Shown piece after piece: positions 1 to 64,000 of a DNA stretch of 64,000 bases. A program made the position numbers and the translations under genes. The number at the start of each line of letters is the position of its first letter. The first letter of the stretch is position 1. Under the pieces are notes generated by a model. It saw nothing but the letters and a program-made list of their open reading frames with translations. It did no database searches and was not told the DNA's origin. This stretch comes from Telopea speciosissima (lineage: Eukaryota > Streptophyta > Magnoliopsida > Proteales > Proteaceae). Where the stretch lies: the NCBI RefSeq assembly GCF_018873765.1, contig NC_057925.1, positions 49,116,010 through 49,180,009 on the forward strand, in the 5' to 3' direction.

Positions 1-936
1 GAATAGGGGAAACGGTTCATTAAAGAATGTGGGTTATAGGGGAGGGAGGGGGTGGGTGATAGTGATGGTGCAGAGCAGATTTGTAGTGAGGAAGGTGGGG
101 CAGTGTTGCAGGAAGGGGGAGGGGGGAGCAAGGAGGTGTACCTTCGTCGGTGGAGGAAGAAAAGAAAGAGAACAATGAAGAAGGGGCGAAGGAAGTTGAG
201 GGTATTTTAGGTTATTCATTTAACTATTTTTACTCATATGGAGATTTTGTAAATCTTTTCAAATTGGTAAAACATAATTTATAACTACTACTTTTTATAA
301 TTCTTTTTACAATCTAGTAGATCTAGAAAATTCCCTCTTTTTTGGGGTGTTCTGAATAACTCATGAAACCCAACACTTTTATCCTTCTGAGAAGTTTTTT
401 CTTCTATTTTTCATTTCTTTTCCGTCCTAATCAAACAGTTAGGGAAAAATTCTTTTCTTTTCTTTTCTATCCATGTCTTGACAACCAAACACAGCCATAA
501 GGTTTATTGCTTCAAGAGCAATGGAAGGACAAAAACGGATTACGTGCAGGTCTACACGATCCTCTGCTAGATGGGGTATCTTACACTTAAGAAATGTTGA
601 AGAAGAGTAAGTTTTGTCATTGCCAAAGTTAACCCTTTCTTTGACGTTCAGAACTGGAACTCCTCCGTCCAAATAATAGTAAGGGGCGTTCCCAATATCA
701 AAATCATTTTAATGGGGATTTTGCAAATTAACAAAGTATATAAGACTGCAGAGGAGGGTAAAGCAATTCCAGAGATTCCTGGCTAATGCACCACCAAAGA
801 TGTTTGATGTTTTCCACATGAATCATGATAAGGTTAATAAATAAAACATTCACATTCGTAAATTTTGAGTCACTCTTTCATGCCAGGTTACAGTGAATCA
901 CGCACTCTCTCCCTCTCCCTCCGCATTTGCGTTGTT
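1..936. other. Intergenic, no gene recognised
   Basis: AT-rich sequence with purine-rich low-complexity tracts at 40-190. Short open frames occur on both strands, but none shows a family motif or codon pattern I recognise. The right part is downstream of the BMT5-like gene that ends at 937. Confidence 0.5.
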
Positions 937-1882
937 TTATCTCTGTTTCTTTTGGATTTTTGTGTTGAGAATGAACTTGAAAGTGGTGCACTCACCTAGA
1001 CGGAAGGGGAGATCAGGGAGGTTGCCATGCGCCCTCTTATTCCCATAATCAGGGTAGTCTTCTTTGCAGAAGGGAACGGCTTCCTGTAGAAAGAGACCCC
1101 TCTTCTCTGCTTTCTTTACCGAATCCCATTTGTTGTAGGGTTCCCCCGTTTTGTGAGACACATGAATTTCTCCTTTCTCCTTCAATAGCACCTGGGCATT
1201 CTCCAGAAACCCCTTCACCAAATTTTTGTTCAACCTGTTCAATCACCATGATCAAACATTTTGAAGCCTTCTTTACCATTTCACTAAACAGAAAGAAGAA
1301 AGGGAGAAAGGGGGAGAAAAGATAATTAACTGGATCTGGCAGTAACTATCTTCACGATAGAGGAAACCCACATGAGGAAAGTTGTAAACGATGCGATCAA
1401 ACCTCTGAGTCCTGAGAAAATAGTGTTGGCTCATCTTCGTTGCATCTACTCCATGCAAGACTAAACAACCCCTCACTTCTAGCTCTCTCACATTCCCAAT
1501 TCCATAGCTATACTTTCTGGCCAGATCATCTTCGTTTTCACAATCATCATTTACTCAGTTAAATCAACAAGATTGTAAAGAAAATAAATCAAATCACTAA
1601 GAATTTCAAACATCATCAGAGATGGAATATGGAGATCTACAATATTTTTCAGAATATCCTTTTTGGTGTGGCACTTTACCTTGGGTGTCAAGGGATGTAG
1701 CAACCATATTTGTTGCAGAACTGAAAACCCTAGCGAGAGAAAGAGAGAAGGAGAAGTCCTTCTCCTACCAACAAGATTCTGTGGTAGCTTGAGTAATGTT
1801 TTATCCATTTTACTATGGGTATATCCCCCTCTTCTTCTTCTTCCTCTTCCTCTTCCACTTCTTCGTCCTCTTCCTCTTCCAT
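937..1882 (-). pseudogene. BMT5-like (DUF2431) rRNA methyltransferase-domain gene, probably frameshifted
   Basis: Three minus-strand exons can be placed: 1882-1680, 1529-1331 and 1234-937, with GT/AG borders that keep phase (SLDTQ joins DDLARKYS; CQIQ joins LNKNLVKGF). The predicted product of about 230 residues starts with an acidic tract (MEEEEDEEVEEEE) and continues with IVKWIKHYSSYHRILLVGEG, ATNMVATSLDTQ, HGVDATKM, RFDRIVYNFPHVGF and GEIHVSHKTGEPYNKWD. These match the plant DUF2431 family, whose yeast relative Bmt5 methylates a uridine of 25S rRNA in the nucleolus. The glycine-rich SAM-binding motif GEG-DFSFS is split by a frame slip near 1752-1762 (about two bases short). The copy is therefore probably a pseudogene unless the assembly is wrong there. 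The family call is confident; activity is doubtful. Confidence 0.65.
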
Positions 1883-2504
1883 GGTGGTCACCGTCTCCAT
1901 GGGTGTGAAGCCCTTTTTCTAAACTGTGAACTCTGCAACAGATTGAGAAAGAAAAAATTATTCTTCGGTAAAGATTGCTTTGCATTACTTAGAAAGAAAG
2001 TTTGTCAAAAGAAGATGCTTTTTGCTCCATCACTATTGAAGAATGATCACTGAACTGACGATGAGGAGCCAGTCAATGAGATGAGAGGCCCAGGAGACGA
2101 TGGATCAGGATCGTCTCCAGGGAGCACAGTGCCCAGGGCACGCGTAGGGGGCATTCAGCGGTTGAATTGTGCCGCACACATCTCGACGGTGGGGCTGAAT
2201 TACACCCTTTACACAACCATTTGACACTAAATTCCCTGGGAATCGTCTCCAAATTTAGCTCATCTCCGAGGATAGAAAGAGAACTTTCTCTCTTTGGTTC
2301 CCAGAGGATCTTTGCTCCGTCAAGGCTGAAAGCAATTGGAAACCGTCAATTAAAACATTAAACAGGCCATTGATATGACTTAGAAGATTCCAACATCACA
2401 AAAAAATTTAATTAGTTCCATTCTACATTACAATACAGAATCAAATGGAGTGATTCTGTATTTCACCACCAAAAAAAGATCAGAGAGATCTCATTCAATC
2501 CTTT
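1883..2504. other. Intergenic spacer between two minus-strand genes
   Basis: Holds the upstream region of the BMT5-like gene and the 3' region of the phosphofructokinase gene that ends at 2505. I see no gene, RNA or clear repeat here. Confidence 0.4.
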
Positions 2505-4465
2505 CTAGCTCTTCACAAAATCTGGTTGGTTAGTCACTGATCTAACCCAAGCCCACTTATGGTCCTTTACATCAACAACATTCTTTGCATTTGCCACCTC
2601 TGTTACCGGAATATATGCAGAAATACCATTAATGGGTCCAGCAACAAACCCAGTGTAACCAGCCATAACCACATGGGTTGCAGAGTGTGCTAGAAGTGTG
2701 CAATATAAGTTATCTGTAGCATTTGCAGGGACTGCACGTATCATATATGTTGGGTCAATGTACTTCACTGTGAATAGCTCCCCTGGATGGTCTCTGTCCC
2801 AACATCGTTTCAACTCAGACTTCAACTGCACCCCAACATCCAAGAACACTGGATTGCCAGACTCATCTTTCTCTTCCCTCTGTGTAGCTGTTCTTGGTAT
2901 CAAATCTTGCCCAGCCCCTTCAGCTACTACTAACACAGCATGCCCATTCTCTTTCATCCTCTGTTCAAGGAATTCAAAAAGGCCTCCTTTCTCTTCTAAG
3001 TAAAAATCAGTTTCTGAAATTAAACAACAATCCACATCACGGCTACTTAATGTAGCATGGAGGACAATGTGACCTGTGCTTCTTCCCATTAACTTCACTA
3101 AGCCAATACCATTAACAGCACTCTCTGCTTCCACATGAGCTGCATGAATTGCTTGTTGAGCCATCTCCACAGCTGTTTGAAACTCAAATGATCTGTCTAT
3201 GATTCCAACATCATTGTCGACGGTCTTGGGGATTCCGGCAAAGTATCTCATTGAAGATTGCCACAGCACCTCGCATTGTGCCATCTCCACCGATTATGTA
3301 GACCTGTCAGAATAAAAAGTTTGTGAACAGAGTAGCAAAACAGCAACAGCTTACTTTAATCTACTTCTGTGCCAAATTGTTTAACTAGGTCTATAAGCAT
3401 TCAAGTTCAGAGAAAAACAGTTAAAGCAATAGTGGTTAGTTGTTAGCAAAGCACAAGATTCTGTTAACACAACTGCTGGGAACTAATGTTTCAGAAGCCA
3501 TAACCACAAAAAACTAGCAACTTTGCCATTGTCCCTTATATTTATATCATATCCAAGTAGTAGATTGCAACTTCACCAATTTCTTTGCCCACCTCGACGA
3601 AAAGAAAATGCGTTTATCATACTTCTAACTCGGACTGTTGAGCCCACTCACAAGAAAGGGCTTGGGGTGGTGTCAGCCTAGGCAATCAAAGTTTATAGTC
3701 TACCACCTCCCTCTCAATTATGTTGGTCTCACAACATTTTTTTTTTTTGGGGTGCAAAACCAGATGGAAGAAGTGCTCAGTACTCTTAGCAGTAGACTCG
3801 AACACTTTACATGGCTGCCAATCTTCTTCTTTAGACTCCTTTATCACAACCAATACAACATTCAAATTAGAATTATTGAATTTAATTCTCTATATACCAA
3901 CATTCTCTTCACTGCTACTAGAATCGGGCAGCTAATAGTTGTCATTGGCTTCAGCACTTGTCTTTTGATGACCTTCCAACCATATGCTACAGAAAATGGA
4001 TATCTCACACTGTTAAACAGGGAAGAGGGTTCCTACACCAGTGTGGGCTGTGGGGGAATCTCCCATACTACACCAACGGTAGTGTTGAGAATGGTATTAT
4101 CCACATGAGGCGCAACATGGTCAGGATAGGAGAGAGAAATCAATAAAAAAATCCAAGTGAGAGGACTTGGTACTCTGGCATTATGGGGAACTTTTTCCCA
4201 TTAAAGAATTATACGGGAGGATGCTAACTTTCAAGACCTCTTTCACCCCAAGTAGACCATCAACTCATCAAAATTATCCCACAGCTGGTCTGTTGAAGTT
4301 TCTTCCACGTATCACAGCTAGTCATTACATTTTTACAAAATAGACAACTAAAATTTTCTGCCTCTTTTAGCCCTGGACAATTGAAAAAGCTATCAATGTG
4401 ACAAATGTAATCAACAAAGACACTATGGATGGGTTACCTTCAAAATATAGCACTCCAGTTTTACA

Positions 4466-5100
4466 CTCATATCTAAGGGTGTCAATTTGGTCCGAACCAA
4501 GAACCGTCTCTGAATCATACTGCTAAAACCCAGAACTGACCCATCCCATTACTAAATTGGATGGTTCTGGGAGCTGGTTTTGGAGCCGATTATTAAATAG
4601 GACAGGAAAGTTCTGCAACGGATTTCCTAAGGGATCCAGAACCGAAAAACCTAATAAGGAACCAGCTAAAACCAAAACCACTTGGACCTGTTTAACATGC
4701 CTAAATTACTTATTTAGGAATAGTTTATACTTAATATTATATAAGAGATTGTAATTACCAAAAAAAAAACAAAAAAACTAAGAAGAGTTTTTTTTTTTTG
4801 GTAAATAAACTAAGGAGAGTTAAGTGTTTGTATTCTAAAGATATGATGTTTGATTAGGAATATATCTAATTAATTGTATGCTTGGGAAATTTATTTGTTT
4901 ACTTAATAATTTTGTAGATGTTTGACTGTTTGAGACTTTTGAGTGCTTAGAACCGTTAAGGAATTGAAACGGATAATCCATTATTAAACGGGAGTGGATC
5001 CTAACTTTTAGACCATTTAGTAGACAGGACAGTTCTGGGATTGATCCCATTGGGTCCAAAACAGTAAGGAACCGTCCCATTTGACACCCTTACTCATATC
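4466..5100. mobile_element. hAT-type MITE with 8-bp target duplication
   Basis: A 619-bp element (4474-5092) bounded by the 12-bp terminal inverted repeat taagggtgtcaa / ttgacaccctta and flanked by a perfect 8-bp direct repeat ctcatatc (4466-4473 and 5093-5100). The 8-bp duplication and TIR sequence are typical of non-autonomous hAT elements. It has no coding capacity and sits in the intron of the PFK2-type gene. Two A/T-rich retro-tail insertions lie inside it (4751-4821). Confidence 0.85.
4751..4821 (-). repeat. Short tail-only retroinsertion(s) with target duplication
   Basis: A T-run followed by ggtaaat (4790-4806) is flanked by near-identical 15-bp direct repeats, aaactaagaagagtt (4775-4789) and aaactaaggagagtt (4807-4821). 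Read on the minus strand it is ATTTACC plus poly-A. Directly to the left a second tail, taattacc plus A-rich sequence (4751-4777), lies in the opposite orientation. Both resemble the 3' tail of the SINE at 10263-10434. Confidence 0.6.
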
Positions 5101-6042
5101 TACCCAAATTGACCATCCACTTAATGTTATTCTAGTACTTTATGAGGACTAAACTTGTTACAGATGTTGATTTCTCATCTTTGAGGCATCAATCACCCCA
5201 ACCTAAATGGTATCTTTAAGGAGACTAGCTATGCTTGAGCAATTGAAGGCCCACTAACAGTCCGTTTTTCTATTGACCCATCCATGTTGGGCAATGGTGA
5301 AAAAAGCTGAAAAGTTGAAGACTTTCAGATCTGGTTGAAATACTCCTCCATTCCCAATTTTCATTTCTCCCTTAGCTTGAAGATAGCTGGTGTCAGCTTA
5401 TCAATTGAGGCTTGGAAGGAGTTCAGCAAAAATCCAAGAAAACCAAACCCTCAAAATCTGTATACCTAAGGTCTATTTGGTGAATGTCAAATAGGGCTTT
5501 TTCACGTTAACCATCAAGAGAAGGGAAAGGGAGTGGGGGAGGGGGAAAGAATCAAATACAGAGGATGTTAGCTAAATTTTATAGAATTGAAAATCAACAT
5601 AAGAACCTGATTAAATCCGTGAGATTCAATGGCATTAAGGATCTTGTGGAGATCAAAACCACCTCTGGAGGTCTCAAGAACTGTACCACCCTTCATATGC
5701 CAGCCGTGTACGAGCTTAGGATCAATCCGTATGGGTTCCATGGAATAGAATCCTCTGTAACCGGCCATGACTCGGAAGATCTGACGCACACCGTAAAGTT
5801 CCCACAATCCCATCACCAGCTCCCTGACGACGGTATTCATTCCAAGGCAAAGTCCACCGCAGGTGACGATTGCCGCTCGGACTGTGGAAGGATTGAAGAA
5901 GATTTGCTTACGAGGGCCTGCGCGGTGGTAGGCGAGGGGAGGGAGAGTGGAGGAGGCGGAGGATGCAGGGGAGGTGTCGGAGATATTGAAGAGAACTTGA
6001 CGGAGAACAACATCGGAGGGAGAAATGTAGAATTCGTTGAAT

Positions 6043-6107
6043 GAGTGATAGAATTGGTTCATTACCAAAAAAAAAAAAAAAAAAAAAAAAGAGTGATAGA
6101 ATTGGTT
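6043..6107 (+). repeat. 31-bp poly-A tail insertion with 17-bp target duplication inside a coding exon
   Basis: The sequence cattacc plus about 24 A (6060-6090) is flanked by a perfect 17-bp direct repeat gagtgatagaattggtt (6043-6059 and 6091-6107). This is the product expected of target-primed reverse transcription that stopped almost at once. Insert plus duplicate is 48 nt, so the PFK2 exon stays in frame and gains a poly-Phe run. Confidence 0.85.
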
Positions 6108-6290
6108 GCGATCCAAAGGGCTTGTAAAATTTGGAAGGTTTTGCAGGTAATCGGAGAGGTCTGGTAACTTTTGAAGTTGGGTATTCAGTGGGAAAGACAG
6201 GGTTTGGATATGCAGTTGGTTCAAGTTCCCCTGATACCTATCGCCGGAGGTGGTACTAGGAAAAGCGATTTTCGAATGGGAATCGGTCAT

Positions 6291-7014
6291 GGCGAGTGAG
6301 GTGAAGACGATAGAAAGATTGATGGAAAGATGGATTTATCAGAGATTCAGAGGAGAGAGGATTAAAGAAAGAAGGAAGTTGGGAGAAAGAAGAAACTGGT
6401 GAGTCTTGGACTCCTGGACACGGTAGTAGTGAGTAGCGACTTGCAGGAAAAGCTTTACCGTTGTCGCAGCATTACGTGGCAGAGAATCTTCTTGACAGGT
6501 GGAACGGGCGCTATATGTGCTTTCTTCCTACAACTTGAACAGCTTCTTCTTGTTTCTTTACACGTTTACAAATCTTAAACGTCATTAATGATATGTGTTA
6601 AGATGAACGCAACGAACACGTCTGGGTGTTTGGTGAATCTAAGAAAACTTAGCAGCTTAACTAACGTAGATGCATTGGTAGTGTAACTTCCATTTCACTT
6701 TACAATGGAGAATTCAATGAATTTTTATCTGTTGTTGTAACTGAAGCGCTACTGTGTGCATCGTGTGGCGCAGAAACGTCCATGTGTGCACAGTTGGGCC
6801 GGTCCTCACCAATTCCCTACATTATGCAGTGCTGTTGTTCGGGGTGGAGATTTCGACACTTAGTAGTTCGGACATCCAAAAATGTCGAGATCAAAAAAAT
6901 AAAATTGTAATCTTCTTTTGATTATCTCTTGTCTATTCATGATTTTAAGTATTGGATATTGATTGGTTCAGCATTGATATCGGTATCGTATCGAATACAA
7001 TGGATATTGGTATA
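6291..7014. other. Upstream region of the PFK2-type gene, no gene recognised
   Basis: Presumed promoter side of the minus-strand PFK2-type gene. Around 6745-6805 there is a sequence resembling one arm of the GC-rich foldback element at 14195-14361. At 6950-7014 lies a tatcggtatc-type repeat also seen at 7503-7690, 19200-19300 and 39745-39930. Confidence 0.35.
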
Positions 7015-7513
7015 TGTTGCATAAAGAATGATGCTTGAAGAAAGATCCTCAAACATTGCAACTTTCAAGCTAGTATGGGCTAGAAGGGATTAGGGAGAAC
7101 GAAGACTACTATTTAGTGTTTCTTAATTTCTCTATTGATCAAAGAATTAAGTTACATGGGTGCATAGACCCTTATTTATACAAGTTTCTTTCCATCCCCC
7201 TTTGCTGATCCCCGTTGGATTCATTGAAGGGCTTTCCTTCGAGTAAGGTGGTCTCCCTGTGCTCGGATTAGGAAACCCTTCTAAGAAGAGGGATCCTCTT
7301 CTTAGATCTCGGGATGCTGGATTTTCTCGCACATGAATTACAGTTTTCAGCCTTCTCCCACTTGGAAGTTCTCAACTGATCTTGCTCACGTGTCTAGACC
7401 AGTATAACTGTTTCGTTTATGGTCTCACCTTTTCTGGCTGTGGGCCACTTACTTGTAATCCAAGTCGTTTCACGTGTCAAGCATGGGTTGGGTAAGTAAA
7501 ATATGGTGTATCA
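7015..7513 (-). mobile_element. Solo-LTR candidate (LTR retroelement remnant)
   Basis: Read on the minus strand this begins tgatacacc and ends tttatgcaaca, with a TATA-like stretch (tgtataaataaggg) in the middle, the layout of an LTR. The termini resemble those of the large gypsy element in this window (tgatacatcc ... acgcaaca). The flanking 5-bp repeats are imperfect (gtata/gtatt). The right border is ambiguous because the adjacent repeat is similar to itself. No coding part is attached. Confidence 0.4.
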
Positions 7514-7830
7514 GTATTTATCATATCAATCTATTTTGCTCTCAAAGATACCTGATACCTACCAAAATTTGGACAATTATACACTCAATTTTTACCATGT
7601 CAATATCGTATCGATGAACGGTATTAACCATGTATCAGTATTGGTGTTGGCCAATATCGACATGGATTGGCCAATACAGCTAATATTAAACCAATAGGTA
7701 AAATCATGGTCTTATTCTCTTCAGCTTTTTAATGTAAGTACAAAATAAATTTTAAAGTATTTTAAAATTAACTTTTCATTATATAATTAGTAAAAGTTAC
7801 ACATTTTTTTTTTCAAGTAGTATATGAAAC

Positions 7831-8128
7831 AATAAGATTTTCTCTTGTCCAAATCGGGTGTGTGTAGTGTGTGTGTTGTGTATATCCGTCATTCTATGGT
7901 CCCAAAAGTCGGTTAACCTTTTGGGATTGGTGTGTGGCTTGTATGATTACACTTTGTTGTTTGATCAAAACAAAAAAAAAAATGTGTGGGTTTACTCCCA
8001 TCGAGTGTGTCTGTTATGTATATCCGCCATTCCACGGTCCCAAAAGTCAGTTAACCTTTTGAGATTAGTGTGTGGTTTGTGTGATTACACTTTGTTGTTT
8101 CATCAAAAAAAATAAGATTTTCTCTTGT
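7831..8128 (+). mobile_element. SINE-like tandem dimer with 18-bp target duplication
   Basis: Two similar units of about 130 bp follow one another (7849-7981 and 7982-8110). Each contains a gtcccaaaagt ... ggttaacctttt core and ends ttgttgtttcatc (or close to it) plus an A-run. The pair is flanked by a perfect 18-bp direct repeat aataagattttctcttgt (7831-7848 and 8111-8128). The A-rich 3' end and long target duplication indicate retroposition. No clear tRNA A box is visible, so the family is uncertain. The same insertion is present at 40070-40374, so it predates the segmental duplication. Confidence 0.6.
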
Positions 8129-8877
8129 TGTAAGAAAAAAATGTTATACTACTGGATCAAAAGCTAGTGAGACGGCTGCCAATGCAAAACTCTCTCTCAA
8201 TAGTATGGATTATTCAAAATAATATGCCACTCTATGAAGAGAACCCTTCCTAATAAAGAGAAGACATACAAGTACAACAAAGGAATAGCTTCGAAGAGGA
8301 GACAAAATGTCATGACCCTAGATGAGGCATTTAGGGATGAAGGGCTTAGGTTCCAGATTCACTGCCTGGTTGTGCGGCCTCTATGACTAAACATAGGAGA
8401 GTGGTAAAACTACCACCCACCCCCATGAAATAAAATCCCATTCATGTTTGATGCACTATGTGCTCTCATTGTCAACCCCACCTCCCCCACTACGTGATCA
8501 AATAGTGATCTCTTGCCCCTTTATTTTTTTCCTTGATTTTGCTCTTGGGGCACTCGGGGTGAGTTGGTAGTCCACGACACCTTCCTGTACGTAGAGAGTC
8601 ATTACTCTCTGCATATCCTTTAATACATCCACCAATCGTCCTCACTATGACTACAAAAACTCTCTCTCTCTCCCCTAAAAGGTAGCAACAGTTTGAAATA
8701 ACAATATATTAGTCGGACACTCGGACTCAATGGAAAGAGTCTGGAGTCTTCCATATCTTTGGAGATCTTTGTAATTCCCATTCATATCACATGTGATAAT
8801 AGAATTCCTCTCTATATGGAAACTATATATCACATGCAATATGGATGGATTTCCTTCTTTATTTACTTTCTATATTT

Positions 8878-9604
8878 CTTCTTGTTGCGTGTGAAAACCT
8901 CCGGTGCTTGGTTCGCCCGTGGATGAACCTGCAAAAACCAAGCAGTGAGCACAAGAGGGCCGGTGTGGCTCCGGCCTAGGACTCTCCGATGCTCAAGTCA
9001 GGTCTTCAACGCGACAGCGTAACTGCGTAGTAAAAAGCAAGATGTGGAATAGTGCTCCATACCTGGGTATTTATAGAATAAGGAGGAGATGAGACGGTTG
9101 GGAGAGTCCTAGTATGGTAGGAGTCCTTCTTTCGGAAGGTTCTCTCGAGCAGAGCGGAGTGGAGAGTTATTTTCGGGGTCGGACTCTTATTAAGGTAAGA
9201 GTCCATGTAGAGTGCGATTCCGTGTCGCGCTGGGATCGTGGCTCGGTCCTTATCCCGTGATTCTCGGGATGTGCTGACGTGGTCTGGAGATCCCCGGTGG
9301 AGTGCTATGAGAGCCTCAATGGAGGAGGGCTCGGCCTATGATGTCGGCCCGTGAGGTCGGCAAGGGAGGTCGACCCGAGAGGAGGTTGATCTCGGCCATG
9401 AACTCGGCTAGGAGTCTATGGCTGACCCGTATAATCTCGGCCTCAGCCACCGGCTAGCTTGCTCGAACCAGGCTTTGTCAGGTGACTTATCGGATATGGG
9501 GTCGGCATAATTTCCTGCTCGGCCCAACTCGGTTCTCGGACTGAGGTCGGGTCGGCCACGTGGCAGCCTCCTATAGGTGGGGTATTTTATGCCTCATCAC
9601 TTCT
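8878..9604 (-). mobile_element. Solo LTR of a Ty3/gypsy element with perfect 5-bp target duplication
   Basis: A 717-bp LTR (8883-9599) lies in minus orientation: it starts tgatgaggcataaaata and ends cacacgcaaca. It is flanked by cttct on both sides (8878-8882 and 9600-9604). Its ends and middle match the LTRs of the gypsy element at 22883-29289 (TATA region, tcctaggccgga, caggttcat segments). It lacks the long gaggccgag minisatellite. No internal region remains. The duplicated locus near 41140-41155 is the uninterrupted empty site. Confidence 0.9.
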
Positions 9605-9616
9605 TCTTGTATCTTA

Positions 9617-9655
9617 TATATATATATATCCCGCAACCTTTAAGCCATATATATA
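9617..9655. repeat. (TA)n microsatellite at a duplication breakpoint
   Basis: Two short TA runs (about 9617-9630 and 9645-9654) lie exactly where the two homologous parts of the left duplication copy join. Matching TA runs border the extra 15.7 kb of the right copy at 41163-41213 and 56921-56947. Confidence 0.8.
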
Positions 9656-10064
9656 TTACCATCGAAGTCTAATGACAATTGGATTGTGATCTTCTATGGT
9701 GCCCTGCTCGTAGCGGCCTGTGCGGTCCAGACAAAGCACGGCGCTCAATGTTCGTCTTACCCTTGCCAGAGCGCCTTCCAGTAGTACTATTTTTTCTGTG
9801 AATTTGGAATGGAATATGAATACTATCTACAGTTATTTTTGGTTTTGTTTATAGTTCTTTAGAAATTTGGAAGTAGGAATTTAGGTAATTATTTACCAAT
9901 TTATGAGTGTATATTGCCATTTGTTTGATGCCATATTGTTCAAATTAATTTAAACGTTTAAAACAGCTAATTAATTAATCTTATTTCATAACATGGAACT
10001 GATTATTAATCATTTTGCTTTTATTTTGAGTCCATTTACAGCCGATCCCAACCTGATGAAATTG

Positions 10065-10108
10065 AAATTGAACCATGTTTTTTTTTTGGTACAAAATTGA
10101 ACCATGTT
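10065..10108 (-). repeat. Tail-only retroinsertion with 15-bp target duplication
   Basis: A T-run followed by ggtaca (10080-10093) is flanked by perfect 15-bp repeats aaattgaaccatgtt (10065-10079 and 10094-10108). It has the same poly-A/ACC tail structure as the insertions at 4790 and 6060. The duplicated locus near 57353-57375 lacks it. Confidence 0.75.
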
Positions 10109-10246
10109 ATGAATGTGGAATTAGGGGATATGATTAGATTAGTCGATTAGTTAGGTTGTTATTATTTGATTGTATTACCCCTATAAAAGAGATTTCCTTG
10201 TATTCATGAGGTATGAAAAGAATGAAAAAATTAGTACATGGTGGGA

Positions 10247-10450
10247 GATGGTTTTATATGTTTTTTTTTTTGGGTAATTGGGATCTTTACATATATAGTT
10301 GATAGAAGGGGGGGGGGGGGGGATCGCACCGGGGAGGGGATAAGATACCAGCCAAGAGACTCGAACTCAAGACCTCTTGGTGAGCATGGGCATGAAGCAC
10401 ACCACGGCTCACCAACTGAGCTAAGCAGTAATTGGATGGTTTTATATGTT
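10247..10450 (-). mobile_element. tRNA-derived SINE, complete with target duplication
   Basis: The insert 10263-10434 (172 bp), read on the minus strand, starts caattactgc. It has an A-box region ttagctcagttggtgagc (10407-10424) and a B-box region around gagttcgagtc (10356-10374), then a short body with a C-run, and ends aattaccc plus poly-A. The A and B boxes are the internal RNA polymerase III promoter of tRNA-type SINEs. It is flanked by a perfect 16-bp repeat gatggttttatatgtt (10247-10262 and 10435-10450). The duplicated copy at 57708-57723 shows this 16-mer once, without the insert. Confidence 0.92.
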
Positions 10451-11125
10451 AGGTTGAGTAGACTACTGTCCAACCCACTTTCAACGGTCCTATACTGAAT
10501 ACACCATTTATATTTGGTGCTCAATATACATATGGATATCTTTCATATATCTGTGAAATATTATTGAAGTGATCTTAAGCCTTCATTGATAAGATGTATA
10601 TACCTAGACTGACTATTATTTTTTTTCTCATTTGTTAGGAGGTCATCCTTAAAGTACCAGATTGTTTTTCTTGCCAGAAAATTGTGAACGATGACACGAG
10701 AAAAAATACCATCAATTGAGCCAACTCGATCAGTATCGGTGGTTTTTTTTTAGGGTCACAACAATTTTCATTCTTATACTTTTTGACTGTTCTCAGCAGT
10801 GTTACTATGTACTAGCTAATTGTGGGAGTATACTACTGCTTGCATGGCAACTCATTTAGTTGATCCTATTTTAATTGTATTATTTTCATGCTATTAAAGG
10901 ATTTCTTTATTTGCAACAAAGACTCAACTATTTCACATACAAAGCTATAAGGAATGTTCTTAGCCAGCTTTATGAGATGAACCCAACACAGCGCTTGTGG
11001 TTTTTTATAGGCTCACAACACTTTGAATCTTAATTGAAATTTAGAAACCCCATTAACTATTCTCTTTGAAGCAAGGTTTATGTCAATGTTTTAGGGCTAC
11101 TTGTAAGTTCCAAACTCTACTTGAT

Positions 11126-11204
11126 GAGTCTATAGCTCAAGTTGGTAGAGTACTTGGAACATAAGCATGTTCCTAGGGATGGTGGTTCAAATCCACTAAG
11201 ATCT
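11126..11204 (+). tRNA. tRNA-like Pol III gene or pseudogene (left copy)
   Basis: This has an A-box-like segment tatagctcaagttggtagag, a B-box ggttcaaatcc with a T-arm pairing ggtgg/ccact, a 7-bp acceptor-like pairing around the ends, and a T-run directly after (a Pol III terminator). Where an anticodon arm should be there is an unusually long hairpin (cttggaacat / atgttcctag around a tetraloop), so no anticodon can be read. It matches 58456-58534, where the pairing is better. A tRNA pseudogene or tRNA-like small RNA are both possible. Confidence 0.45.
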
Positions 11205-12451
11205 TTTTTATTCAACGCTGCAAAACATAGTCAAATAAGATATCATCTAGATTGAAATCTTTCAGAACCATATTGTGTAATTTAATTTAATTGTCTTGTG
11301 CATGCAAATGACTGAAACAATTAAACCAAATTGTTAAAAATGACTTGAATTTAGAGAACCTTTCTAAGGTAGGGAATTATGTGCAGGATACTATTCCAAA
11401 TCAAAATCCATGTTTTCAATTTGAATTCAGCATTAAGAATGTTGGTTTCGTTCAAATACTTGGCTTTGAATAAGATTCACTATAAGGAGAAGTGTCTCTT
11501 TTTTTTATTTATTTACAAACTAAGAGGGGAGGTGCCCAAATACATGGCATGATTGGCCAATTCAGAAATCCAAAGTATAAAGCAAAAATATTACTTGTAC
11601 TTAAAATGAAAATTTGGCCAATTGATAGATGCATGATAAACCAAACAATTTTTTAGGTAGATTTAGGATGAATCCAATTGATAGACTCAGGATAACCAAA
11701 CATTTATTTGAGAAGATTCATGTCACAGAATCAAGGTAACCAAGCAGTTAATTTGGTACGATAACGGTTCCATCGATAGTCTCTCTATGGAAGTACCACC
11801 AATATTGATACATGGACCCATAGATTTACACAACCAAACACTACCTTAAAGATTCTTTGATTATAAGGCCTAGACACGTAACTCCATTCCCTCCCATATG
11901 GGGCAAGACTTTTTCTTTTTACCTTTTCAACTCTCTTTTTATGATGGAGATTAAAGATCCCAATTTATTAGTTGAATAAGGGTGCTAGCATACCTAATGA
12001 TACCAAGGTATCAGGCTGGCATGCTCCTATCTAATAACAGTAGTCCATAATACAATGGGAAAAGGTTGGGTATGCTAGCGGTACACCATATGCTAATACC
12101 CTATTTGTCTATCTCTTTCTCTTCCTCCCTTTGAGGGATAAGGGAGTCATTTCAAAGTGAAGAAGAGAGAGAGACAGACACATAGGGTGCTAGCGCGCAT
12201 ACCCATTCATACCCCTAATACAATATGACATTTGGCTGTCCTTACAAATTAACACATTAATTAGACTCATTCTAAACTATATGATCGATCTACACAACGT
12301 AGTGTAAAAGTAAAAGTAATACATGTATGAAGACATTTGAATCAAATCAGAACAAACTACCATGGCAAAATAAAACCCTTTTCCTATTACTACTACTACT
12401 GCTGCTACTACTAATCAAGGGTGATCGATGATTTAATGAAAGGAATTCCAT

Positions 12452-13723
12452 TCATTCTCTACTAATAACCCTGGCACCAACCCGATCAAGCTTGTGAACC
12501 ATTGCAGAAGCCTTCAAACCTCCTCCATGGTTGAGGAAAGCTTCCACCATTCTATATCCAATCTCTTTACCTTTCTCCATATCATCAATAACTGCAACTA
12601 TAACCTTAGGCCCAACCAACTTACACCCAAATGCTCCTTCCTCCAATGCTACTTTCATCACCTTTGCAAGGCCAGGAATTTTTGATTTACTCTCCTCCAT
12701 AACCTTCTCTAGATAATCATCATCATCATCATCACTGACCCTGTTTTTAATTATTCTACACCTCATTGCTTTCCCCTCGGCCGTCTCGCGTATCACTTCA
12801 AAACCAGGAATTAGTGGTGCATTCTGCCCGCAGTACTCACTCGAATGAGGCTTCGTCTTCGTCTTCGCATAATCTTTTTGTGTTTCCTTTATAGATGCCC
12901 CCATCTCTTGTCTACACGAGTTCTCAATGTCGATTTCTGGGTTCACAAAAATGAAAAACAATTCTTTCTCAGCCGGAAATTCAAGAGGATTTATTTCAAG
13001 AGGAGATAGGTGTCTGTGGATCATCACAAAACTTCCCATGATCACTGTCATTAAATTACCGATGAAGAAGACTTGATAATCGGGGTCCTCCCATTCCAAT
13101 AAACTCAGTCCATCGACACCCGCCTGAATTAATTCTGAGACCGACAATTTCCTGCCGAAAAGCTCATTAACAGCAACAAGAACTGCAGCATCAGTAGCAG
13201 CTTTGGATTCAATACTCCATGACGGTGGTAATCCCTTCTCGATAGAGAGGGAAAGACCGACGGTTTTGATTCCCAGCTTTGTCATGACTTGTAAAGCGGC
13301 GGAACTAATTTCAGGATAATATCCCTTGGGTATAACGCCATTAATGTCAGAGATTGCTGGTGTTCCAGGAGTAACCTCTGGATCAATGCGAACGGAAACA
13401 TAATTGCCAATACTGCCATCGATGGCGCAATTGACCTGATTCTGATTAGAGCCCGGGCCCACGTTTGCTATTGTCGCTGGGGCAAAGGATTTCACATAGG
13501 AGAATATTGGTTCCGGCTCAATTTTGAAGGCTGTCAATGGCCGATCATAATAAGAAGGGTTGCGTCTGAATGTCATCGTCGATAGCAGAGAAGAGTAATT
13601 ACATCTGAAACTAATAAGGGTAGGAAGAAGAGTTTTGGGTAGATAGTAGTGATGATAAGCTTTTCTTGTTAGAGAAGGGATACAGATGATGATGATCGAC
13701 TTCAAACTGATGAACCTCGCCAT
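12452..13723 (-). CDS. HSK: Homoserine-kinase-like protein (GHMP family), probable pseudoenzyme, copy A
   Basis: Homoserine kinase makes O-phosphohomoserine for threonine and methionine synthesis in plastids. This intronless 423-residue frame aligns with plant HSK: KSFAPATIANVGPG (78-91), NCAIDG, VAVNELFGRKL (183-193), MGSFVMI (229-235), LEFPAEKELFF and a C-terminal VGARVIS. The first 65 residues are basic and Ser/Tyr-rich, consistent with a transit peptide. The ATP-binding motif is badly altered: GLPPSWSIESKAATDAA (164-180) stands where the family has GLPLGSGLGSSAASAAA. FDFLG after motif 1 is replaced by SNQNQ, and GAGP near the C-terminus is reduced to GP. An IPG...C module occurs twice (304-322 and 349-367). 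It also carries a DDDDDD run. The long open frame argues for recent constraint, but catalysis looks unlikely. Confidence 0.75.
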   Translation of the reverse strand: MARFISLKSIIIICIPSLTRKAYHHYYLPKTLLPTLISFRCNYSSLLSTMTFRRNPSYYDRPLTAFKIEPEPIFSYVKSFAPATIANVGPGSNQNQVNCAIDGSIGNYVSVRIDPEVTPGTPAISDINGVIPKGYYPEISSAALQVMTKLGIKTVGLSLSIEKGLPPSWSIESKAATDAAVLVAVNELFGRKLSVSELIQAGVDGLSLLEWEDPDYQVFFIGNLMTVIMGSFVMIHRHLSPLEINPLEFPAEKELFFIFVNPEIDIENSCRQEMGASIKETQKDYAKTKTKPHSSEYCGQNAPLIPGFEVIRETAEGKAMRCRIIKNRVSDDDDDDYLEKVMEESKSKIPGLAKVMKVALEEGAFGCKLVGPKVIVAVIDDMEKGKEIGYRMVEAFLNHGGGLKASAMVHKLDRVGARVISRE

Positions 13724-14194
13724 TAATTCCCCCAGACCTTCAAATTCAGGTAAAAACCGTAGTGTTGCAGAGTCGGCGGCGATTTGGTGTTTAGGGTTTT
13801 TCTTTTTTTTTTTTCTTGCAGAAGTGGAAAACTAACAAAACGGCGGGAGGGAGAGAGGGAGGGAGGGGAAGGGAAGTTTAGGGTTTTTTGTTTTTTTCGG
13901 AAGAGGAAAACTAACAATATTACGGCGAAAGGGATGTAGGGTGGGAGGAGTGATTCTCTTTGTATTATAAATCTTTTGGGATTGATTCTTTTTGTACTAA
14001 ATCATCATAATAGAATAGAATCACTCTTAATATATTTTCTCCATTAGAGTCTATCCGGTTCCTCATTATTTTCTTTCTTTCTCTCATCATAATAGAATAG
14101 AATCACTCTAATAAAGGAATGTAACAACTCCTCCTCCTCCTCCTCCTCCTCACTTTCTTTTCTTTCACCGTTTCCTTTTAAAATCTCGGATCAT

Positions 14195-14361
14195 TATTGC
14201 CCCTAGTACTGGGGGGTGCTGTGCGCATCGTGCGGCACAGCACCGCCCATGTGTGCATAGTGGGCAGTGCACGGTGAGGCCCACTGTGCACACATGGGTG
14301 GTGCTGTACCGCACGATGCACATAGCACCGCCCCCAGTACTAGTACTAGGGGCGATAATTT
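14195..14361. mobile_element. GC-rich foldback element 1
   Basis: Nearly the whole 167 bp is an imperfect palindrome with arms of about 75-80 bp: gcccctagtactgggg at the left pairs with cccccagtactag and aggggc at the right. The core repeats the cgtgcggcacagcacc motif. It can fold into one long hairpin. The duplicated copy (61435-61547) has lost the outer left arm. Confidence 0.75.
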
Positions 14362-14433
14362 TCCTAAAATCTCTCATATTTCCTGCATGGGAAACTTATT
14401 ATTTAATTACGTAACTATCATTTGTGAAATCCA

Positions 14434-14607
14434 GATCCTCTACTGTTGAGCTGTCGGGCAGGACCGTGCTGCTTAGATACAGTGCTGCATGCAATGTCCG
14501 CCTTACCCCAGCCCGAGCGCTTTGCCCGAGTGGAGGTAAGGCGGTCATTGCGCACAACACCGTGTTTGGGCAGCACGGTGCTGCCGGCAGCTCGACAGTA
14601 GAGGATC
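14434..14607. mobile_element. GC-rich foldback element 2
   Basis: A 174-bp near-palindrome: gatcctctactgttgagctg at the left pairs with the inverted form at the right (ends gtagaggatc). Arms are about 75 bp, with a small centre containing ccagcccgagcgc. The copy at 61621-61782 has a shorter centre. A MITE-like transposon is inferred; no transposase is present. Confidence 0.75.
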
Positions 14608-14854
14608 CAAATTGCTCGCATATATCTTCCTTCTTCTAACCGAAAACAAAAATTGCATATATCGTCCTTTCTTCAATGCAATCTTACAATTAAGGAATGC
14701 AATTAGATTTAAGACTTTAATTCCCTTAACTAATTATTGAATGGGTATCACTTACTTAGAAGTTAGAATAAAAACAATGAGATATCTAGTAGGTCGGCAG
14801 GTCCTAACACTTAATAGATCATGTCAGTGACACGGTTATGGATTCTCTGCCGTT

Positions 14855-14926
14855 CTGCAGGGTGTGCGGTGCACATGGCACACATGGCCTCTACTGTGCC
14901 GCAGATGTGCATAGCACACCCTGCAG
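14855..14926. mobile_element. GC-rich foldback element 3
   Basis: A 72-bp palindrome from ctgcagggtgtgcggtgcac to tgcatagcacaccctgcag. Its sequence theme (gtgtgcggtgcacatggcac) is shared with foldback element 1. Copy at 62031-62102. Confidence 0.65.
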
Positions 14927-15399
14927 TACAACAAAGGTTTGTTACTTAGAAACATGTCCTCGGCATAAATCCAAACTTCCCTTAACAAAATTACTTGGAC
15001 CAATGGATAGCTAAGGAAAAAGGAAAGGAACATAAATACAGGACCGTTTTCTTTTCTTAAATGAACGAAGTTCCTTTCCCTAGTCTCCGTAAGTTTTGGC
15101 TTGGAGAATTTTATTTCACAAAATTTGAATTTTAAAATTTTACATGTTGAAAAGTTTCCCAATGTTTGTTTTTTGGTGGAAAAGTTTTCCCTAGGCTCTG
15201 TACGTTTCCGTTTGTTTAAAACTTCTATTTCTTTGTCATGTTTCAATTTTAAAAATATATATATATTTTTTATATTTTTGTTACTAGATCAAATTTCTAG
15301 ACAAAAAAATATTGTGCAACCCATAATATTTTTTATTTTTGGGCCAGAAAAGAAACAAATACATTTGTTATGCACAATGATTTTTGTTCCTAGAACTCT

Positions 15400-15540
15400 T
15401 ATAAAAAGAGTGCCATAGTGCACGAGGTTCCTACTGCTGCAGGGTCTGGGAGGGGCAAATGTATGTAGCCTTACCCCTTGCTTCCTAGGAGAGACTATTT
15501 AAAAGTTTTGAATCCGGAACCAACAAGTTGCAACAACGCA
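15400..15540 (-). mobile_element. Au-type SINE, degenerate (left copy)
   Basis: Read on the minus strand it contains a B-box remnant ggttccggattc, then ggggtaaggct, catttgcccctcccagac, cctgcagcagtagga, acctcgtgcact and an end rich in T. This order is the body of the Au SINE found across flowering plants. The tRNA-like head is eroded. The same copy lies at 62575-62715. Confidence 0.75.
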
Positions 15541-15580
15541 ATTTATAAATTTTCAAAAATGCCATTGAATACTCAAAAAT

Positions 15581-15755
15581 TTGGTGGAGGTGATGGTGGT
15601 GGTGGCAGTGCTGGCAATGGTGGAGGAGGAGGTGGTGGTGACAATGTTGGTGGTAGTGGTGGAGGTGGAGGTTGTGGCGGCGGAGGTGTTGGTAGTAGTG
15701 GTAACAATGGAGGTGGTGGTGGTGGAGGTGGTAGAAATGGTGGTGGTTGAAGTCA
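15581..15755 (+). repeat. (GGT)n-type simple repeat
   Basis: A purine/T trinucleotide tract of ggtggtgga type that is open in several frames on both strands and gives false Gly-rich and Thr-rich reading frames. A shorter version is at 62754-62905. Confidence 0.85.
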
Positions 15756-15996
15756 CATTGGAGGTGGTGTTTTATTTTGAACGTGAAATTAGTGCTTTGC
15801 CAATCAAATTAACCATTGTCTCATTAAAGAGCAACCACCCCTCCCCCCCTTTTATTTTTCCCTTTTGTTTCTGAAACAGAGAATGTTCCTAATTAAAGCT
15901 TTTGTTTCTTTATTTTTCAAAAATACGTTGTAACTTGTTCATTCCTAGGAACAAAAAAAAAAAAAAAAAAAAAACAGAGAAATAGACAAACAAAGT

Positions 15997-16354
15997 GCCC
16001 GCTTGATAACCTTACGGGTGTTTCTGTTTTGGTTATGTGCTGAGAAACAGCAAAACAGTTTTTTTATTTTCTATGCTGAGAAACCGTTTTTGACCCGCTT
16101 GGTAAACCTGTTCTTGGAAACAAGCGAAACCTTTTTTTTTTTAAAAAAAAAAATCAACAAAGGGATATGTTTGGCACACTTTCCAAATTTTTAGCCAAGA
16201 AACGACAGACCATGTCTAACATGTTCTGTCAAAAGTCTTCCAGGGAGCATAAATTTTGATTTATGTTTTAAAAAACAGTCACAAAAATCAATTCGTTATC
16301 AAGCGATTTTTAGGTGTTTTTCCGTTTTGTTTCTCGTAAGGTTATCAAGCGGGC
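15997..16354. mobile_element. TIR-type MITE (left copy)
   Basis: Bounded by perfect 20-bp inverted repeats: gcccgcttgataaccttacg at 15997-16016 and its complement at 16335-16354. The interior is full of gtttctg/gaaacag-type inverted segments. No coding capacity. The right-copy relative at 63141-63524 keeps about 28 extra interior bases next to the right end. The superfamily is not certain; hAT is plausible. Confidence 0.8.
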
Positions 16355-19195
16355 TCAAAAGTGTTATCATGTCGGGCCAAATAGTGAAATCATTGATCGA
16401 AGAGAAAGCAAACATACTAGATCCTATCTTTGTGGTGTTAAGAAGGGGTTTTCCCATCTTCAAAGATCTCAAAAGACAAAAAAGAATAATGCGAATTTGT
16501 CAGTACGCTGACATTTGTGGTGTGATCCCCCCTTTTTGCGACATCGTGGGAGGTACACTATGGTGCTGTGGTTGGGATGTTGCGGCGTTGTTGTTGGGAC
16601 ACCGCTGGAGGTACAACCTTTCAACTTTGGTTCCAATTTTGGGGTTTTTGGGTTAGTCTGGTTTTTGGATTGTGATGTCAATGATCATCCGTGTCCTGTT
16701 GTCATTATTTACCAGGAGAGGTGGTCAATTTCCAGCGTCTATACTTTTGTACAACCACGAGAAGAGATTTCTATATTTCGCATCTAATTAAATTGTGTTG
16801 TGAGAATATGATAATCCCTTCTATGAATTATTAGAACTTTTTAAATGTTGGTTCCAGTATCCATATTGGCCCAGGCCTCAATATTGGTCTTTTTATAAGA
16901 AAAAAAATGGAGAGTCCCCAATCAAAATATTTTCTAAATGGAATTTTCTCTGTCTCAATTAGATAACCTTCCCTAGATAATCCTTAATAGAGATATTTTC
17001 AAGCCTGTAAATAATTCAAGTTTATGAGTGTTGTAATTGTAGGGAATCTTTCGACTCTAATTTACTTGTAAGGGTGATCCATAAATATATAAGTCCTTCT
17101 TACCTTCGTAATTATAATTAATATATTTATGTGATAAACCATCATATCTATAGTGTTTTTTAAAATTTTTCTTTTTGTTTTGATAATCAGTTGGTTGGTT
17201 CGGTTTGAATTGATTTCAATTTGTTACTAGGCCAACTCAAAATCAAACTGTGAAAGAAAGTTTCAGTTTTGGCTTGGTCTGGTTTGGTTTCTTATCAGTT
17301 TTGTTTTGTTTCTGGTTTTTTATTTTATTTTATTGGTTTGTAATCAGGCTAGTGTCAGATATGGTTAGGTTCGATTTCGAGTTTTCCTATACATAAGGAA
17401 ATTAATAAGAAAATCCTAATTGTATTGGATTTTCAGTTTCTTATCACGTTATTATTAGTCTAGTCTCGATTTTTATTGGGTTTGGCTTGGTTTTCAGTTT
17501 CAATCCATTCATTTCAATCGGTTCGGTTTCCACTTGGTTCCATAACACGCCAACCCAAAACAAAACGAATATAATTAGTTTGGATTGAACCGACTAGTTT
17601 CGATTGGTCCAATCATTTTTGAGCTAAACTTTGACAACCTCAATTGTAGACATGCTTCCTTTTTGTCTAATTATAACCAAAACTGATGTTCAAGTCAAAT
17701 TTGAATCAACATTTGGACTAGCTTAAAAAGATGCAAATATAAATGGAACGATTGATACATATTAGATCGTCAACATAATTTGTTGGGCTAATTGCATTTG
17801 ATGTATATGTCCATGAAACTCAATTTAATTTGATTAAATTAATTAATACATTTTCATATTCATGTGCTTCTTGTGATTATTTTGATAATGTGTAATTGTC
17901 CACTTTTACTGTTATTAGTTCACAACTATGAACAAATTTCGACACTCTGTTCTAGGGTTGCCACATTGTATATTTCTTAATGGATATTAGTAAGAAAATA
18001 TAAATGTGGGCAATTAATTGTGTTGAATATTGATCCATTGGAATTCCCGATTTGGTTTACCGCCATTGTATTCACAAGGGGAATTTCGATAGTTACTTTT
18101 TTTCCGTACCTGAGAGACACTTATTGTTGCGTTTATATTTCGTGTAATCGTGGTGATCCAATGGCTGATGTCTACTAACAGGACTGACTATACACCAGAC
18201 GCTCATTGTATGTTATATATGCATGAATGAGGGTGTTCCTCAATATGATTTCACACGCCGATAGGGTGAACATCTAGATATGTGAGTGATTGCTTTGGAT
18301 GATGATCGATCGAAATCCGGGGCCTTGGTAATATTAGTTGAATATTATTCTTTAAAGAAGTTTCAATAATTTTGATAAATCATTGGATTTAATAAGCACT
18401 ATTAATTATACAGTGTAGTTGCAATTTTGGCAGGACGTTTGTTTATATACTTGTGAGGGTGCACTGTGGACGTTGATAGTGTGGGGAGAAAGTGTAATGA
18501 AAGTTCTATCATATGGGGTTTTCACGTTATGCTTTTTGTATAGATGTCCTTTTATGTAATTAAAAAAATTTAAAATGTAAAAGATTTTCTTTTGTGCAAA
18601 TATGGATAACTTAAAGGGTGATCTTGTTAGGCCACATTCATTCCTTTTTTATTATTTCGGTTCCACAAGTTTCACACCACACTCTACTTCCTCTAGTTAT
18701 GGCTTGTATGGTCGCCCCCCTTCGAAGGGACTATCCTTCTAAACTAGTGTGTTTTGCAGAGCAAAAGGACTATCCTTTTAGACTTTTACGTTTTGCAAAG
18801 TGATTTTTTTAAAAGTTTGTAGCCCTGTTTCAATTCAATCTTAAGGAAAAGCTCCATTGACAAACTTTCAAGTAAAGGGCCTTATGAATGTTATAGAATG
18901 ATGGATTAGTACACAGTTCTCCATATAGGACCAGTATTCAAAAATTCATTTAATTCTAATCATAGTACTAGGGAAAAGGCTCGTCACACTAGCGATGTGC
19001 CCAGCCTTGTGTTTGCCTCTCTCTCCCCACCGTCCTAGTGAAAAGATACACCTGCCCTCCCTTGCCTCTCCCCTCCCTCCCATGTGACTATTGAGTATTG
19101 CCCACTAGCTTACTTGCTCCAACCATTGTGTCTACCCTTTTCCTTGCCTTCTCCTAGCTTACCTGGAGCAAGAGTTGTGCTTATCCCTTCTCCAT
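16355..19195. other. Intergenic, AT-rich, no gene recognised
   Basis: 16355-16840 is the last part of the duplicated block and is also present at 63525-64000. A 109-codon open frame there (16327-16656) starts inside the MITE and has no family match known to me. 17170-17640 holds gttcggtttgg-type low-complexity sequence that may be an eroded DNA transposon. The rest shows no gene, RNA or clear repeat. Confidence 0.45.
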
Positions 19196-22100
19196 AGTAT
19201 TAATCAAGCTTAAAGTATCGTTATTGGGTATCGTATCAAAAAAGGTGATTCTAAGACATTCGTATCATATCAAGAGACACAAGATATACTAAAGATACAC
19301 ATAGAAATGTTTAGGATACATGCAAAAAACAATTTTGAAGCATAAATGAGTAATATGTAAAATATATCATGTATAAAGAGGAAAACAAAGTACGACGAGA
19401 CAAGTGTAGTCGATTAATTATGTATACTAAATGAAGTTTCTTACTTTTACTAATACACACACACACCCACACACACAAAATGACATTAAAAATCAATATT
19501 TAAGCAAAAATCAAAGTTACGATAGAAAATTGTTCTTGCGCAAATCTAGTTTCGTTCCTTGATTGTAGGTTGTTTAATTATCAAATGATGATGAAACCAA
19601 CATTACTAAAGTTGCTTTTGCCTGTAGAAACAAGGAATTATATTGATTTTTGCCAAAACAAAATTGATTACAATAGCTTACAGGAGCTTTGATAAGTGTT
19701 TTAAATCATTGATTGAGTTATATAGTTTATAAGAAATGCATCAAGTGAATTGATAAGTATCAATCAATACATTATACAATCCCATGGGCTGTACTTGTAA
19801 GCTTTGATAATTAATGCATTATATTAGATCCATTCCAAACTATATGATCCACACAAAATAATGTAAAAGTAAAATTAATGCATATATGATGATAATGTTA
19901 TTTGAAATAGAAAAAACTACTGCAAATTAAAACCCATCTATCTCAATTCTCAAGTAGATCAGGAAATTAATTAAAGTTGTTTAAGAGGAGGAGTACTAGT
20001 ACTACTACTACTAATCAATGATGATATATTAAGAACCAAAGAAATAAATCTATGACCTAATTAAATGGAAAATACTTTGCTTCCACAAGGTTGGCAGCCA
20101 AGAAAATAGAATAATTCACTTCCCTTTTGGGTTCATATATAGATACCTTCTTAGGTTTTAGTAATTTGTAAAATACCTTTTAAGATCCCATTTCCTAGGC
20201 TTCCCTGCTACAGTAACAGCAAAATTTCGTCCAATATGGCTGTGAAGAAATAACCCTAGCACCAACCCGATCAAGATTATGAACAACTGCAGAAGCCTTC
20301 ACACCTCCATGGTTGAGGAAAGCTTCCACCATTCGATTTCCAATCTCCTTAGCCTCCTCTTCATCATCAGTGACTGCAACAACCCTCATTTTATTTCCAA
20401 TCTCCTTACTCTCTTCCCCATCTACAACCCTAGTTCCAATCAACTTACAACCTAATACTCCTTTCTCCCATGCCGCCTTCATCACCGCTGCAAGACCAGG
20501 AATTTTTGACGTCCTCTCCAGCTTCTCATACGGGCCCATCATGTCCAGTTGCACATCCAAGCCATCTACTTGCTTATCCCAAAATATTCTACACCCGAAC
20601 GCTCCCTCAGCTTTCTTCCCCACTTTAAGACCAGGAATCAATGACTCACACTTTGGCCAACCCCTATTAATCCTTTCAGGTCCATGCATCTGAGATACCA
20701 TACGACGACAAATCCAAAAATCATTATCCGTTATCCTAACGGTTCTCAATTTTCCTCGAGTTTCGATTTCTGGGGTTACTAGAACGAAAAACAAATCCTT
20801 CTCAGCAGGAAATTCAAGAGGAATTATTTCAAGACGCACGTAGTTGTCGATCATAACAAATCCTCCCATGAATGCTGCCGTTAAATTTTCGATGTGACAA
20901 TCTTTATAGTATGGCAATACAGAGAGACTTGCTTGGATTAAATCTACGACCGACAATTTCCTTCCAAAAATCTCATTAACAGCAACAGCAGCTGCAGCAG
21001 CATTAGCAGCACTCGATCCAATTTTCCCTAACGCTGATAATCCCTTCTCGATAGTGAGGGAAAGACCGACGGATTTGATTCCCAGTCTTTCCATGACGGA
21101 TCTTGCTGCTATTGCAGCGGAATTAAAAGAAGGGTCGAGCGTGTCGTAATTCCATAGCGGGTCGACCTCGCTCTCAACGGAATTGATTGATACTTTTGAA
21201 GGAGGAACGGGGTGGTCAGAAATTTCCACGGTAACATAATTGCCAAGCCCATCGATCGCGCAATTGATTACATCATCATAGTTCGGGTCCCCCACGTCAG
21301 CTATCGTCGCCGGTGCAAAGGATTTCACAGAGGAGAAAATGGGTTCCGGCTCAATTCTGAAAAACTTCGATGATGGCCGACAAGAATTACATCTGAACTT
21401 TGATAGCGGAGAAGAAGAATTGGATCTAAAAAACCAAAGGGACGGCAAAACAGAAGAAGAAGAAGAATTGTATTTAAAACTAAGGTTACGATGAGTTTTG
21501 GGTATTAAGTACTGACGGGCTTTTGTTGCTGTACCTCTACTGATGAACTTCTTCAAACTTAACGCCATTAATTCCACCCCACCCCGATACGGATGGGTAT
21601 CGTGTTGCAGAGTCGGCGGGGATTTGGTTTTAGGGGTTTTTTTTTGTAGAAGTGGAAAACTAACAATACTGCGGGAAGGAGGAACGGAGGGGAGGAGAGG
21701 GGAGGGAAGGGAAGAGAAAACATATAAAAATCTTTTGGGATTCTCTTAATTTGTAGTAAATCCTAATAGAATCACTCTAATAAAGGAAGGTAACAACTCC
21801 TCCTCATTCTTTCAACTAATAAGATAAGATTGTCATCCCACTTTTCTTCTTATTCTCACACGCCTCTACTCTTTCTCATCTTATATTAAATACGTGGAAA
21901 GATCTATGCCTTCTCATGTGGGAAATCACATCTCTCAAGGATGACCCTTCATAGGATAAGATTTGTCGGAAAATTAAGGGTTGTTGAGTCTTTTGAGAGA
22001 AGTTTCAGAAATAGAAGATTGATTTTGGGGAAACGATTTGGGGGAAGATGAGGGCATCACGTAATTATGCGCTAGCAAGGGCATTTTAGTAATTAGATTG

Positions 22101-22385
22101 GGTTAGATTCCTAAAAACAAATAGTGAGGTTAAAAGGGTTTTGTCAAATTAGGTTACGGTAAAAAGGTCTTTTCATATTATGAACAAATAAATCAGGACA
22201 ATTAGGTCTTTTTACATTTAGAAAAGATAGAAGAAAGGGTAGTTTGGTCAAGTTTTTAGCACTTAACGCCTAAACTTAACATTGTGGGCTTAAATGATTT
22301 TAGGGGGTAAAATAGGGATGGAAAGTAGAATTTACCAGGGTGGTACGTGGACTTGTCAGAGCGTTAGGGGTATGAGGAATATTCA
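19196..22385. repeat. Block B of the B/C segmental duplication
   Basis: Matches 33593-38130 in the same orientation: 3' flank and last third of the kinase-like gene (19196-20690 with 33593-35313), and upstream flank (about 21785-22385 with 36736-36870 and 37870-38130). Block B keeps the whole gene. The 3' flank also shares an (ACT)n tract and the sequence around it with copies A and D, so all four kinase-like loci share ancestry outside the gene. Confidence 0.85.
20195..21577 (-). CDS. HSK: Homoserine-kinase-like protein, copy B
   Basis: An intronless 460-residue frame, longer than the roughly 370 residues of Arabidopsis HSK. An alternative start is Met-4. The N-terminal 75 residues are Ser- and Arg-rich with no acidic residue after the start, fitting a plastid or mitochondrial transit peptide. 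Recognisable parts are KSFAPATIADVG (84-95), GLSALGKIGSSAANAAAA (179-196), VAVNEIFGRKL (198-208), MGGFVMIDNY and VGARVISS. The P-loop keeps GSSAA but has GK for the usual GSG. Motif 1 reads GDPNYD instead of GPGFDF, and the C-terminal GAGP motif is gone. An IPGL...C module occurs twice (314-329 and 359-377), and a second local repeat (SKEIGNKM / AKEIGNRM, about 390-418) is absent from copy C. This is the better kinase candidate of the family, but activity is still doubtful. Confidence 0.75.
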   Translation of the reverse strand: MELMALSLKKFISRGTATKARQYLIPKTHRNLSFKYNSSSSSVLPSLWFFRSNSSSPLSKFRCNSCRPSSKFFRIEPEPIFSSVKSFAPATIADVGDPNYDDVINCAIDGLGNYVTVEISDHPVPPSKVSINSVESEVDPLWNYDTLDPSFNSAAIAARSVMERLGIKSVGLSLTIEKGLSALGKIGSSAANAAAAAVAVNEIFGRKLSVVDLIQASLSVLPYYKDCHIENLTAAFMGGFVMIDNYVRLEIIPLEFPAEKDLFFVLVTPEIETRGKLRTVRITDNDFWICRRMVSQMHGPERINRGWPKCESLIPGLKVGKKAEGAFGCRIFWDKQVDGLDVQLDMMGPYEKLERTSKIPGLAAVMKAAWEKGVLGCKLIGTRVVDGEESKEIGNKMRVVAVTDDEEEAKEIGNRMVEAFLNHGGVKASAVVHNLDRVGARVISSQPYWTKFCCYCSREA

Positions 22386-22882
22386 GTGCATTTTAGAGGA
22401 TTTGGCTCCTGTCCTACCGTGGCGGGAGCTGGATGGTCCAGCACCCCCTTAAGATGGAGACACATGGCTTTTAATACATCCAACGGTCAAAAAAGGCATG
22501 GGCATAATGTAATCCCTTTCGCCTCTCACTCTCTCGTTCAACGAAACCCGACCCGAATATTTGACCATTTTGAAACCCATAGATTAAAACTCTTGTTTGT
22601 ACTTTCTCTCGGCTCTTCCCCCTTTCTAATAGTCTCCATCTTTCTTGAGGGAACTCAGCTCAAACCCTAGGTGAAAGGCTCCATCTTCCCATTTAAACGG
22701 CGATCGGTGACGGCGAGGCTAACCAGGTAATCTGTAGAGATATCCTTCGCAGCCAGAAGCAAAACCAACAAAGTTGAAACCATTAAAGGGGGTCACAAGG
22801 CCCACTGCGGGCCTGCGGCACAGCAGCAAGGCAGAGAGAGGCGTATGACCTATTGAGGGGTGAGCGAATAGGATTTGGTTCC

Positions 22883-24157
22883 TGATGTGTCATAAAATCC
22901 CCCAACCAACCAAAAGCTACCACGTAAACGTACTGGAACTGAATCCGAGGCCGAGGCCGAGCACTGAGACCAAGGCCGAGGCCGAGCACTAAAACCGAGG
23001 CCGAGGCCGAGCACTGAAGCCAAAGCCGAGGTTGAGCACTGAAGCCGAGGCCGAGGCCGAGCTCGCACAAGTCAGCCTGGGCCGAGGCCGAGCATTGAGA
23101 CCGAGGCCAAGGCCGAGCTCGCACAAGTCAATCGAAGTCGAGGCCGAGCATTGAAGCCAAAGTCGAGGCTGAGCACTGAAGCCGAGGCCGAGGCCGAGCT
23201 CGCACAAGTCAGCCTGGGCTGAGGCTGAGCACTGAGAGCGAGGCCGAGGCCGAGCTCGCATAAGTCAGCCTGGGCCGAGGCCGAGCACTGAGACCGAGGC
23301 CGAGGCCGAGCTCGCACAAGTCAGCTGGGGCCGAGGCCGAGAACTGAGACCGAGGCCGAGGCCAAGCACTGAAGCCGAGGCCGAGCATTGAAGCTGAGAC
23401 TGAGACAGAGCACTAAAGCCGAGGCCGAGCACTGAAGCTAAGGCCGAGGCCGAGCTCACACAAGTCAGTCGGGGCTGAGGCCGAGCACTGAAGTCGAGGC
23501 CGAGGCCGAGCTCACACAAGTCAGCCGGGGCTGAGGCCGAGCTCTGGGCCGAGCTCACACAAGTCAGCCATAAACTCCTGACCGAGCATACACAGGACAT
23601 CCTAGGCCGAGCTGACTGCCGAGACCGACCTAACAGGCCGACCTCTCAGGCCGACCTCCCAGGCCGAGGTGACTGCCAAGACCGACCTACCAGGCCGACC
23701 TCTGAGGCCGAGCCCTCCTCCACAGAGGCTACCATAGCGCCCCACCGGGGATCGCGGGGCCACGTCAGCACATCCCGAGAATCACGGGATAAGGATCGAG
23801 CCACGATCCCAGCGCAATACAAAATCATAATTTACATGGACTCTTACCTTAATAAGAGCCCGACCCCAAAAATAGCTCTCCACTCCGCTCTACGCGAGAG
23901 AGCCTTCCAAAAGAAAGACTCCTACCATACTAGGACTCTCCCAACCGCCTCATCTCATCCTCACTCTATAAATACCCAGGTATGGAACACCATTCATCAT
24001 CTCACTTTTACTAGCAGTTACGCTGTTGCACTGGTAATCTAACTTTAGCATCGGAGAGTCCTAGGCCGGAGCCACACCGGCTCTCTTGTGCTCATCACTT
24101 GGTCTTTGCAGGCTCATCCGTGGGAGAACCAAGCATCGGAGATTTCCACACGCAATA
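22883..24157 (+). repeat. 5' LTR of gypsy element 1
   Basis: Starts tgatgtgtcataaaat and ends cacacgcaata. Its first half (about 22940-23570) is a minisatellite built on the 9-bp word gaggccgag and longer units containing gctcgcacaagtcagc. The unique half holds a tataaataccc TATA region near 23966. It is longer than the 3' LTR because the minisatellite is expanded. Confidence 0.85.
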
Positions 24158-24229
24158 GATTTGGTGCCGTCTGTGGGAACGACATCAGCAAGTCGTTGTC
24201 GTTTCTACCAACCTCAAGAGCAGCAACAA

Positions 24230-26970
24230 TGGTGCACACGAGATCAGGTCAACATGGCTCAACCTCTCGAGGAGATGAGTTACAACCTAATAAGCAGGCG
24301 AGACAATCGCCACCCCCGGAGACGTCGTGGCAAGGGGCGGCAGGAAGACCCCCACAAGGGGGAGGTGCTTCGCGTAATGTGGGTACCGATGTCAATCCCA
24401 CTCCACCAGTGAACGGGGGCAATGGGGAAAGTGTACTGGACGCGGCGGCGGTAGACCAAACTCAGGCCGAGCCGAATGAGTTGAACTTACCGCCGCCACC
24501 ACTTTTGCCAGAGATTTTGGATCCTAAAGGGCCGGTGAATAATCGACAGGTCATGGATTTGCAATTGCAGATGCTTCAAACTAACGAGATGTTGCGCACT
24601 TTCATGACCCAGATGGCTCAGGGAGGGCTAATGGATCAGCCACCGGTCGGGCCCCCGCGGGCACTCGCTCGTGAAATAGAAGATCCACGACAGCACGGTG
24701 ATCGACAGAGGGCCGAGCTTAGCCGAGCCGTGTCATTCCATCCCCAAGGCCGAAGAACTCCACCTCCACGACTAAGTGGGAGTAATCGGCGAGATGAATG
24801 AGGACATCGTCGAAGCCCGAGGGCCGTAGAGGCCATCGAGCCAGCAGGGTCAGCTACGCGGAGATTGATCTTTTCTGGACGACTTGGTGATGGTGAAGGA
24901 CCGAGGAGACACCAAGGCCGACGTGAAGAGCCCCGAGTGCGACGCGCTACAAGGGAAGAAGAGGATTCTCGCCATAGCCCTCGGCGACGAAGCCCACTTC
25001 GCCGAAGAGATGGACAAAGGAGCCCACATGAGTCTGACCACAGAGATGACGAGCGCACTAGGAGAAGTGATGTTGGCCGAGCCGACCATAATGGTCGGCC
25101 TCGTCAAAACGAGCGAGAGGATCAGGTTGGCCGACCTCATCAGGATGAGCTGGCCGACCATAACGACCGACTTCAGCAGGAAAAAGCGCAAGACCCCATC
25201 CGAGCTGAGGAACAAAATGGCCGAGCTCCAGAGTCTGAAATGGAGAAAAAGCTAAGGGAGCTGACCGAGCAAGTTGAAGGGCTTAAGAAACAAGCAACTT
25301 CGGATGCCTACTCACTGGTCGGGCGTCACCCCTATCCGCCTGAGATCATGACAGCACCGCTTCCAGTAGGGTTCAAACCACCTCCCTTTGACCGGTATGA
25401 TGGGACTACCGACCCGATCGACCACATCAACTACTTCAACGCAATGATGACCATGTACAGCGGGATTGAGATTGTTTCTTGCCGAGCTTTCCCCTCGTCC
25501 CTAAAGGGTGCGGCAACTTCTTGGTTCTCATGGCTGCCGCCAAACTCTATTACAAGCTTTGCCCAACTTTGCCGAGCCTTCGTCACGTGTTTCCAAAGTA
25601 GCATGAAGCATAAGAAGACGACGGTGAACCTCCTCAGCGTGAAACAGAGGTCGAACGAGTCGATCCGATCATACGTCTCCAGGTTCAATAAAGAATCCTT
25701 GGATGTTAGAGACCTGGATGAGGCCACAGCTCACACCGCAATGAGCAATGGACTTACACATGAAGACCTGATCAAGGACTTGGCTCGAAAGCTGACCAAA
25801 AGTATGGCCGAGCTCCTCGACAGGTGTAACGAGTTTGCGAACATGGAAGACGTTCTCCAAGCACGCAAGGGGAATGAAAACGAGGGAGAGAATAAAAGGT
25901 CAACGACCGATGACCGAAGGAATGAAAAGCGGACCAAGACTGATCGCAGAGTCGAGAGCTCAGACCGAGCTCAGAGTCCCCAGTACACTCCCTTAAACAG
26001 GTCGCGGAAGGAAATTTTGATGCAAATTCAAGACGACGGGTACATACGCCGACCTCGACCGATGCAAGCTGGGTCATCCCAAAACCCCAACAAGTACTGC
26101 CTATTCCACAAGGACGAAGGCCACGACACCGAGGAGTGCTACCAGCTGAAACGAGAAATCGAAGAGCTGATCAGAGCTGGGCACTTGAAGCGATACATCA
26201 AGGGGAGCCGAGAAGAACATGGAGGTCGACGACCCGAAGACCACGATCAAAGGAAGCCTGAGCCGAGGTCTGAGAGCCGGAGGACCGAGCGCGACGAGGA
26301 CAAGGTCTGAGCCCGAAAAGAAGGATGACGGATCCGGGCCGAGCAATGAGAAAGGAGCTCCCATATACACCATCCTTGGAGGGCCCGGACATGAATCCAC
26401 CCGAAAAGCCAAGGCGAATGCACGATTCGTCGGAGTCGCGGAGATGCCGAGCAAAAGGCCGAAGGTATAAGTTTACCTCACGATGATGCTTTGGTGGTAC
26501 AGGTAGAAATAGCGAGGAGACCCGTTCAACGGGTATTGATCGATACAGGAGCATCCGTGGATCTTATGTCGCTGGACGTGTATCGACAGTTCGGCTTCAG
26601 GGATGAGGCGCTCAAACCAGAAGCCACCTCACTCCATAGATTCTCGAGGGCCGCCGCCACGATCAAGGGGTCGATAGACCTCCTGGTCACGTTTGGGCAA
26701 GCTCCATACCAAGCGACGATCCAAGTCAAGTTCATGGTGGTACGGTCGGTGGTGGCCTTCAACGCCATACTTGGTCGCCCATCGGTCACCGCCCTCCAAG
26801 CTATCATCTTGCCAATACACTTGAAGATGAAATTCCCCACAGAGAACGGCATCAGAGAAATCCGAGGTGATAAAAAGAGAGCTCAAGAGTGCTACGCCGC
26901 CTTTGTAAAGCAAAACAAAGGAAATGTCCGAGGAATGGCTATGTGCGTTGAGCACCTCCCTGAAGACTAG
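24230..26970 (+). mobile_element. gag and protease region of gypsy element 1 (fossil)
   Basis: The Retrotrans_gag domain is recognisable around 25.38-25.75 kb (GTTDPIDHINYFNAMM, LKGAATSWFS, RSYVSRFNKESLDVRDLDEA). A Cys/His stretch (YCLFHKDEGHDTEECYQLK) lies near 26.1 kb. The aspartic protease has its active-site motif LIDTGASVDLMS near 26.54 kb. Charged low-complexity linkers rich in Arg and Glu separate the parts. The region is broken, so it is listed as a part of the element and not as a gene. Confidence 0.8.
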
Positions 26971-27227
26971 CGGGATGAGCTCACCAAAAGGCGCGGAAGG
27001 CCCGTGGAAGACCTCATCCCGTTCTCCCTTAGTGACGAAGACCCAACAAAGACGGTACCGGGGCCTTGGAACTCAGAAAATTTGAAGAAATTTTTTTAAT
27101 AATTTTGTTAAGTATTCTGCTCGGCACAGCTCATGACAAGCATTTATGTATTCGGCTTCGGCCTCGACATTCTTGATTCAATGAAATAAAGTCTTTTCTC
27201 CACTTGCTTAGCGCACTTGCAACACGT

Positions 27228-27760
27228 CGGGCGGACCAAGTCGTAAGACCAGTCCTCATAGACCTGGCCGACTTTAAAGATCGACACTTTTAGGACGGAC
27301 AACAACCAAGTCATCGGCAACCAAGTCGTAAGACCGGTCCTCATAGACCTGGTCGACCTCAAAGACCGACACTCAAAGGACTGACGACAACCAAGTCATC
27401 AGCAACTAAGTCGTAAGACCGGTCCTCATAGACCTGGCCGACCTCAAAGACCGACCCTCATAGGCCGGCAACCAAGTCGTAAGACCGGTCCTCATAGACC
27501 TGGCCGACCTCAAAGACCGACCCTCATAGGTCGGCAACCAAGTCGTAAGACCGGTCCTCATAGACCTGGCCGACCTCTAAGACTGACCCTCATAGGTCGA
27601 CAACCAAGTCGTAAGACCGGTCCTCATAGACCTGGCCGACCTCTAAGACCGACCCTCATAGGTCTGCACCCAAGTCGTAAGACCGGTCCTCATAGATCTG
27701 GCCGACCTCAAAGACCGACCCTCATAGATCGGCAATCAAGTCATAAGACCAGCCCACAAA
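27228..27760 (+). repeat. 66-bp tandem repeat array in gypsy element 1
   Basis: About eight units of roughly 66 bp, each with caagtcgtaagaccggtcct and gacctggccgacc. It lies between protease and 3' LTR, the hypervariable zone in which Tat-type elements are known to grow tandem repeats. Confidence 0.85.
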
Positions 27761-28275
27761 GACTGGCCGACGTCTGAACCAACAAGAGCAAACTCTCCCC
27801 ATGGCCGAGCTGAACAAAGTCTAAAACTAAGCTAAGGCATTACGCTCAGCTATGGAGGCTGCTCGGCCACAACATCAAATGGAACAACATACACAAGGAA
27901 AAGAAGGCTAAAATTGCCGAGCTAAAACAGTTAGACAAATTTTGAGAAACGAAATTTTCATTGATTAAAGAACCGACTGCTCGGCACAGTACATAGAGAG
28001 GCAGCTCGGCCTGGTACATACCAAAAAAAAAAAAAAAAAAAAGGAAGAGGAAGAGTTCAGCGTGATTCAACGATCCAAATCAAAAGACTATTTAAAATCC
28101 CGAGCATCATCATTACGCCGAGTACTGTGGCACAGACACCCCAACTGATAGACAGTACAATGTAAAATCACCGAAGGAAAAGAGCTCGGACTTAGCCTCA
28201 GAACAGAACCGTTAAGCGGACCAAAAGATGACACTCATCAAGGACTAGCCGAGCCTTGATGAGTGGGGGGGCCTG

Positions 28276-29289
28276 TGATGTGTCATAAAATCCCCCAACC
28301 AACCAAAAGCTACCACGTAAACGTACTGGAACTGAATCCGAGGCCGAGGCCGAGCACTGAGACCGAGGCCGAGGCCGAGCACTGAAGCCAAAGCTGAGGT
28401 TGAGCACTGAAGCCGAGGCCGAGGCCGAGCTCGCACAAGTCAGCCTGGGCAGAGGCCGAGCACTGAGACCGAGGTCGAGGCCGAGCTCGCACAAGTCAGC
28501 CTGGGCCGAGGCCGAGCACTGAGACAAAGGCTGAGGCCGAGCTCGCACAAGTCAGCCGAAGCCGAGGCCGAGCACTGATGCCAAGGCCGAGCTTGCACAA
28601 GTCAGCCTGGGCCGAGGCCGAGCATTGAAGTCGAGACCGAGGCCGAGCACTGAAGCCGAGGCCGAGGCCGAGCTCACACAAGTCAGCCATAAACTCTTGA
28701 TCGAGCGTACACAGGACATCCTAGGCCGAGCTGACTGCCGAGACCGACCTAACAGGCCGACCTCTCAGGCCGACCTCCCAGGCCGAGGTGACTGCCAAGA
28801 CCGACCTACCAGGCCGACCTCCTAGGCCGACCTCCGAAGCCGAGTCCTCCTCCACAGAGGCTACCATAGCGCCCCACCGGGGATCGCGGGGCCACGTCAG
28901 CACATCCCGAGAATCACGGGATAAGGATCGAGCCACGATCCCAGCGCAATACGAAATCATAATTTACATGGACTCTTACCTTAATAAGAGCCCGACCCCG
29001 AAAATAGCTCTCCACTCCGCTCTACGCGAGAGAGCCTTCCAAAAGAAGGACTCCTACCATACTAGGACTCTCCCAACCACCTCATCTCATCTTCACTCTA
29101 TAAATACCCAGGTATGGAGCACCATTCATCATCTCACTTTTACTAGCAGTTACGCTGTTGCACTGGTAATCTGACTTTAGCATCGGAGAGTCCTAGGCCG
29201 GAGCCACACCAGCTCTCTTGTGCTCATCACTTGGTCTTTGCAGGCTCATCCGTGGGTGAACCAAGCATTGGAGATTTCCACACGCAACA
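28276..29289 (+). repeat. 3' LTR of gypsy element 1
   Basis: 1014 bp, from tgatgtgtcataaaat to cacacgcaaca, preceded by gagtgggggggcc as polypurine tract. It carries a shorter version of the gaggccgag minisatellite (28340-28680). Confidence 0.85.
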
Positions 29290-29497
29290 ATTCCTCTACA
29301 AATCCTAACTAAGCCAAGCTGTATCAAATTAGTTATATTTGAGGAACAAAAAAAAATTATGATATTGCAACCTTTCTCTTGAAAATTTTTCCTCTAGAAT
29401 GGATTAGAAGATGCTTTCCTTCGGTCATTGATGTCAATCAGATTGTTTAAGATATGGAATGAATGGGTTTTCAATTTAAATAGTGAAACGTGAAAAT

Positions 29498-29770
29498 GGA
29501 GGAGATGAGACTATTAAAAAAACAAAAATCACTTATTCTAGTTTTATTCACTACTATGTTGCTTAAATTCTCGAAACTGCAGAGCTTTATGATTTGATGG
29601 ACCACCCCTTCCTTCTCTTCCATTGAGAAGATGGGACATTCAATAAACTCTGCAATCCTTTTCAAGTGAAGAGTTGGTTCACCCACCATCTCGTAGTACC
29701 TAAGAAATAGTATATTTTGAGGCCTTTCTATTGCTCTTCAAAATCCTCTCTCATATGGCACTGTGGTAGT
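29498..29770 (-). pseudogene. Sulfotransferase exon fragment captured by the Pack-MULE
   Basis: The minus strand reads ERPQNILFLRYYEMV, HLKRIAEFIECPIFSMEEKE, GVVHQIIKLCSFENLSNI and VVNKT. This is the well-conserved C-terminal half of plant cytosolic sulfotransferases (PAPS-dependent; family sequence ERPENILFLKYEDM ... LCSFENLSNLEVNKTG). There is a break just upstream of ERPQN, and both the PAPS P-loop part and the end of the enzyme are missing, so it is a non-functional fragment. It lies between the gypsy insertion and the right inverted repeat of the MULE. Confidence 0.72.
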
Positions 29771-30368
29771 ATGACGCACGCATCCCAACCCTCTTTGTTA
29801 CTTCTGTTTCTCCTTATATCAATCATCTCGACACAAAAATAGGGACCGTTAAGGTCGTCGAATTGCCCAGCGGGTATCTTCCCAAAGAAGCAGTCCATCG
29901 TTCAAAGAAATAAATCGTGAAACAATGACTAGATACGACTGGACCTGCGAAATTAAGTAATTGAATCTGTAGAAGCAGAGGTGGAACTGTGGAAGTGGTG
30001 GTCGGAGGTTGCAGGGGTGGAGGAGAGGAAGGGGGAAGAGAAAGAGAAGAAGATGCTCATTTTATCTGATTAGCCTCACCGTCGCCGTCACTGTCGCCGG
30101 CTGGCTTGAAGAAGATAAAAGTTGCAGAGGAGGAGGGTTTTGAGGAGATGAAGGGGAAAGAGGAAGAGAAACGAGGGTTTTGAATCCAATCGGGTCGGGT
30201 TTCGTAAAACGAGAGGGTAAGAGAGGAAGATGGGTAAATATGGATTAAAATAAGACTTTTTCATTTTTTACCGTTGGATGTATTAAAGGCCATGTGTCTC
30301 CATCTTAAGGGGGTGCTTGACGGTCCAACTCCCACCACGGCAGGACAACAGCCAAATCCCATTTTAGA

Positions 30369-31485
30369 GAGTACGTGCGTGTATTTTACCCCCAAAAAAA
30401 TACACATACCTCCCCCATTTTTATAAGCTAATATCAAAATGGTCCACTTCCTTAATTGGTTCCTGTTAAGTGATGACATCATCAAATTAGATTCTATCAA
30501 ATGGTCAAATTTACAATTTTACCCTCTATTCAAAAAACCCCGAATCGGCTCAGGGATACAATTTAAGGTTAGGTTTCCCTGCAAACCTTTTCTTTTTCAA
30601 CGAAGCGTTTTTTCATGAAAGCTTAGCTCCGTTCAGGGAGAGAAGAATATTTTGTCTGTTGATGACAGCATGAAGGGTCGAAATAACTAACAAGTGACAG
30701 TTTTTCGCGTTTTTGAAGAAACTGCTTAATTTCAACTAGTTTTGAGAGAAGGGCTGGGCAGCTAAGATTGTTATAAGTGAGTACCAGCTTTTTATATTTG
30801 TTCGTTTGGAAGAACAAATAAAAGCATTTTCCTTCCTCACTACCATCTCGAGAGAAGCAATCGGCTTGGGATATGCATTGGATCGAACTTTCTAACTCTG
30901 GATGGATGAGACAGAGCCAAAAAGATGACACAATGGCATTATTGATTTTTGCTGAAGATGATTTCATTTCCCCTGCAAGATCTCAATAGGACCGATCGAA
31001 ATAAATGGGCAACCATAGAAAATAAGTAGAGATCCAAATGAAGGAAGTCACTCACTTTATAATGATTTATAGAGAAAACATGTGAGAAGACATTCAACCC
31101 CGAACCTTGATCTTCAGTAAGAGTGAGTTTGTCTGTTTTGTTAATTTTAACAAACACCATTAAGGAGGATGATTTCCTGTACGAAATGAATAAATGGGCT
31201 GATGCGGATGAATCTAATTAAATATTCAAATGCCTTGGATAAGGCTGACGATGGGAGAGCTAGCAATGTCATTGAGGAGTTAGAGTGGAAGAAATTTATC
31301 GAGCAAGTAATCGATTCTAGAATCTAGGCACGCTCTTGCAGCTGCTCGATCAAGTCCCGTTATTTTCAATCTTTTCAAAACATTGGAATTGCGCTTCGGC
31401 GATACGCAGAGTGGCAGAGGCTGAGGTATTGATGGAATAATCCCTCTCAATTTTTGCAACTGAACTTGATATATAAAACTCCGGC
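30369..31485. other. Intergenic, no gene recognised
   Basis: Short open frames occur on the minus strand (30623-30967 and 30939-31160) without a family motif I know. I see no repeat structure. Confidence 0.4.
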
Positions 31486-32016
31486 CTTCTTGTTAGAATT
31501 TTAGTTCTAATAAAATTCTATATGGACATAATTAAATCCCTAAACCAGGCTAATTAGGGTTTTGGTCTAATAAAGTGGGGTCATTAAGTTATATTAGAAG
31601 TCTAATGTGGACTGGCTTAGTGTGGGCCAGATAGATTCCTATTGGGACTGTGATGAGTCAGACCCTATAGGAATTACTATATAAGGAGAGCTAGGTCCCC
31701 CCTCTACCCATCACAACTTATTATTCTCAATTGCTATTGAGGAGTGCATTCTTGAAAGAGAGGGAGATATTCAGTGTTCGTCGTCCCTGCGCATACGGTA
31801 TTCTCATCAGGCCAGTTACTTTGGGAATAGAGGGGAAGCACCTAGATCTTTGTTCTTTATTTTCCGCTGCAATCATCATCACTATGGATGCGAAACATGG
31901 TCAGTGGTTCTATCCCTATTTTCTATTATTTATTTGATTGTGTTCTTGAACGCCCTATGGAGATCCTGGCTTTTGGGATTTTGTCCCTATTCGGATCAAT
32001 TTATTCTAACACTTCT
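31486..32016 (+). mobile_element. Solo LTR with perfect 5-bp target duplication
   Basis: A 521-bp LTR (31491-32011) begins tgttagaat and ends attctaaca, so its termini are themselves inverted repeats, which is typical of Ty1/copia LTRs. It is flanked by cttct on both sides (31486-31490 and 32012-32016). A TATA-like ctatataaggagag lies at 31677-31690. No internal part remains. The open frames inside it are not genes. Confidence 0.85.
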
Positions 32017-32747
32017 CACTCATCTTACCCATCTCCATCCCCTTCTCACATTGCCGATACTCTGGATTCACCATTACAAAACGAAAGTCTCATTTCACCT
32101 CTGCTCTCCAACTTGAGTTACATGAGATTGGGAGGAACTGCAACGGTGAAAATCAGCAGAGGCAGCAAAAGAGTCAACAACACCAGCTGCGAAACCAGAC
32201 GCCATCTAAAGAGTCTCAAGGCCCCTTACCTGTTCAAAGCACACCACCAGAATATGTTAAAATCACCGGGAGAGAATTAGGAACTCGAGGAGAGAGAGAG
32301 AGAAGAATCTCCAATTGGTAAACACCTCCAGGTTTTACAGAGGATGGATGGGCGGTGGTGTTCTAAGAAGGAGGAGGAGGAAGAAGATGAAGAGAAAGGT
32401 AGAATCATCAATAAAATGGGTTATATGGATGTATATACTAGGGTTAAAATGGTCTTTTTCTCTTCTTTTTTAGTTTTTTTCAAAGTTTTAAATTAACACT
32501 GTTAGTGAAGAGGGGTGTGGTTGTATTTTTCTTTTCAAATCGTGAGATTTCTTTGAGTTATGAGCTAGTTCCAGGGGAGGTACACATAATTTATTCTATT
32601 TTTAATGATATTTTGTCTTTTTTTTTCTTTTTGTTTGTTTTTGGTAGAGTAGAGCTTTACTGATCATGTGACCCGCTCAAGGCTTCGGACATGCAAAGAC
32701 GATGAAGCTAAGACAATGACCCGCTCATGATCCATTACTGGGGACCC
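32017..32747. other. Intergenic, no gene recognised
   Basis: Contains a short (GA)n tract at 32292-32306 and T-rich sequence. No gene or element end is recognised. Confidence 0.4.
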
Positions 32748-33107
32748 TTAGGACATCCGGGTATTATGGATTCGGCTCACCACATCGTAAAGTGCATGAG
32801 TGAGCTGTCTATTAATGAACAACTCCGTGAGCTTGTCCATTTTACCCATAACCGTCCTTATGTCATTAACAGACTCCACTAATGACTTATCGATAGATCC
32901 CTGAATACACAATGAGGCTTTGGTATCCCTCACAATAAAGTCCTCATAGAAATCTATGTCTTCAAGGTCATCATCCTGGTGGGGTTCTTGGGGAGGATCC
33001 TCATCAAGAACATTGACGAGTCCTATTGCAGTTAGGAAGAACTTAATGCTCCGGTACCAGTCAATGTAGTTGGGTCCAGTCAATTTTGAATCATTTATAA
33101 GGGTCAA
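32748..33107 (-). mobile_element. Ty1/copia gag fragment (fossil)
   Basis: An open 119-residue stretch has KLTGPNYIDWYRSIKFFL, the conserved start of plant copia gag proteins (UBN2/DUF4219-type), followed by VLDEDPP. No LTRs or pol parts are recognised around it, so this is an isolated old remnant. Confidence 0.65.
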
Positions 33108-33596
33108 TTAATTTGAATTAACGGCAGCCATCGAATTAGAATCTACATATGTACAAGTAAACCACACAGATATTAATAACCATCGATAAAAAATTGAGCA
33201 TACATATCAATGGTCTCTCATAATTTAGGTCTCCCTCATGACCGAAAAAATGAATTGGATACCTACAACCCTTGCATGCATAATTTACCCTGTCGAGAAT
33301 CATTATACATACCATGGTAGTGTGGACTAATCTGTCCACCTCATGGACTTCCAATATTTTTGGCCACCTGAGTATCATGTCTATATCATGTTGGCTGACA
33401 TACACCCAAGTCATGTATATACTTATTGCATTAGTTAAAATCATGGAATCATGAAAGATGATCCACTGTCGCAGTGCCCTCTCACTATCCACACCCTAAC
33501 TTATCTAGATAGAGATAAATATAGATGATCTTGTGATAATGAGCCTGGCAATGTCCTGACGGCATATGCGGGGTCATATCACACAACCTCCCCATA

Positions 33597-34415
33597 GTAT
33601 TAATCAAGGTTTAAAGTATTGGTATCGGGTATCATATCAAAAAGGTGATTTTAAGACATTCATATTATATCAGAGAGATGCAAGATGCACTAAAGATACA
33701 CAGAAATGTTTATGATACATGCAAAATATAATTTTGAAGCATAAATAAGTAATATGGTATAAAAAGGAGAACAAAGTACGACGAGACAAGTACACTCAAT
33801 TTATTATATATAAAGGATGAAGTTTCTTACTTTTACTAATACATAAAAATTTGTTATTTTTAGTTTGGAAGATTTAGGGCTTTGATACACACCTCATTAA
33901 AAAACAAAACAAAAAAACCCCTAATTTGATGCAATCATTCAGGTTGTTTTTCACAAACTTAGTGATCCATTACCCAAAAATAAATAAAAAATAAAAAATA
34001 AAAAATCAATATTTGAACAAAAATTCAAAGTATTAAAAGAAAATTGTTCTTACACAAATCTAGTTTTGTTCCTTGATTGTAGATTGTTTAATTACCTAAT
34101 GATGATGAAATCAACACAACTAAAGTTGCTTTTGCTAGTAGAAACAAGGAATCAAATTGATTTTGCGAAAACAAAATTGGTTACAATACCTTACAAGAGC
34201 TTTGGTAAGTGTTTTAAGTCATTGATCGAGTTATATAGTTTATAAGAAATGCATCAAGTGAATTGATAAGTATCAATCATATCGAGTCACGTATCGACCT
34301 TCAACCCTATTCTGTTGAAACTTTTTTCAGGCATCATATCAATACCCTAAAAATGAGATACGGATCGATTAGCATCGATGGATAACTTAATATACTTATA
34401 ACCTTGGTATTAATA
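33597..34415. mobile_element. Possible long MITE
   Basis: gtattaatcaaggtttaaag at the left and its imperfect inverse (aaccttggtattaatac) at the right suggest terminal inverted repeats of about 25 bp around 0.8 kb of AT-rich non-coding sequence. Block B (19198-19790) lacks the right end. No convincing target duplication was found. Confidence 0.4.
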
Positions 34416-34647
34416 CATTATACAATCCCATGAGCAGTACTTGTAAGCTTTGATGATTAATGCATTTTATTAGATTCATTCCAAACTATATGATCTACAC
34501 AAAATAATGTAAAAGTAAAAATTAAATGTAATGCATGTATGATGATAATGTTATTTGAAATAGAAAAAACTACTGCAAATTAAAACCCTATCTATCTCAA
34601 TTCTCAAGTAGATCAGGAAATTAATTAAAGTTGTTTAAGAGGAGGAG

Positions 34648-34679
<32 letters not shown>

Positions 34680-34849
34680 ATCAATGATGATATATTAAGA
34701 ACCAAAGAAATAAATCTATGACCTAATTAAATGGAAAAAACTTTGCTTCTACAAGGTTGGCAGCCAAGAAAATAGAATAATTCACTGCCCTTTTGGGTTC
34801 ATATATAGATAGATACCTTCTTAGGTTTTAGTAATTTGTAAAATACCCT

Positions 34850-35313
34850 TTAAGAGCCCATTTCCTCGGCTTCAATGCTACAGTAACAGCGAAATTTGGT
34901 CCAATACGGCTGTGAAGAAATAACCCTGGCACCAACCCGATCAAGACTGTGAACAACTGCAGAAGCCTTCACACCTCCATGGTTGAGGAAAGTTTCCACC
35001 ATTCGATTTCCAATCTCCTTACCCTCTTCATCATCAGTGATTGCAACAACCCTATTTCCAATCAACTGACAACCCAATACTCCTTTCTCCCATGCCGCCT
35101 CCTTCACCTCTGCAAGACCAGGAATTTTTTACGTCCTCTCCTGCTCCTCATCCGGCTCCATCAGCTCTATTTGCAGTTCCGCTTCTCCTTGCTTAGCCCA
35201 AAATATTCTACACGCGAATATTCCCACAGCTTTCTTCCCCAATTTAAGACTAGGAATCAATGGATTACAATTCGTCCAATCCCTATTAATCCTTTCAGGT
35301 CCATGCATCTGAG
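34850..35313 (-). pseudogene. Truncated homoserine-kinase-like pseudogene, copy C
   Basis: Only the C-terminal third remains. Reading on the minus strand: the INRDW segment and SLILNLGKKAVG-like segment near 35290-35230, a stop where copy B has the Ser of TSKIPGL (35130-35132), then LAEVKEAAWEKGVLGCQLIG, VVAITDDEEGKEIGNRM and VGARVISSQPYWTKF. It reads past the copy-B stop to end AEEMGS. It lacks the small local repeat present in copy B, so that repeat is either a gain in B or a loss here. Homology stops abruptly at 35313. Not functional. Confidence 0.8.
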
Positions 35314-35635
35314 ATGTTTAGTGTTAAACATACATAAATATTCAATATAAGTTCAGTTAAAGAAGGAAAGAAATCAAAATTTCTCTGCATAGTATATAAC
35401 TTCAGAACTCACGAGCTTGGCTGATTTAGAGGACACGAATGTTGTGAAGCAATTCAAAGCAAGAAGTCTGATAAGAGCTCCACAAAATTACTTCTGAGCT
35501 ACCAAATCAGCTTCCATTTTGTTGTTGCAGCGGATCTTACTTCGTTTTGGATCCAAAAATCTAGTGGGTGGAAGTAAGGGAAAGTGAGAACAGAGGAAAT
35601 AAATATCGGAGAAAGAAGAAGAACAGAGACCTCCA

Positions 35636-35785
35636 TGGTGGCATATTATCCCCACTGGTCTCCATCGGAATATCTTCATAGGCATCAAAGTTAATGCCAC
35701 CATAGCCAGGCCGTCCCAGATCAGACCTTGGACCGCCCCAACGATTTCCACCTAAAGCAGCATCAAACTTGGTCGACCATTACTG
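35636..35785 (-). pseudogene. DDX3-type DEAD-box RNA helicase fragment
   Basis: The minus strand reads GGNRWGGPRSDLGRPGYGG, GGINFDAYEDIPMETSG and DNMPPW. This is the conserved segment just before the Q-motif of plant RH11/RH37/RH52-type helicases (family INFDAYEDIPVETSG). About 50 residues only, with no helicase core. It sits in the 1.4-kb segment that replaces the 5' part of the copy-C kinase-like gene, so it may have been carried in by a transposon or by a repair event. Confidence 0.6.
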
Positions 35786-36870
35786 ACGGAAGAGCCCTTG
35801 AATACAGTGGCCGGTTACGGAGGTGTGGAGGAACATAAGACGCTTTTGCAGGACGTGAAGTGCTACCAACTTCTCCTTCTTTCTCCTTTTGCATGTATTT
35901 CCCTAACCCCCTCTCCTCTCTTTCTTTTCTTTGCCTCACTTCTTAAGCCTCTGCAACTTTGCAACATCAAGCAAGCAAGCATTATTCTCTCTCTTGGTGT
36001 CTCACTATTCATCTTAGACTCAGAGCTTGCGTTTCATACAAGGTTAAAAGAGCAGGGTGGGGTGGAGTTGCAGGAACGGGGTTGCAAGAGGAGAAAGAAG
36101 AAGAAGAAGAAGCCCCATGGTCCTCTTCCCTGTTCTTGCTTCTTCCGCCGTCAATCAAAGAGAAAATGAAAAGGGTTTCAGATGTTGGATTTGGGTTTGG
36201 TTGAGTGGGAGAGATAAAGAAATAAAAGAGGTTTAAATGGGGTGTTAGAGAAGAAAATGGGACCGGTGATGGTATTTTGGATTTCAGGAAACAAAAAAAC
36301 AAATAGACAAAATGGAAGAGAAAGTGGGTCAGTGGGTTCAGTGTTGTGGAGAAGAAATAAAAGGGGTAAGAGAAGATGAAGAAGATGCAACGACAGCAGC
36401 AACGACAGCGGCAACGGTCAGCGGCAACGGCAGTGGTTATCGGCAACGACAGTGGCAGCAGTCAGCGGCAACGGCAAGACGATGAAGAGAATGATTTGTA
36501 TTTGAGGTTTTAACCTTAAGGGTATTATGGGAAGTTCATCATGTGGTATGGGTAATTTTGTCATTATAAAAGAGTTAACACTTAACTTAACAGTGACTTA
36601 ACTGTGCAGACCGTTAGAAATGGATTAAGTTGAAATAAAGTCATAAAGTAAGGGGTATCTGTGATATTTTTACAAAATTTAGGGTGTTCTTGTCATTTCG
36701 CATTGTTATAGGGGGTGTCCGTGAAATTTTCCCAAAAATAAAAAACAACTCTTCTTCTTTCTTTCAACTAACAAGATAAGATTCTCATCGCATTGTTCTT
36801 CTCATTCTCACACGCCTCCACTCTTTCTCAATTCTCACCCTATATTTTTTCCACTAAAATCTACTCGGTT
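35786..36870. other. Foreign segment and duplicated upstream flank, no gene recognised
   Basis: 35786-36735 has pyrimidine-rich tracts and open frames of low-complexity composition and no recognised product. From 36736 the sequence again matches the upstream flank of copies A and B (caactaacaagataagattctc). Confidence 0.4.
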
Positions 36871-37860
36871 CCTGTTTTTTTTTTTGGGAAGAAAATAAAT
36901 TTATTGATGAGAAAAGCATGAGTCACCCTGTGCTTCACCATCGCAAAGGTGAAGCAAACAAGGAGTGGAAATAAGTCAAACTGTCATACATGCAACTGAC
37001 AGAGTCTTTCTGGCCAAGGTATCAACTATAGAGTTGATATGCCTTGGAATACAGATAAAATAACATACATAAAAAGATAAACAAATATTCCTAATATCAT
37101 TTAGGATTGGAATTGCAAGAATAGGTGGGACTCGACTCGCATCTTGCAGGCATCTGATAACTTTAGAGTTGTCCGGCCGATTCAACATGAATTCTCGTAT
37201 ATCCAGCTGATAGCTGGTGTTAAACCCATGGGAATTCCAATGGCTTCACCAAGAAACGAAGAACTGAAAGAAACTCTATTAGAGGCAGCCAATAATGGAA
37301 AACCCTTTTCATCTCGAACCAGGAAACCAACACCTCTAAAAGTTGCGTCACTTAGGAGAGATGCATCCGAATTTGATTTGACAAATCCTGGTGGGGGTGG
37401 TTGCCATGCAGCTGTCCCTCTAGTATTCCCGTTCACTGGATGAGTATAAGAAGTTGTTATTGTTGACTGATTTGCTGAAAGGAACTCCCTGCAAGATTTT
37501 GTGCATTCTCAATAACATCCAGAGGAGTCCAATTGTTTCGCTTAAACACCAAATCATTTCGAACCTTCCATAAGTTCAAACAAATGAATAAGCCAAAGAG
37601 AGAGATTCAAGTGCCATAAGCTTATCCTTACAAAAGAAAAAATCCCGTCCTTGAAGCCAATGGTATAATAAGGGCGGGATTTGACCATTATCTGTGACAA
37701 ACCACAATTCAAAGATCTTAGGTCTGCCTTTGTATTGGGAGAGAATGATAAAGATTACCAAAGATTGCGTTTTTTGGTTTGTGAAGGTATTTCTTACCTT
37801 ACATAGCGCTTGATCTTCATGTGCAAAATGGTATGTGATTTGCTTTTTCATTAATCAATT
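36871..37860 (-). mobile_element. 5'-truncated L1-type LINE, RNase H end
   Basis: On the minus strand the coding part reads LNLWKVRNDLVFKRNNWTP, AWQPPPPGFVKSNSDASL, GVGFLVRDEKG and DTLARKTLS, followed by a short 3' end and poly-A (poly-T at 36870-36882 on the plus strand). This is the zinc-knuckle/RNase H tail of plant LINE polyproteins. The frame is broken at least twice (near 37440 and 37560-37576) and again between 37182 and 37188, and the reverse transcriptase is absent. The element interrupts the upstream flank shared by blocks B and C, so it inserted after that duplication or was lost from B. Confidence 0.75.
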
Positions 37861-38129
37861 TATGTTTTTCAGGGCGGTGGTGGTGGGTATGTAAAAGAAG
37901 ATGATGATTTGGGAAAGATGAGGGCATTTTGGTCTTTTTAAATTTTTGCAAATAGGTCAGGGCAATTAGGTCTTTTCAAATTTTAAAAAAAATAGAAGAA
38001 ATGATAGTTTGGTCATCTTTTAGCATTTAATACCTGGTATGGACTTAAATGGCATTAGAAGGGTAAAGCAGGGGTGGTACGTGGACTTATCAGAAGCTTA
38101 GGGGGTATGTGTACTTTACCCTAATATTT

Positions 38130-39744
38130 TTGGGTTATTTACACTATAATTGTTGGGCCAGCGTCTACGGTTACACTCCTATAATTTGCAACTCGTCACC
38201 CTAGTTGGCCAGCCAAGCATTGAACCATCACCCTAGTTTCAGCCATTAAACCAAGATGCAAAAGTTAAATCATTTTCCAAAGCTTTATTCGCAATGTAGG
38301 AAAATGCATATGGGTGGAAAATAACCAGATGGATATATGGTGATGTGGACATCATGTCCACAAAATCTAAGCATCAACTAAGCTATCACTTGGCAGCCTT
38401 TCCTTAACTCAATGCATAGAAGAATGGCATGAGCTGTGGGTCCAATTGTGCAAAAGGAACATCTTTGGGCTAGGAAGCCAATAGCATACCATGCGTCTTA
38501 CTGTTAGAGGTTCAGGGTGTCTTATGTTTGAAAAAATATACTGTTTTAGATTTAAGTGTGGTATTCGGTTCGATTTCGATTCGAATTGACGGTTTTTGAA
38601 TTGAAATTGGAACTGAATCGAACCGAATTAAATACTCATATACCTGAACCAAAGCCAAACCGAATTTATTCGACTCGATTTCAGGTTTAGTATTCGGTTT
38701 CGATTTGGTTTTGACACCCTTAGCTCCAAGAGATGTTTGATCTTGTCAACAACAAGATAAAAAGCATCTATTAGAGCCTTCAACTCTACCCTAGGGTCTA
38801 TCAGATCGGATCGGGTTGAATCCAGTTCCACCTGATTGATAAACATCAAAAGCGTGATTCCAGGCTCGATCGAGCTGCTCACCAAGATGGTGGATCAATC
38901 TGATGTGTTAATATTCTGCATTTATTTCTTTGATAATATTACATTACCCATTTTAATTTGTTCTTTAAAACACAGAATGAGGGATGGAATCAGTTATATT
39001 TGGATCCAAATCAGCCCGAATCAGTGTTCAAGAATCCTAGAATCAATCCTCAAATTCAAAAACAGGGAATTTCTAGGGTTTTTGAGTGTGAATCAGCTTT
39101 ATTGATCAGTGGAAATTGAAATCAACCATGGCCGATTCCAATCCAAATCGGCTGATTCCTATTCCGAATTCTTAAAACGTTGCGATTGGGTGATCTTCGT
39201 TATCTTCCCAGGGTAAGAGAAGAGCCTAGTTTCAAAACTTAAGTATTAACTATTCTCTCATTGTACTTAAGGGTGCAAGTTTGGCCTGATGAGCCCAAAG
39301 CCCACATGGTAGGAGAATGGTTGAGCTTTTAACCCCGTAGGGTGGGTTAGGGTTCAAATTCTTAGAGCCAGGCTTGGACCTGAGTGACGTGGGGTGTCTA
39401 GCTTTATTTATAGGCATCACATTCTCTATTTATTCTCTTGAGTTTTCAATGTGAAACAAAATGTTCCTGAGGAAGAGAGAGGACTAAGAGAATGCACTCA
39501 TTTTTTGTCTCAATTTTGAAAGTTAAGAAAAACATTAGAGATTGGGGGAGTCCATAAATAAGAGGTAAAGATAGTGAATATTTTCCTCTTTTTTTTCTTT
39601 TTTAGGTAGTAAATATTTTCAAAATTTGTTATTAATATCGAGGTGATAGCTTAGTTTTCAAGGATGAACAATTCACAATTAAGAAGTCATCAGTTCAACT
39701 CTCCTCTCATTTGGCCATGCTGCATATCTATAAAAAAAATTTGG
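38130..39744. other. Intergenic, no gene recognised
   Basis: Near 38560-38725 lies ttcggttcgatttcg-type sequence ending ttgacaccctta, like the right end of a hAT MITE, but no matching left end was found. The rest has no recognised feature. Confidence 0.4.
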
Positions 39745-40069
39745 TGTATCAGTATTTATCATATCAATCTATTTTGCTCTCAAAGATACTTGATACTTAG
39801 CCAAATTTGGAAAATTATACACTCAATTTGTATCATGTCAATATCGTATTGATGAATGGTATTAACCAAGTATCAGTATTGGTGTTGGCCAATATCGATA
39901 TGGATTGGCCGATACAGCTAATACTAAACCGATAGGTAAAATCATAGTCTTATTCTCTTCAGCTATTTAATGTAGAGTACAAAATAAATTTTAAAGTATT
40001 TTAAAATTAACTTTTCATTATATAATTATTAAAAGTTACACATTTTTTTTTTCAAGTAGTAAATGAAAC

Positions 40070-40374
40070 AATAAGATTTTCTCTTGTCCAAATTGGGTGT
40101 GTGTGTGGTGTGTGTGTTGTGTATATCCGTCATTCCGCGGTCCCAAAAGTCGGTTAACCTTTTGGGATTGGTGTGTGGCTTGTGTGATTACACTTTGTTG
40201 TTTCATCAAAAAAAAAAGAAAAAAAAGATGTGTGGGTTTAGTCCCATCGAGTGTGTGTGTTGTGGATATCCGCCATTCCACGGTTCCAAAAGTCGATTAA
40301 CCTTTTGAGATTAGTGTGTGGTTTGTGTGATTACACTTTGTTGTTTCATCAAAAAAAATAAGATTTTCTCTTGT
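40070..40374 (+). mobile_element. SINE-like tandem dimer (right copy)
   Basis: Same two-unit insertion as at 7831-8128, with the same 18-bp target duplication aataagattttctcttgt at 40070-40087 and 40357-40374. The A-run between the units is interrupted by g. Confidence 0.6.
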
Positions 40375-41159
40375 TGTAAGAAAAAAATGTTATACTACAG
40401 GGGCAAAAGCTAGTGAGACGGCTACCAATGCAAAACTCTCTCTCAATAGTATGGATTATTCAAAATAATATGCCACTCTATGAAGAGAACCCTTCCTAGT
40501 AAAGAGAAGACATACGAGTACAACAAAGGAATCACTTCTAAGAGGAGACAAAATGTCATGACCCTAGATGAGGCATTTGGGGATGAAGGGGTTAGGTTCC
40601 AGATTCACTGCCTGGTCATGTGGCCTCTATGACTAAACATAGGAGAGTGGTAAAACTACCACCCACCCCCATGAAATAAAATCCCATTCATGTTTGATGC
40701 ACTATGTGGTCTCATTGTCAACCCCACCTCACCCACTGGTGTAGGAGCTACGTGATCAAATAGTGATCTCTTGCCCCCTTTTTCTTTTTTTTTCCTTGAT
40801 TTTGCTCTTGGGGCACTCGGGGTGAGTTGGTAGTCCACAACACCTTCCTATACGTAGAGAGTTATTACTCTCTGCATATGCTTTAATACATCCACCAATC
40901 GTCCTCACTATGACCACAAAAACTCTCTCTCTCTCCCCCGAAAGGGAGCAACAGTTTGAAAATGACAATATATTAGTCGGACACTCGGACTCAATGGAAA
41001 GAGTCCGGAGTCTTCCATATCTTTGGAGATCTTTGTAATTCCCACTCATATCACATGTGATAATAGAATTCCTCTCTATATGGAAACTATACATCACATG
41101 CGATATGGATGGATTTCCTTCTTCTTTATTTACTTTATATATTTCTTCTTCTTGTATCT

Positions 41160-41162
<3 letters not shown>

Positions 41163-41213
<51 letters not shown>
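41163..41213. repeat. (TA)n microsatellite, left border of extra 15.7 kb
   Basis: About 25 TA units. In the left duplication copy the corresponding TA run is followed directly by sequence that here lies beyond 56945. Confidence 0.9.
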
Positions 41214-41214
<1 letters not shown>

Positions 41215-41215
41215 T

Positions 41216-42279
41216 AGTAAATATGCACGTGCAAATGCACGTGTAAACATTTGTCAAGTGTTCGAGACCAAATTATTTTGGTTTTATAACTTAACGAACT
41301 TTCCCAATGTGCAAAATAATGTCAAGTACATGACCTGTGACAAAATGATGGGTCTACATTGGAATGCAGAGAGCTTTTCCTGTTTCATCATATCCAAACT
41401 CTTAGCGGTGAACTATTACATCTCTCAGTGTCATACAATATGTATAGTGTTCAAGTATACAATAACTTATGAATGAACAACATTCAAAAGGGGAATTTTG
41501 GGAAAGGGAACAAACTCATGAAGAGTCAACTAATACAATAGTTGAGAACAACAGAATTCAAGAGATGTATAAATATCCACTTAGAGAAAGTCAACAAAGA
41601 CAAGTATCAAAATGTTCAATAGGTTCTTCAAAAATCTCAGTTGCTCGATATTGGATAGTAGGGAATGAGACTGTTAACACATGATTTGAATATGTTTGAG
41701 TTCATATTGGTAACCACAATAAATCTTGTTTGTTAACACCACCAAGAAATCAATACATCCACAACGATGCTTGAACATGTTTTTTTATTAGAAACAGAAA
41801 AGAAAAATTTTATTGGAGAAGATAAACGAATTAGGTAGGAATACAAAGCATGATGTTAGAGAGGGCTCCTAATATAACCAACACCAACACTCTAACCAAA
41901 AACAAACTAAAGCAAAAGCTGCAGGTATATCATAGCCACCACAAACAGAAAAGACCACCACCGCCATTGGACAACCATTGACAAAGAATCAGTAATCCAA
42001 AAAGAACTGCACCAACCATGAAACAGTTAAACAAAGACAATATTTGAAGGAGAGAGAACTTGAATGATGTTCAAAACTACAAGTAAAATGCCTAAAACCT
42101 GAAGACCAACTTCTGCAACAACCTTTCACCAACTTGACCAATCTTTTCTCCCTTCAAAGTTGTACTGAAGAGCAACCAAACAAATATTTTTTTTAGATAA
42201 TTTCAATTTATTATCAAAAAAGGAAAAGACAGAAGGGTGTATGATCAGGAAAAAATATTTTAAATCAAGCACATACATT
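41216..42279. other. No complete gene recognised
   Basis: AT-rich sequence of the extra segment. It may contain introns or the 3' region of the bZIP remnant, but no zipper-encoding exon could be read. Confidence 0.35.
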
Positions 42280-43323
42280 CATTTGAGTGCTTCAAGCTCA
42301 CTCAAATGTGCATGTTTTCTCCTTCTCAAACGTCTAGTTGACTCTCTGTTTGAGGTTATCCTGAGTAACGGGAGAAAGATCAGAAAAAGGTAGTAAACTA
42401 CAAACACCAAAAGAATGCAAAGATTCATCTATGTTACAAAAATTGTTTAATGCACTCTACACTTGAAACAAATATTGAATATGATGGATGTGAAGCCACT
42501 GAATATTACATGTAAAAGATAGATATATATGCCTACATCTGGATTGGATTGTTCCTTCAGGAAGCCAGACAGATTCATACAATTGCCAGTACCAAGGACA
42601 CAGCATCATGCACCAAACCTTGAATCAAATGAAAAAATGAGCACAATAACAGAGAGAGCTAAAGTTACCTTCTTACGCGTTTTGCATCAGCAGGATCCAT
42701 TAAGAATTTTACTCCTGTCTTTAACTTTTTCCAGGACAAAATTAATATCAATCAGAGGTGCACCAGCACTACTTATTGAAAGTTTTAAGAAAATGAATGA
42801 AACCATTAAGAAATGCTGCTATTCCTTAAATTAAAGCACAATTTTCTGATCCACATGTTTGTATATTGCCTCAATTAACCGCTTTCTATTTGATCATCAA
42901 TGAAGCACATTTTGCATCCAAATAATTTATTAATAATGTCACATCCACTATGGAGCATACTCAATGTAGCATCTAGGGGGAAACATTCAAGTGTAAGAAC
43001 ATGTTTAGGGGGAAAGATAGTAATATTTCCATTAGAGCTGGTTCTTTCTTGTATTATATATATCTCTCCTGCACAACATTTTTTTTTTCCTTTTTTTTTT
43101 AAAATAGTTGCTTTTGGAAACCACTTATGAACAATAAAACATGTTGATTCAAAAACAAATGAACATGTTGACACCCCACAAATGAGATTGGAAAGGAAAG
43201 TTAAAAGAATGAAGTTACACATGCAACTTTGGCAGAAGCTTGAGATCCCAACTGTGAAGTATTTGAAGTTTGTGATCCACAATCAACCAACTGAGTAGAA
43301 TCTTGAGGTTTCATAAAAGATGC
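42280..43323 (-). pseudogene. Group C bZIP transcription factor remnant (CPRF2/BZO2H-like)
   Basis: Three exon-like pieces lie in order on the minus strand: 43323-about 43221 (ASFMKPQDSTQLVDCGSQTS, then NTSQLGSQASAKVA), 42714-42669 (MDPADAKRVRR) and 42360-about 42280 (ITSNRESTRRLRRRKHAHL, then SELEA). The last two join in phase across GT/AG sites to give the bZIP basic region N-x7-R/K that binds ACGT-core DNA. The zipper exon, the expected GSSREQSDDE-type exon and the N-terminal half are not found, and the frame meets a stop soon after SELEA. The gypsy element begins about 320 bp upstream. Most likely a decayed gene; splicing to distant exons cannot be excluded. Confidence 0.6.
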
Positions 43324-43644
43324 CTGACAAAAAATATATAGCATGACTGCAGGCCGGATAGAGAACAAGACTCCAACAGCGTGCTATCAAAATTAAAACA
43401 AGATAGTCATCTAAATGCCCGCATGAGCATGCAAATAAATGAATTGTTGGTAAAGGACGGAACAGGCTAAGTAAAATTGTTCAGTGTAGCAATAGTTAGC
43501 ATTTAAAGGTAAAAGTACCAAATATTCCATAAATGTCACATATCACAACTTACCTCCTGCCTTCACTTCTTATCAGCTTCTGCCAGCTGTTTCAATTCGA
43601 ATACAGGATTAATTAGTAATGGAAACATGCAAACAGATGGGGAT

Positions 43645-44530
43645 TGATACATCCAATATTCACCGGGCCAATCAACAACCGCCACGTGTCACAGACGACC
43701 CGCTCCATAGCTAAGGGGAACGAACCGGGGTCCCAGCACCACTCGGGCGCGGCCTCACCCAGGCGCGGCCTCCTCACCAGGGCGCGGCCTCCTCACCCAG
43801 GCGCGGCCTCCTCACCAGGGCGCGGCCTCACCCAGGCACGGCCTCCTCACCAGGGCGCGGCCTCCTCACCAGGGCGCGGCCTCACCCAGGCGCAGCCACC
43901 ACTTGGGCGCGGCCTCACCTAGGCGCGGCCACACACACCCAGGGGCACGGCTTCACCTAGGCGCGGCCACACATCCAGGCGCAGCCTCACCTAGGCGCGG
44001 CCTGCACCCAGGCACAGCATCATGGACACCTGAGGTGGGGGCCACCCATCTACGACCCGATCGTATCGCTAAGACTCATGTCACTACCAGGACTCTAGAC
44101 TGCCGCTTAGAGGTCACGTCGTCCAGACGGATTCAAGCACCAAGGACGCTATCACCACACGCAGGTATCTCTCCACCAAGTATCCTGATGCCACCAGGAC
44201 ACTCCCTCCCGCGGGGAGATGATCAATCAGGATAGAGCCCCGTTACCCAGGGCCTCTATCCACTCAACGGCACACTCGCCATCAAACTGGGACTCTCCAC
44301 ACCGCCATACACCGCCATATGCTACTATAAAAGGCAAGGTACGCAACCCCATCAGAGGACATCAAAACTCATACTGAATAATCACTATTCATCTGTTTGC
44401 GCCAGGAGATCTAACTTTGGCATCGGAGAGCCCTAGGCCGGGACCACACCGGTTCTCTCTGATTGACCCCGTTGGTCCACTTGCAGGTGACGGCACTCGC
44501 AGGACCGCTCGACGATTTCTTGACGCAACA
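43645..44530 (+). repeat. 5' LTR of gypsy element 2
   Basis: Starts tgatacatccaatattcacc and ends tcttgacgcaaca. The first half has a repeat built on cgcggcctc and accaggg words. A TATA motif ctataaaagg lies near 44328. A conserved tctaactttggcatcggaga block near the end is shared with element 1. Confidence 0.9.
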
Positions 44531-44597
44531 GATTGGCGCCGTCTGGTGGGAACGACGCTAGCCATTACAACTACTAGCTCGCTTCCATACTCATTCA

Positions 44598-46400
44598 ATG
44601 GCACGAAGGAAGACTACCACCACCAACAACGGAGCAAGGAATGGATCACCACCCCCAGAGTGCTCTCGCCGCAGAGCCAACAACCAGGACCATGTCCCTC
44701 TGGAGGAGGAGATCCCCCTTAATGACCAGTTCGTGATCGCCGAGCCCAACAATGACGAGGCCGACGATGTGGTGGTGGAGGTGACACCTGACCCCAATGC
44801 TCCAGCCACTGTGGGTCAGATCAACGACCTGCAACGACAGATCCTCGATGAACAACGACTCTTTCGAGAATACCTGACGCAGCGTGCGACATCTCACCGT
44901 CGGAGGACTTCACCATCAGCAAGGGTGGAGTCCATACCTCAACAAGAGCCAAACCCTAGGAGATCATCTCCCAGGGGCGCGAGATCAGAGAGACTTGCGC
45001 GACAGGCAACCCCCACTCCGCAACGGGGGGAGCCTTCCCAGCATCCCAGGAGAACAAGAGACCTCTCGCCACGGTCAGAACGTGGGAGGACGCCAACACC
45101 CAGGGCGAGGGTGTCTAGCCCGCAGAGATCGGTCCGGAGGTCTGTGTTCGACGGACGACTGGAAGAAGGTCACATACCACGACGAAGCCGGACCTACAGA
45201 GAAGAAAGCCCCTCACCTTCACGACAGGGTTCATCACGGCGTGACCATTCACCATCCCGCCAACACTCAAGGCGGGAGGGGACATCCAGGAGAGAGCGTG
45301 AACGGGGTCGCAGCGAACGTCCGGCTAGGCGTGGGGGGCAGACACGGGACGAGGAGCTCGATCAAAGACTCCGCGACCTGGATGAGAAGCTGGAAGGGTT
45401 GAAGAAGCAGACCAAAGGCGAGACACATTCCATACCTGGACAACACCCCTTCTCGGCAGAGATCATGTCAGCCACACTACCTTCTAGGTTTCGACTACCC
45501 ACCTTTGAACTCTACAGTGGTACCACTGACCCTAATGACCACATCAACTACTTTAATGGCATGATGACGCTGTATGGGGGGTCAGACGTGGTATCCTGTC
45601 GGGCATTCCCTGCGTCCCTCAAGGGAGCAGCCACATCATGGTTCTCCAGGCTACGACCAAGATCTATAGGCTCGTTCGCAGAGCTATGCGAATAGTTCGT
45701 CACCAGCTTCCAAAGCAGCGTCAAGCAGAAGAAGACCACCGTCAATCTACTAAACGTGGTACAGAACCTTGGGGAATCTCTCAGGGAATACGTTACCAGG
45801 TTCACCAAGGAGTCCCTGGAGGTTCGAGACTTGGATGACCAGACACAGCATGCAGCCCTTGCAGGAGGTATTAGGGACCTGGACTTGATCAAGGACCTGG
45901 CACGACATGAGACCAGGACTATGAAAGAGCTCCTGGAGCGGTGTAACGAGTTTGCAAATATGGCCGAGGTACTACAAGCTAGAACAAAAATAATCGAGGC
46001 CAAGCCACAGGACAACAAGAGGTCAGCACCTGATGACCACAAAGAGGGTAAGAGGTCGAGGACAGAGCGCCGACAAGAGAAGAGCGACCACCCATCTAGG
46101 AGGACAGACCGTCGCCCAGAGAGAAGTGAGAGGGCAAGCACCCCCGAGTTCACACCATCGAACACCACCAGGTCCCGGATACTCATGCAGATCCAGGACC
46201 GTGACCTACTCCATTGGCCACGACCCATGCTAGCGGCGCAGAGAAGCGAAACCCTAACAAATATTGTCTCTTCCACAAAGAGAATGGGCACGACACGAGG
46301 AGTGCTATCAATTGAAGAGAGAGATAGAACAACTGGTAAGAGCAGGAAGCTTGAACAAGTATGTGAAGGGGAGACGTGACAACCGCTCAGGCCAAGGAGA
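44598..46400 (+). mobile_element. gag region of gypsy element 2 (fossil)
   Basis: Retrotrans_gag features around 45.5-45.9 kb: GTTDPNDHINYFNGMM, LKGAATSWFSR, EYVTRFTKESLEVRDLDD, flanked by long Arg/Ser-rich linkers. Related to gag of element 1 in both motif order and linkers. Confidence 0.8.
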
Positions 46401-46619
46401 TAGAGGTCGCGACGGAGACAGAGTGGAACCGAGACGAGAAGAAAGAAGAACAGATCGAGAGAGAGACCGCCCAGAAGAGCGGAGAGATGCCACAGAACCT
46501 AGTGGCACCAAGGGACCTCCTATCCTCACCATACTTGGAGGACCAGGGCAAGAGTCCACCAGAAAAGCTAAAGCTCATGCCAGGTTCGTGGGAGTGGCAG
46601 AGAAGCCCAGCAAGATAGC

Positions 46620-49600
46620 CAAGACTGAGGCGGTGATCTCCTTCTCGGATGAAGACCTGGAAGGACTAAACTTCCCGCATGAAGATGCCCTGGTAGTACA
46701 GGTGGAGGTAGCCAATCGACTGCATACAGTGGTACGATAGACACGGGCGCTGTTGGACGTACTCTCCTTGGACGCCTATCGACGCTCGGGTTCGGGGACG
46801 ACCAGCTCAAACCAGAGCCCACTTATCTCCATGGATTCTCAGGTGCCACCGCCTCCATCAGAGGTACCATAGAGCTACCCGTCACCTTCGGGGTACACCC
46901 TCAACAAGTAACCATCATGGTAAATTTCATGGTAGTTAAGTCCGTGGTGTCCTTCAACGGCCTCTTAGGGCGACCATCACTGACAGCCCTTAGAGGAGTC
47001 ATATCACCGCTTCACTTGAAGATGAAGTTCCCCACCGAGAACGGGGTAGGCGAAGTCCGAGGAGATCAGAAGAAAGCAAGGGAGTGCTACGCCACCTTCA
47101 TGAAAAAGAATAATGGCAACACCCGTGGAATGGCACTCGCCTAGAGAGCATGATCGATGACCGGAGAGATGAACTGACAGAGAGAAGGGGAAAGCCAGTG
47201 GAAGACCTCATCCCATGGCCCCTCAGCCAGGATGACCCCTCCAAGGTCGTTCAGGTCGGCTCGCTGCTAAGCAAGGAACAGAAAGAAGGGCTTGGACACC
47301 TCCTCCAAGCGAACATGGATGTCTTCGCATGGTCGACCGCCGACATGCCAGGAATACCACGTTCCATAGCGGAACACCGACTACATGTCGACCCTACCAG
47401 GAAGCCCGTTCAACAGAAGCGGCGTAACTTCGCCCTCAACCGACAAGCAGCAATCAAGGAGGAGGTCGAGAAGTTAAGCCGATCAGGGTTCATCAGAAAG
47501 GAGAAGTTCCCAACCTGGCTCGCCAACGTGGTCATGGTACCAAAGCCAAGTGGGAAGTGGAGGATGTGTGTCGACTACACCGACCTGAACAAGGCATGCC
47601 CAAAAGATGAATACCCACGCCCGGATCGACCCTCGATCGACGCCACCGCCGGCCATGAGATGCGAGTTTCATGGACGCCTACTCCGGATACAACCAGATC
47701 CTTATGTATGAGGATGATGAGTCTTACACCGCATTCCGGACGGACAAAGAGAACTATTGCTACAACGTCATGCCGTTCGGGTTAAAGAATGCAGGGGCCA
47801 CCTATCAGAGAATGGTCAACAAGATGTTCGAGGAGCAGATCGGGCGCAACATGGAAGTATATGTGGATGACATGCTCGTGAAAAGCGTCCACACCAACCA
47901 ACACCTGACCGACCTAGAGGAAGCATTCACAGTACTGAGGAGGAACCAGATGAAGCTAAACCCTGCAAAGTGCGCCTTCGGTGTAACGTCAGGAAAATTC
48001 CTGGGGTTCATGGTCTCAGTCCGTGGAATAGAAGCCAACCCATCCAAGATCAAGGCCATCCAAGAGATGGCACCTCCTCGAACGGTCAGGGAGGTGCAGA
48101 GGTTGAATGGAAGGGTTGCCGCCCTTTCCAGGTTCGTGTCACGATCAGGTGATAAGTGCTTACCATTCTTCAAAACACTGAAGAACCTCCGAAGCCCTAA
48201 AGATTTCACATGGACGGAAGAGTGCCAGAAGGCGTTCGGAGAATTGAAGGAGTACCTAGAGAGCCCACCGCTGCTTGGGCGACCAGAACCTAACGAAGAG
48301 TTGCAGCTCTACCTGGCCGCCACCCCTGTCGCGGTCAGCGCAGTACTGCTGAAGGAAGAAGACAAAGTCCAGAGGGAGGCCCATCTACTACGTCAACCAT
48401 GTCCTGATCGATGCAGAGACCAGGTACACTAGGATCGAGAAGGTAGCCTATGCATTGGTAATGGCAGCCAGGAAGCTACGACCATACTTCCAAGCCCATA
48501 CCATCATAGTCCTCACAGACCTACCCCTGAAGAAGATACTACACAAGCCGGACGTCTCCAGGCGATTGATAGCATGGGTGGTGGAGTTAGGTGAGCATGA
48601 CATCAGGTTCCAACCAAGGACTGCCATCAAAGGCCAAGCCTTGGCAGACTTCGTCGTTGAATGCACCTTACCAAAGACAGAGCCAAAAAAAGAAAAAAAA
48701 TGAGGGAGGCCAAGTGGCTACGGCCAAGAGTCCATGACCAAAAGACCACGGCCAAAGGGCTATGGTCGTCATCAATGGACGTCACCTATCAAAAGAGAGA
48801 GGCCAAGTGGCTACGGCCAAGAGGCCATGGCCAAAAGACCACGACCAAGAGGCCACGGCCAAAGGGCTATGGTCGTCATCAATGGACGTCACCTATCAAG
48901 AGAGAAAAAAAAAAAAAAAAAAAAAAATTTGGGTTCCATCCGTCAAAGGCCGCTGCCCAAAAGCAAAGAAGAAGAGAGAGAAGAAAGAAAAATAAAAAGG
49001 GGGTCTTTGGCCATGGCCAAGGACCATGATCGACAAACCATGGTAGAAGTTCGAGGTTCGAGGTCCGAGGTCCGAGGTCAGGAAGTTTGAGATGGTTCGA
49101 GTTCTAAGGATCGAGAATGCAACTGTTGATGCATTGTCCAGGCTAGCCAATGATGAACTCGGAAACCTAGCCAATGCAGTGTACGTGGAAATATTACATG
49201 AGCTAACATGCCGGGAGAAGCAAGTTAATGAGATTGAGGAGGGGCCTAGCTAGATGGACCCTATACTCAACTACCTATAGGACGACGTCTTACCAGAAGA
49301 CAAGGTCGAGGCAAGGAAGATCAGGATGAGAGCTGTAAAGTACACCGTCCTAGACGGGTACTGTACAAGCGGGGGGCAACAGCACCACTACTCCGGTGCC
49401 TAGGACCCAAGGGGGCAGAGTACGCCCTAGCCGAAGTCCATGAGGGGATATGTGGAAGCCACATGGGGGGACGAGCCCTAGCCTACAAAATCCTCCACCA
49501 GGGACTATACTGGCCACGAATGCAAGAGGAGGCCATCCAATATGCCAAGAAGTGCGAGCAATGTCGTTGTTCGCCCCAAGACTCCCATCTACCCGCCACC

Positions 49601-50120
49601 AAGCGACATCAATCCTCAACCCCATACCTTTTGCCATGTGGGGACTAGACATCTTAGGCAACTTCACCGCAGCACCAGGAAAATGAAAGTACCTGGTCAT
49701 CGCGATCGACTACTTCACCAAGTGGGTTGAAGCTAAACCCTTGGCCAAGATAACAGAGACAGAGATGGAGAAGTTCGTCCGCGACGACGTCATCTACAGG
49801 TTTGGGGTACCACGGATCCTCGTCTCAGACAATGAAAAACAATTCAACAACCCTAAATTCCAAGCATTCTGTCACAGCTACAACATCGACTATCGGCCTG
49901 TGTCGGTAGCATACCCACAGGCCAATGGTCAGGTGGAGGTCACCAACAGAACGCTACTGGAAGGAGTCAAGAAAAGGCTAGAAGGAGCCAAAGGCAAGTG
50001 GGTAGAAGAACTACCAAGCATCCTGTGGGCATAACGAACTACAGTACGGACGCCCACAGGAGAGAGCCCATTCCGCCTAGCATATGGCACTGAAGCATTG
50101 GCGCCGGTAGAGGTCTGCGC
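46620..50120 (+). mobile_element. pol region of gypsy element 2 (fossil)
   Basis: Protease-like sequence (46.6-47.1 kb) is followed by reverse transcriptase motifs GKWRMCVDYTDLNKACPKD, VMPFGLKNAGATYQRMV and VYVDDMLVKS (47.55-47.9 kb). RNase H sequence follows (RIEKVAYALVMAARKLRPYF, QALADFVVECT; 48.43-48.67 kb). The integrase part has YWPRMQEEA with a Cys pair (49.5 kb) and core motifs IDYFTKWVEAKPLA and GVPRILVSDNEKQF (49.7-49.86 kb). A 95-bp unit is tandemly repeated at about 48.70-48.90 kb. Confidence 0.85.
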
Positions 50121-50424
50121 TATGTCCCATAGGGTTCTGCACTTCAATGAACGCACCTATGTCGAAGGACTGCGGGCGAACCTAGACTGGTGAGGTACGC
50201 GAAAGAGCACTACTAAGGAACGTCGCCTACCAGCAACGTACTGCGGTACTATAACGCCAGGGTCAAGGAAAGGCTATTCCACCAGGGAGATTTAGTACTA
50301 CGGAGGGCAAGTGCATCGCAGCCCACGATAGCGGGAAGTTGTCACCCAACGGGAAGGACCCTACATAGTCTCCAAGCAGATACGCCCAGGGGACTTACCG
50401 CTGAAGACTCCAGGGGGCAAGAAG

Positions 50425-51208
50425 GCGATATGCCAACACTGAGGCTTCGTGCCTAAGGCGATATGCCAACACTGAGGCTTCGTGCCTAAGGCGAGATGCC
50501 AACACTGAGGCTTCATGCCTAAGGCGATATGCCAACACTAAGGCTTCATGCCAACACTGAGGCTTCGTGCCTAAGGCGATATGCCAACACTGAGGCTTCA
50601 TGCCTAAGGCGATATGCCAACACTGAGGCTTTATGCCTAAGGCGATATGCCAACACTGAGGCTTCATGCCTAAGGCGATATGCCAATATTGAGGCTTTAT
50701 GCCTAAGGCAACATGCCAACACTGAGGCTTTGTGCCTAAGGCGATATGCCAACATCGAGGCTTCGTGCCTAAGGCGATATGTCAACACTGAGGCTTCGTG
50801 CCTAAGGCGATATGCCAACATTGAGGCTTTATGCCTAAGGCGATATGCCAACGCTGAGGCTTCATGCCTAAGGCGATATGCCAACACTGAGGCTTCGTGC
50901 CTAAGGCGATATGCCAACACTGAGGCTTCGTGCCTAAGGCGATATGCCAACACTGAGGCTTTATGCCTAAGGCGATATGCCAACACTGAGGCTTCATGCC
51001 TAAGGCGATATGCCAACATTGAGGCTTTATGCCTAAGGCAACATGCCAACACTGAGGCTTTATGCCTAAGGCGACATGCCAACATTGAGGCTTCATGCCT
51101 AAGGCGACATGCCAACACCGAGGCGTCAAGCCTAAAGCAACATGCCAACACTGAGGCTTCATGCCTAAGGCGCCATGCCACCGATGAGGCTCTACGCCTA
51201 AGGCGTTA
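50425..51208 (+). repeat. 33-bp tandem repeat array in gypsy element 2
   Basis: About 24 units of 33 bp (aaggcgatatgccaacactg then aggcttcatgcct). Because 33 is a multiple of three, the array is open on both strands and gives false long frames (an 11-residue LRRYANTEASC repeat on the plus strand). It lies between integrase and the antisense segment. Confidence 0.92.
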
Positions 51209-51426
51209 ACCCCCAAGGTCAGAGGATCACCAAGGCACGACGTCACTACCAAAATCCGAGGACTATCAAGGGTCAGAGAGCATCAACGCGTAAACAATCA
51301 CCAAGAGACAAGGCAATCAAAGAAAAGCAAAAGCGATCACATAGAAAAGTCATAGTAGTTACAACTCAAGTTCAAAAAAAAAAGGAAAAAGGTTGAGACG
51401 TCTACAGGATCGGAACGACCGTAAGG

Positions 51427-52433
51427 TCAAGGGATCACAGAGTGGTGGGTCACCTCCGACCCAGCTGGAGACATCATGTCCGCCTCAAGAGGATGCGCAG
51501 CAGCACCCCCCTCAGGCAGGGCAGCCTCCACCTCTGACACCGGAGCGCTCTCCACCACAGCTACACCCGGAAGCGCCGCAGCAAACTTAGAGAACCCCAA
51601 GACAGAGAAGTCATAGTCAGGGGTCACCTCCAGGACACAAGCGGCTAAGTCCCGGACCCCTCCCTCATAGGCGGGCTGAAGCTGCGCCTGATACAATGTC
51701 GAGAACGCAGAGGATGCCTGGAACTCAGCCACAGCTCGCTCACCTGCAGATGCCAGCTCCACCTCATGCCTTCCCCTCAATGAATGAAGCTCCTCCTCCA
51801 AAGCAAGAACCCTAGCCGAGCTCTCGGCCGCACCAGCAGAGGTCACACGCAGCTCCTCAGACACCTCTAGGAGCTTCCCGGACGCCACAGCGAGCTCCCC
51901 CGATACCCTCTGCGCGTCAGCCTCGGCCCTCTCACGGGCATCGACCTGACCCTGGAGCTCCCTCTCCATGTCACGCAGGTGCGTCGTATCCGCACCTCAC
52001 GAGAAGCGTGACCCTCCAAATCGAAGCACCGCCTCGATATACGGTGGATGGACCTATCATCAACATGGCAAGCGATAAAATAATGTAAAAATAAATGGAG
52101 CAATGGACATGATGAGACAGAAAAGGAATAACTCACCGAAGCCATATCATGGTAGAGGGTCTGAGCCAGACAGGCATCGCTAAGCCTCTGCAAGGCCATC
52201 CTCGCGGTAGGGAGCCTGCCCCTATCCACCCACTCCCGCGACACGCCGGCTTCGGCCAAGGTCGAGCCCTCCGGCACGCCCAAGGTGATCACCAGGGACT
52301 CACCCAGCGTGGGAAGATCAGTGGCAGTACCGCCAGAGGAAATCACACCTTTCCCCTTGAAAAGGGGCAATACAGAAGATCCAACCCCGACTGAAGCAAG
52401 GCCAAGGTCACCCGGGAACGACATGAAGGACAA
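51427..52433 (-). mobile_element. Antisense coding segment of gypsy element 2 (fossil)
   Basis: Two minus-strand open stretches (51427-51969 and about 52149-52433) lie between the tandem array and the 3' LTR. The downstream one is rich in Glu, Ala and Leu heptads (ERELQGQVDARERAEADA, LALEEELHSLRGRHEVE) and should form a coiled coil. The upstream one reads ARMALQRLSDACLAQTLYHD, followed by a GT donor-like site. Extra ORFs of this kind, including antisense ones, are known in Tat-lineage elements. Function is unknown. Confidence 0.65.
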
Positions 52434-53570
52434 GAGGGGAACGAACTATTTACTCGAGAAAGCAATCTCCCCGAAGCTGGCAAGAAAAATGAAAGGAATG
52501 TCACCTGCAAAATATAAACAACAGATCCATCACATACAAGAGGAAGAACAGGGAAGAAGAGTGAGGGTCCATCACACCCACGCCGCGGCCACCATAGGCG
52601 CGGCATCACCGGCAAGGCGCGGGCCACACCCAGGCATGGCCACCCAGGCGCGGCCAGCCAGGCGGCCACCCTAGCAAGGCGCAGCCACACCCAGGCACGG
52701 CCAGCCAGGCTGCCACCCTCGCAAGGCGCAGCCACACCCAGGCGTGGCCACCCCAAGCGCGACCTCCCCAGTGCGGCCACCCCATTGCGGCCACCCCAGC
52801 GCGGCCACCCCAGCGCCGCCAGGCGGCCACACCCACAGGCGTGGCCACCCAGCCCGGTCACACCCGCAGGCGCGGCCTCACCGCGGCTACACCCGCAGGG
52901 CACGGCCTCACCGCGGCTACATCCGCAGGGCGAGACCTCACCGAGGCCACACCAGCAGGCGCGGCCTCACCGCGGCCACACCCCGTAGGCGCGGCCTCAC
53001 CGAGACTTAGGAGCCACCCTACAAAAAAAAAAAAAAAAAGGGGAGATCGATTTACCTCAGAAAAAAGGCGACCGCGCGGAAGGACAAGCACACGGCGTAG
53101 CCACACCACGAGGCACAATCAAGGGATAGAGGTCACAAGAGGCAAGGCACTCAAGCCAAGCACCACTCAAGCTTTCGAAGCAAACCAAGGCACCAAGAGA
53201 ACACAACCCAAACACAAAGACCCAAAATCAAGCGAAGTGGATACTAGTGTAGGTGACCCAAAAACAAGCACATGGTGGGCACCAAAGAGAGGACAAAAGA
53301 CAAAAAGGGAGAATTAAAGGAGAGCAAAAGGGGAGACAAAAAGTAAGAAAGAGAAATGAGAAGTGAAAGAAGAAGGGAGAGGAAGGAACATATACCTACA
53401 AAAAACAAAAAGAAAAAGTGTAGGAGGTAAGGTTTGAACCCCCAACCTCTCCTACCTCATTAGTGGATTTACAGGCAAACCCCACAGGAAAGTCTATTCG
53501 CAGCGGACCCCTCACTATGCAAAGACACCTACTCTCTTGGACATCCTATCCCAAGAGAGTGGGGGGCAAA

Positions 53571-54624
53571 TGATACATCCAATATTCACCGGGCCAATCA
53601 ACAACCGCCACGTGTCATAGACGACCCGCTCCATAGCTAAAGGGAACGAACCGGGGTCCCAGCACCACTCGGGCGCGGCCTCCTCACCAGGGCGCGGCCT
53701 CACCCAGCTGCACGGCCTCCTCACCGGGCGCGGCCTCACCCGAGCGCGGCCTCACCGCGAGACTCACCTAGGCGCGGCCTGCACCGCCTCCTCACGCAGC
53801 CTCCTCACCGGCGCGGCCTCACCGGGCGGCCTCCTCACCTAGGCGCGGCCTCACCGAGCACGCCTCCTCACCGGCGCGGCCTCACCCAGCGCGGCCTCAC
53901 CCAGCGAGGCCTCCTCGCCTAGCGCGCCTCACCCAGCGGCCTCCTCCTGGCGCGGCCTCACCCAGGAGCAGCCACCACTTGGGCGCGGCCACACACACCC
54001 AGGGGCACGGCTTCACCTAGGCGCGGCCACACATCCAGGCGCAGCCTCACCTAGGCGCGGCCACACATCCAGGCGCAGCCTCACCTAGGCGCGGCCTGCA
54101 CCCAGGCACAGCATCATGGACACTTGAGGTGGGGGCCACCCATCTACGACCCGATCGTATCGCTAAGACTCATGTCACTACCAGGACTCTAGACCGCCGC
54201 TTAGAGGTCACGTCGTCCAGACGGATTCAAGCACCAAGGACGCTATCACCACACGCAGGTATCTCTCCGCCAAGTATCCTGATGCCACCAGGACACTCCC
54301 TCCCGCGGGGAGATGATCAATCAGGATAGAGCCCCGTTACCCAGGGCCTCTATCCACTCAACGGCACACTCGCCATCAAACTGGGACTCTCCACACCGCC
54401 ATACACCGCCATATGCTACTATAAAAGGCAAGGTACGCAACCCCATCAGAGGACATCAAAACTCATACTGAATAATCACTATTCATCTATTTGCGCCAGG
54501 AGATCTAACTTTGGCATCGGAGAGCCCTAGGCCGGGACCACACCGGTTCTCTCTGATTGACCCCGTTGGTCCACTTGCAGGTGACGGCACTCGCAGGACC
54601 GCTCGACGATTTCTTGACGCAACA
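53571..54624 (+). repeat. 3' LTR of gypsy element 2
   Basis: 1054 bp with the same ends as the 5' LTR and an expanded cgcggcctc repeat (53670-54110). The last 520 bp differ from the 5' LTR at only about four positions. Confidence 0.9.
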
Positions 54625-54689
54625 GGGATTATCCATTTATCTTCTCTTTTTCTCTCTCTTTCCCTTTTATTTTGTTTTGGATGGTTTAG

Positions 54690-54797
54690 AATTTAGATAC
54701 ACTGTTCTCGTTACCGCCTTGCTCGAACTCGCGCGCTTGAGGCGAGCCAGCATTCTCCTCCTTGAGTTGGTTCAGCTTCCAGCTCTATTATGTATGC
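54690..54797 (-). pseudogene. bZIP leucine-zipper exon fragment
   Basis: After an AG acceptor (tttcttgtacag, minus strand) the sequence reads AYIIELEAE and, in a shifted frame, LNQLKEENA. This is the zipper start of group A bZIP factors (family RARKQ|AYTVELEAEVNQLKEENA, where an intron falls at exactly this point). No basic-region exon was found upstream. It lies about 65-170 bp from the gypsy element end. A remnant is likely. Confidence 0.45.
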
Positions 54798-54839
54798 CTG
54801 TACAAGAAATGAAACATACTTAGTAAGAGCAACTCAACT

Positions 54840-55340
54840 ACAATGAAGGTTTATTTCCGAGGGAAATTTTCTGTCTAGGCGTAGGCTCAATGTAAAAAAA
54901 TTCCAATCCAATCCCTCCCATCTCCATCGTCGTCCCGTACCAACTCCCCAATGCCCTTGGTTTTTCAATTAAGAGGGTTTATTTTTCAGGTAAGATCTTA
55001 ATGAGGGCATATGCTGGACTTGGATCTTATCAATCCGGGCAGTGTACAGCATCTGTGCAGCGCCTGGGATTGACAGGGGCGCTTTGACCGCCTTACCCCT
55101 GCCCAACGCCCTGCCCGAAAAGGGATAGGGCTGTCAAAGCACCCTGTCAATCCCAGGCACTGCACAAGTGCTGCACGCTGCCCGGACTAAAATGAGAAAA
55201 AGACTGAGATGTGGAAACGCTTTTTCTCCTTCACACCACCTTCCAACTACTTCACGTTCAACATATAGATTATAGAACAACAAAAATATACATTTTATAA
55301 AGCAATACAATAACAGTTGTTGCGTTTGGGAAATGGAGGA
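54840..55340. other. Spacer with foldback element, no gene recognised
   Basis: Apart from the palindrome at 55035-55185, no feature is recognised. Confidence 0.4.
55035..55185. mobile_element. GC-rich foldback element 4
   Basis: A 151-bp near-palindrome from ccgggcagtgtacagc to its inverse gctgcacgctgcccgg. The inner arms tgggattgacaggg and ccctgtcaatccca match. The centre has ccgccttacccctgccc, also seen in foldback element 2, which links the family. Confidence 0.7.
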
Positions 55341-55344
55341 AACT

Positions 55345-55684
55345 CTCTTTACAGGTTATTGGAAGAGATATTCACCTTGATTAGAAGAAGAAGCTAACAA
55401 ACCATTAGCCCCAATCTCATCATTAGCCTTGGCATCCAAACTACTTGCATTCCTGATTGTAAACCCAAGACAATGAAAATCCACACTCTACACAAACAGA
55501 CACAAACACACATAGAGACACAGACAGACACGCATACATGGAGAATATATATAACAGTGGTGGGGTGGATTTACACCTTAGCATTGCACATTACGAATGG
55601 GGACCAGAATATAGTGCTAAGATGCACCAAATGCATATGATGTTGTCCATGGGACGGAGTTATTTTTGCCTATGTTTGCATTTC

Positions 55685-55744
<60 letters not shown>

Positions 55745-56386
55745 GTTGATGAGACAAATAAGAAGAAATTGGGAGTTTCAGATTAAATTTTACTTACATG
55801 GATTTGTTAAAGAGCACGCGCCATCTCTTCCCTTGTGTCTTTTCTTCTCATTGCAAACCCTGCACCGATCCATTAGAGAGAGAGAGAAAGAAAAAATATT
55901 GCTCCGATGGTAAGAGGGAAAACGGCCAAGCTCAGCCTTGGTAAGAACTTAGAACCGATTAAACTGAGTAAAAGGAAAGAGAGGCCGTCTCGGAGGGAGA
56001 GGCAGTGCAGGAAAAAGAAATCATGGAACAATGGCCTAGCATACCTTGTCGCCCTGAGATGGAGTGTTGGGGCACATGCAGTAGCTCTCGTACTTGGTGT
56101 TCTTCGGTTCCTCTCCTTATCGTCCGACCCCGTGGGAGCAAATCCAGCCGACTATTGGGTTGTTATTGAGCGGTAGTGGATGGGATGGATTTGAATAAGT
56201 TTGTGTTTGAGACTGATGATGATCAAAATGGGTAGTCTCTTCTTCTTTTACTGCTACAGAAGATGGATCTCCTCCATTGGGTTGTTGTTGAGGACCTTTT
56301 TGCTTTTGCCTCCGTTGAAAATCTGGTGTAATATTCCGGCAGACTGAAGACAAAGACAATGGTACGGATCGCTTCCTAATCCTCAT
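55345..56386 (-). CDS. Possible multi-exon gene, unidentified
   Basis: The first exon candidate starts at 56386 after a pyrimidine-rich leader and reads MRIRKRSVPLSLSSVCRN, then a hydrophilic Gln/Pro-rich stretch (QRRQKQKGPQQQPNGGDPSS). The frame stops at 56117. Just downstream NTKYESYCMCPNTPSQGDK is followed by a GT donor-like site. A last-exon candidate follows an AG near 55455 and reads NASSLDAKANDEIGANGLLA, ending near 55360. Exon phases do not join cleanly as I read them. I do not recognise the family. It may be a decayed gene. Confidence 0.3.
55684..55741. repeat. (GA)n microsatellite
   Basis: About 25 GA units. A second, shorter GA tract lies at 56622-56647. Confidence 0.9.
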
Positions 56387-56399
56387 CTTTGGCTTGGAT

Positions 56400-56944
56400 C
56401 TAATTTGATTTAAAAAGGGCGATAGATAGGGAGAGATTTGCAGAAGAATTTTGGCGGCGAATGGAGAGGTGTAGAAACTGTTATTGAGAGATGAATAGCT
56501 TCAGTATTTTGGCTCCGACTGCCATTAAGATTTTGTTCGCATTCTTTATTAACCAAAATAAAAATAAATAAAAAAAGATAGATTGAAAAATTTTTAACGT
56601 CGAGATTGGGGCAAGGAAGACGGAGAGAGAGAGAGAGAGAGAGAGAGTGTGGGGGGGAAAACGGAAGTGGGGAAAGAGTGAAAGATAATTAAGGATGTTA
56701 CTAAAAGAACAAAAAAATAATTAAGAAACTAATATTTTAAATATTATTTAATATAAAATATAAAATAATACAAAAGGGTACCAAAAATTTTAAGGAAACA
56801 AAAAGAACTGACAAAGATAGATAATAAAAGAGAAATTATATTTAAATAAAAAATAAGGATAAAATAGTCAAGTGAAGAAGTAATCACGAAACATGAGTTC
56901 ATGCACTTATATAATAGTATGATATATATATATATATATATATA
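56400..56944. other. Intergenic, no gene; ends in (TA)n at 56921-56947
   Basis: AT-rich sequence. The TA run is the right border of the 15.7 kb absent from the left duplication copy. Confidence 0.6.
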
Positions 56945-58455
56945 TATTACCATTGAAGTCTAATGAAAATTGGATTGTGATCTTCTATGGTGCCCTGCTC
57001 ATAGTGGTGTGTGCGGCTCAGACAAAGCACTGTGCGCAATATTCGCCTTACCCCTGCCAAAGTGCCTTCCAGTAGTACTATTTTTTTTGTGAATTTGGAA
57101 TGGAATATGAATACTATCTACATTTATTTTTGGTTTTGTTTATAGTTCTTTAGAAATTTGGAAATAGGAATTTACGTAATTATTTACCAATTTATGAGTG
57201 TATATTGCCATTTGTTTGATGCCATATTGTTCAAATTAATTTAAACGTTTAAAACAGTTAAGTAATTAATCTTAATTCATAACATGGAATTGATTATTAA
57301 TTAATCATTTTGCTTTTATTTTGAGTCCATTTACAGCCGATCCCGACCGGGTGAAATTGAAACTGAACCATCAATCCCCATATGTACGTGGCCACAATTT
57401 GCCAGTGGAAATTGTATAAATGTAACATTGATGGCCTGTAATAACCATGCATTGTCCATTGCTGTGGGCAAGAAGAGTTGGGTGTATCAAATACTGTAGG
57501 TGCCAATGACACTCTAAAAATGATGTTCGATCTCTACATTCTAATACCGACAAATACATAAAATTAAAAAAAAAATAAAAATTCATAAAAATAGAGTGAA
57601 GTGAGAATTAACATTTTGGAGGGTATTGTAGCATTACTAGCACATTAATTGGTTTTGTGGTTACTTAATTTCTACAGCCTCTAGCTATAAAAAGGATAAT
57701 GGTGGGAGATGGTTTTATATGTTAGGTTGAGTAGACTGTCCAACCCACTTTCAATATGCAAAATCAACCTTCAAAGAGAGGATGCCATGTCTCCCTATAT
57801 ATATAAGAAATGGTCTTATAGTGAATACACCAAATATATTTGATGCTCAATATACATATGGATATCTTTCATATATCTGTGAAATATTATTGAAGTGATC
57901 TTAAGCCTTCATTGATAAAATGTACGTATATACCTAGGCTGACTATTATTTTTTTTCTCATTTGTTAGGAGGTCATCCTTAAAGTACCAGATTGTTTTTC
58001 TTGCCAGAAAATTGTGAACGATGACACGAGAAAAAATACCATCAATTGAGCCAACTCGATCAGTATCGGTGGTTTTTTTTTAGGGTCACAACACTTTTCA
58101 TTCTTATACTTTTTGACTGTTCTCAGCAGTGTTACTATGTACTAGTTAATTGTGGGAGTAAACTACTGCTTGCATGGCAATTCATTTAGTTGATCCTATT
58201 TTAATTGAATTATCTTCTTGCTATTAAAGGATTTCTTTATTTGTAGCAAATACTCAACTATTTCACGTACAAAGCTGTAAGGACTGTTCTTAGCCAACTT
58301 TAAGAGATGAACCTAACACAGTGCTTGCGGTTTTTTATAGGCTCACAACACTTTGAATCTTAATTGAAATTTAGAAACCCCATTGAGTATTCTCTTTGAA
58401 GCAATGTTTATGTCAATGTTTTAGGGTTACTTGTAAGTTCCAAACTCTACTTGAT

Positions 58456-58534
58456 GGGTCTTTAGCTCAAGTTGGTAGAGTACTTGGAACATAAGCATGT
58501 TCCAAGGGATGGTGGTTCAAATCCACCAAGATCT
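58456..58534 (+). tRNA. tRNA-like Pol III gene or pseudogene (right copy)
   Basis: Same locus as 11126-11204 but better paired: acceptor gggtctt/aagatct with two G-U pairs, D-arm gctc/gagt, T-arm ggtgg/ccacc around ttcaaat, and a T-run right after. The anticodon-arm position forms a perfect 10-bp hairpin cttggaacat / atgttccaag with a 4-base loop instead of a 5-bp stem and 7-base loop, so no amino acid can be assigned. Confidence 0.5.
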
Positions 58535-59775
58535 TTTTTATTCAACTCTTCAAAGCATAGTCAGATAAGATATCATCTAGATTGAAATCTTTCAGAACCA
58601 TATTGTGTAATTTAATTTTATTGTCTTGTGCATGCAAATGACTGAAACAATGAAACCAAATTGTTCAAAATGACTTGAATTTAGAGAACCTTTCTAAGGT
58701 AGGGAATTATGTGCGGGATACTATTCCAAATCAAAACCCATTTTTTCAATTTGAATTCAGCATTAAGAATGTTGGTTTCGTTCAAATACTTGGCCTTGAA
58801 TAAGATTCACTATAAGGAGAAGTGTCTCTTTTTTTTTATTTACAAACTAAGAGGGGAGGTGCCCAAATACATGGCATGATTGGCCAATTCAGAAATCCAA
58901 AGTATAAAGCAAAAATATCACTTGTACTTAAAATGAAAATTTGGCCAATTGATAGATACATGATAAACCAAACAATTTTTTAGGTAGATTTAGGATGAAT
59001 CCAATTGATAGACTCAGGATAACCAAACATTTATTTGAGAAGATTCATGTCACAGAATCAAGGTGACCAAGCAGTTAATTTGGTACGATAACGGTTCCAT
59101 CGATAGTCTCTCTATGGAAGTACCACCAATATTGATACATGGACCCATAGATTTACACAACCAAACACTACCTTAAAGATTCTTTGATTATAAGGCCTAG
59201 ACACGTAACTCCATTCCCTCCCATGGGGCAAGGCTTTTTCTTTTTACCTTTTCAACTCTCTTTTTATGATGGAGATTAAAGATCCCAATTTATTAGTTGA
59301 ATAAGGGTGCTAGCATACCTAATGATACCAAGGTATCAGGCTGGCATGCCCCTATCTAATAACAGTAGTCCCTAATACAACGGGAAAAGGTTGGGTATGC
59401 TAGCGGTACACCATATGCTAATACCCTATTTGTCTATCTCTCTCTCTTCCTCCCTTTGAGGGATAAGGGAGTCATTTCAAAGTGAAGAAGAGAGAGAGAC
59501 AGACACATAGGGTGCTAGCGCGCATATCCATCCATACCCCTAATACAATATGACATTTGGCTGTCCTTACAAATTAACACATTAATTAGACTCATTCTAA
59601 ACTATATGATCTACACAACGTAGTGTAAAAGTAAAAGTAATACATGTATGAAGACATTTGAATCAAATCAGAACAAACTATCATGGCAAAATAAAACCCT
59701 TTTCCTACTACTACTACTATTGCTACTGCTACTACTAATCAAGGGTGATCGATGATTTAATGAAAGGAATTCCAT

Positions 59776-61039
59776 TCATTCTCTACTAATAACCCTGGTA
59801 CCAACCCGATCAAGCTTGTGAACCATTGCAGAAGCCTTCAAACCTCCTCCATGGTTGAGGAAAGCTTCAACCATTCTATATCCAATCTCTTTACCTTTCT
59901 CCATATCATCAATAACTGCAACTATAACCTTAGGCCCAACCAACTTACACCCAAATGCTCCTTCCTCCAATGCTACTTTCATCACCTTTGCAAGGCCAGG
60001 AATTTTTTATTTACTCTCCTCCATAACCTTCTCTAGATAATCATCATCATCATCACTGACCCTGTTTTTAATTATTCTACACCTCATTGCTTTCCCCTCG
60101 GCCGTCTCGCGTATCACTTCAAAACCAGGAATTAGTGGTGCATTCTGCCCCCAGTACTCACTCGAATGAGGCTTCGTCTTCGTCTTCGCATAATCTTTGT
60201 GTGTTTCCTTTATAGATGCCCCCATCTCTTGTCTACACGAGTTCTCAATTTCGATTTCTGGGTTCACAAAAATGAAAAAACAATTCTTTCTCAGCCGGAA
60301 ATTCAAGAGGATTTATTTCAAGAGGAGATAGGTGTCTGTGGATCATCACAAAACTTCCCATGATCACTGTCATTAAATTACCGATGAAGAAGACTTGATA
60401 ATCGGGGTCCTCCCATTCCATTAAACTCAGTCCATCGACACCCGCCTGAATTAATTCTGAGACCGACAATTTCCGGCCGAAAAGCTCATTAACAGCAACA
60501 AGAACTGCAGCATCAGTAGCAGCTTTGGATTCAATACTCCATGACGGTGGTAATCCCTTCTCTATAGAGAGGGAAAGACCGACGGTTTTGATTCCCAGCT
60601 TTGTCATGACTTGTAAAGCGGCGGAACTAATTTCAGGATAATATCCCTTGGGTATAACGCCATTAATGTCAGAGATTGCTGGCATTCCAGGAGTAACCTC
60701 TGGATCAATGCGAACGGAAACATAATTGCCGATACTGCCATCGATGGCGCAATTGATCTGATTCTGATTAGAGCCCGGGCTCACGTTTGCTATTGTAGCT
60801 GGAGCAAAGGATTTCACATAAGAGAATATTGGTTCCGGCTCAATTTTGAAGGCTGTCAATGGCCGATCATAATAAGAATTGCGTCTGAATGTCGTCGTTG
60901 ATAGCAGAGAAGAGTAATTACATCTAAAACTAATAAGGGTAGGAAGAGTTTTGGGTAGATAGTAGTGATGATAGGATTTTCTTGTTAGAGAAGGGATACA
61001 GATGATGATGATCGACTTCAAACTGATGAACCTCGCCAT
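59776..61039 (-). pseudogene. Homoserine-kinase-like pseudogene, copy D
   Basis: Nearly identical to copy A over its whole length and flanks. Two disabling changes are seen: one extra A in a run near 60274-60280, which shifts the frame after LEFPAEKELFF, and a TCA-to-TAA stop at 60007-60009 in the SKIPGL segment. It also has SPG where copy A has GPG in motif 1 and one fewer Asp in the acidic run. The degenerate P-loop GLPPSWSIESKAATDAA is the same as in copy A, so that loss predates the duplication. Confidence 0.85.
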
Positions 61040-61434
61040 TAATTCCCCCAGACCTTCAAATTCAGGTAGAAACCGTAGTTTTGCAGAGTCGGCGGCGATT
61101 TGGTGTTTAGGGTTTTTTTTTTTTCTTGCAGAAGTGGAAAACTAACAATACGGCGGGAGGAAGAGAGAGAGAGAGAGGGAGGGAGGGGAGGGGAGGGGAA
61201 GGGAAGGGAAGTTTAGGGTTTTTTGTTTTTTCAGAAGAGGAAAACTAACAATATTACGGCGAAAGGGAGGTAGGGAGGGAGGAGTGATTTCTCTTTGTAT
61301 TATAAATCTTTTGGGATTGATTCTTTTTGTACTATATCTTTCATAATAGAATAGAATCACTCTAAGTATCCGGTTCCTCATTATTTTCTTTCTTTCTCTC
61401 ATCATAATAGAATAGAATCACTTTAATAAAGGAA

Positions 61435-61547
61435 CCGTGCGGCGCAGCACCGCCCATATGTGCACGGTGGGGCCCATTATGCACACATGGGCGGTGCTGC
61501 GCCGCACGATGCGCATAGCACCACCCCCAGTATTGGGGGCGATAATT
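61435..61547. mobile_element. Foldback element 1, right copy, shortened
   Basis: Matches 14195-14361 but lacks the outer part of the left arm. The inner palindrome gtgcggcgcagcaccgccca / tgggcggtgctgcgccgcac remains. Confidence 0.65.
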
Positions 61548-61620
61548 TTCCTAAAATCTCTCATATTTCATGCATGGGAAACTTATTATTTAATTACGTA
61601 ACTATCATCCATGAAATCTA

Positions 61621-61782
61621 GATCCTCTACTGTCGAGCTGCCCGGCAGGACCGTGTTACTTAGACACGATGCCGCATGCAATGTCCGCCTTACCCCTGCC
61701 CAAGTGGAGGTAAGGCGGTCATTGTACACAACACCGTGTCTGGGCAGCACGGTGCTGCCGGGCAGCTCTGCAATAGAGGATC
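61621..61782. mobile_element. Foldback element 2, right copy
   Basis: Matches 14434-14607 with a centre about 12 bp shorter. Outer arms gatcctctactg and caatagaggatc. Confidence 0.7.
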
Positions 61783-62030
61783 CAAATTGCTTGCATATAT
61801 CTTCCTTCTTCTAATCGAAAACAAAAATTGCATATATCGTCCTTTCTTCAACGCAATCTTACAATTAAGGAATGCAATTAGATTTAAGACTTTAATTCCC
61901 TTAACTAATTATTGAATGGGTATCACTTACTTAGAAGTTAGAATCAAAACAATGAGATATCTAGTAGGTCGGTAGGTCCCTAACACTTAATAGATCATGT
62001 CAGTGACACGGATATGGATTCTCTGCCATT

Positions 62031-62102
62031 CTGCAGGGTGTGCGGTGCACATGGCACACATGGCCTCTACTGTGCCGCAGATGTGCATAGCACACCCTGC
62101 AG
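62031..62102. mobile_element. Foldback element 3, right copy
   Basis: Matches 14855-14926; ctgcagggtgtgcggtgcac pairs with the inverse at the right end. Confidence 0.65.
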
Positions 62103-62574
62103 TACAACAGAGGTTTGTTAGTTAGAAACATGTCCTCGACATAAATCCAAACTTCCCTTAACAAAATTACTTGGACCAATGGATAGCTAAGGAAAAAGGA
62201 AAGGAACATAAATACAGGACCGTTTTCTTTTCCTAAATGAATGAAGTTCCTTTCCCTAGTCTCTGTAAGTTTCGGTTTGGAAAATTTTACTTCACAAAAT
62301 TTGAATTTTAAAATTTTACATGTTGAAAAGTTTTCCAATGTTTGTTTTTTGGTGGAAAAGTTTTCCCTAGGCTCTGTTCATTTCCGTTTGTTTAAAACTT
62401 CTATTTCTTTGTCATGTTTCAATTTTAAATTTTTTTTTTTTTTTAATATTTCTGTTACTAGATCAAATTTCTAGACAAAAAAAATTGTGCAACCCATAAT
62501 ATTTTTTATTTCTGGGCCAGAAAAGAAACAAATACATTTGTTATGCACAATGATTTTTGTTCCCGGAACTCTTA

Positions 62575-62715
62575 TAAAAAGAGCGCCATAGTGCACAAGG
62601 TTCCCACTGCTGCAGGGTCTGGGAGGGGCAAATGTACGTAACCTTATCCCTTGCTTCTTAGGAGAGACTATTTAAAAGTTTTGAATCCGGAACCAACAAG
62701 TTGCAACAACGCAAT
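62575..62715 (-). mobile_element. Au-type SINE, right copy
   Basis: Same degenerate Au SINE as at 15400-15540, with the gggaggggcaaatgtacgta segment slightly closer to the family form. Confidence 0.75.
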
Positions 62716-62753
62716 TTATAAATTTTCAAAAACGCCATTGAATACTCAAAAAT

Positions 62754-62905
62754 TTGGTGGAGGTGATGGTGGTGGTGGCAGTGCTGGCAATGGTGGAGGA
62801 GGAGGTGGTGGTGACAATGCTGGTGGTAGAGGTGGAGGTGGAGGTGTTGGTAGTAGTGGTAACAATGGAGATGGTGGTGGTAGAAATGGTGGTGGTTGAA
62901 GTTAC
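62754..62905 (+). repeat. (GGT)n-type simple repeat, right copy
   Basis: A shorter version of 15581-15755. Confidence 0.85.
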
Positions 62906-63140
62906 ATTGGAGGCGGTGTTTTATTTTGAACGTGAAATTAATGCTTTGCCAAGCAAATAAACCATTGTCTCATTAAAGAGCAACTACCCCTCCCCCCCCC
63001 CCCCTTTTATTTTTCCCTTTTGTTTCTGAAACAGAGAATGTTCCTAATTAAAGCTTTTGTTTCTTTATTTTTCATAAATATTTTGTAACTTGTTCATTCT
63101 TAGGAACCAAAAAAAAAATAGAGAAATAGAGAAACAAAGT

Positions 63141-63524
63141 GCCCGCTTGATAACCTTACGGGTGTTTCTGTTCTGGTTATGTGCTGAGCAACAGCAAAAC
63201 AATTTTTTCATTTTCTATGCTGAGAAAACGTTTTTGACCCGCTTGGTAAACCTGTTCTTGGAAAGAAGCGAAACTTTTTTTTTTTTTTTTTTAAAAAATC
63301 AACAAAAAGATATGTTTGGCACACTTTTCCAATTTTCAGCCAAGAAACGACAAACCATGTCCAACATGTTCTGTCAAAAGTCTTCCAGGGAGCATAAATT
63401 TTGATTTATGTTTTCAAAAACAGTCACAAAAAGCACTTCGTTATCAAGTGATTTTTAGGTGTTTTTCCGTTTCTCAGAACGAAAAAACATCAGAAACTGT
63501 TTCTCGTAAGGTTATCAAGCGGGC
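63141..63524. mobile_element. TIR-type MITE, right copy
   Basis: Same element as 15997-16354, with perfect 20-bp ends gcccgcttgataaccttacg and its complement. About 28 bp more interior sequence next to the right end (cagaacgaaaaaacatcaga) make the inner arms more symmetrical, so the left copy has probably lost these bases. Confidence 0.8.
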
Positions 63525-64000
63525 TCAAAAGTATTATCATGTCGGGCCAAATAGTGAAATCATTGAAGAGAAAGCAAACACATTAGATCCTATCTTTGTG
63601 GTGTTAAGAAGGGGTTTTCCCATCTTCAAAGATCTCAAAAGAAAAAAAGAATAATGCGAATTTGTCAGTACGCTGACATTTGTGGTGTGATTCCCCCTTT
63701 TTGCGACATCGTGGGAGGTACACTATGGTGCCGTGGTTGGGATGTTGGGGCGTTGTTGTTGGGACACCGCAGGAGGTAAAACCTTTCAACTTTAGCTCCA
63801 ATTTTGGGGTTTTTGAGTAAGTCCGGTTTTTGGATTGTGATGTCGATGATCGTCTGTGTCCTATTGTCGTTATTTACCGGGAGGGGTGGTCAATTTCCAG
63901 TGTCTACACTTTTGTACAACCACGAGAAGGGATTTCTATATTTCGCATCTAATTAAATTGTGTTGTGAGAATATGAAATCCCTTCTATGAATTATTAGAA

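What the first reader, a model, noticed from the sequence alone, without database searches (positions are those of the whole stretch)
12452..21577. Homoserine-kinase-like paralogues with long open frames but eroded GHMP kinase motifs
Copies A (423 residues) and B (460 residues) keep full-length intronless frames and a transit-peptide-like N-terminus. Yet the P-loop (A: GLPPSWSIESKAATDAA; B: GKIGSSAANAA), the FDF part of motif 1 and the C-terminal GAGP motif are altered or lost. The P-loop loss is shared by A and D, so it is older than their duplication while A stayed open. This suggests a pseudoenzyme (regulatory, substrate-binding or dominant partner) or slow neutral decay.
Basis: partly seen in the sequence, partly recalled or inferred. 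Interest (0 to 1): 0.7.

Follow-up and report, generated by a model that had tools for sequence, protein, structure and literature searches.

The report
Paired dead homoserine kinase-like gene family
This plant genome keeps one normal homoserine kinase gene plus at least eleven intact relatives that have lost the enzyme's catalytic parts yet still read through without a break, often as a side-by-side or fused pair, which suggests they were kept for a new, non-catalytic job.

Summary
A (12452-13723, 423 aa) and B (20195-21568, 457 aa, not 460) are full-length homoserine kinase (HSK)-like frames with broken GHMP motifs. They belong to a genome-wide family: one canonical HSK plus 11 distinct open loci (13 domains). 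All 13 domains lack the catalytic Glu and Asp, the P-loop core and GAGP, and share an internal duplication, so catalysis was lost before A and B split. B and A form a unit in the order B->A; on C5 two copies are fused into 782- and 802-aa frames. Other evidence disagrees: about 17 nonsense changes expected in strictly aligned columns against none in the open copies; in-frame indels only, against 20% in flanks; B coding DNA 3.7-fold less diverged than its flanks in a segmental duplication; B replacements more conservative than all 300 neutral simulations; and two relics of canonical HSK that show real decay. Best reading: a retained, probably plastid-targeted, fast-evolving pseudoenzyme pair that binds rather than phosphorylates. 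Positive selection is only suggested, in A-type. Partner and expression are untested. The plant is probably Telopea speciosissima.

The parts
12452..13723 (-). Copy A: A-type HSK-like open frame, 423 aa
13184..13234 (-). A, degenerate P-loop segment GLPPSWSIESKAATDAA
   Evidence: HSK S157, G158, S165 lost in 13 of 13 domains; coordinates counted by hand
12749..12820 (-). A, first copy (R1) of the duplicated LIPG...GCRI segment (approximate limits)
   Evidence: R1 vs HSK motif z 8.9, 0 of 500 shuffles reach it; limits by hand
12611..12687 (-). A, second copy (R2), carrying the altered motif 3 (GAFGCKLVGPK, no GAGP; approximate limits)
   Evidence: R2 vs HSK motif z 11.4, 0 of 500 shuffles; G328 and P329 lost in 13 of 13
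20195..21568 (-). Copy B: B-type HSK-like open frame, 457 aa
20996..21043 (-). B, half-kept P-loop segment GLSALGKIGSSAANAA
   Evidence: coordinates counted by hand
20581..20642 (-). B, first copy (R1) of the duplicated segment (approximate)
   Evidence: R1 z 9.0, R1-R2 z 7.1
20435..20509 (-). B, second copy (R2; approximate)
   Evidence: R2 z 11.3
13724..20194 (.). Spacer of the B->A unit; much of it alignable to the spacer at C10:38.9M and in part to that at C3:10.48M
34868..35317 (-). Copy C: B-type C-terminal fragment; the 5' half is missing relative to its tandem duplicate B_L032
59779..61039 (-). Copy D: A-type copy in the duplicated segment, broken by a 1-nt insertion and a stop; its three other indels are 3 nt each
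10483..22883 (.). Segment carrying B->A, duplicated about 47 kb away (blocks 57809-69921 in window coordinates, the end lying outside the window) at 92-95% identity
29606..39745 (.). Second part of the segmental duplication, carrying copy C (partner blocks within 70023-88380, outside the window)

Best explanation
A and B are two members of a retained family of HSK-derived pseudoenzymes. An HSK duplicate lost its catalytic residues and duplicated an internal LIPG...GAFGC segment. It then duplicated in tandem into B and A, which travelled together as a B->A unit to several loci and fused into one two-domain protein on C5. The products keep the GHMP fold and an N-terminal presequence that looks plastid-targeting. 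They most likely act as a two-subunit binding protein, not a kinase: either an interaction partner of plastid HSK or aspartate-pathway metabolites, or bait for a fast-changing outside partner. Shown by sequence: family, shared losses, internal duplication, B->A order and fusion, frame retention. Model-based: the fold. Inferred: plastid location, B-A contact, binding role, partner.
Against: Mean omega within A and B is not below 1. No transcript or protein evidence. Broken copies are a lower bound: C, D and the truncated B at C10:38.9M were missed by the HMM search, so some ascertainment of open copies is possible. Protein-mode genome searches did not complete. Lower CDS divergence of B/L031 could partly be gene conversion: synonymous sites are also low, 8/307, p 0.053. 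For A the hydrophobic-polar swap test (121 of 300) does not differ from neutral, nor does the invariant-column count for A (44 of 300) or B (103 of 300). The Mantel test of B and A distances is weak, r 0.78, 10 of 120 permutations. At C10:51 B and A are 48 kb apart and inverted, and B_L032 has no partner that I found. Direct R1-R2 similarity is weak in some A-type domains. The AF2 alignments contained 33 and 27 bacterial HSKs, which favours an HSK fold.
Confidence: 0.7

Rival explanations
1. Slow neutral decay: the paralogues are dead genes that happen to be still open.
For: Mean omega about 1 within both clades; with gamma site rates neutral omega=1 is not rejected for B (p 0.18) and only mildly for A (p 0.019); copies C and D, a truncated B at C10:38.9M and a fragment on C690 are broken; broken copies are under-counted.
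Against: About 17 (strict columns) to 57 (columns with at most 2 gaps) nonsense changes expected and none in the open copies; in-frame indels only, against 20% in flanks; CDS dip in a recent duplication; conservative replacements in B; HSK relics at similar divergence are full of frameshifts.
Confidence: 0.13
2. Re-purposed enzyme: the active site was rebuilt for another reaction, as in GHMP-related enzymes that are not kinases (RFAP synthase, ForT).
For: The fold is kept; N204 (MjHSK Asn141 by recalled numbering) is kept in 13 of 13 domains; some GHMP relatives do other chemistry (PMC6787355 and PMC8183095, seen only as search listing and abstract starts).
Against: I did not search for, and so did not find, a new invariant polar set; the P-loop core, catalytic Glu/Asp and GAGP are lost, and the HSK stretch of about 55 residues before LIPG has no clear counterpart and falls in low-confidence parts of the B model.
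Confidence: 0.12
3. Regulatory partner of canonical HSK: A or B joins HSK in mixed oligomers and lowers or tunes its activity, so homoserine rises. This is one functional version of the best explanation.
For: Descent from HSK; a presequence of plastid type sharing an FRCN motif with HSK; loss of HSK (DMR1) raises homoserine and pathogen resistance in Arabidopsis (PMC4258817, abstract start and passages).
Against: No interaction data; a slowly evolving single-copy HSK (omega 0.16 on the branch to it) would not by itself drive fast change in the partner.
Confidence: 0.2
4. Decoy or other arms-race protein: the pair binds pathogen molecules or another fast-changing partner. This is another functional version of the best explanation.
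For: Omega about 1.2 after the split against 0.16 on the branch that leads to HSK; A-type sites 144, 145, 148 and 149 under inferred diversifying selection lie in one modelled helix (137-150), spaced i, i+1, i+4, i+5; birth-and-death copy turnover.
Against: Significant in A only, and lost when columns within 6 of a gap are dropped (p 0.11); B not significant (p 0.22). Four further A sites with P above 0.5 (126, 285, 286, 341) lie elsewhere, 285-286 in a gap-rich loop.
Confidence: 0.15

Closest known systems
Plant plastid homoserine kinase (HSK, DMR1, ThrB-type)
   Same: Direct sequence relatives: 46-52% identity over 283 gap-free columns, same fold by model, similar presequence end.
   Different: P-loop core, catalytic Glu/Asp, Thr248 and GAGP lost; a stretch before LIPG replaced; LIPG...GAFGC segment doubled; B->A pair or fusion; many copies; omega about 1.
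XOL-1 of Caenorhabditis (GHMP-fold sex regulator)
   Same: GHMP fold, no detectable ATP binding under standard conditions, low sequence conservation between species, regulatory not metabolic (PMC11349215, passages).
   Different: XOL-1 has little sequence likeness to any non-nematode gene; here descent from HSK is plain and copies are paired.
Gal3p of yeast (galactokinase-like inducer)
   Same: A GHMP family member that works as a regulator (mentioned in a passage of PMC11349215; details recalled).
   Different: Gal3p as recalled keeps ligand (ATP, galactose) binding; here most ligand-contact residues are lost.
Ordinary plant duplicated pseudogenes
   Same: Duplicates of a conserved gene with mean dN/dS near 1.
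   Different: Frames stay open over dS up to 0.42 in 11 loci; true HSK relics in the same genome (C6, C7) do not.

Membership tests
Homoserine kinase, equivalog (TIGR00191, NF002288) | Score over the curated cut-off | tested here: not met
   A 35.7 and B 62.4 vs 168.25 (TIGR00191); A 73.6 and B 98.4 vs 194 (NF002288). Canonical HSK 219.1, over the TIGR00191 cut-off
Homoserine kinase, equivalog (TIGR00191, NF002288) | P-loop GSGLGSSAAS | tested here: not met
   S157, G158, S165 lost in 13 of 13 domains; S162 lost in 6 of 6 A-type and 1 of 7 B-type
Homoserine kinase, equivalog (TIGR00191, NF002288) | Catalytic Glu and HADN motif | tested here: not met
   E194 and D203 (33 of 33 bacterial HSKs) lost in 13 of 13; H201 kept in 5 of 7 B-type and 2 of 6 A-type; N204 kept in 13 of 13. 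The catalytic role of these residues is recalled
Homoserine kinase, equivalog (TIGR00191, NF002288) | GAGP/GSGP motif 3 | tested here: not met
   G328 and P329 lost in 13 of 13; G326 kept in 13 of 13
Homoserine kinase, equivalog (TIGR00191, NF002288) | Phosphorylates homoserine | not testable with these tools
   needs an enzyme assay
GHMP superfamily | PF00288 domain at or over gathering score | tested here: met
   B 34.0 vs 22.3; A 22.3 vs 22.3, at the threshold
GHMP superfamily | GHMP fold | tested here: met
Retained pseudoenzyme | Catalytic residues lost, scaffold residues kept | tested here: met
   17 lost and 19 kept in 13 of 13, 27 mixed
Retained pseudoenzyme | Selection keeps the frame | tested here: met
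   caveat: broken copies under-counted
Retained pseudoenzyme | Mean dN/dS below 1 | tested here: not met
   0.92 and 0.93 in strict columns, p 0.58 and 0.63 vs 1; only the recent pair B/L031 is low, 0.36
Retained pseudoenzyme | Expression | not testable with these tools
   no transcript data held
Neutral pseudogene | Random stops and frameshifts accumulate | tested here: not met
   11 distinct open loci; but C, D, a truncated B and a fragment are broken
Neutral pseudogene | dN/dS about 1 | tested here: met

The most novel reading that the evidence does not exclude
A lineage-specific, plastid-targeted, two-subunit pseudoenzyme (HSK-like B + A, fused on one chromosome) acts in immunity: it either brakes the plastid HSK from inside, giving a built-in, adjustable version of dmr1-type resistance, or is bait for pathogen molecules, and its surface helix is changing under selection while its fold is held.
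Probability: 0.15. Interest if true: 0.8.

Novelty: new variant of a known kind. Interest (0 to 1): 0.55.

Why it matters
Pseudoenzymes made from GHMP kinases are few, as far as I recall (XOL-1, Gal3p). A multi-copy plant example with a living single-copy parent, a recurring two-gene unit and two natural gene fusions would be a good system for how an enzyme fold becomes a binding protein. HSK is a reported disease-susceptibility gene in Arabidopsis, tomato, potato and basil (PMC4258817, PMC3688610, PMC8968627, PMC8525366; titles and abstract starts), so a family of dead HSKs bears on that question. It is also a plain example where mean dN/dS near 1 would file a probably retained family as pseudogenes.

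Tried and rejected
Retrocopies: rejected as the source of A and B. About 100-250 bp upstream is alignable between A, B and the fusions, and units share spacer DNA. With the 2 kb upstream of HSK only two short hits (71 and 50 bp, with B_C3) were seen.

Four B-type fragments (C1:41.18M, C1:69.59M, C2:9.15M, C3:28.24M) first counted as decayed copies: all four share one repeat element. In the three fetched with both ends it has inverted ends (about 240-263 bp); 9-bp flanking repeats were seen in two, and the third lies in poly-A and is uninformative. They were dropped from the gene counts.

Strong positive selection from columns with at most 2 gaps (2dL 166 for A and 137 for B): rejected as inflated by gap-rich loops. 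Strict columns with gamma site rates leave A at 2dL 17.6, p 1.5e-4, and B at p 0.22. 0 of 28 M1a+gamma bootstraps reach the A value (largest 5.35), but the bootstrap fits ran fewer iterations (25-30) than the observed fit (60), and one came out at -0.46. Two other MAFFT modes agree (p 1.4e-4, 4.7e-4) but a 6-column margin does not (p 0.11 twice, 126-128 codons; B p 0.082). So it is only suggestive.

Codon models are my own code; its M0 branch lengths equal IQ-TREE's GY+F3X4 values to three decimals.

In one search my pattern picked the wrong stretch as R1 in 3 of 13 domains (A_L040, A_L039, A_F_L030); the alignment shows the first repeat in all 13. Direct R1-R2 scores are near chance in A_F_L029 (143 of 500) and weak in A_C3 (43 of 500).

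Related loci: a first genome-contig scan found no relative; the second kept the best 80 of 571 confirmed candidates. Of these 80 I considered 38, dropped 5 for stops, used 33 and 27 for the second model. No plant collection was on hand, so conservation in other Proteaceae is untested. Six of the 16 PF00288 matches (C10:26.3M, C1:86.3M, C11:6.1M, C11:34.9M, C10:49.99M, C8:58.2M) were not examined; they are not among the TIGR00191 matches. Literature: searches for homoserine kinase with tandem duplication and genome assembly, pseudoenzyme, Proteaceae, and Macadamia, and homoserine kinase-like with pseudogene or paralog (10 of 7,025 listed), showed no report of this family in the held library; the Telopea genome paper was not among the listings.
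Full report
WHERE IT LIES. The window is G000:C10:49116010-49180009 of an 822,943,500-bp plant assembly in 1287 contigs. Telopea speciosissima is listed with 823 Mb and 11 scaffolds (table passage in PMC13080361); C6 is 69.0 Mb, which matches an N50 of 69.0 Mb that I recall for that assembly. The species is therefore probable, not proven.

CHECK OF THE OBSERVATION. A (12452-13723, -) is 423 aa and B (20195-21568, -) is 457 aa. Both are homoserine kinase relatives, but below the cut-offs of both HSK models tested; they reach the general GHMP domain cut-off.

THE FAMILY. A genome search with TIGR00191 gave 20 match rows: 1 canonical HSK over the cut-off (C10:6.85M, 380 aa, motifs intact), 12 rows on open A/B genes, 3 rows on two HSK relics (C6, C7), 4 on fragments inside a repeat element. 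The 12 open genes are 11 distinct loci, as C690 is almost identical to C10:51.33M. They hold 7 B-type and 6 A-type domains, C690 left out. C, D, a truncated B at C10:38.9M and a fragment on C690 are broken and were not found by that search, so broken copies are under-counted.

SHARED ANATOMY. All 13 domains have lost the P-loop core, E194, D203, T248 and GAGP; FDFLG is altered in all (G80 lost in 13 of 13, its Asp lost in 6 of 6 A-type but aligned with an Asp in 7 of 7 B-type); and the HSK stretch of about 55 residues before LIPG has no clear counterpart. With 33 bacterial HSKs and the plant HSK as yardstick, 19 conserved positions are kept in 13 of 13, 17 lost in 13 of 13, 27 mixed. All also carry a doubled LIPG...GAFGC segment that HSK has once: in the 10 of 13 domains where my pattern picked the right stretch, R1 has z 4.9-10.4 against the HSK motif; R2 has z 10.0-13.1 in 13 of 13; the alignment shows both in all 13. 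So the ancestor of A and B was already without the catalytic set. Residue roles (Glu130, His138, Asp140, Asn141 of M. jannaschii HSK) are recalled; they fall on columns invariant.

PAIRS AND FUSION. Codon tree: A and B are separate clades (100%); within each, the C5 copies part first, then C3, then C10:51, then C10:49, with support 79-100. B lies upstream of A on the same strand at C10:49 (two tandem copies, the second with A broken: L031 and D), C3:10.48M and C10:38.9M (B truncated); at C10:51 they are 48 kb apart and inverted; no A partner was found for B_L032. On C5 two copies (782 and 802 aa), inverted and 24 kb apart, are one frame of B domain plus A domain, the latter without most of its presequence. 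Both fusions are open although they differ by dS 0.10 (B part) and 0.15 (A part). The Mantel correlation of B and A distances is weak: r 0.78, 10 of 120 permutations.

SELECTION. dS is 0.42 between A and B and about 1.5 between either and HSK. In a branch model omega is 0.16 on the branch that leads to HSK (which includes the unsplit paralogue stem), 1.15 on the A and B stems and 1.19 within. Within A and B in strictly aligned columns omega is 0.92 and 0.93, not different from 1; with gamma site rates a neutral model is not rejected for B (p 0.18) and mildly for A (p 0.019).

WHY NOT NEUTRAL. (1) Nonsense changes expected if neutral: 56.8 over columns with at most 2 gaps, 16.7 in strict columns, 12.5 on terminal branches alone; none in the open copies. 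(2) Indels: 35 of 179 flank indels are multiples of 3, whereas 47 distinct gap intervals in A and 47 in B (not independent, and seen only in copies chosen as open) are all in frame. (3) In the roughly 47-kb segmental duplication the B/L031 CDS differs at 19 of 1356 and the rest at 170 of 3279 (p 1.4e-10); A/D at 22 of 1263 vs 72 of 2328 (p 0.016), and D has three 3-nt indels, one 1-nt insertion and a stop. Gene conversion could add to this. (4) Replacements are more conservative than under neutral simulation: B mean BLOSUM 0 of 300, hydrophobic-polar swaps 0 of 300; A 9 of 300 and 121 of 300; invariant columns 103 of 300 (B) and 44 of 300 (A), not significant. (5) HSK relics on C6 and C7, 18-20% different from HSK, have 9 of 12 and 8 of 11 indels out of frame (a few of these at ragged alignment ends), and stops.

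FAST SITES. With gamma site rates, A-type strict columns favour a class of about 5% of sites with omega about 12 (2dL 17.6, p 1.5e-4; 0 of 28 bootstraps). Eight sites have P above 0.5; of these 144, 145, 148 and 149 sit in modelled helix 137-150, spaced as one face; the others are 126, 285, 286 and 341. The signal holds with two other aligners but not with a 6-column margin, and is not significant in B. It is a lead only.

HOW IT MAY WORK. Presequences of 57-85 residues (12 open genes) have 21-36% Ser+Thr and 0-3 acidic residues, and 10 of 12 share an FRCN motif with HSK; plastid import is inferred, no predictor was run. With the catalytic set gone and the fold, frame and pairing kept, binding is the simplest function. 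A fused B-A protein suggests B and A act together. HSK loss raises homoserine and resistance in Arabidopsis (PMC4258817, abstract start and passages), so a role beside HSK or in defence is a natural test, not a result.

COMPARED WITH KNOWN SYSTEMS. It is a GHMP-fold family but not homoserine kinase by the tested features. What it works like is closer to XOL-1 (no ATP binding detected; PMC11349215 passages) or Gal3p. I saw no report of it in the held library, which lacks most subscription papers.

Noticed in passing
L127:3733-5692, L046:about 3517-5732, L044:2697-4556, L026 (C1:41.18M, C3:28.24M, C2:9.15M, C1:69.59M): A Mutator-like, probably Pack-MULE element of about 2 kb with inverted ends of about 240-263 bp (AGGGTAAAG...) and 9-bp flanking repeats in two of three copies checked carries a fragment of a B-type gene (residues about 133-311) and has spread it.
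   Followed up: partly
L029:1035-3383 and L030:1975-4383 (C5:15.29M and 15.32M): Two inverted copies of a natural fusion of a B-type and an A-type domain in one open frame (782 and 802 aa), 24 kb apart.
   Followed up: yes
L037 (C7:17.22M) and L045 (C6:31.32M): Two relics of the canonical HSK sharing several lesions (38-, 1- and 22-nt deletions at matching places and a stop at codon 93), so they probably descend from one dead copy; C6 also has a 576-nt insertion.
   Followed up: partly
window 7498-39745 against blocks within 39736-41154 and 57809-88380: Segmental tandem duplication of about 47 kb at 92-95% identity, with unequal loss of gene copies between the two halves.
   Followed up: partly
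L035:3082-4557 (B_C3): This B-type copy carries a long Asn-Glu / Lys-Glu / Asp-Glu repeat insertion between the two copies of the duplicated segment.
   Followed up: no
window 22938-23711, 27235-27771, 43745-44003, 50422-51205, 52641-54107: Minisatellite arrays inside the high-GC blocks; a frame at 24229-24801 looks gag-like to my eye, suggesting LTR retrotransposons, not tested.
   Followed up: no
G000:C690 (L042, L043): Small 17-kb contig almost identical in its A-type gene to C10:51.33M, perhaps an unplaced haplotype; it also holds a second A-type C-terminal fragment.
   Followed up: no
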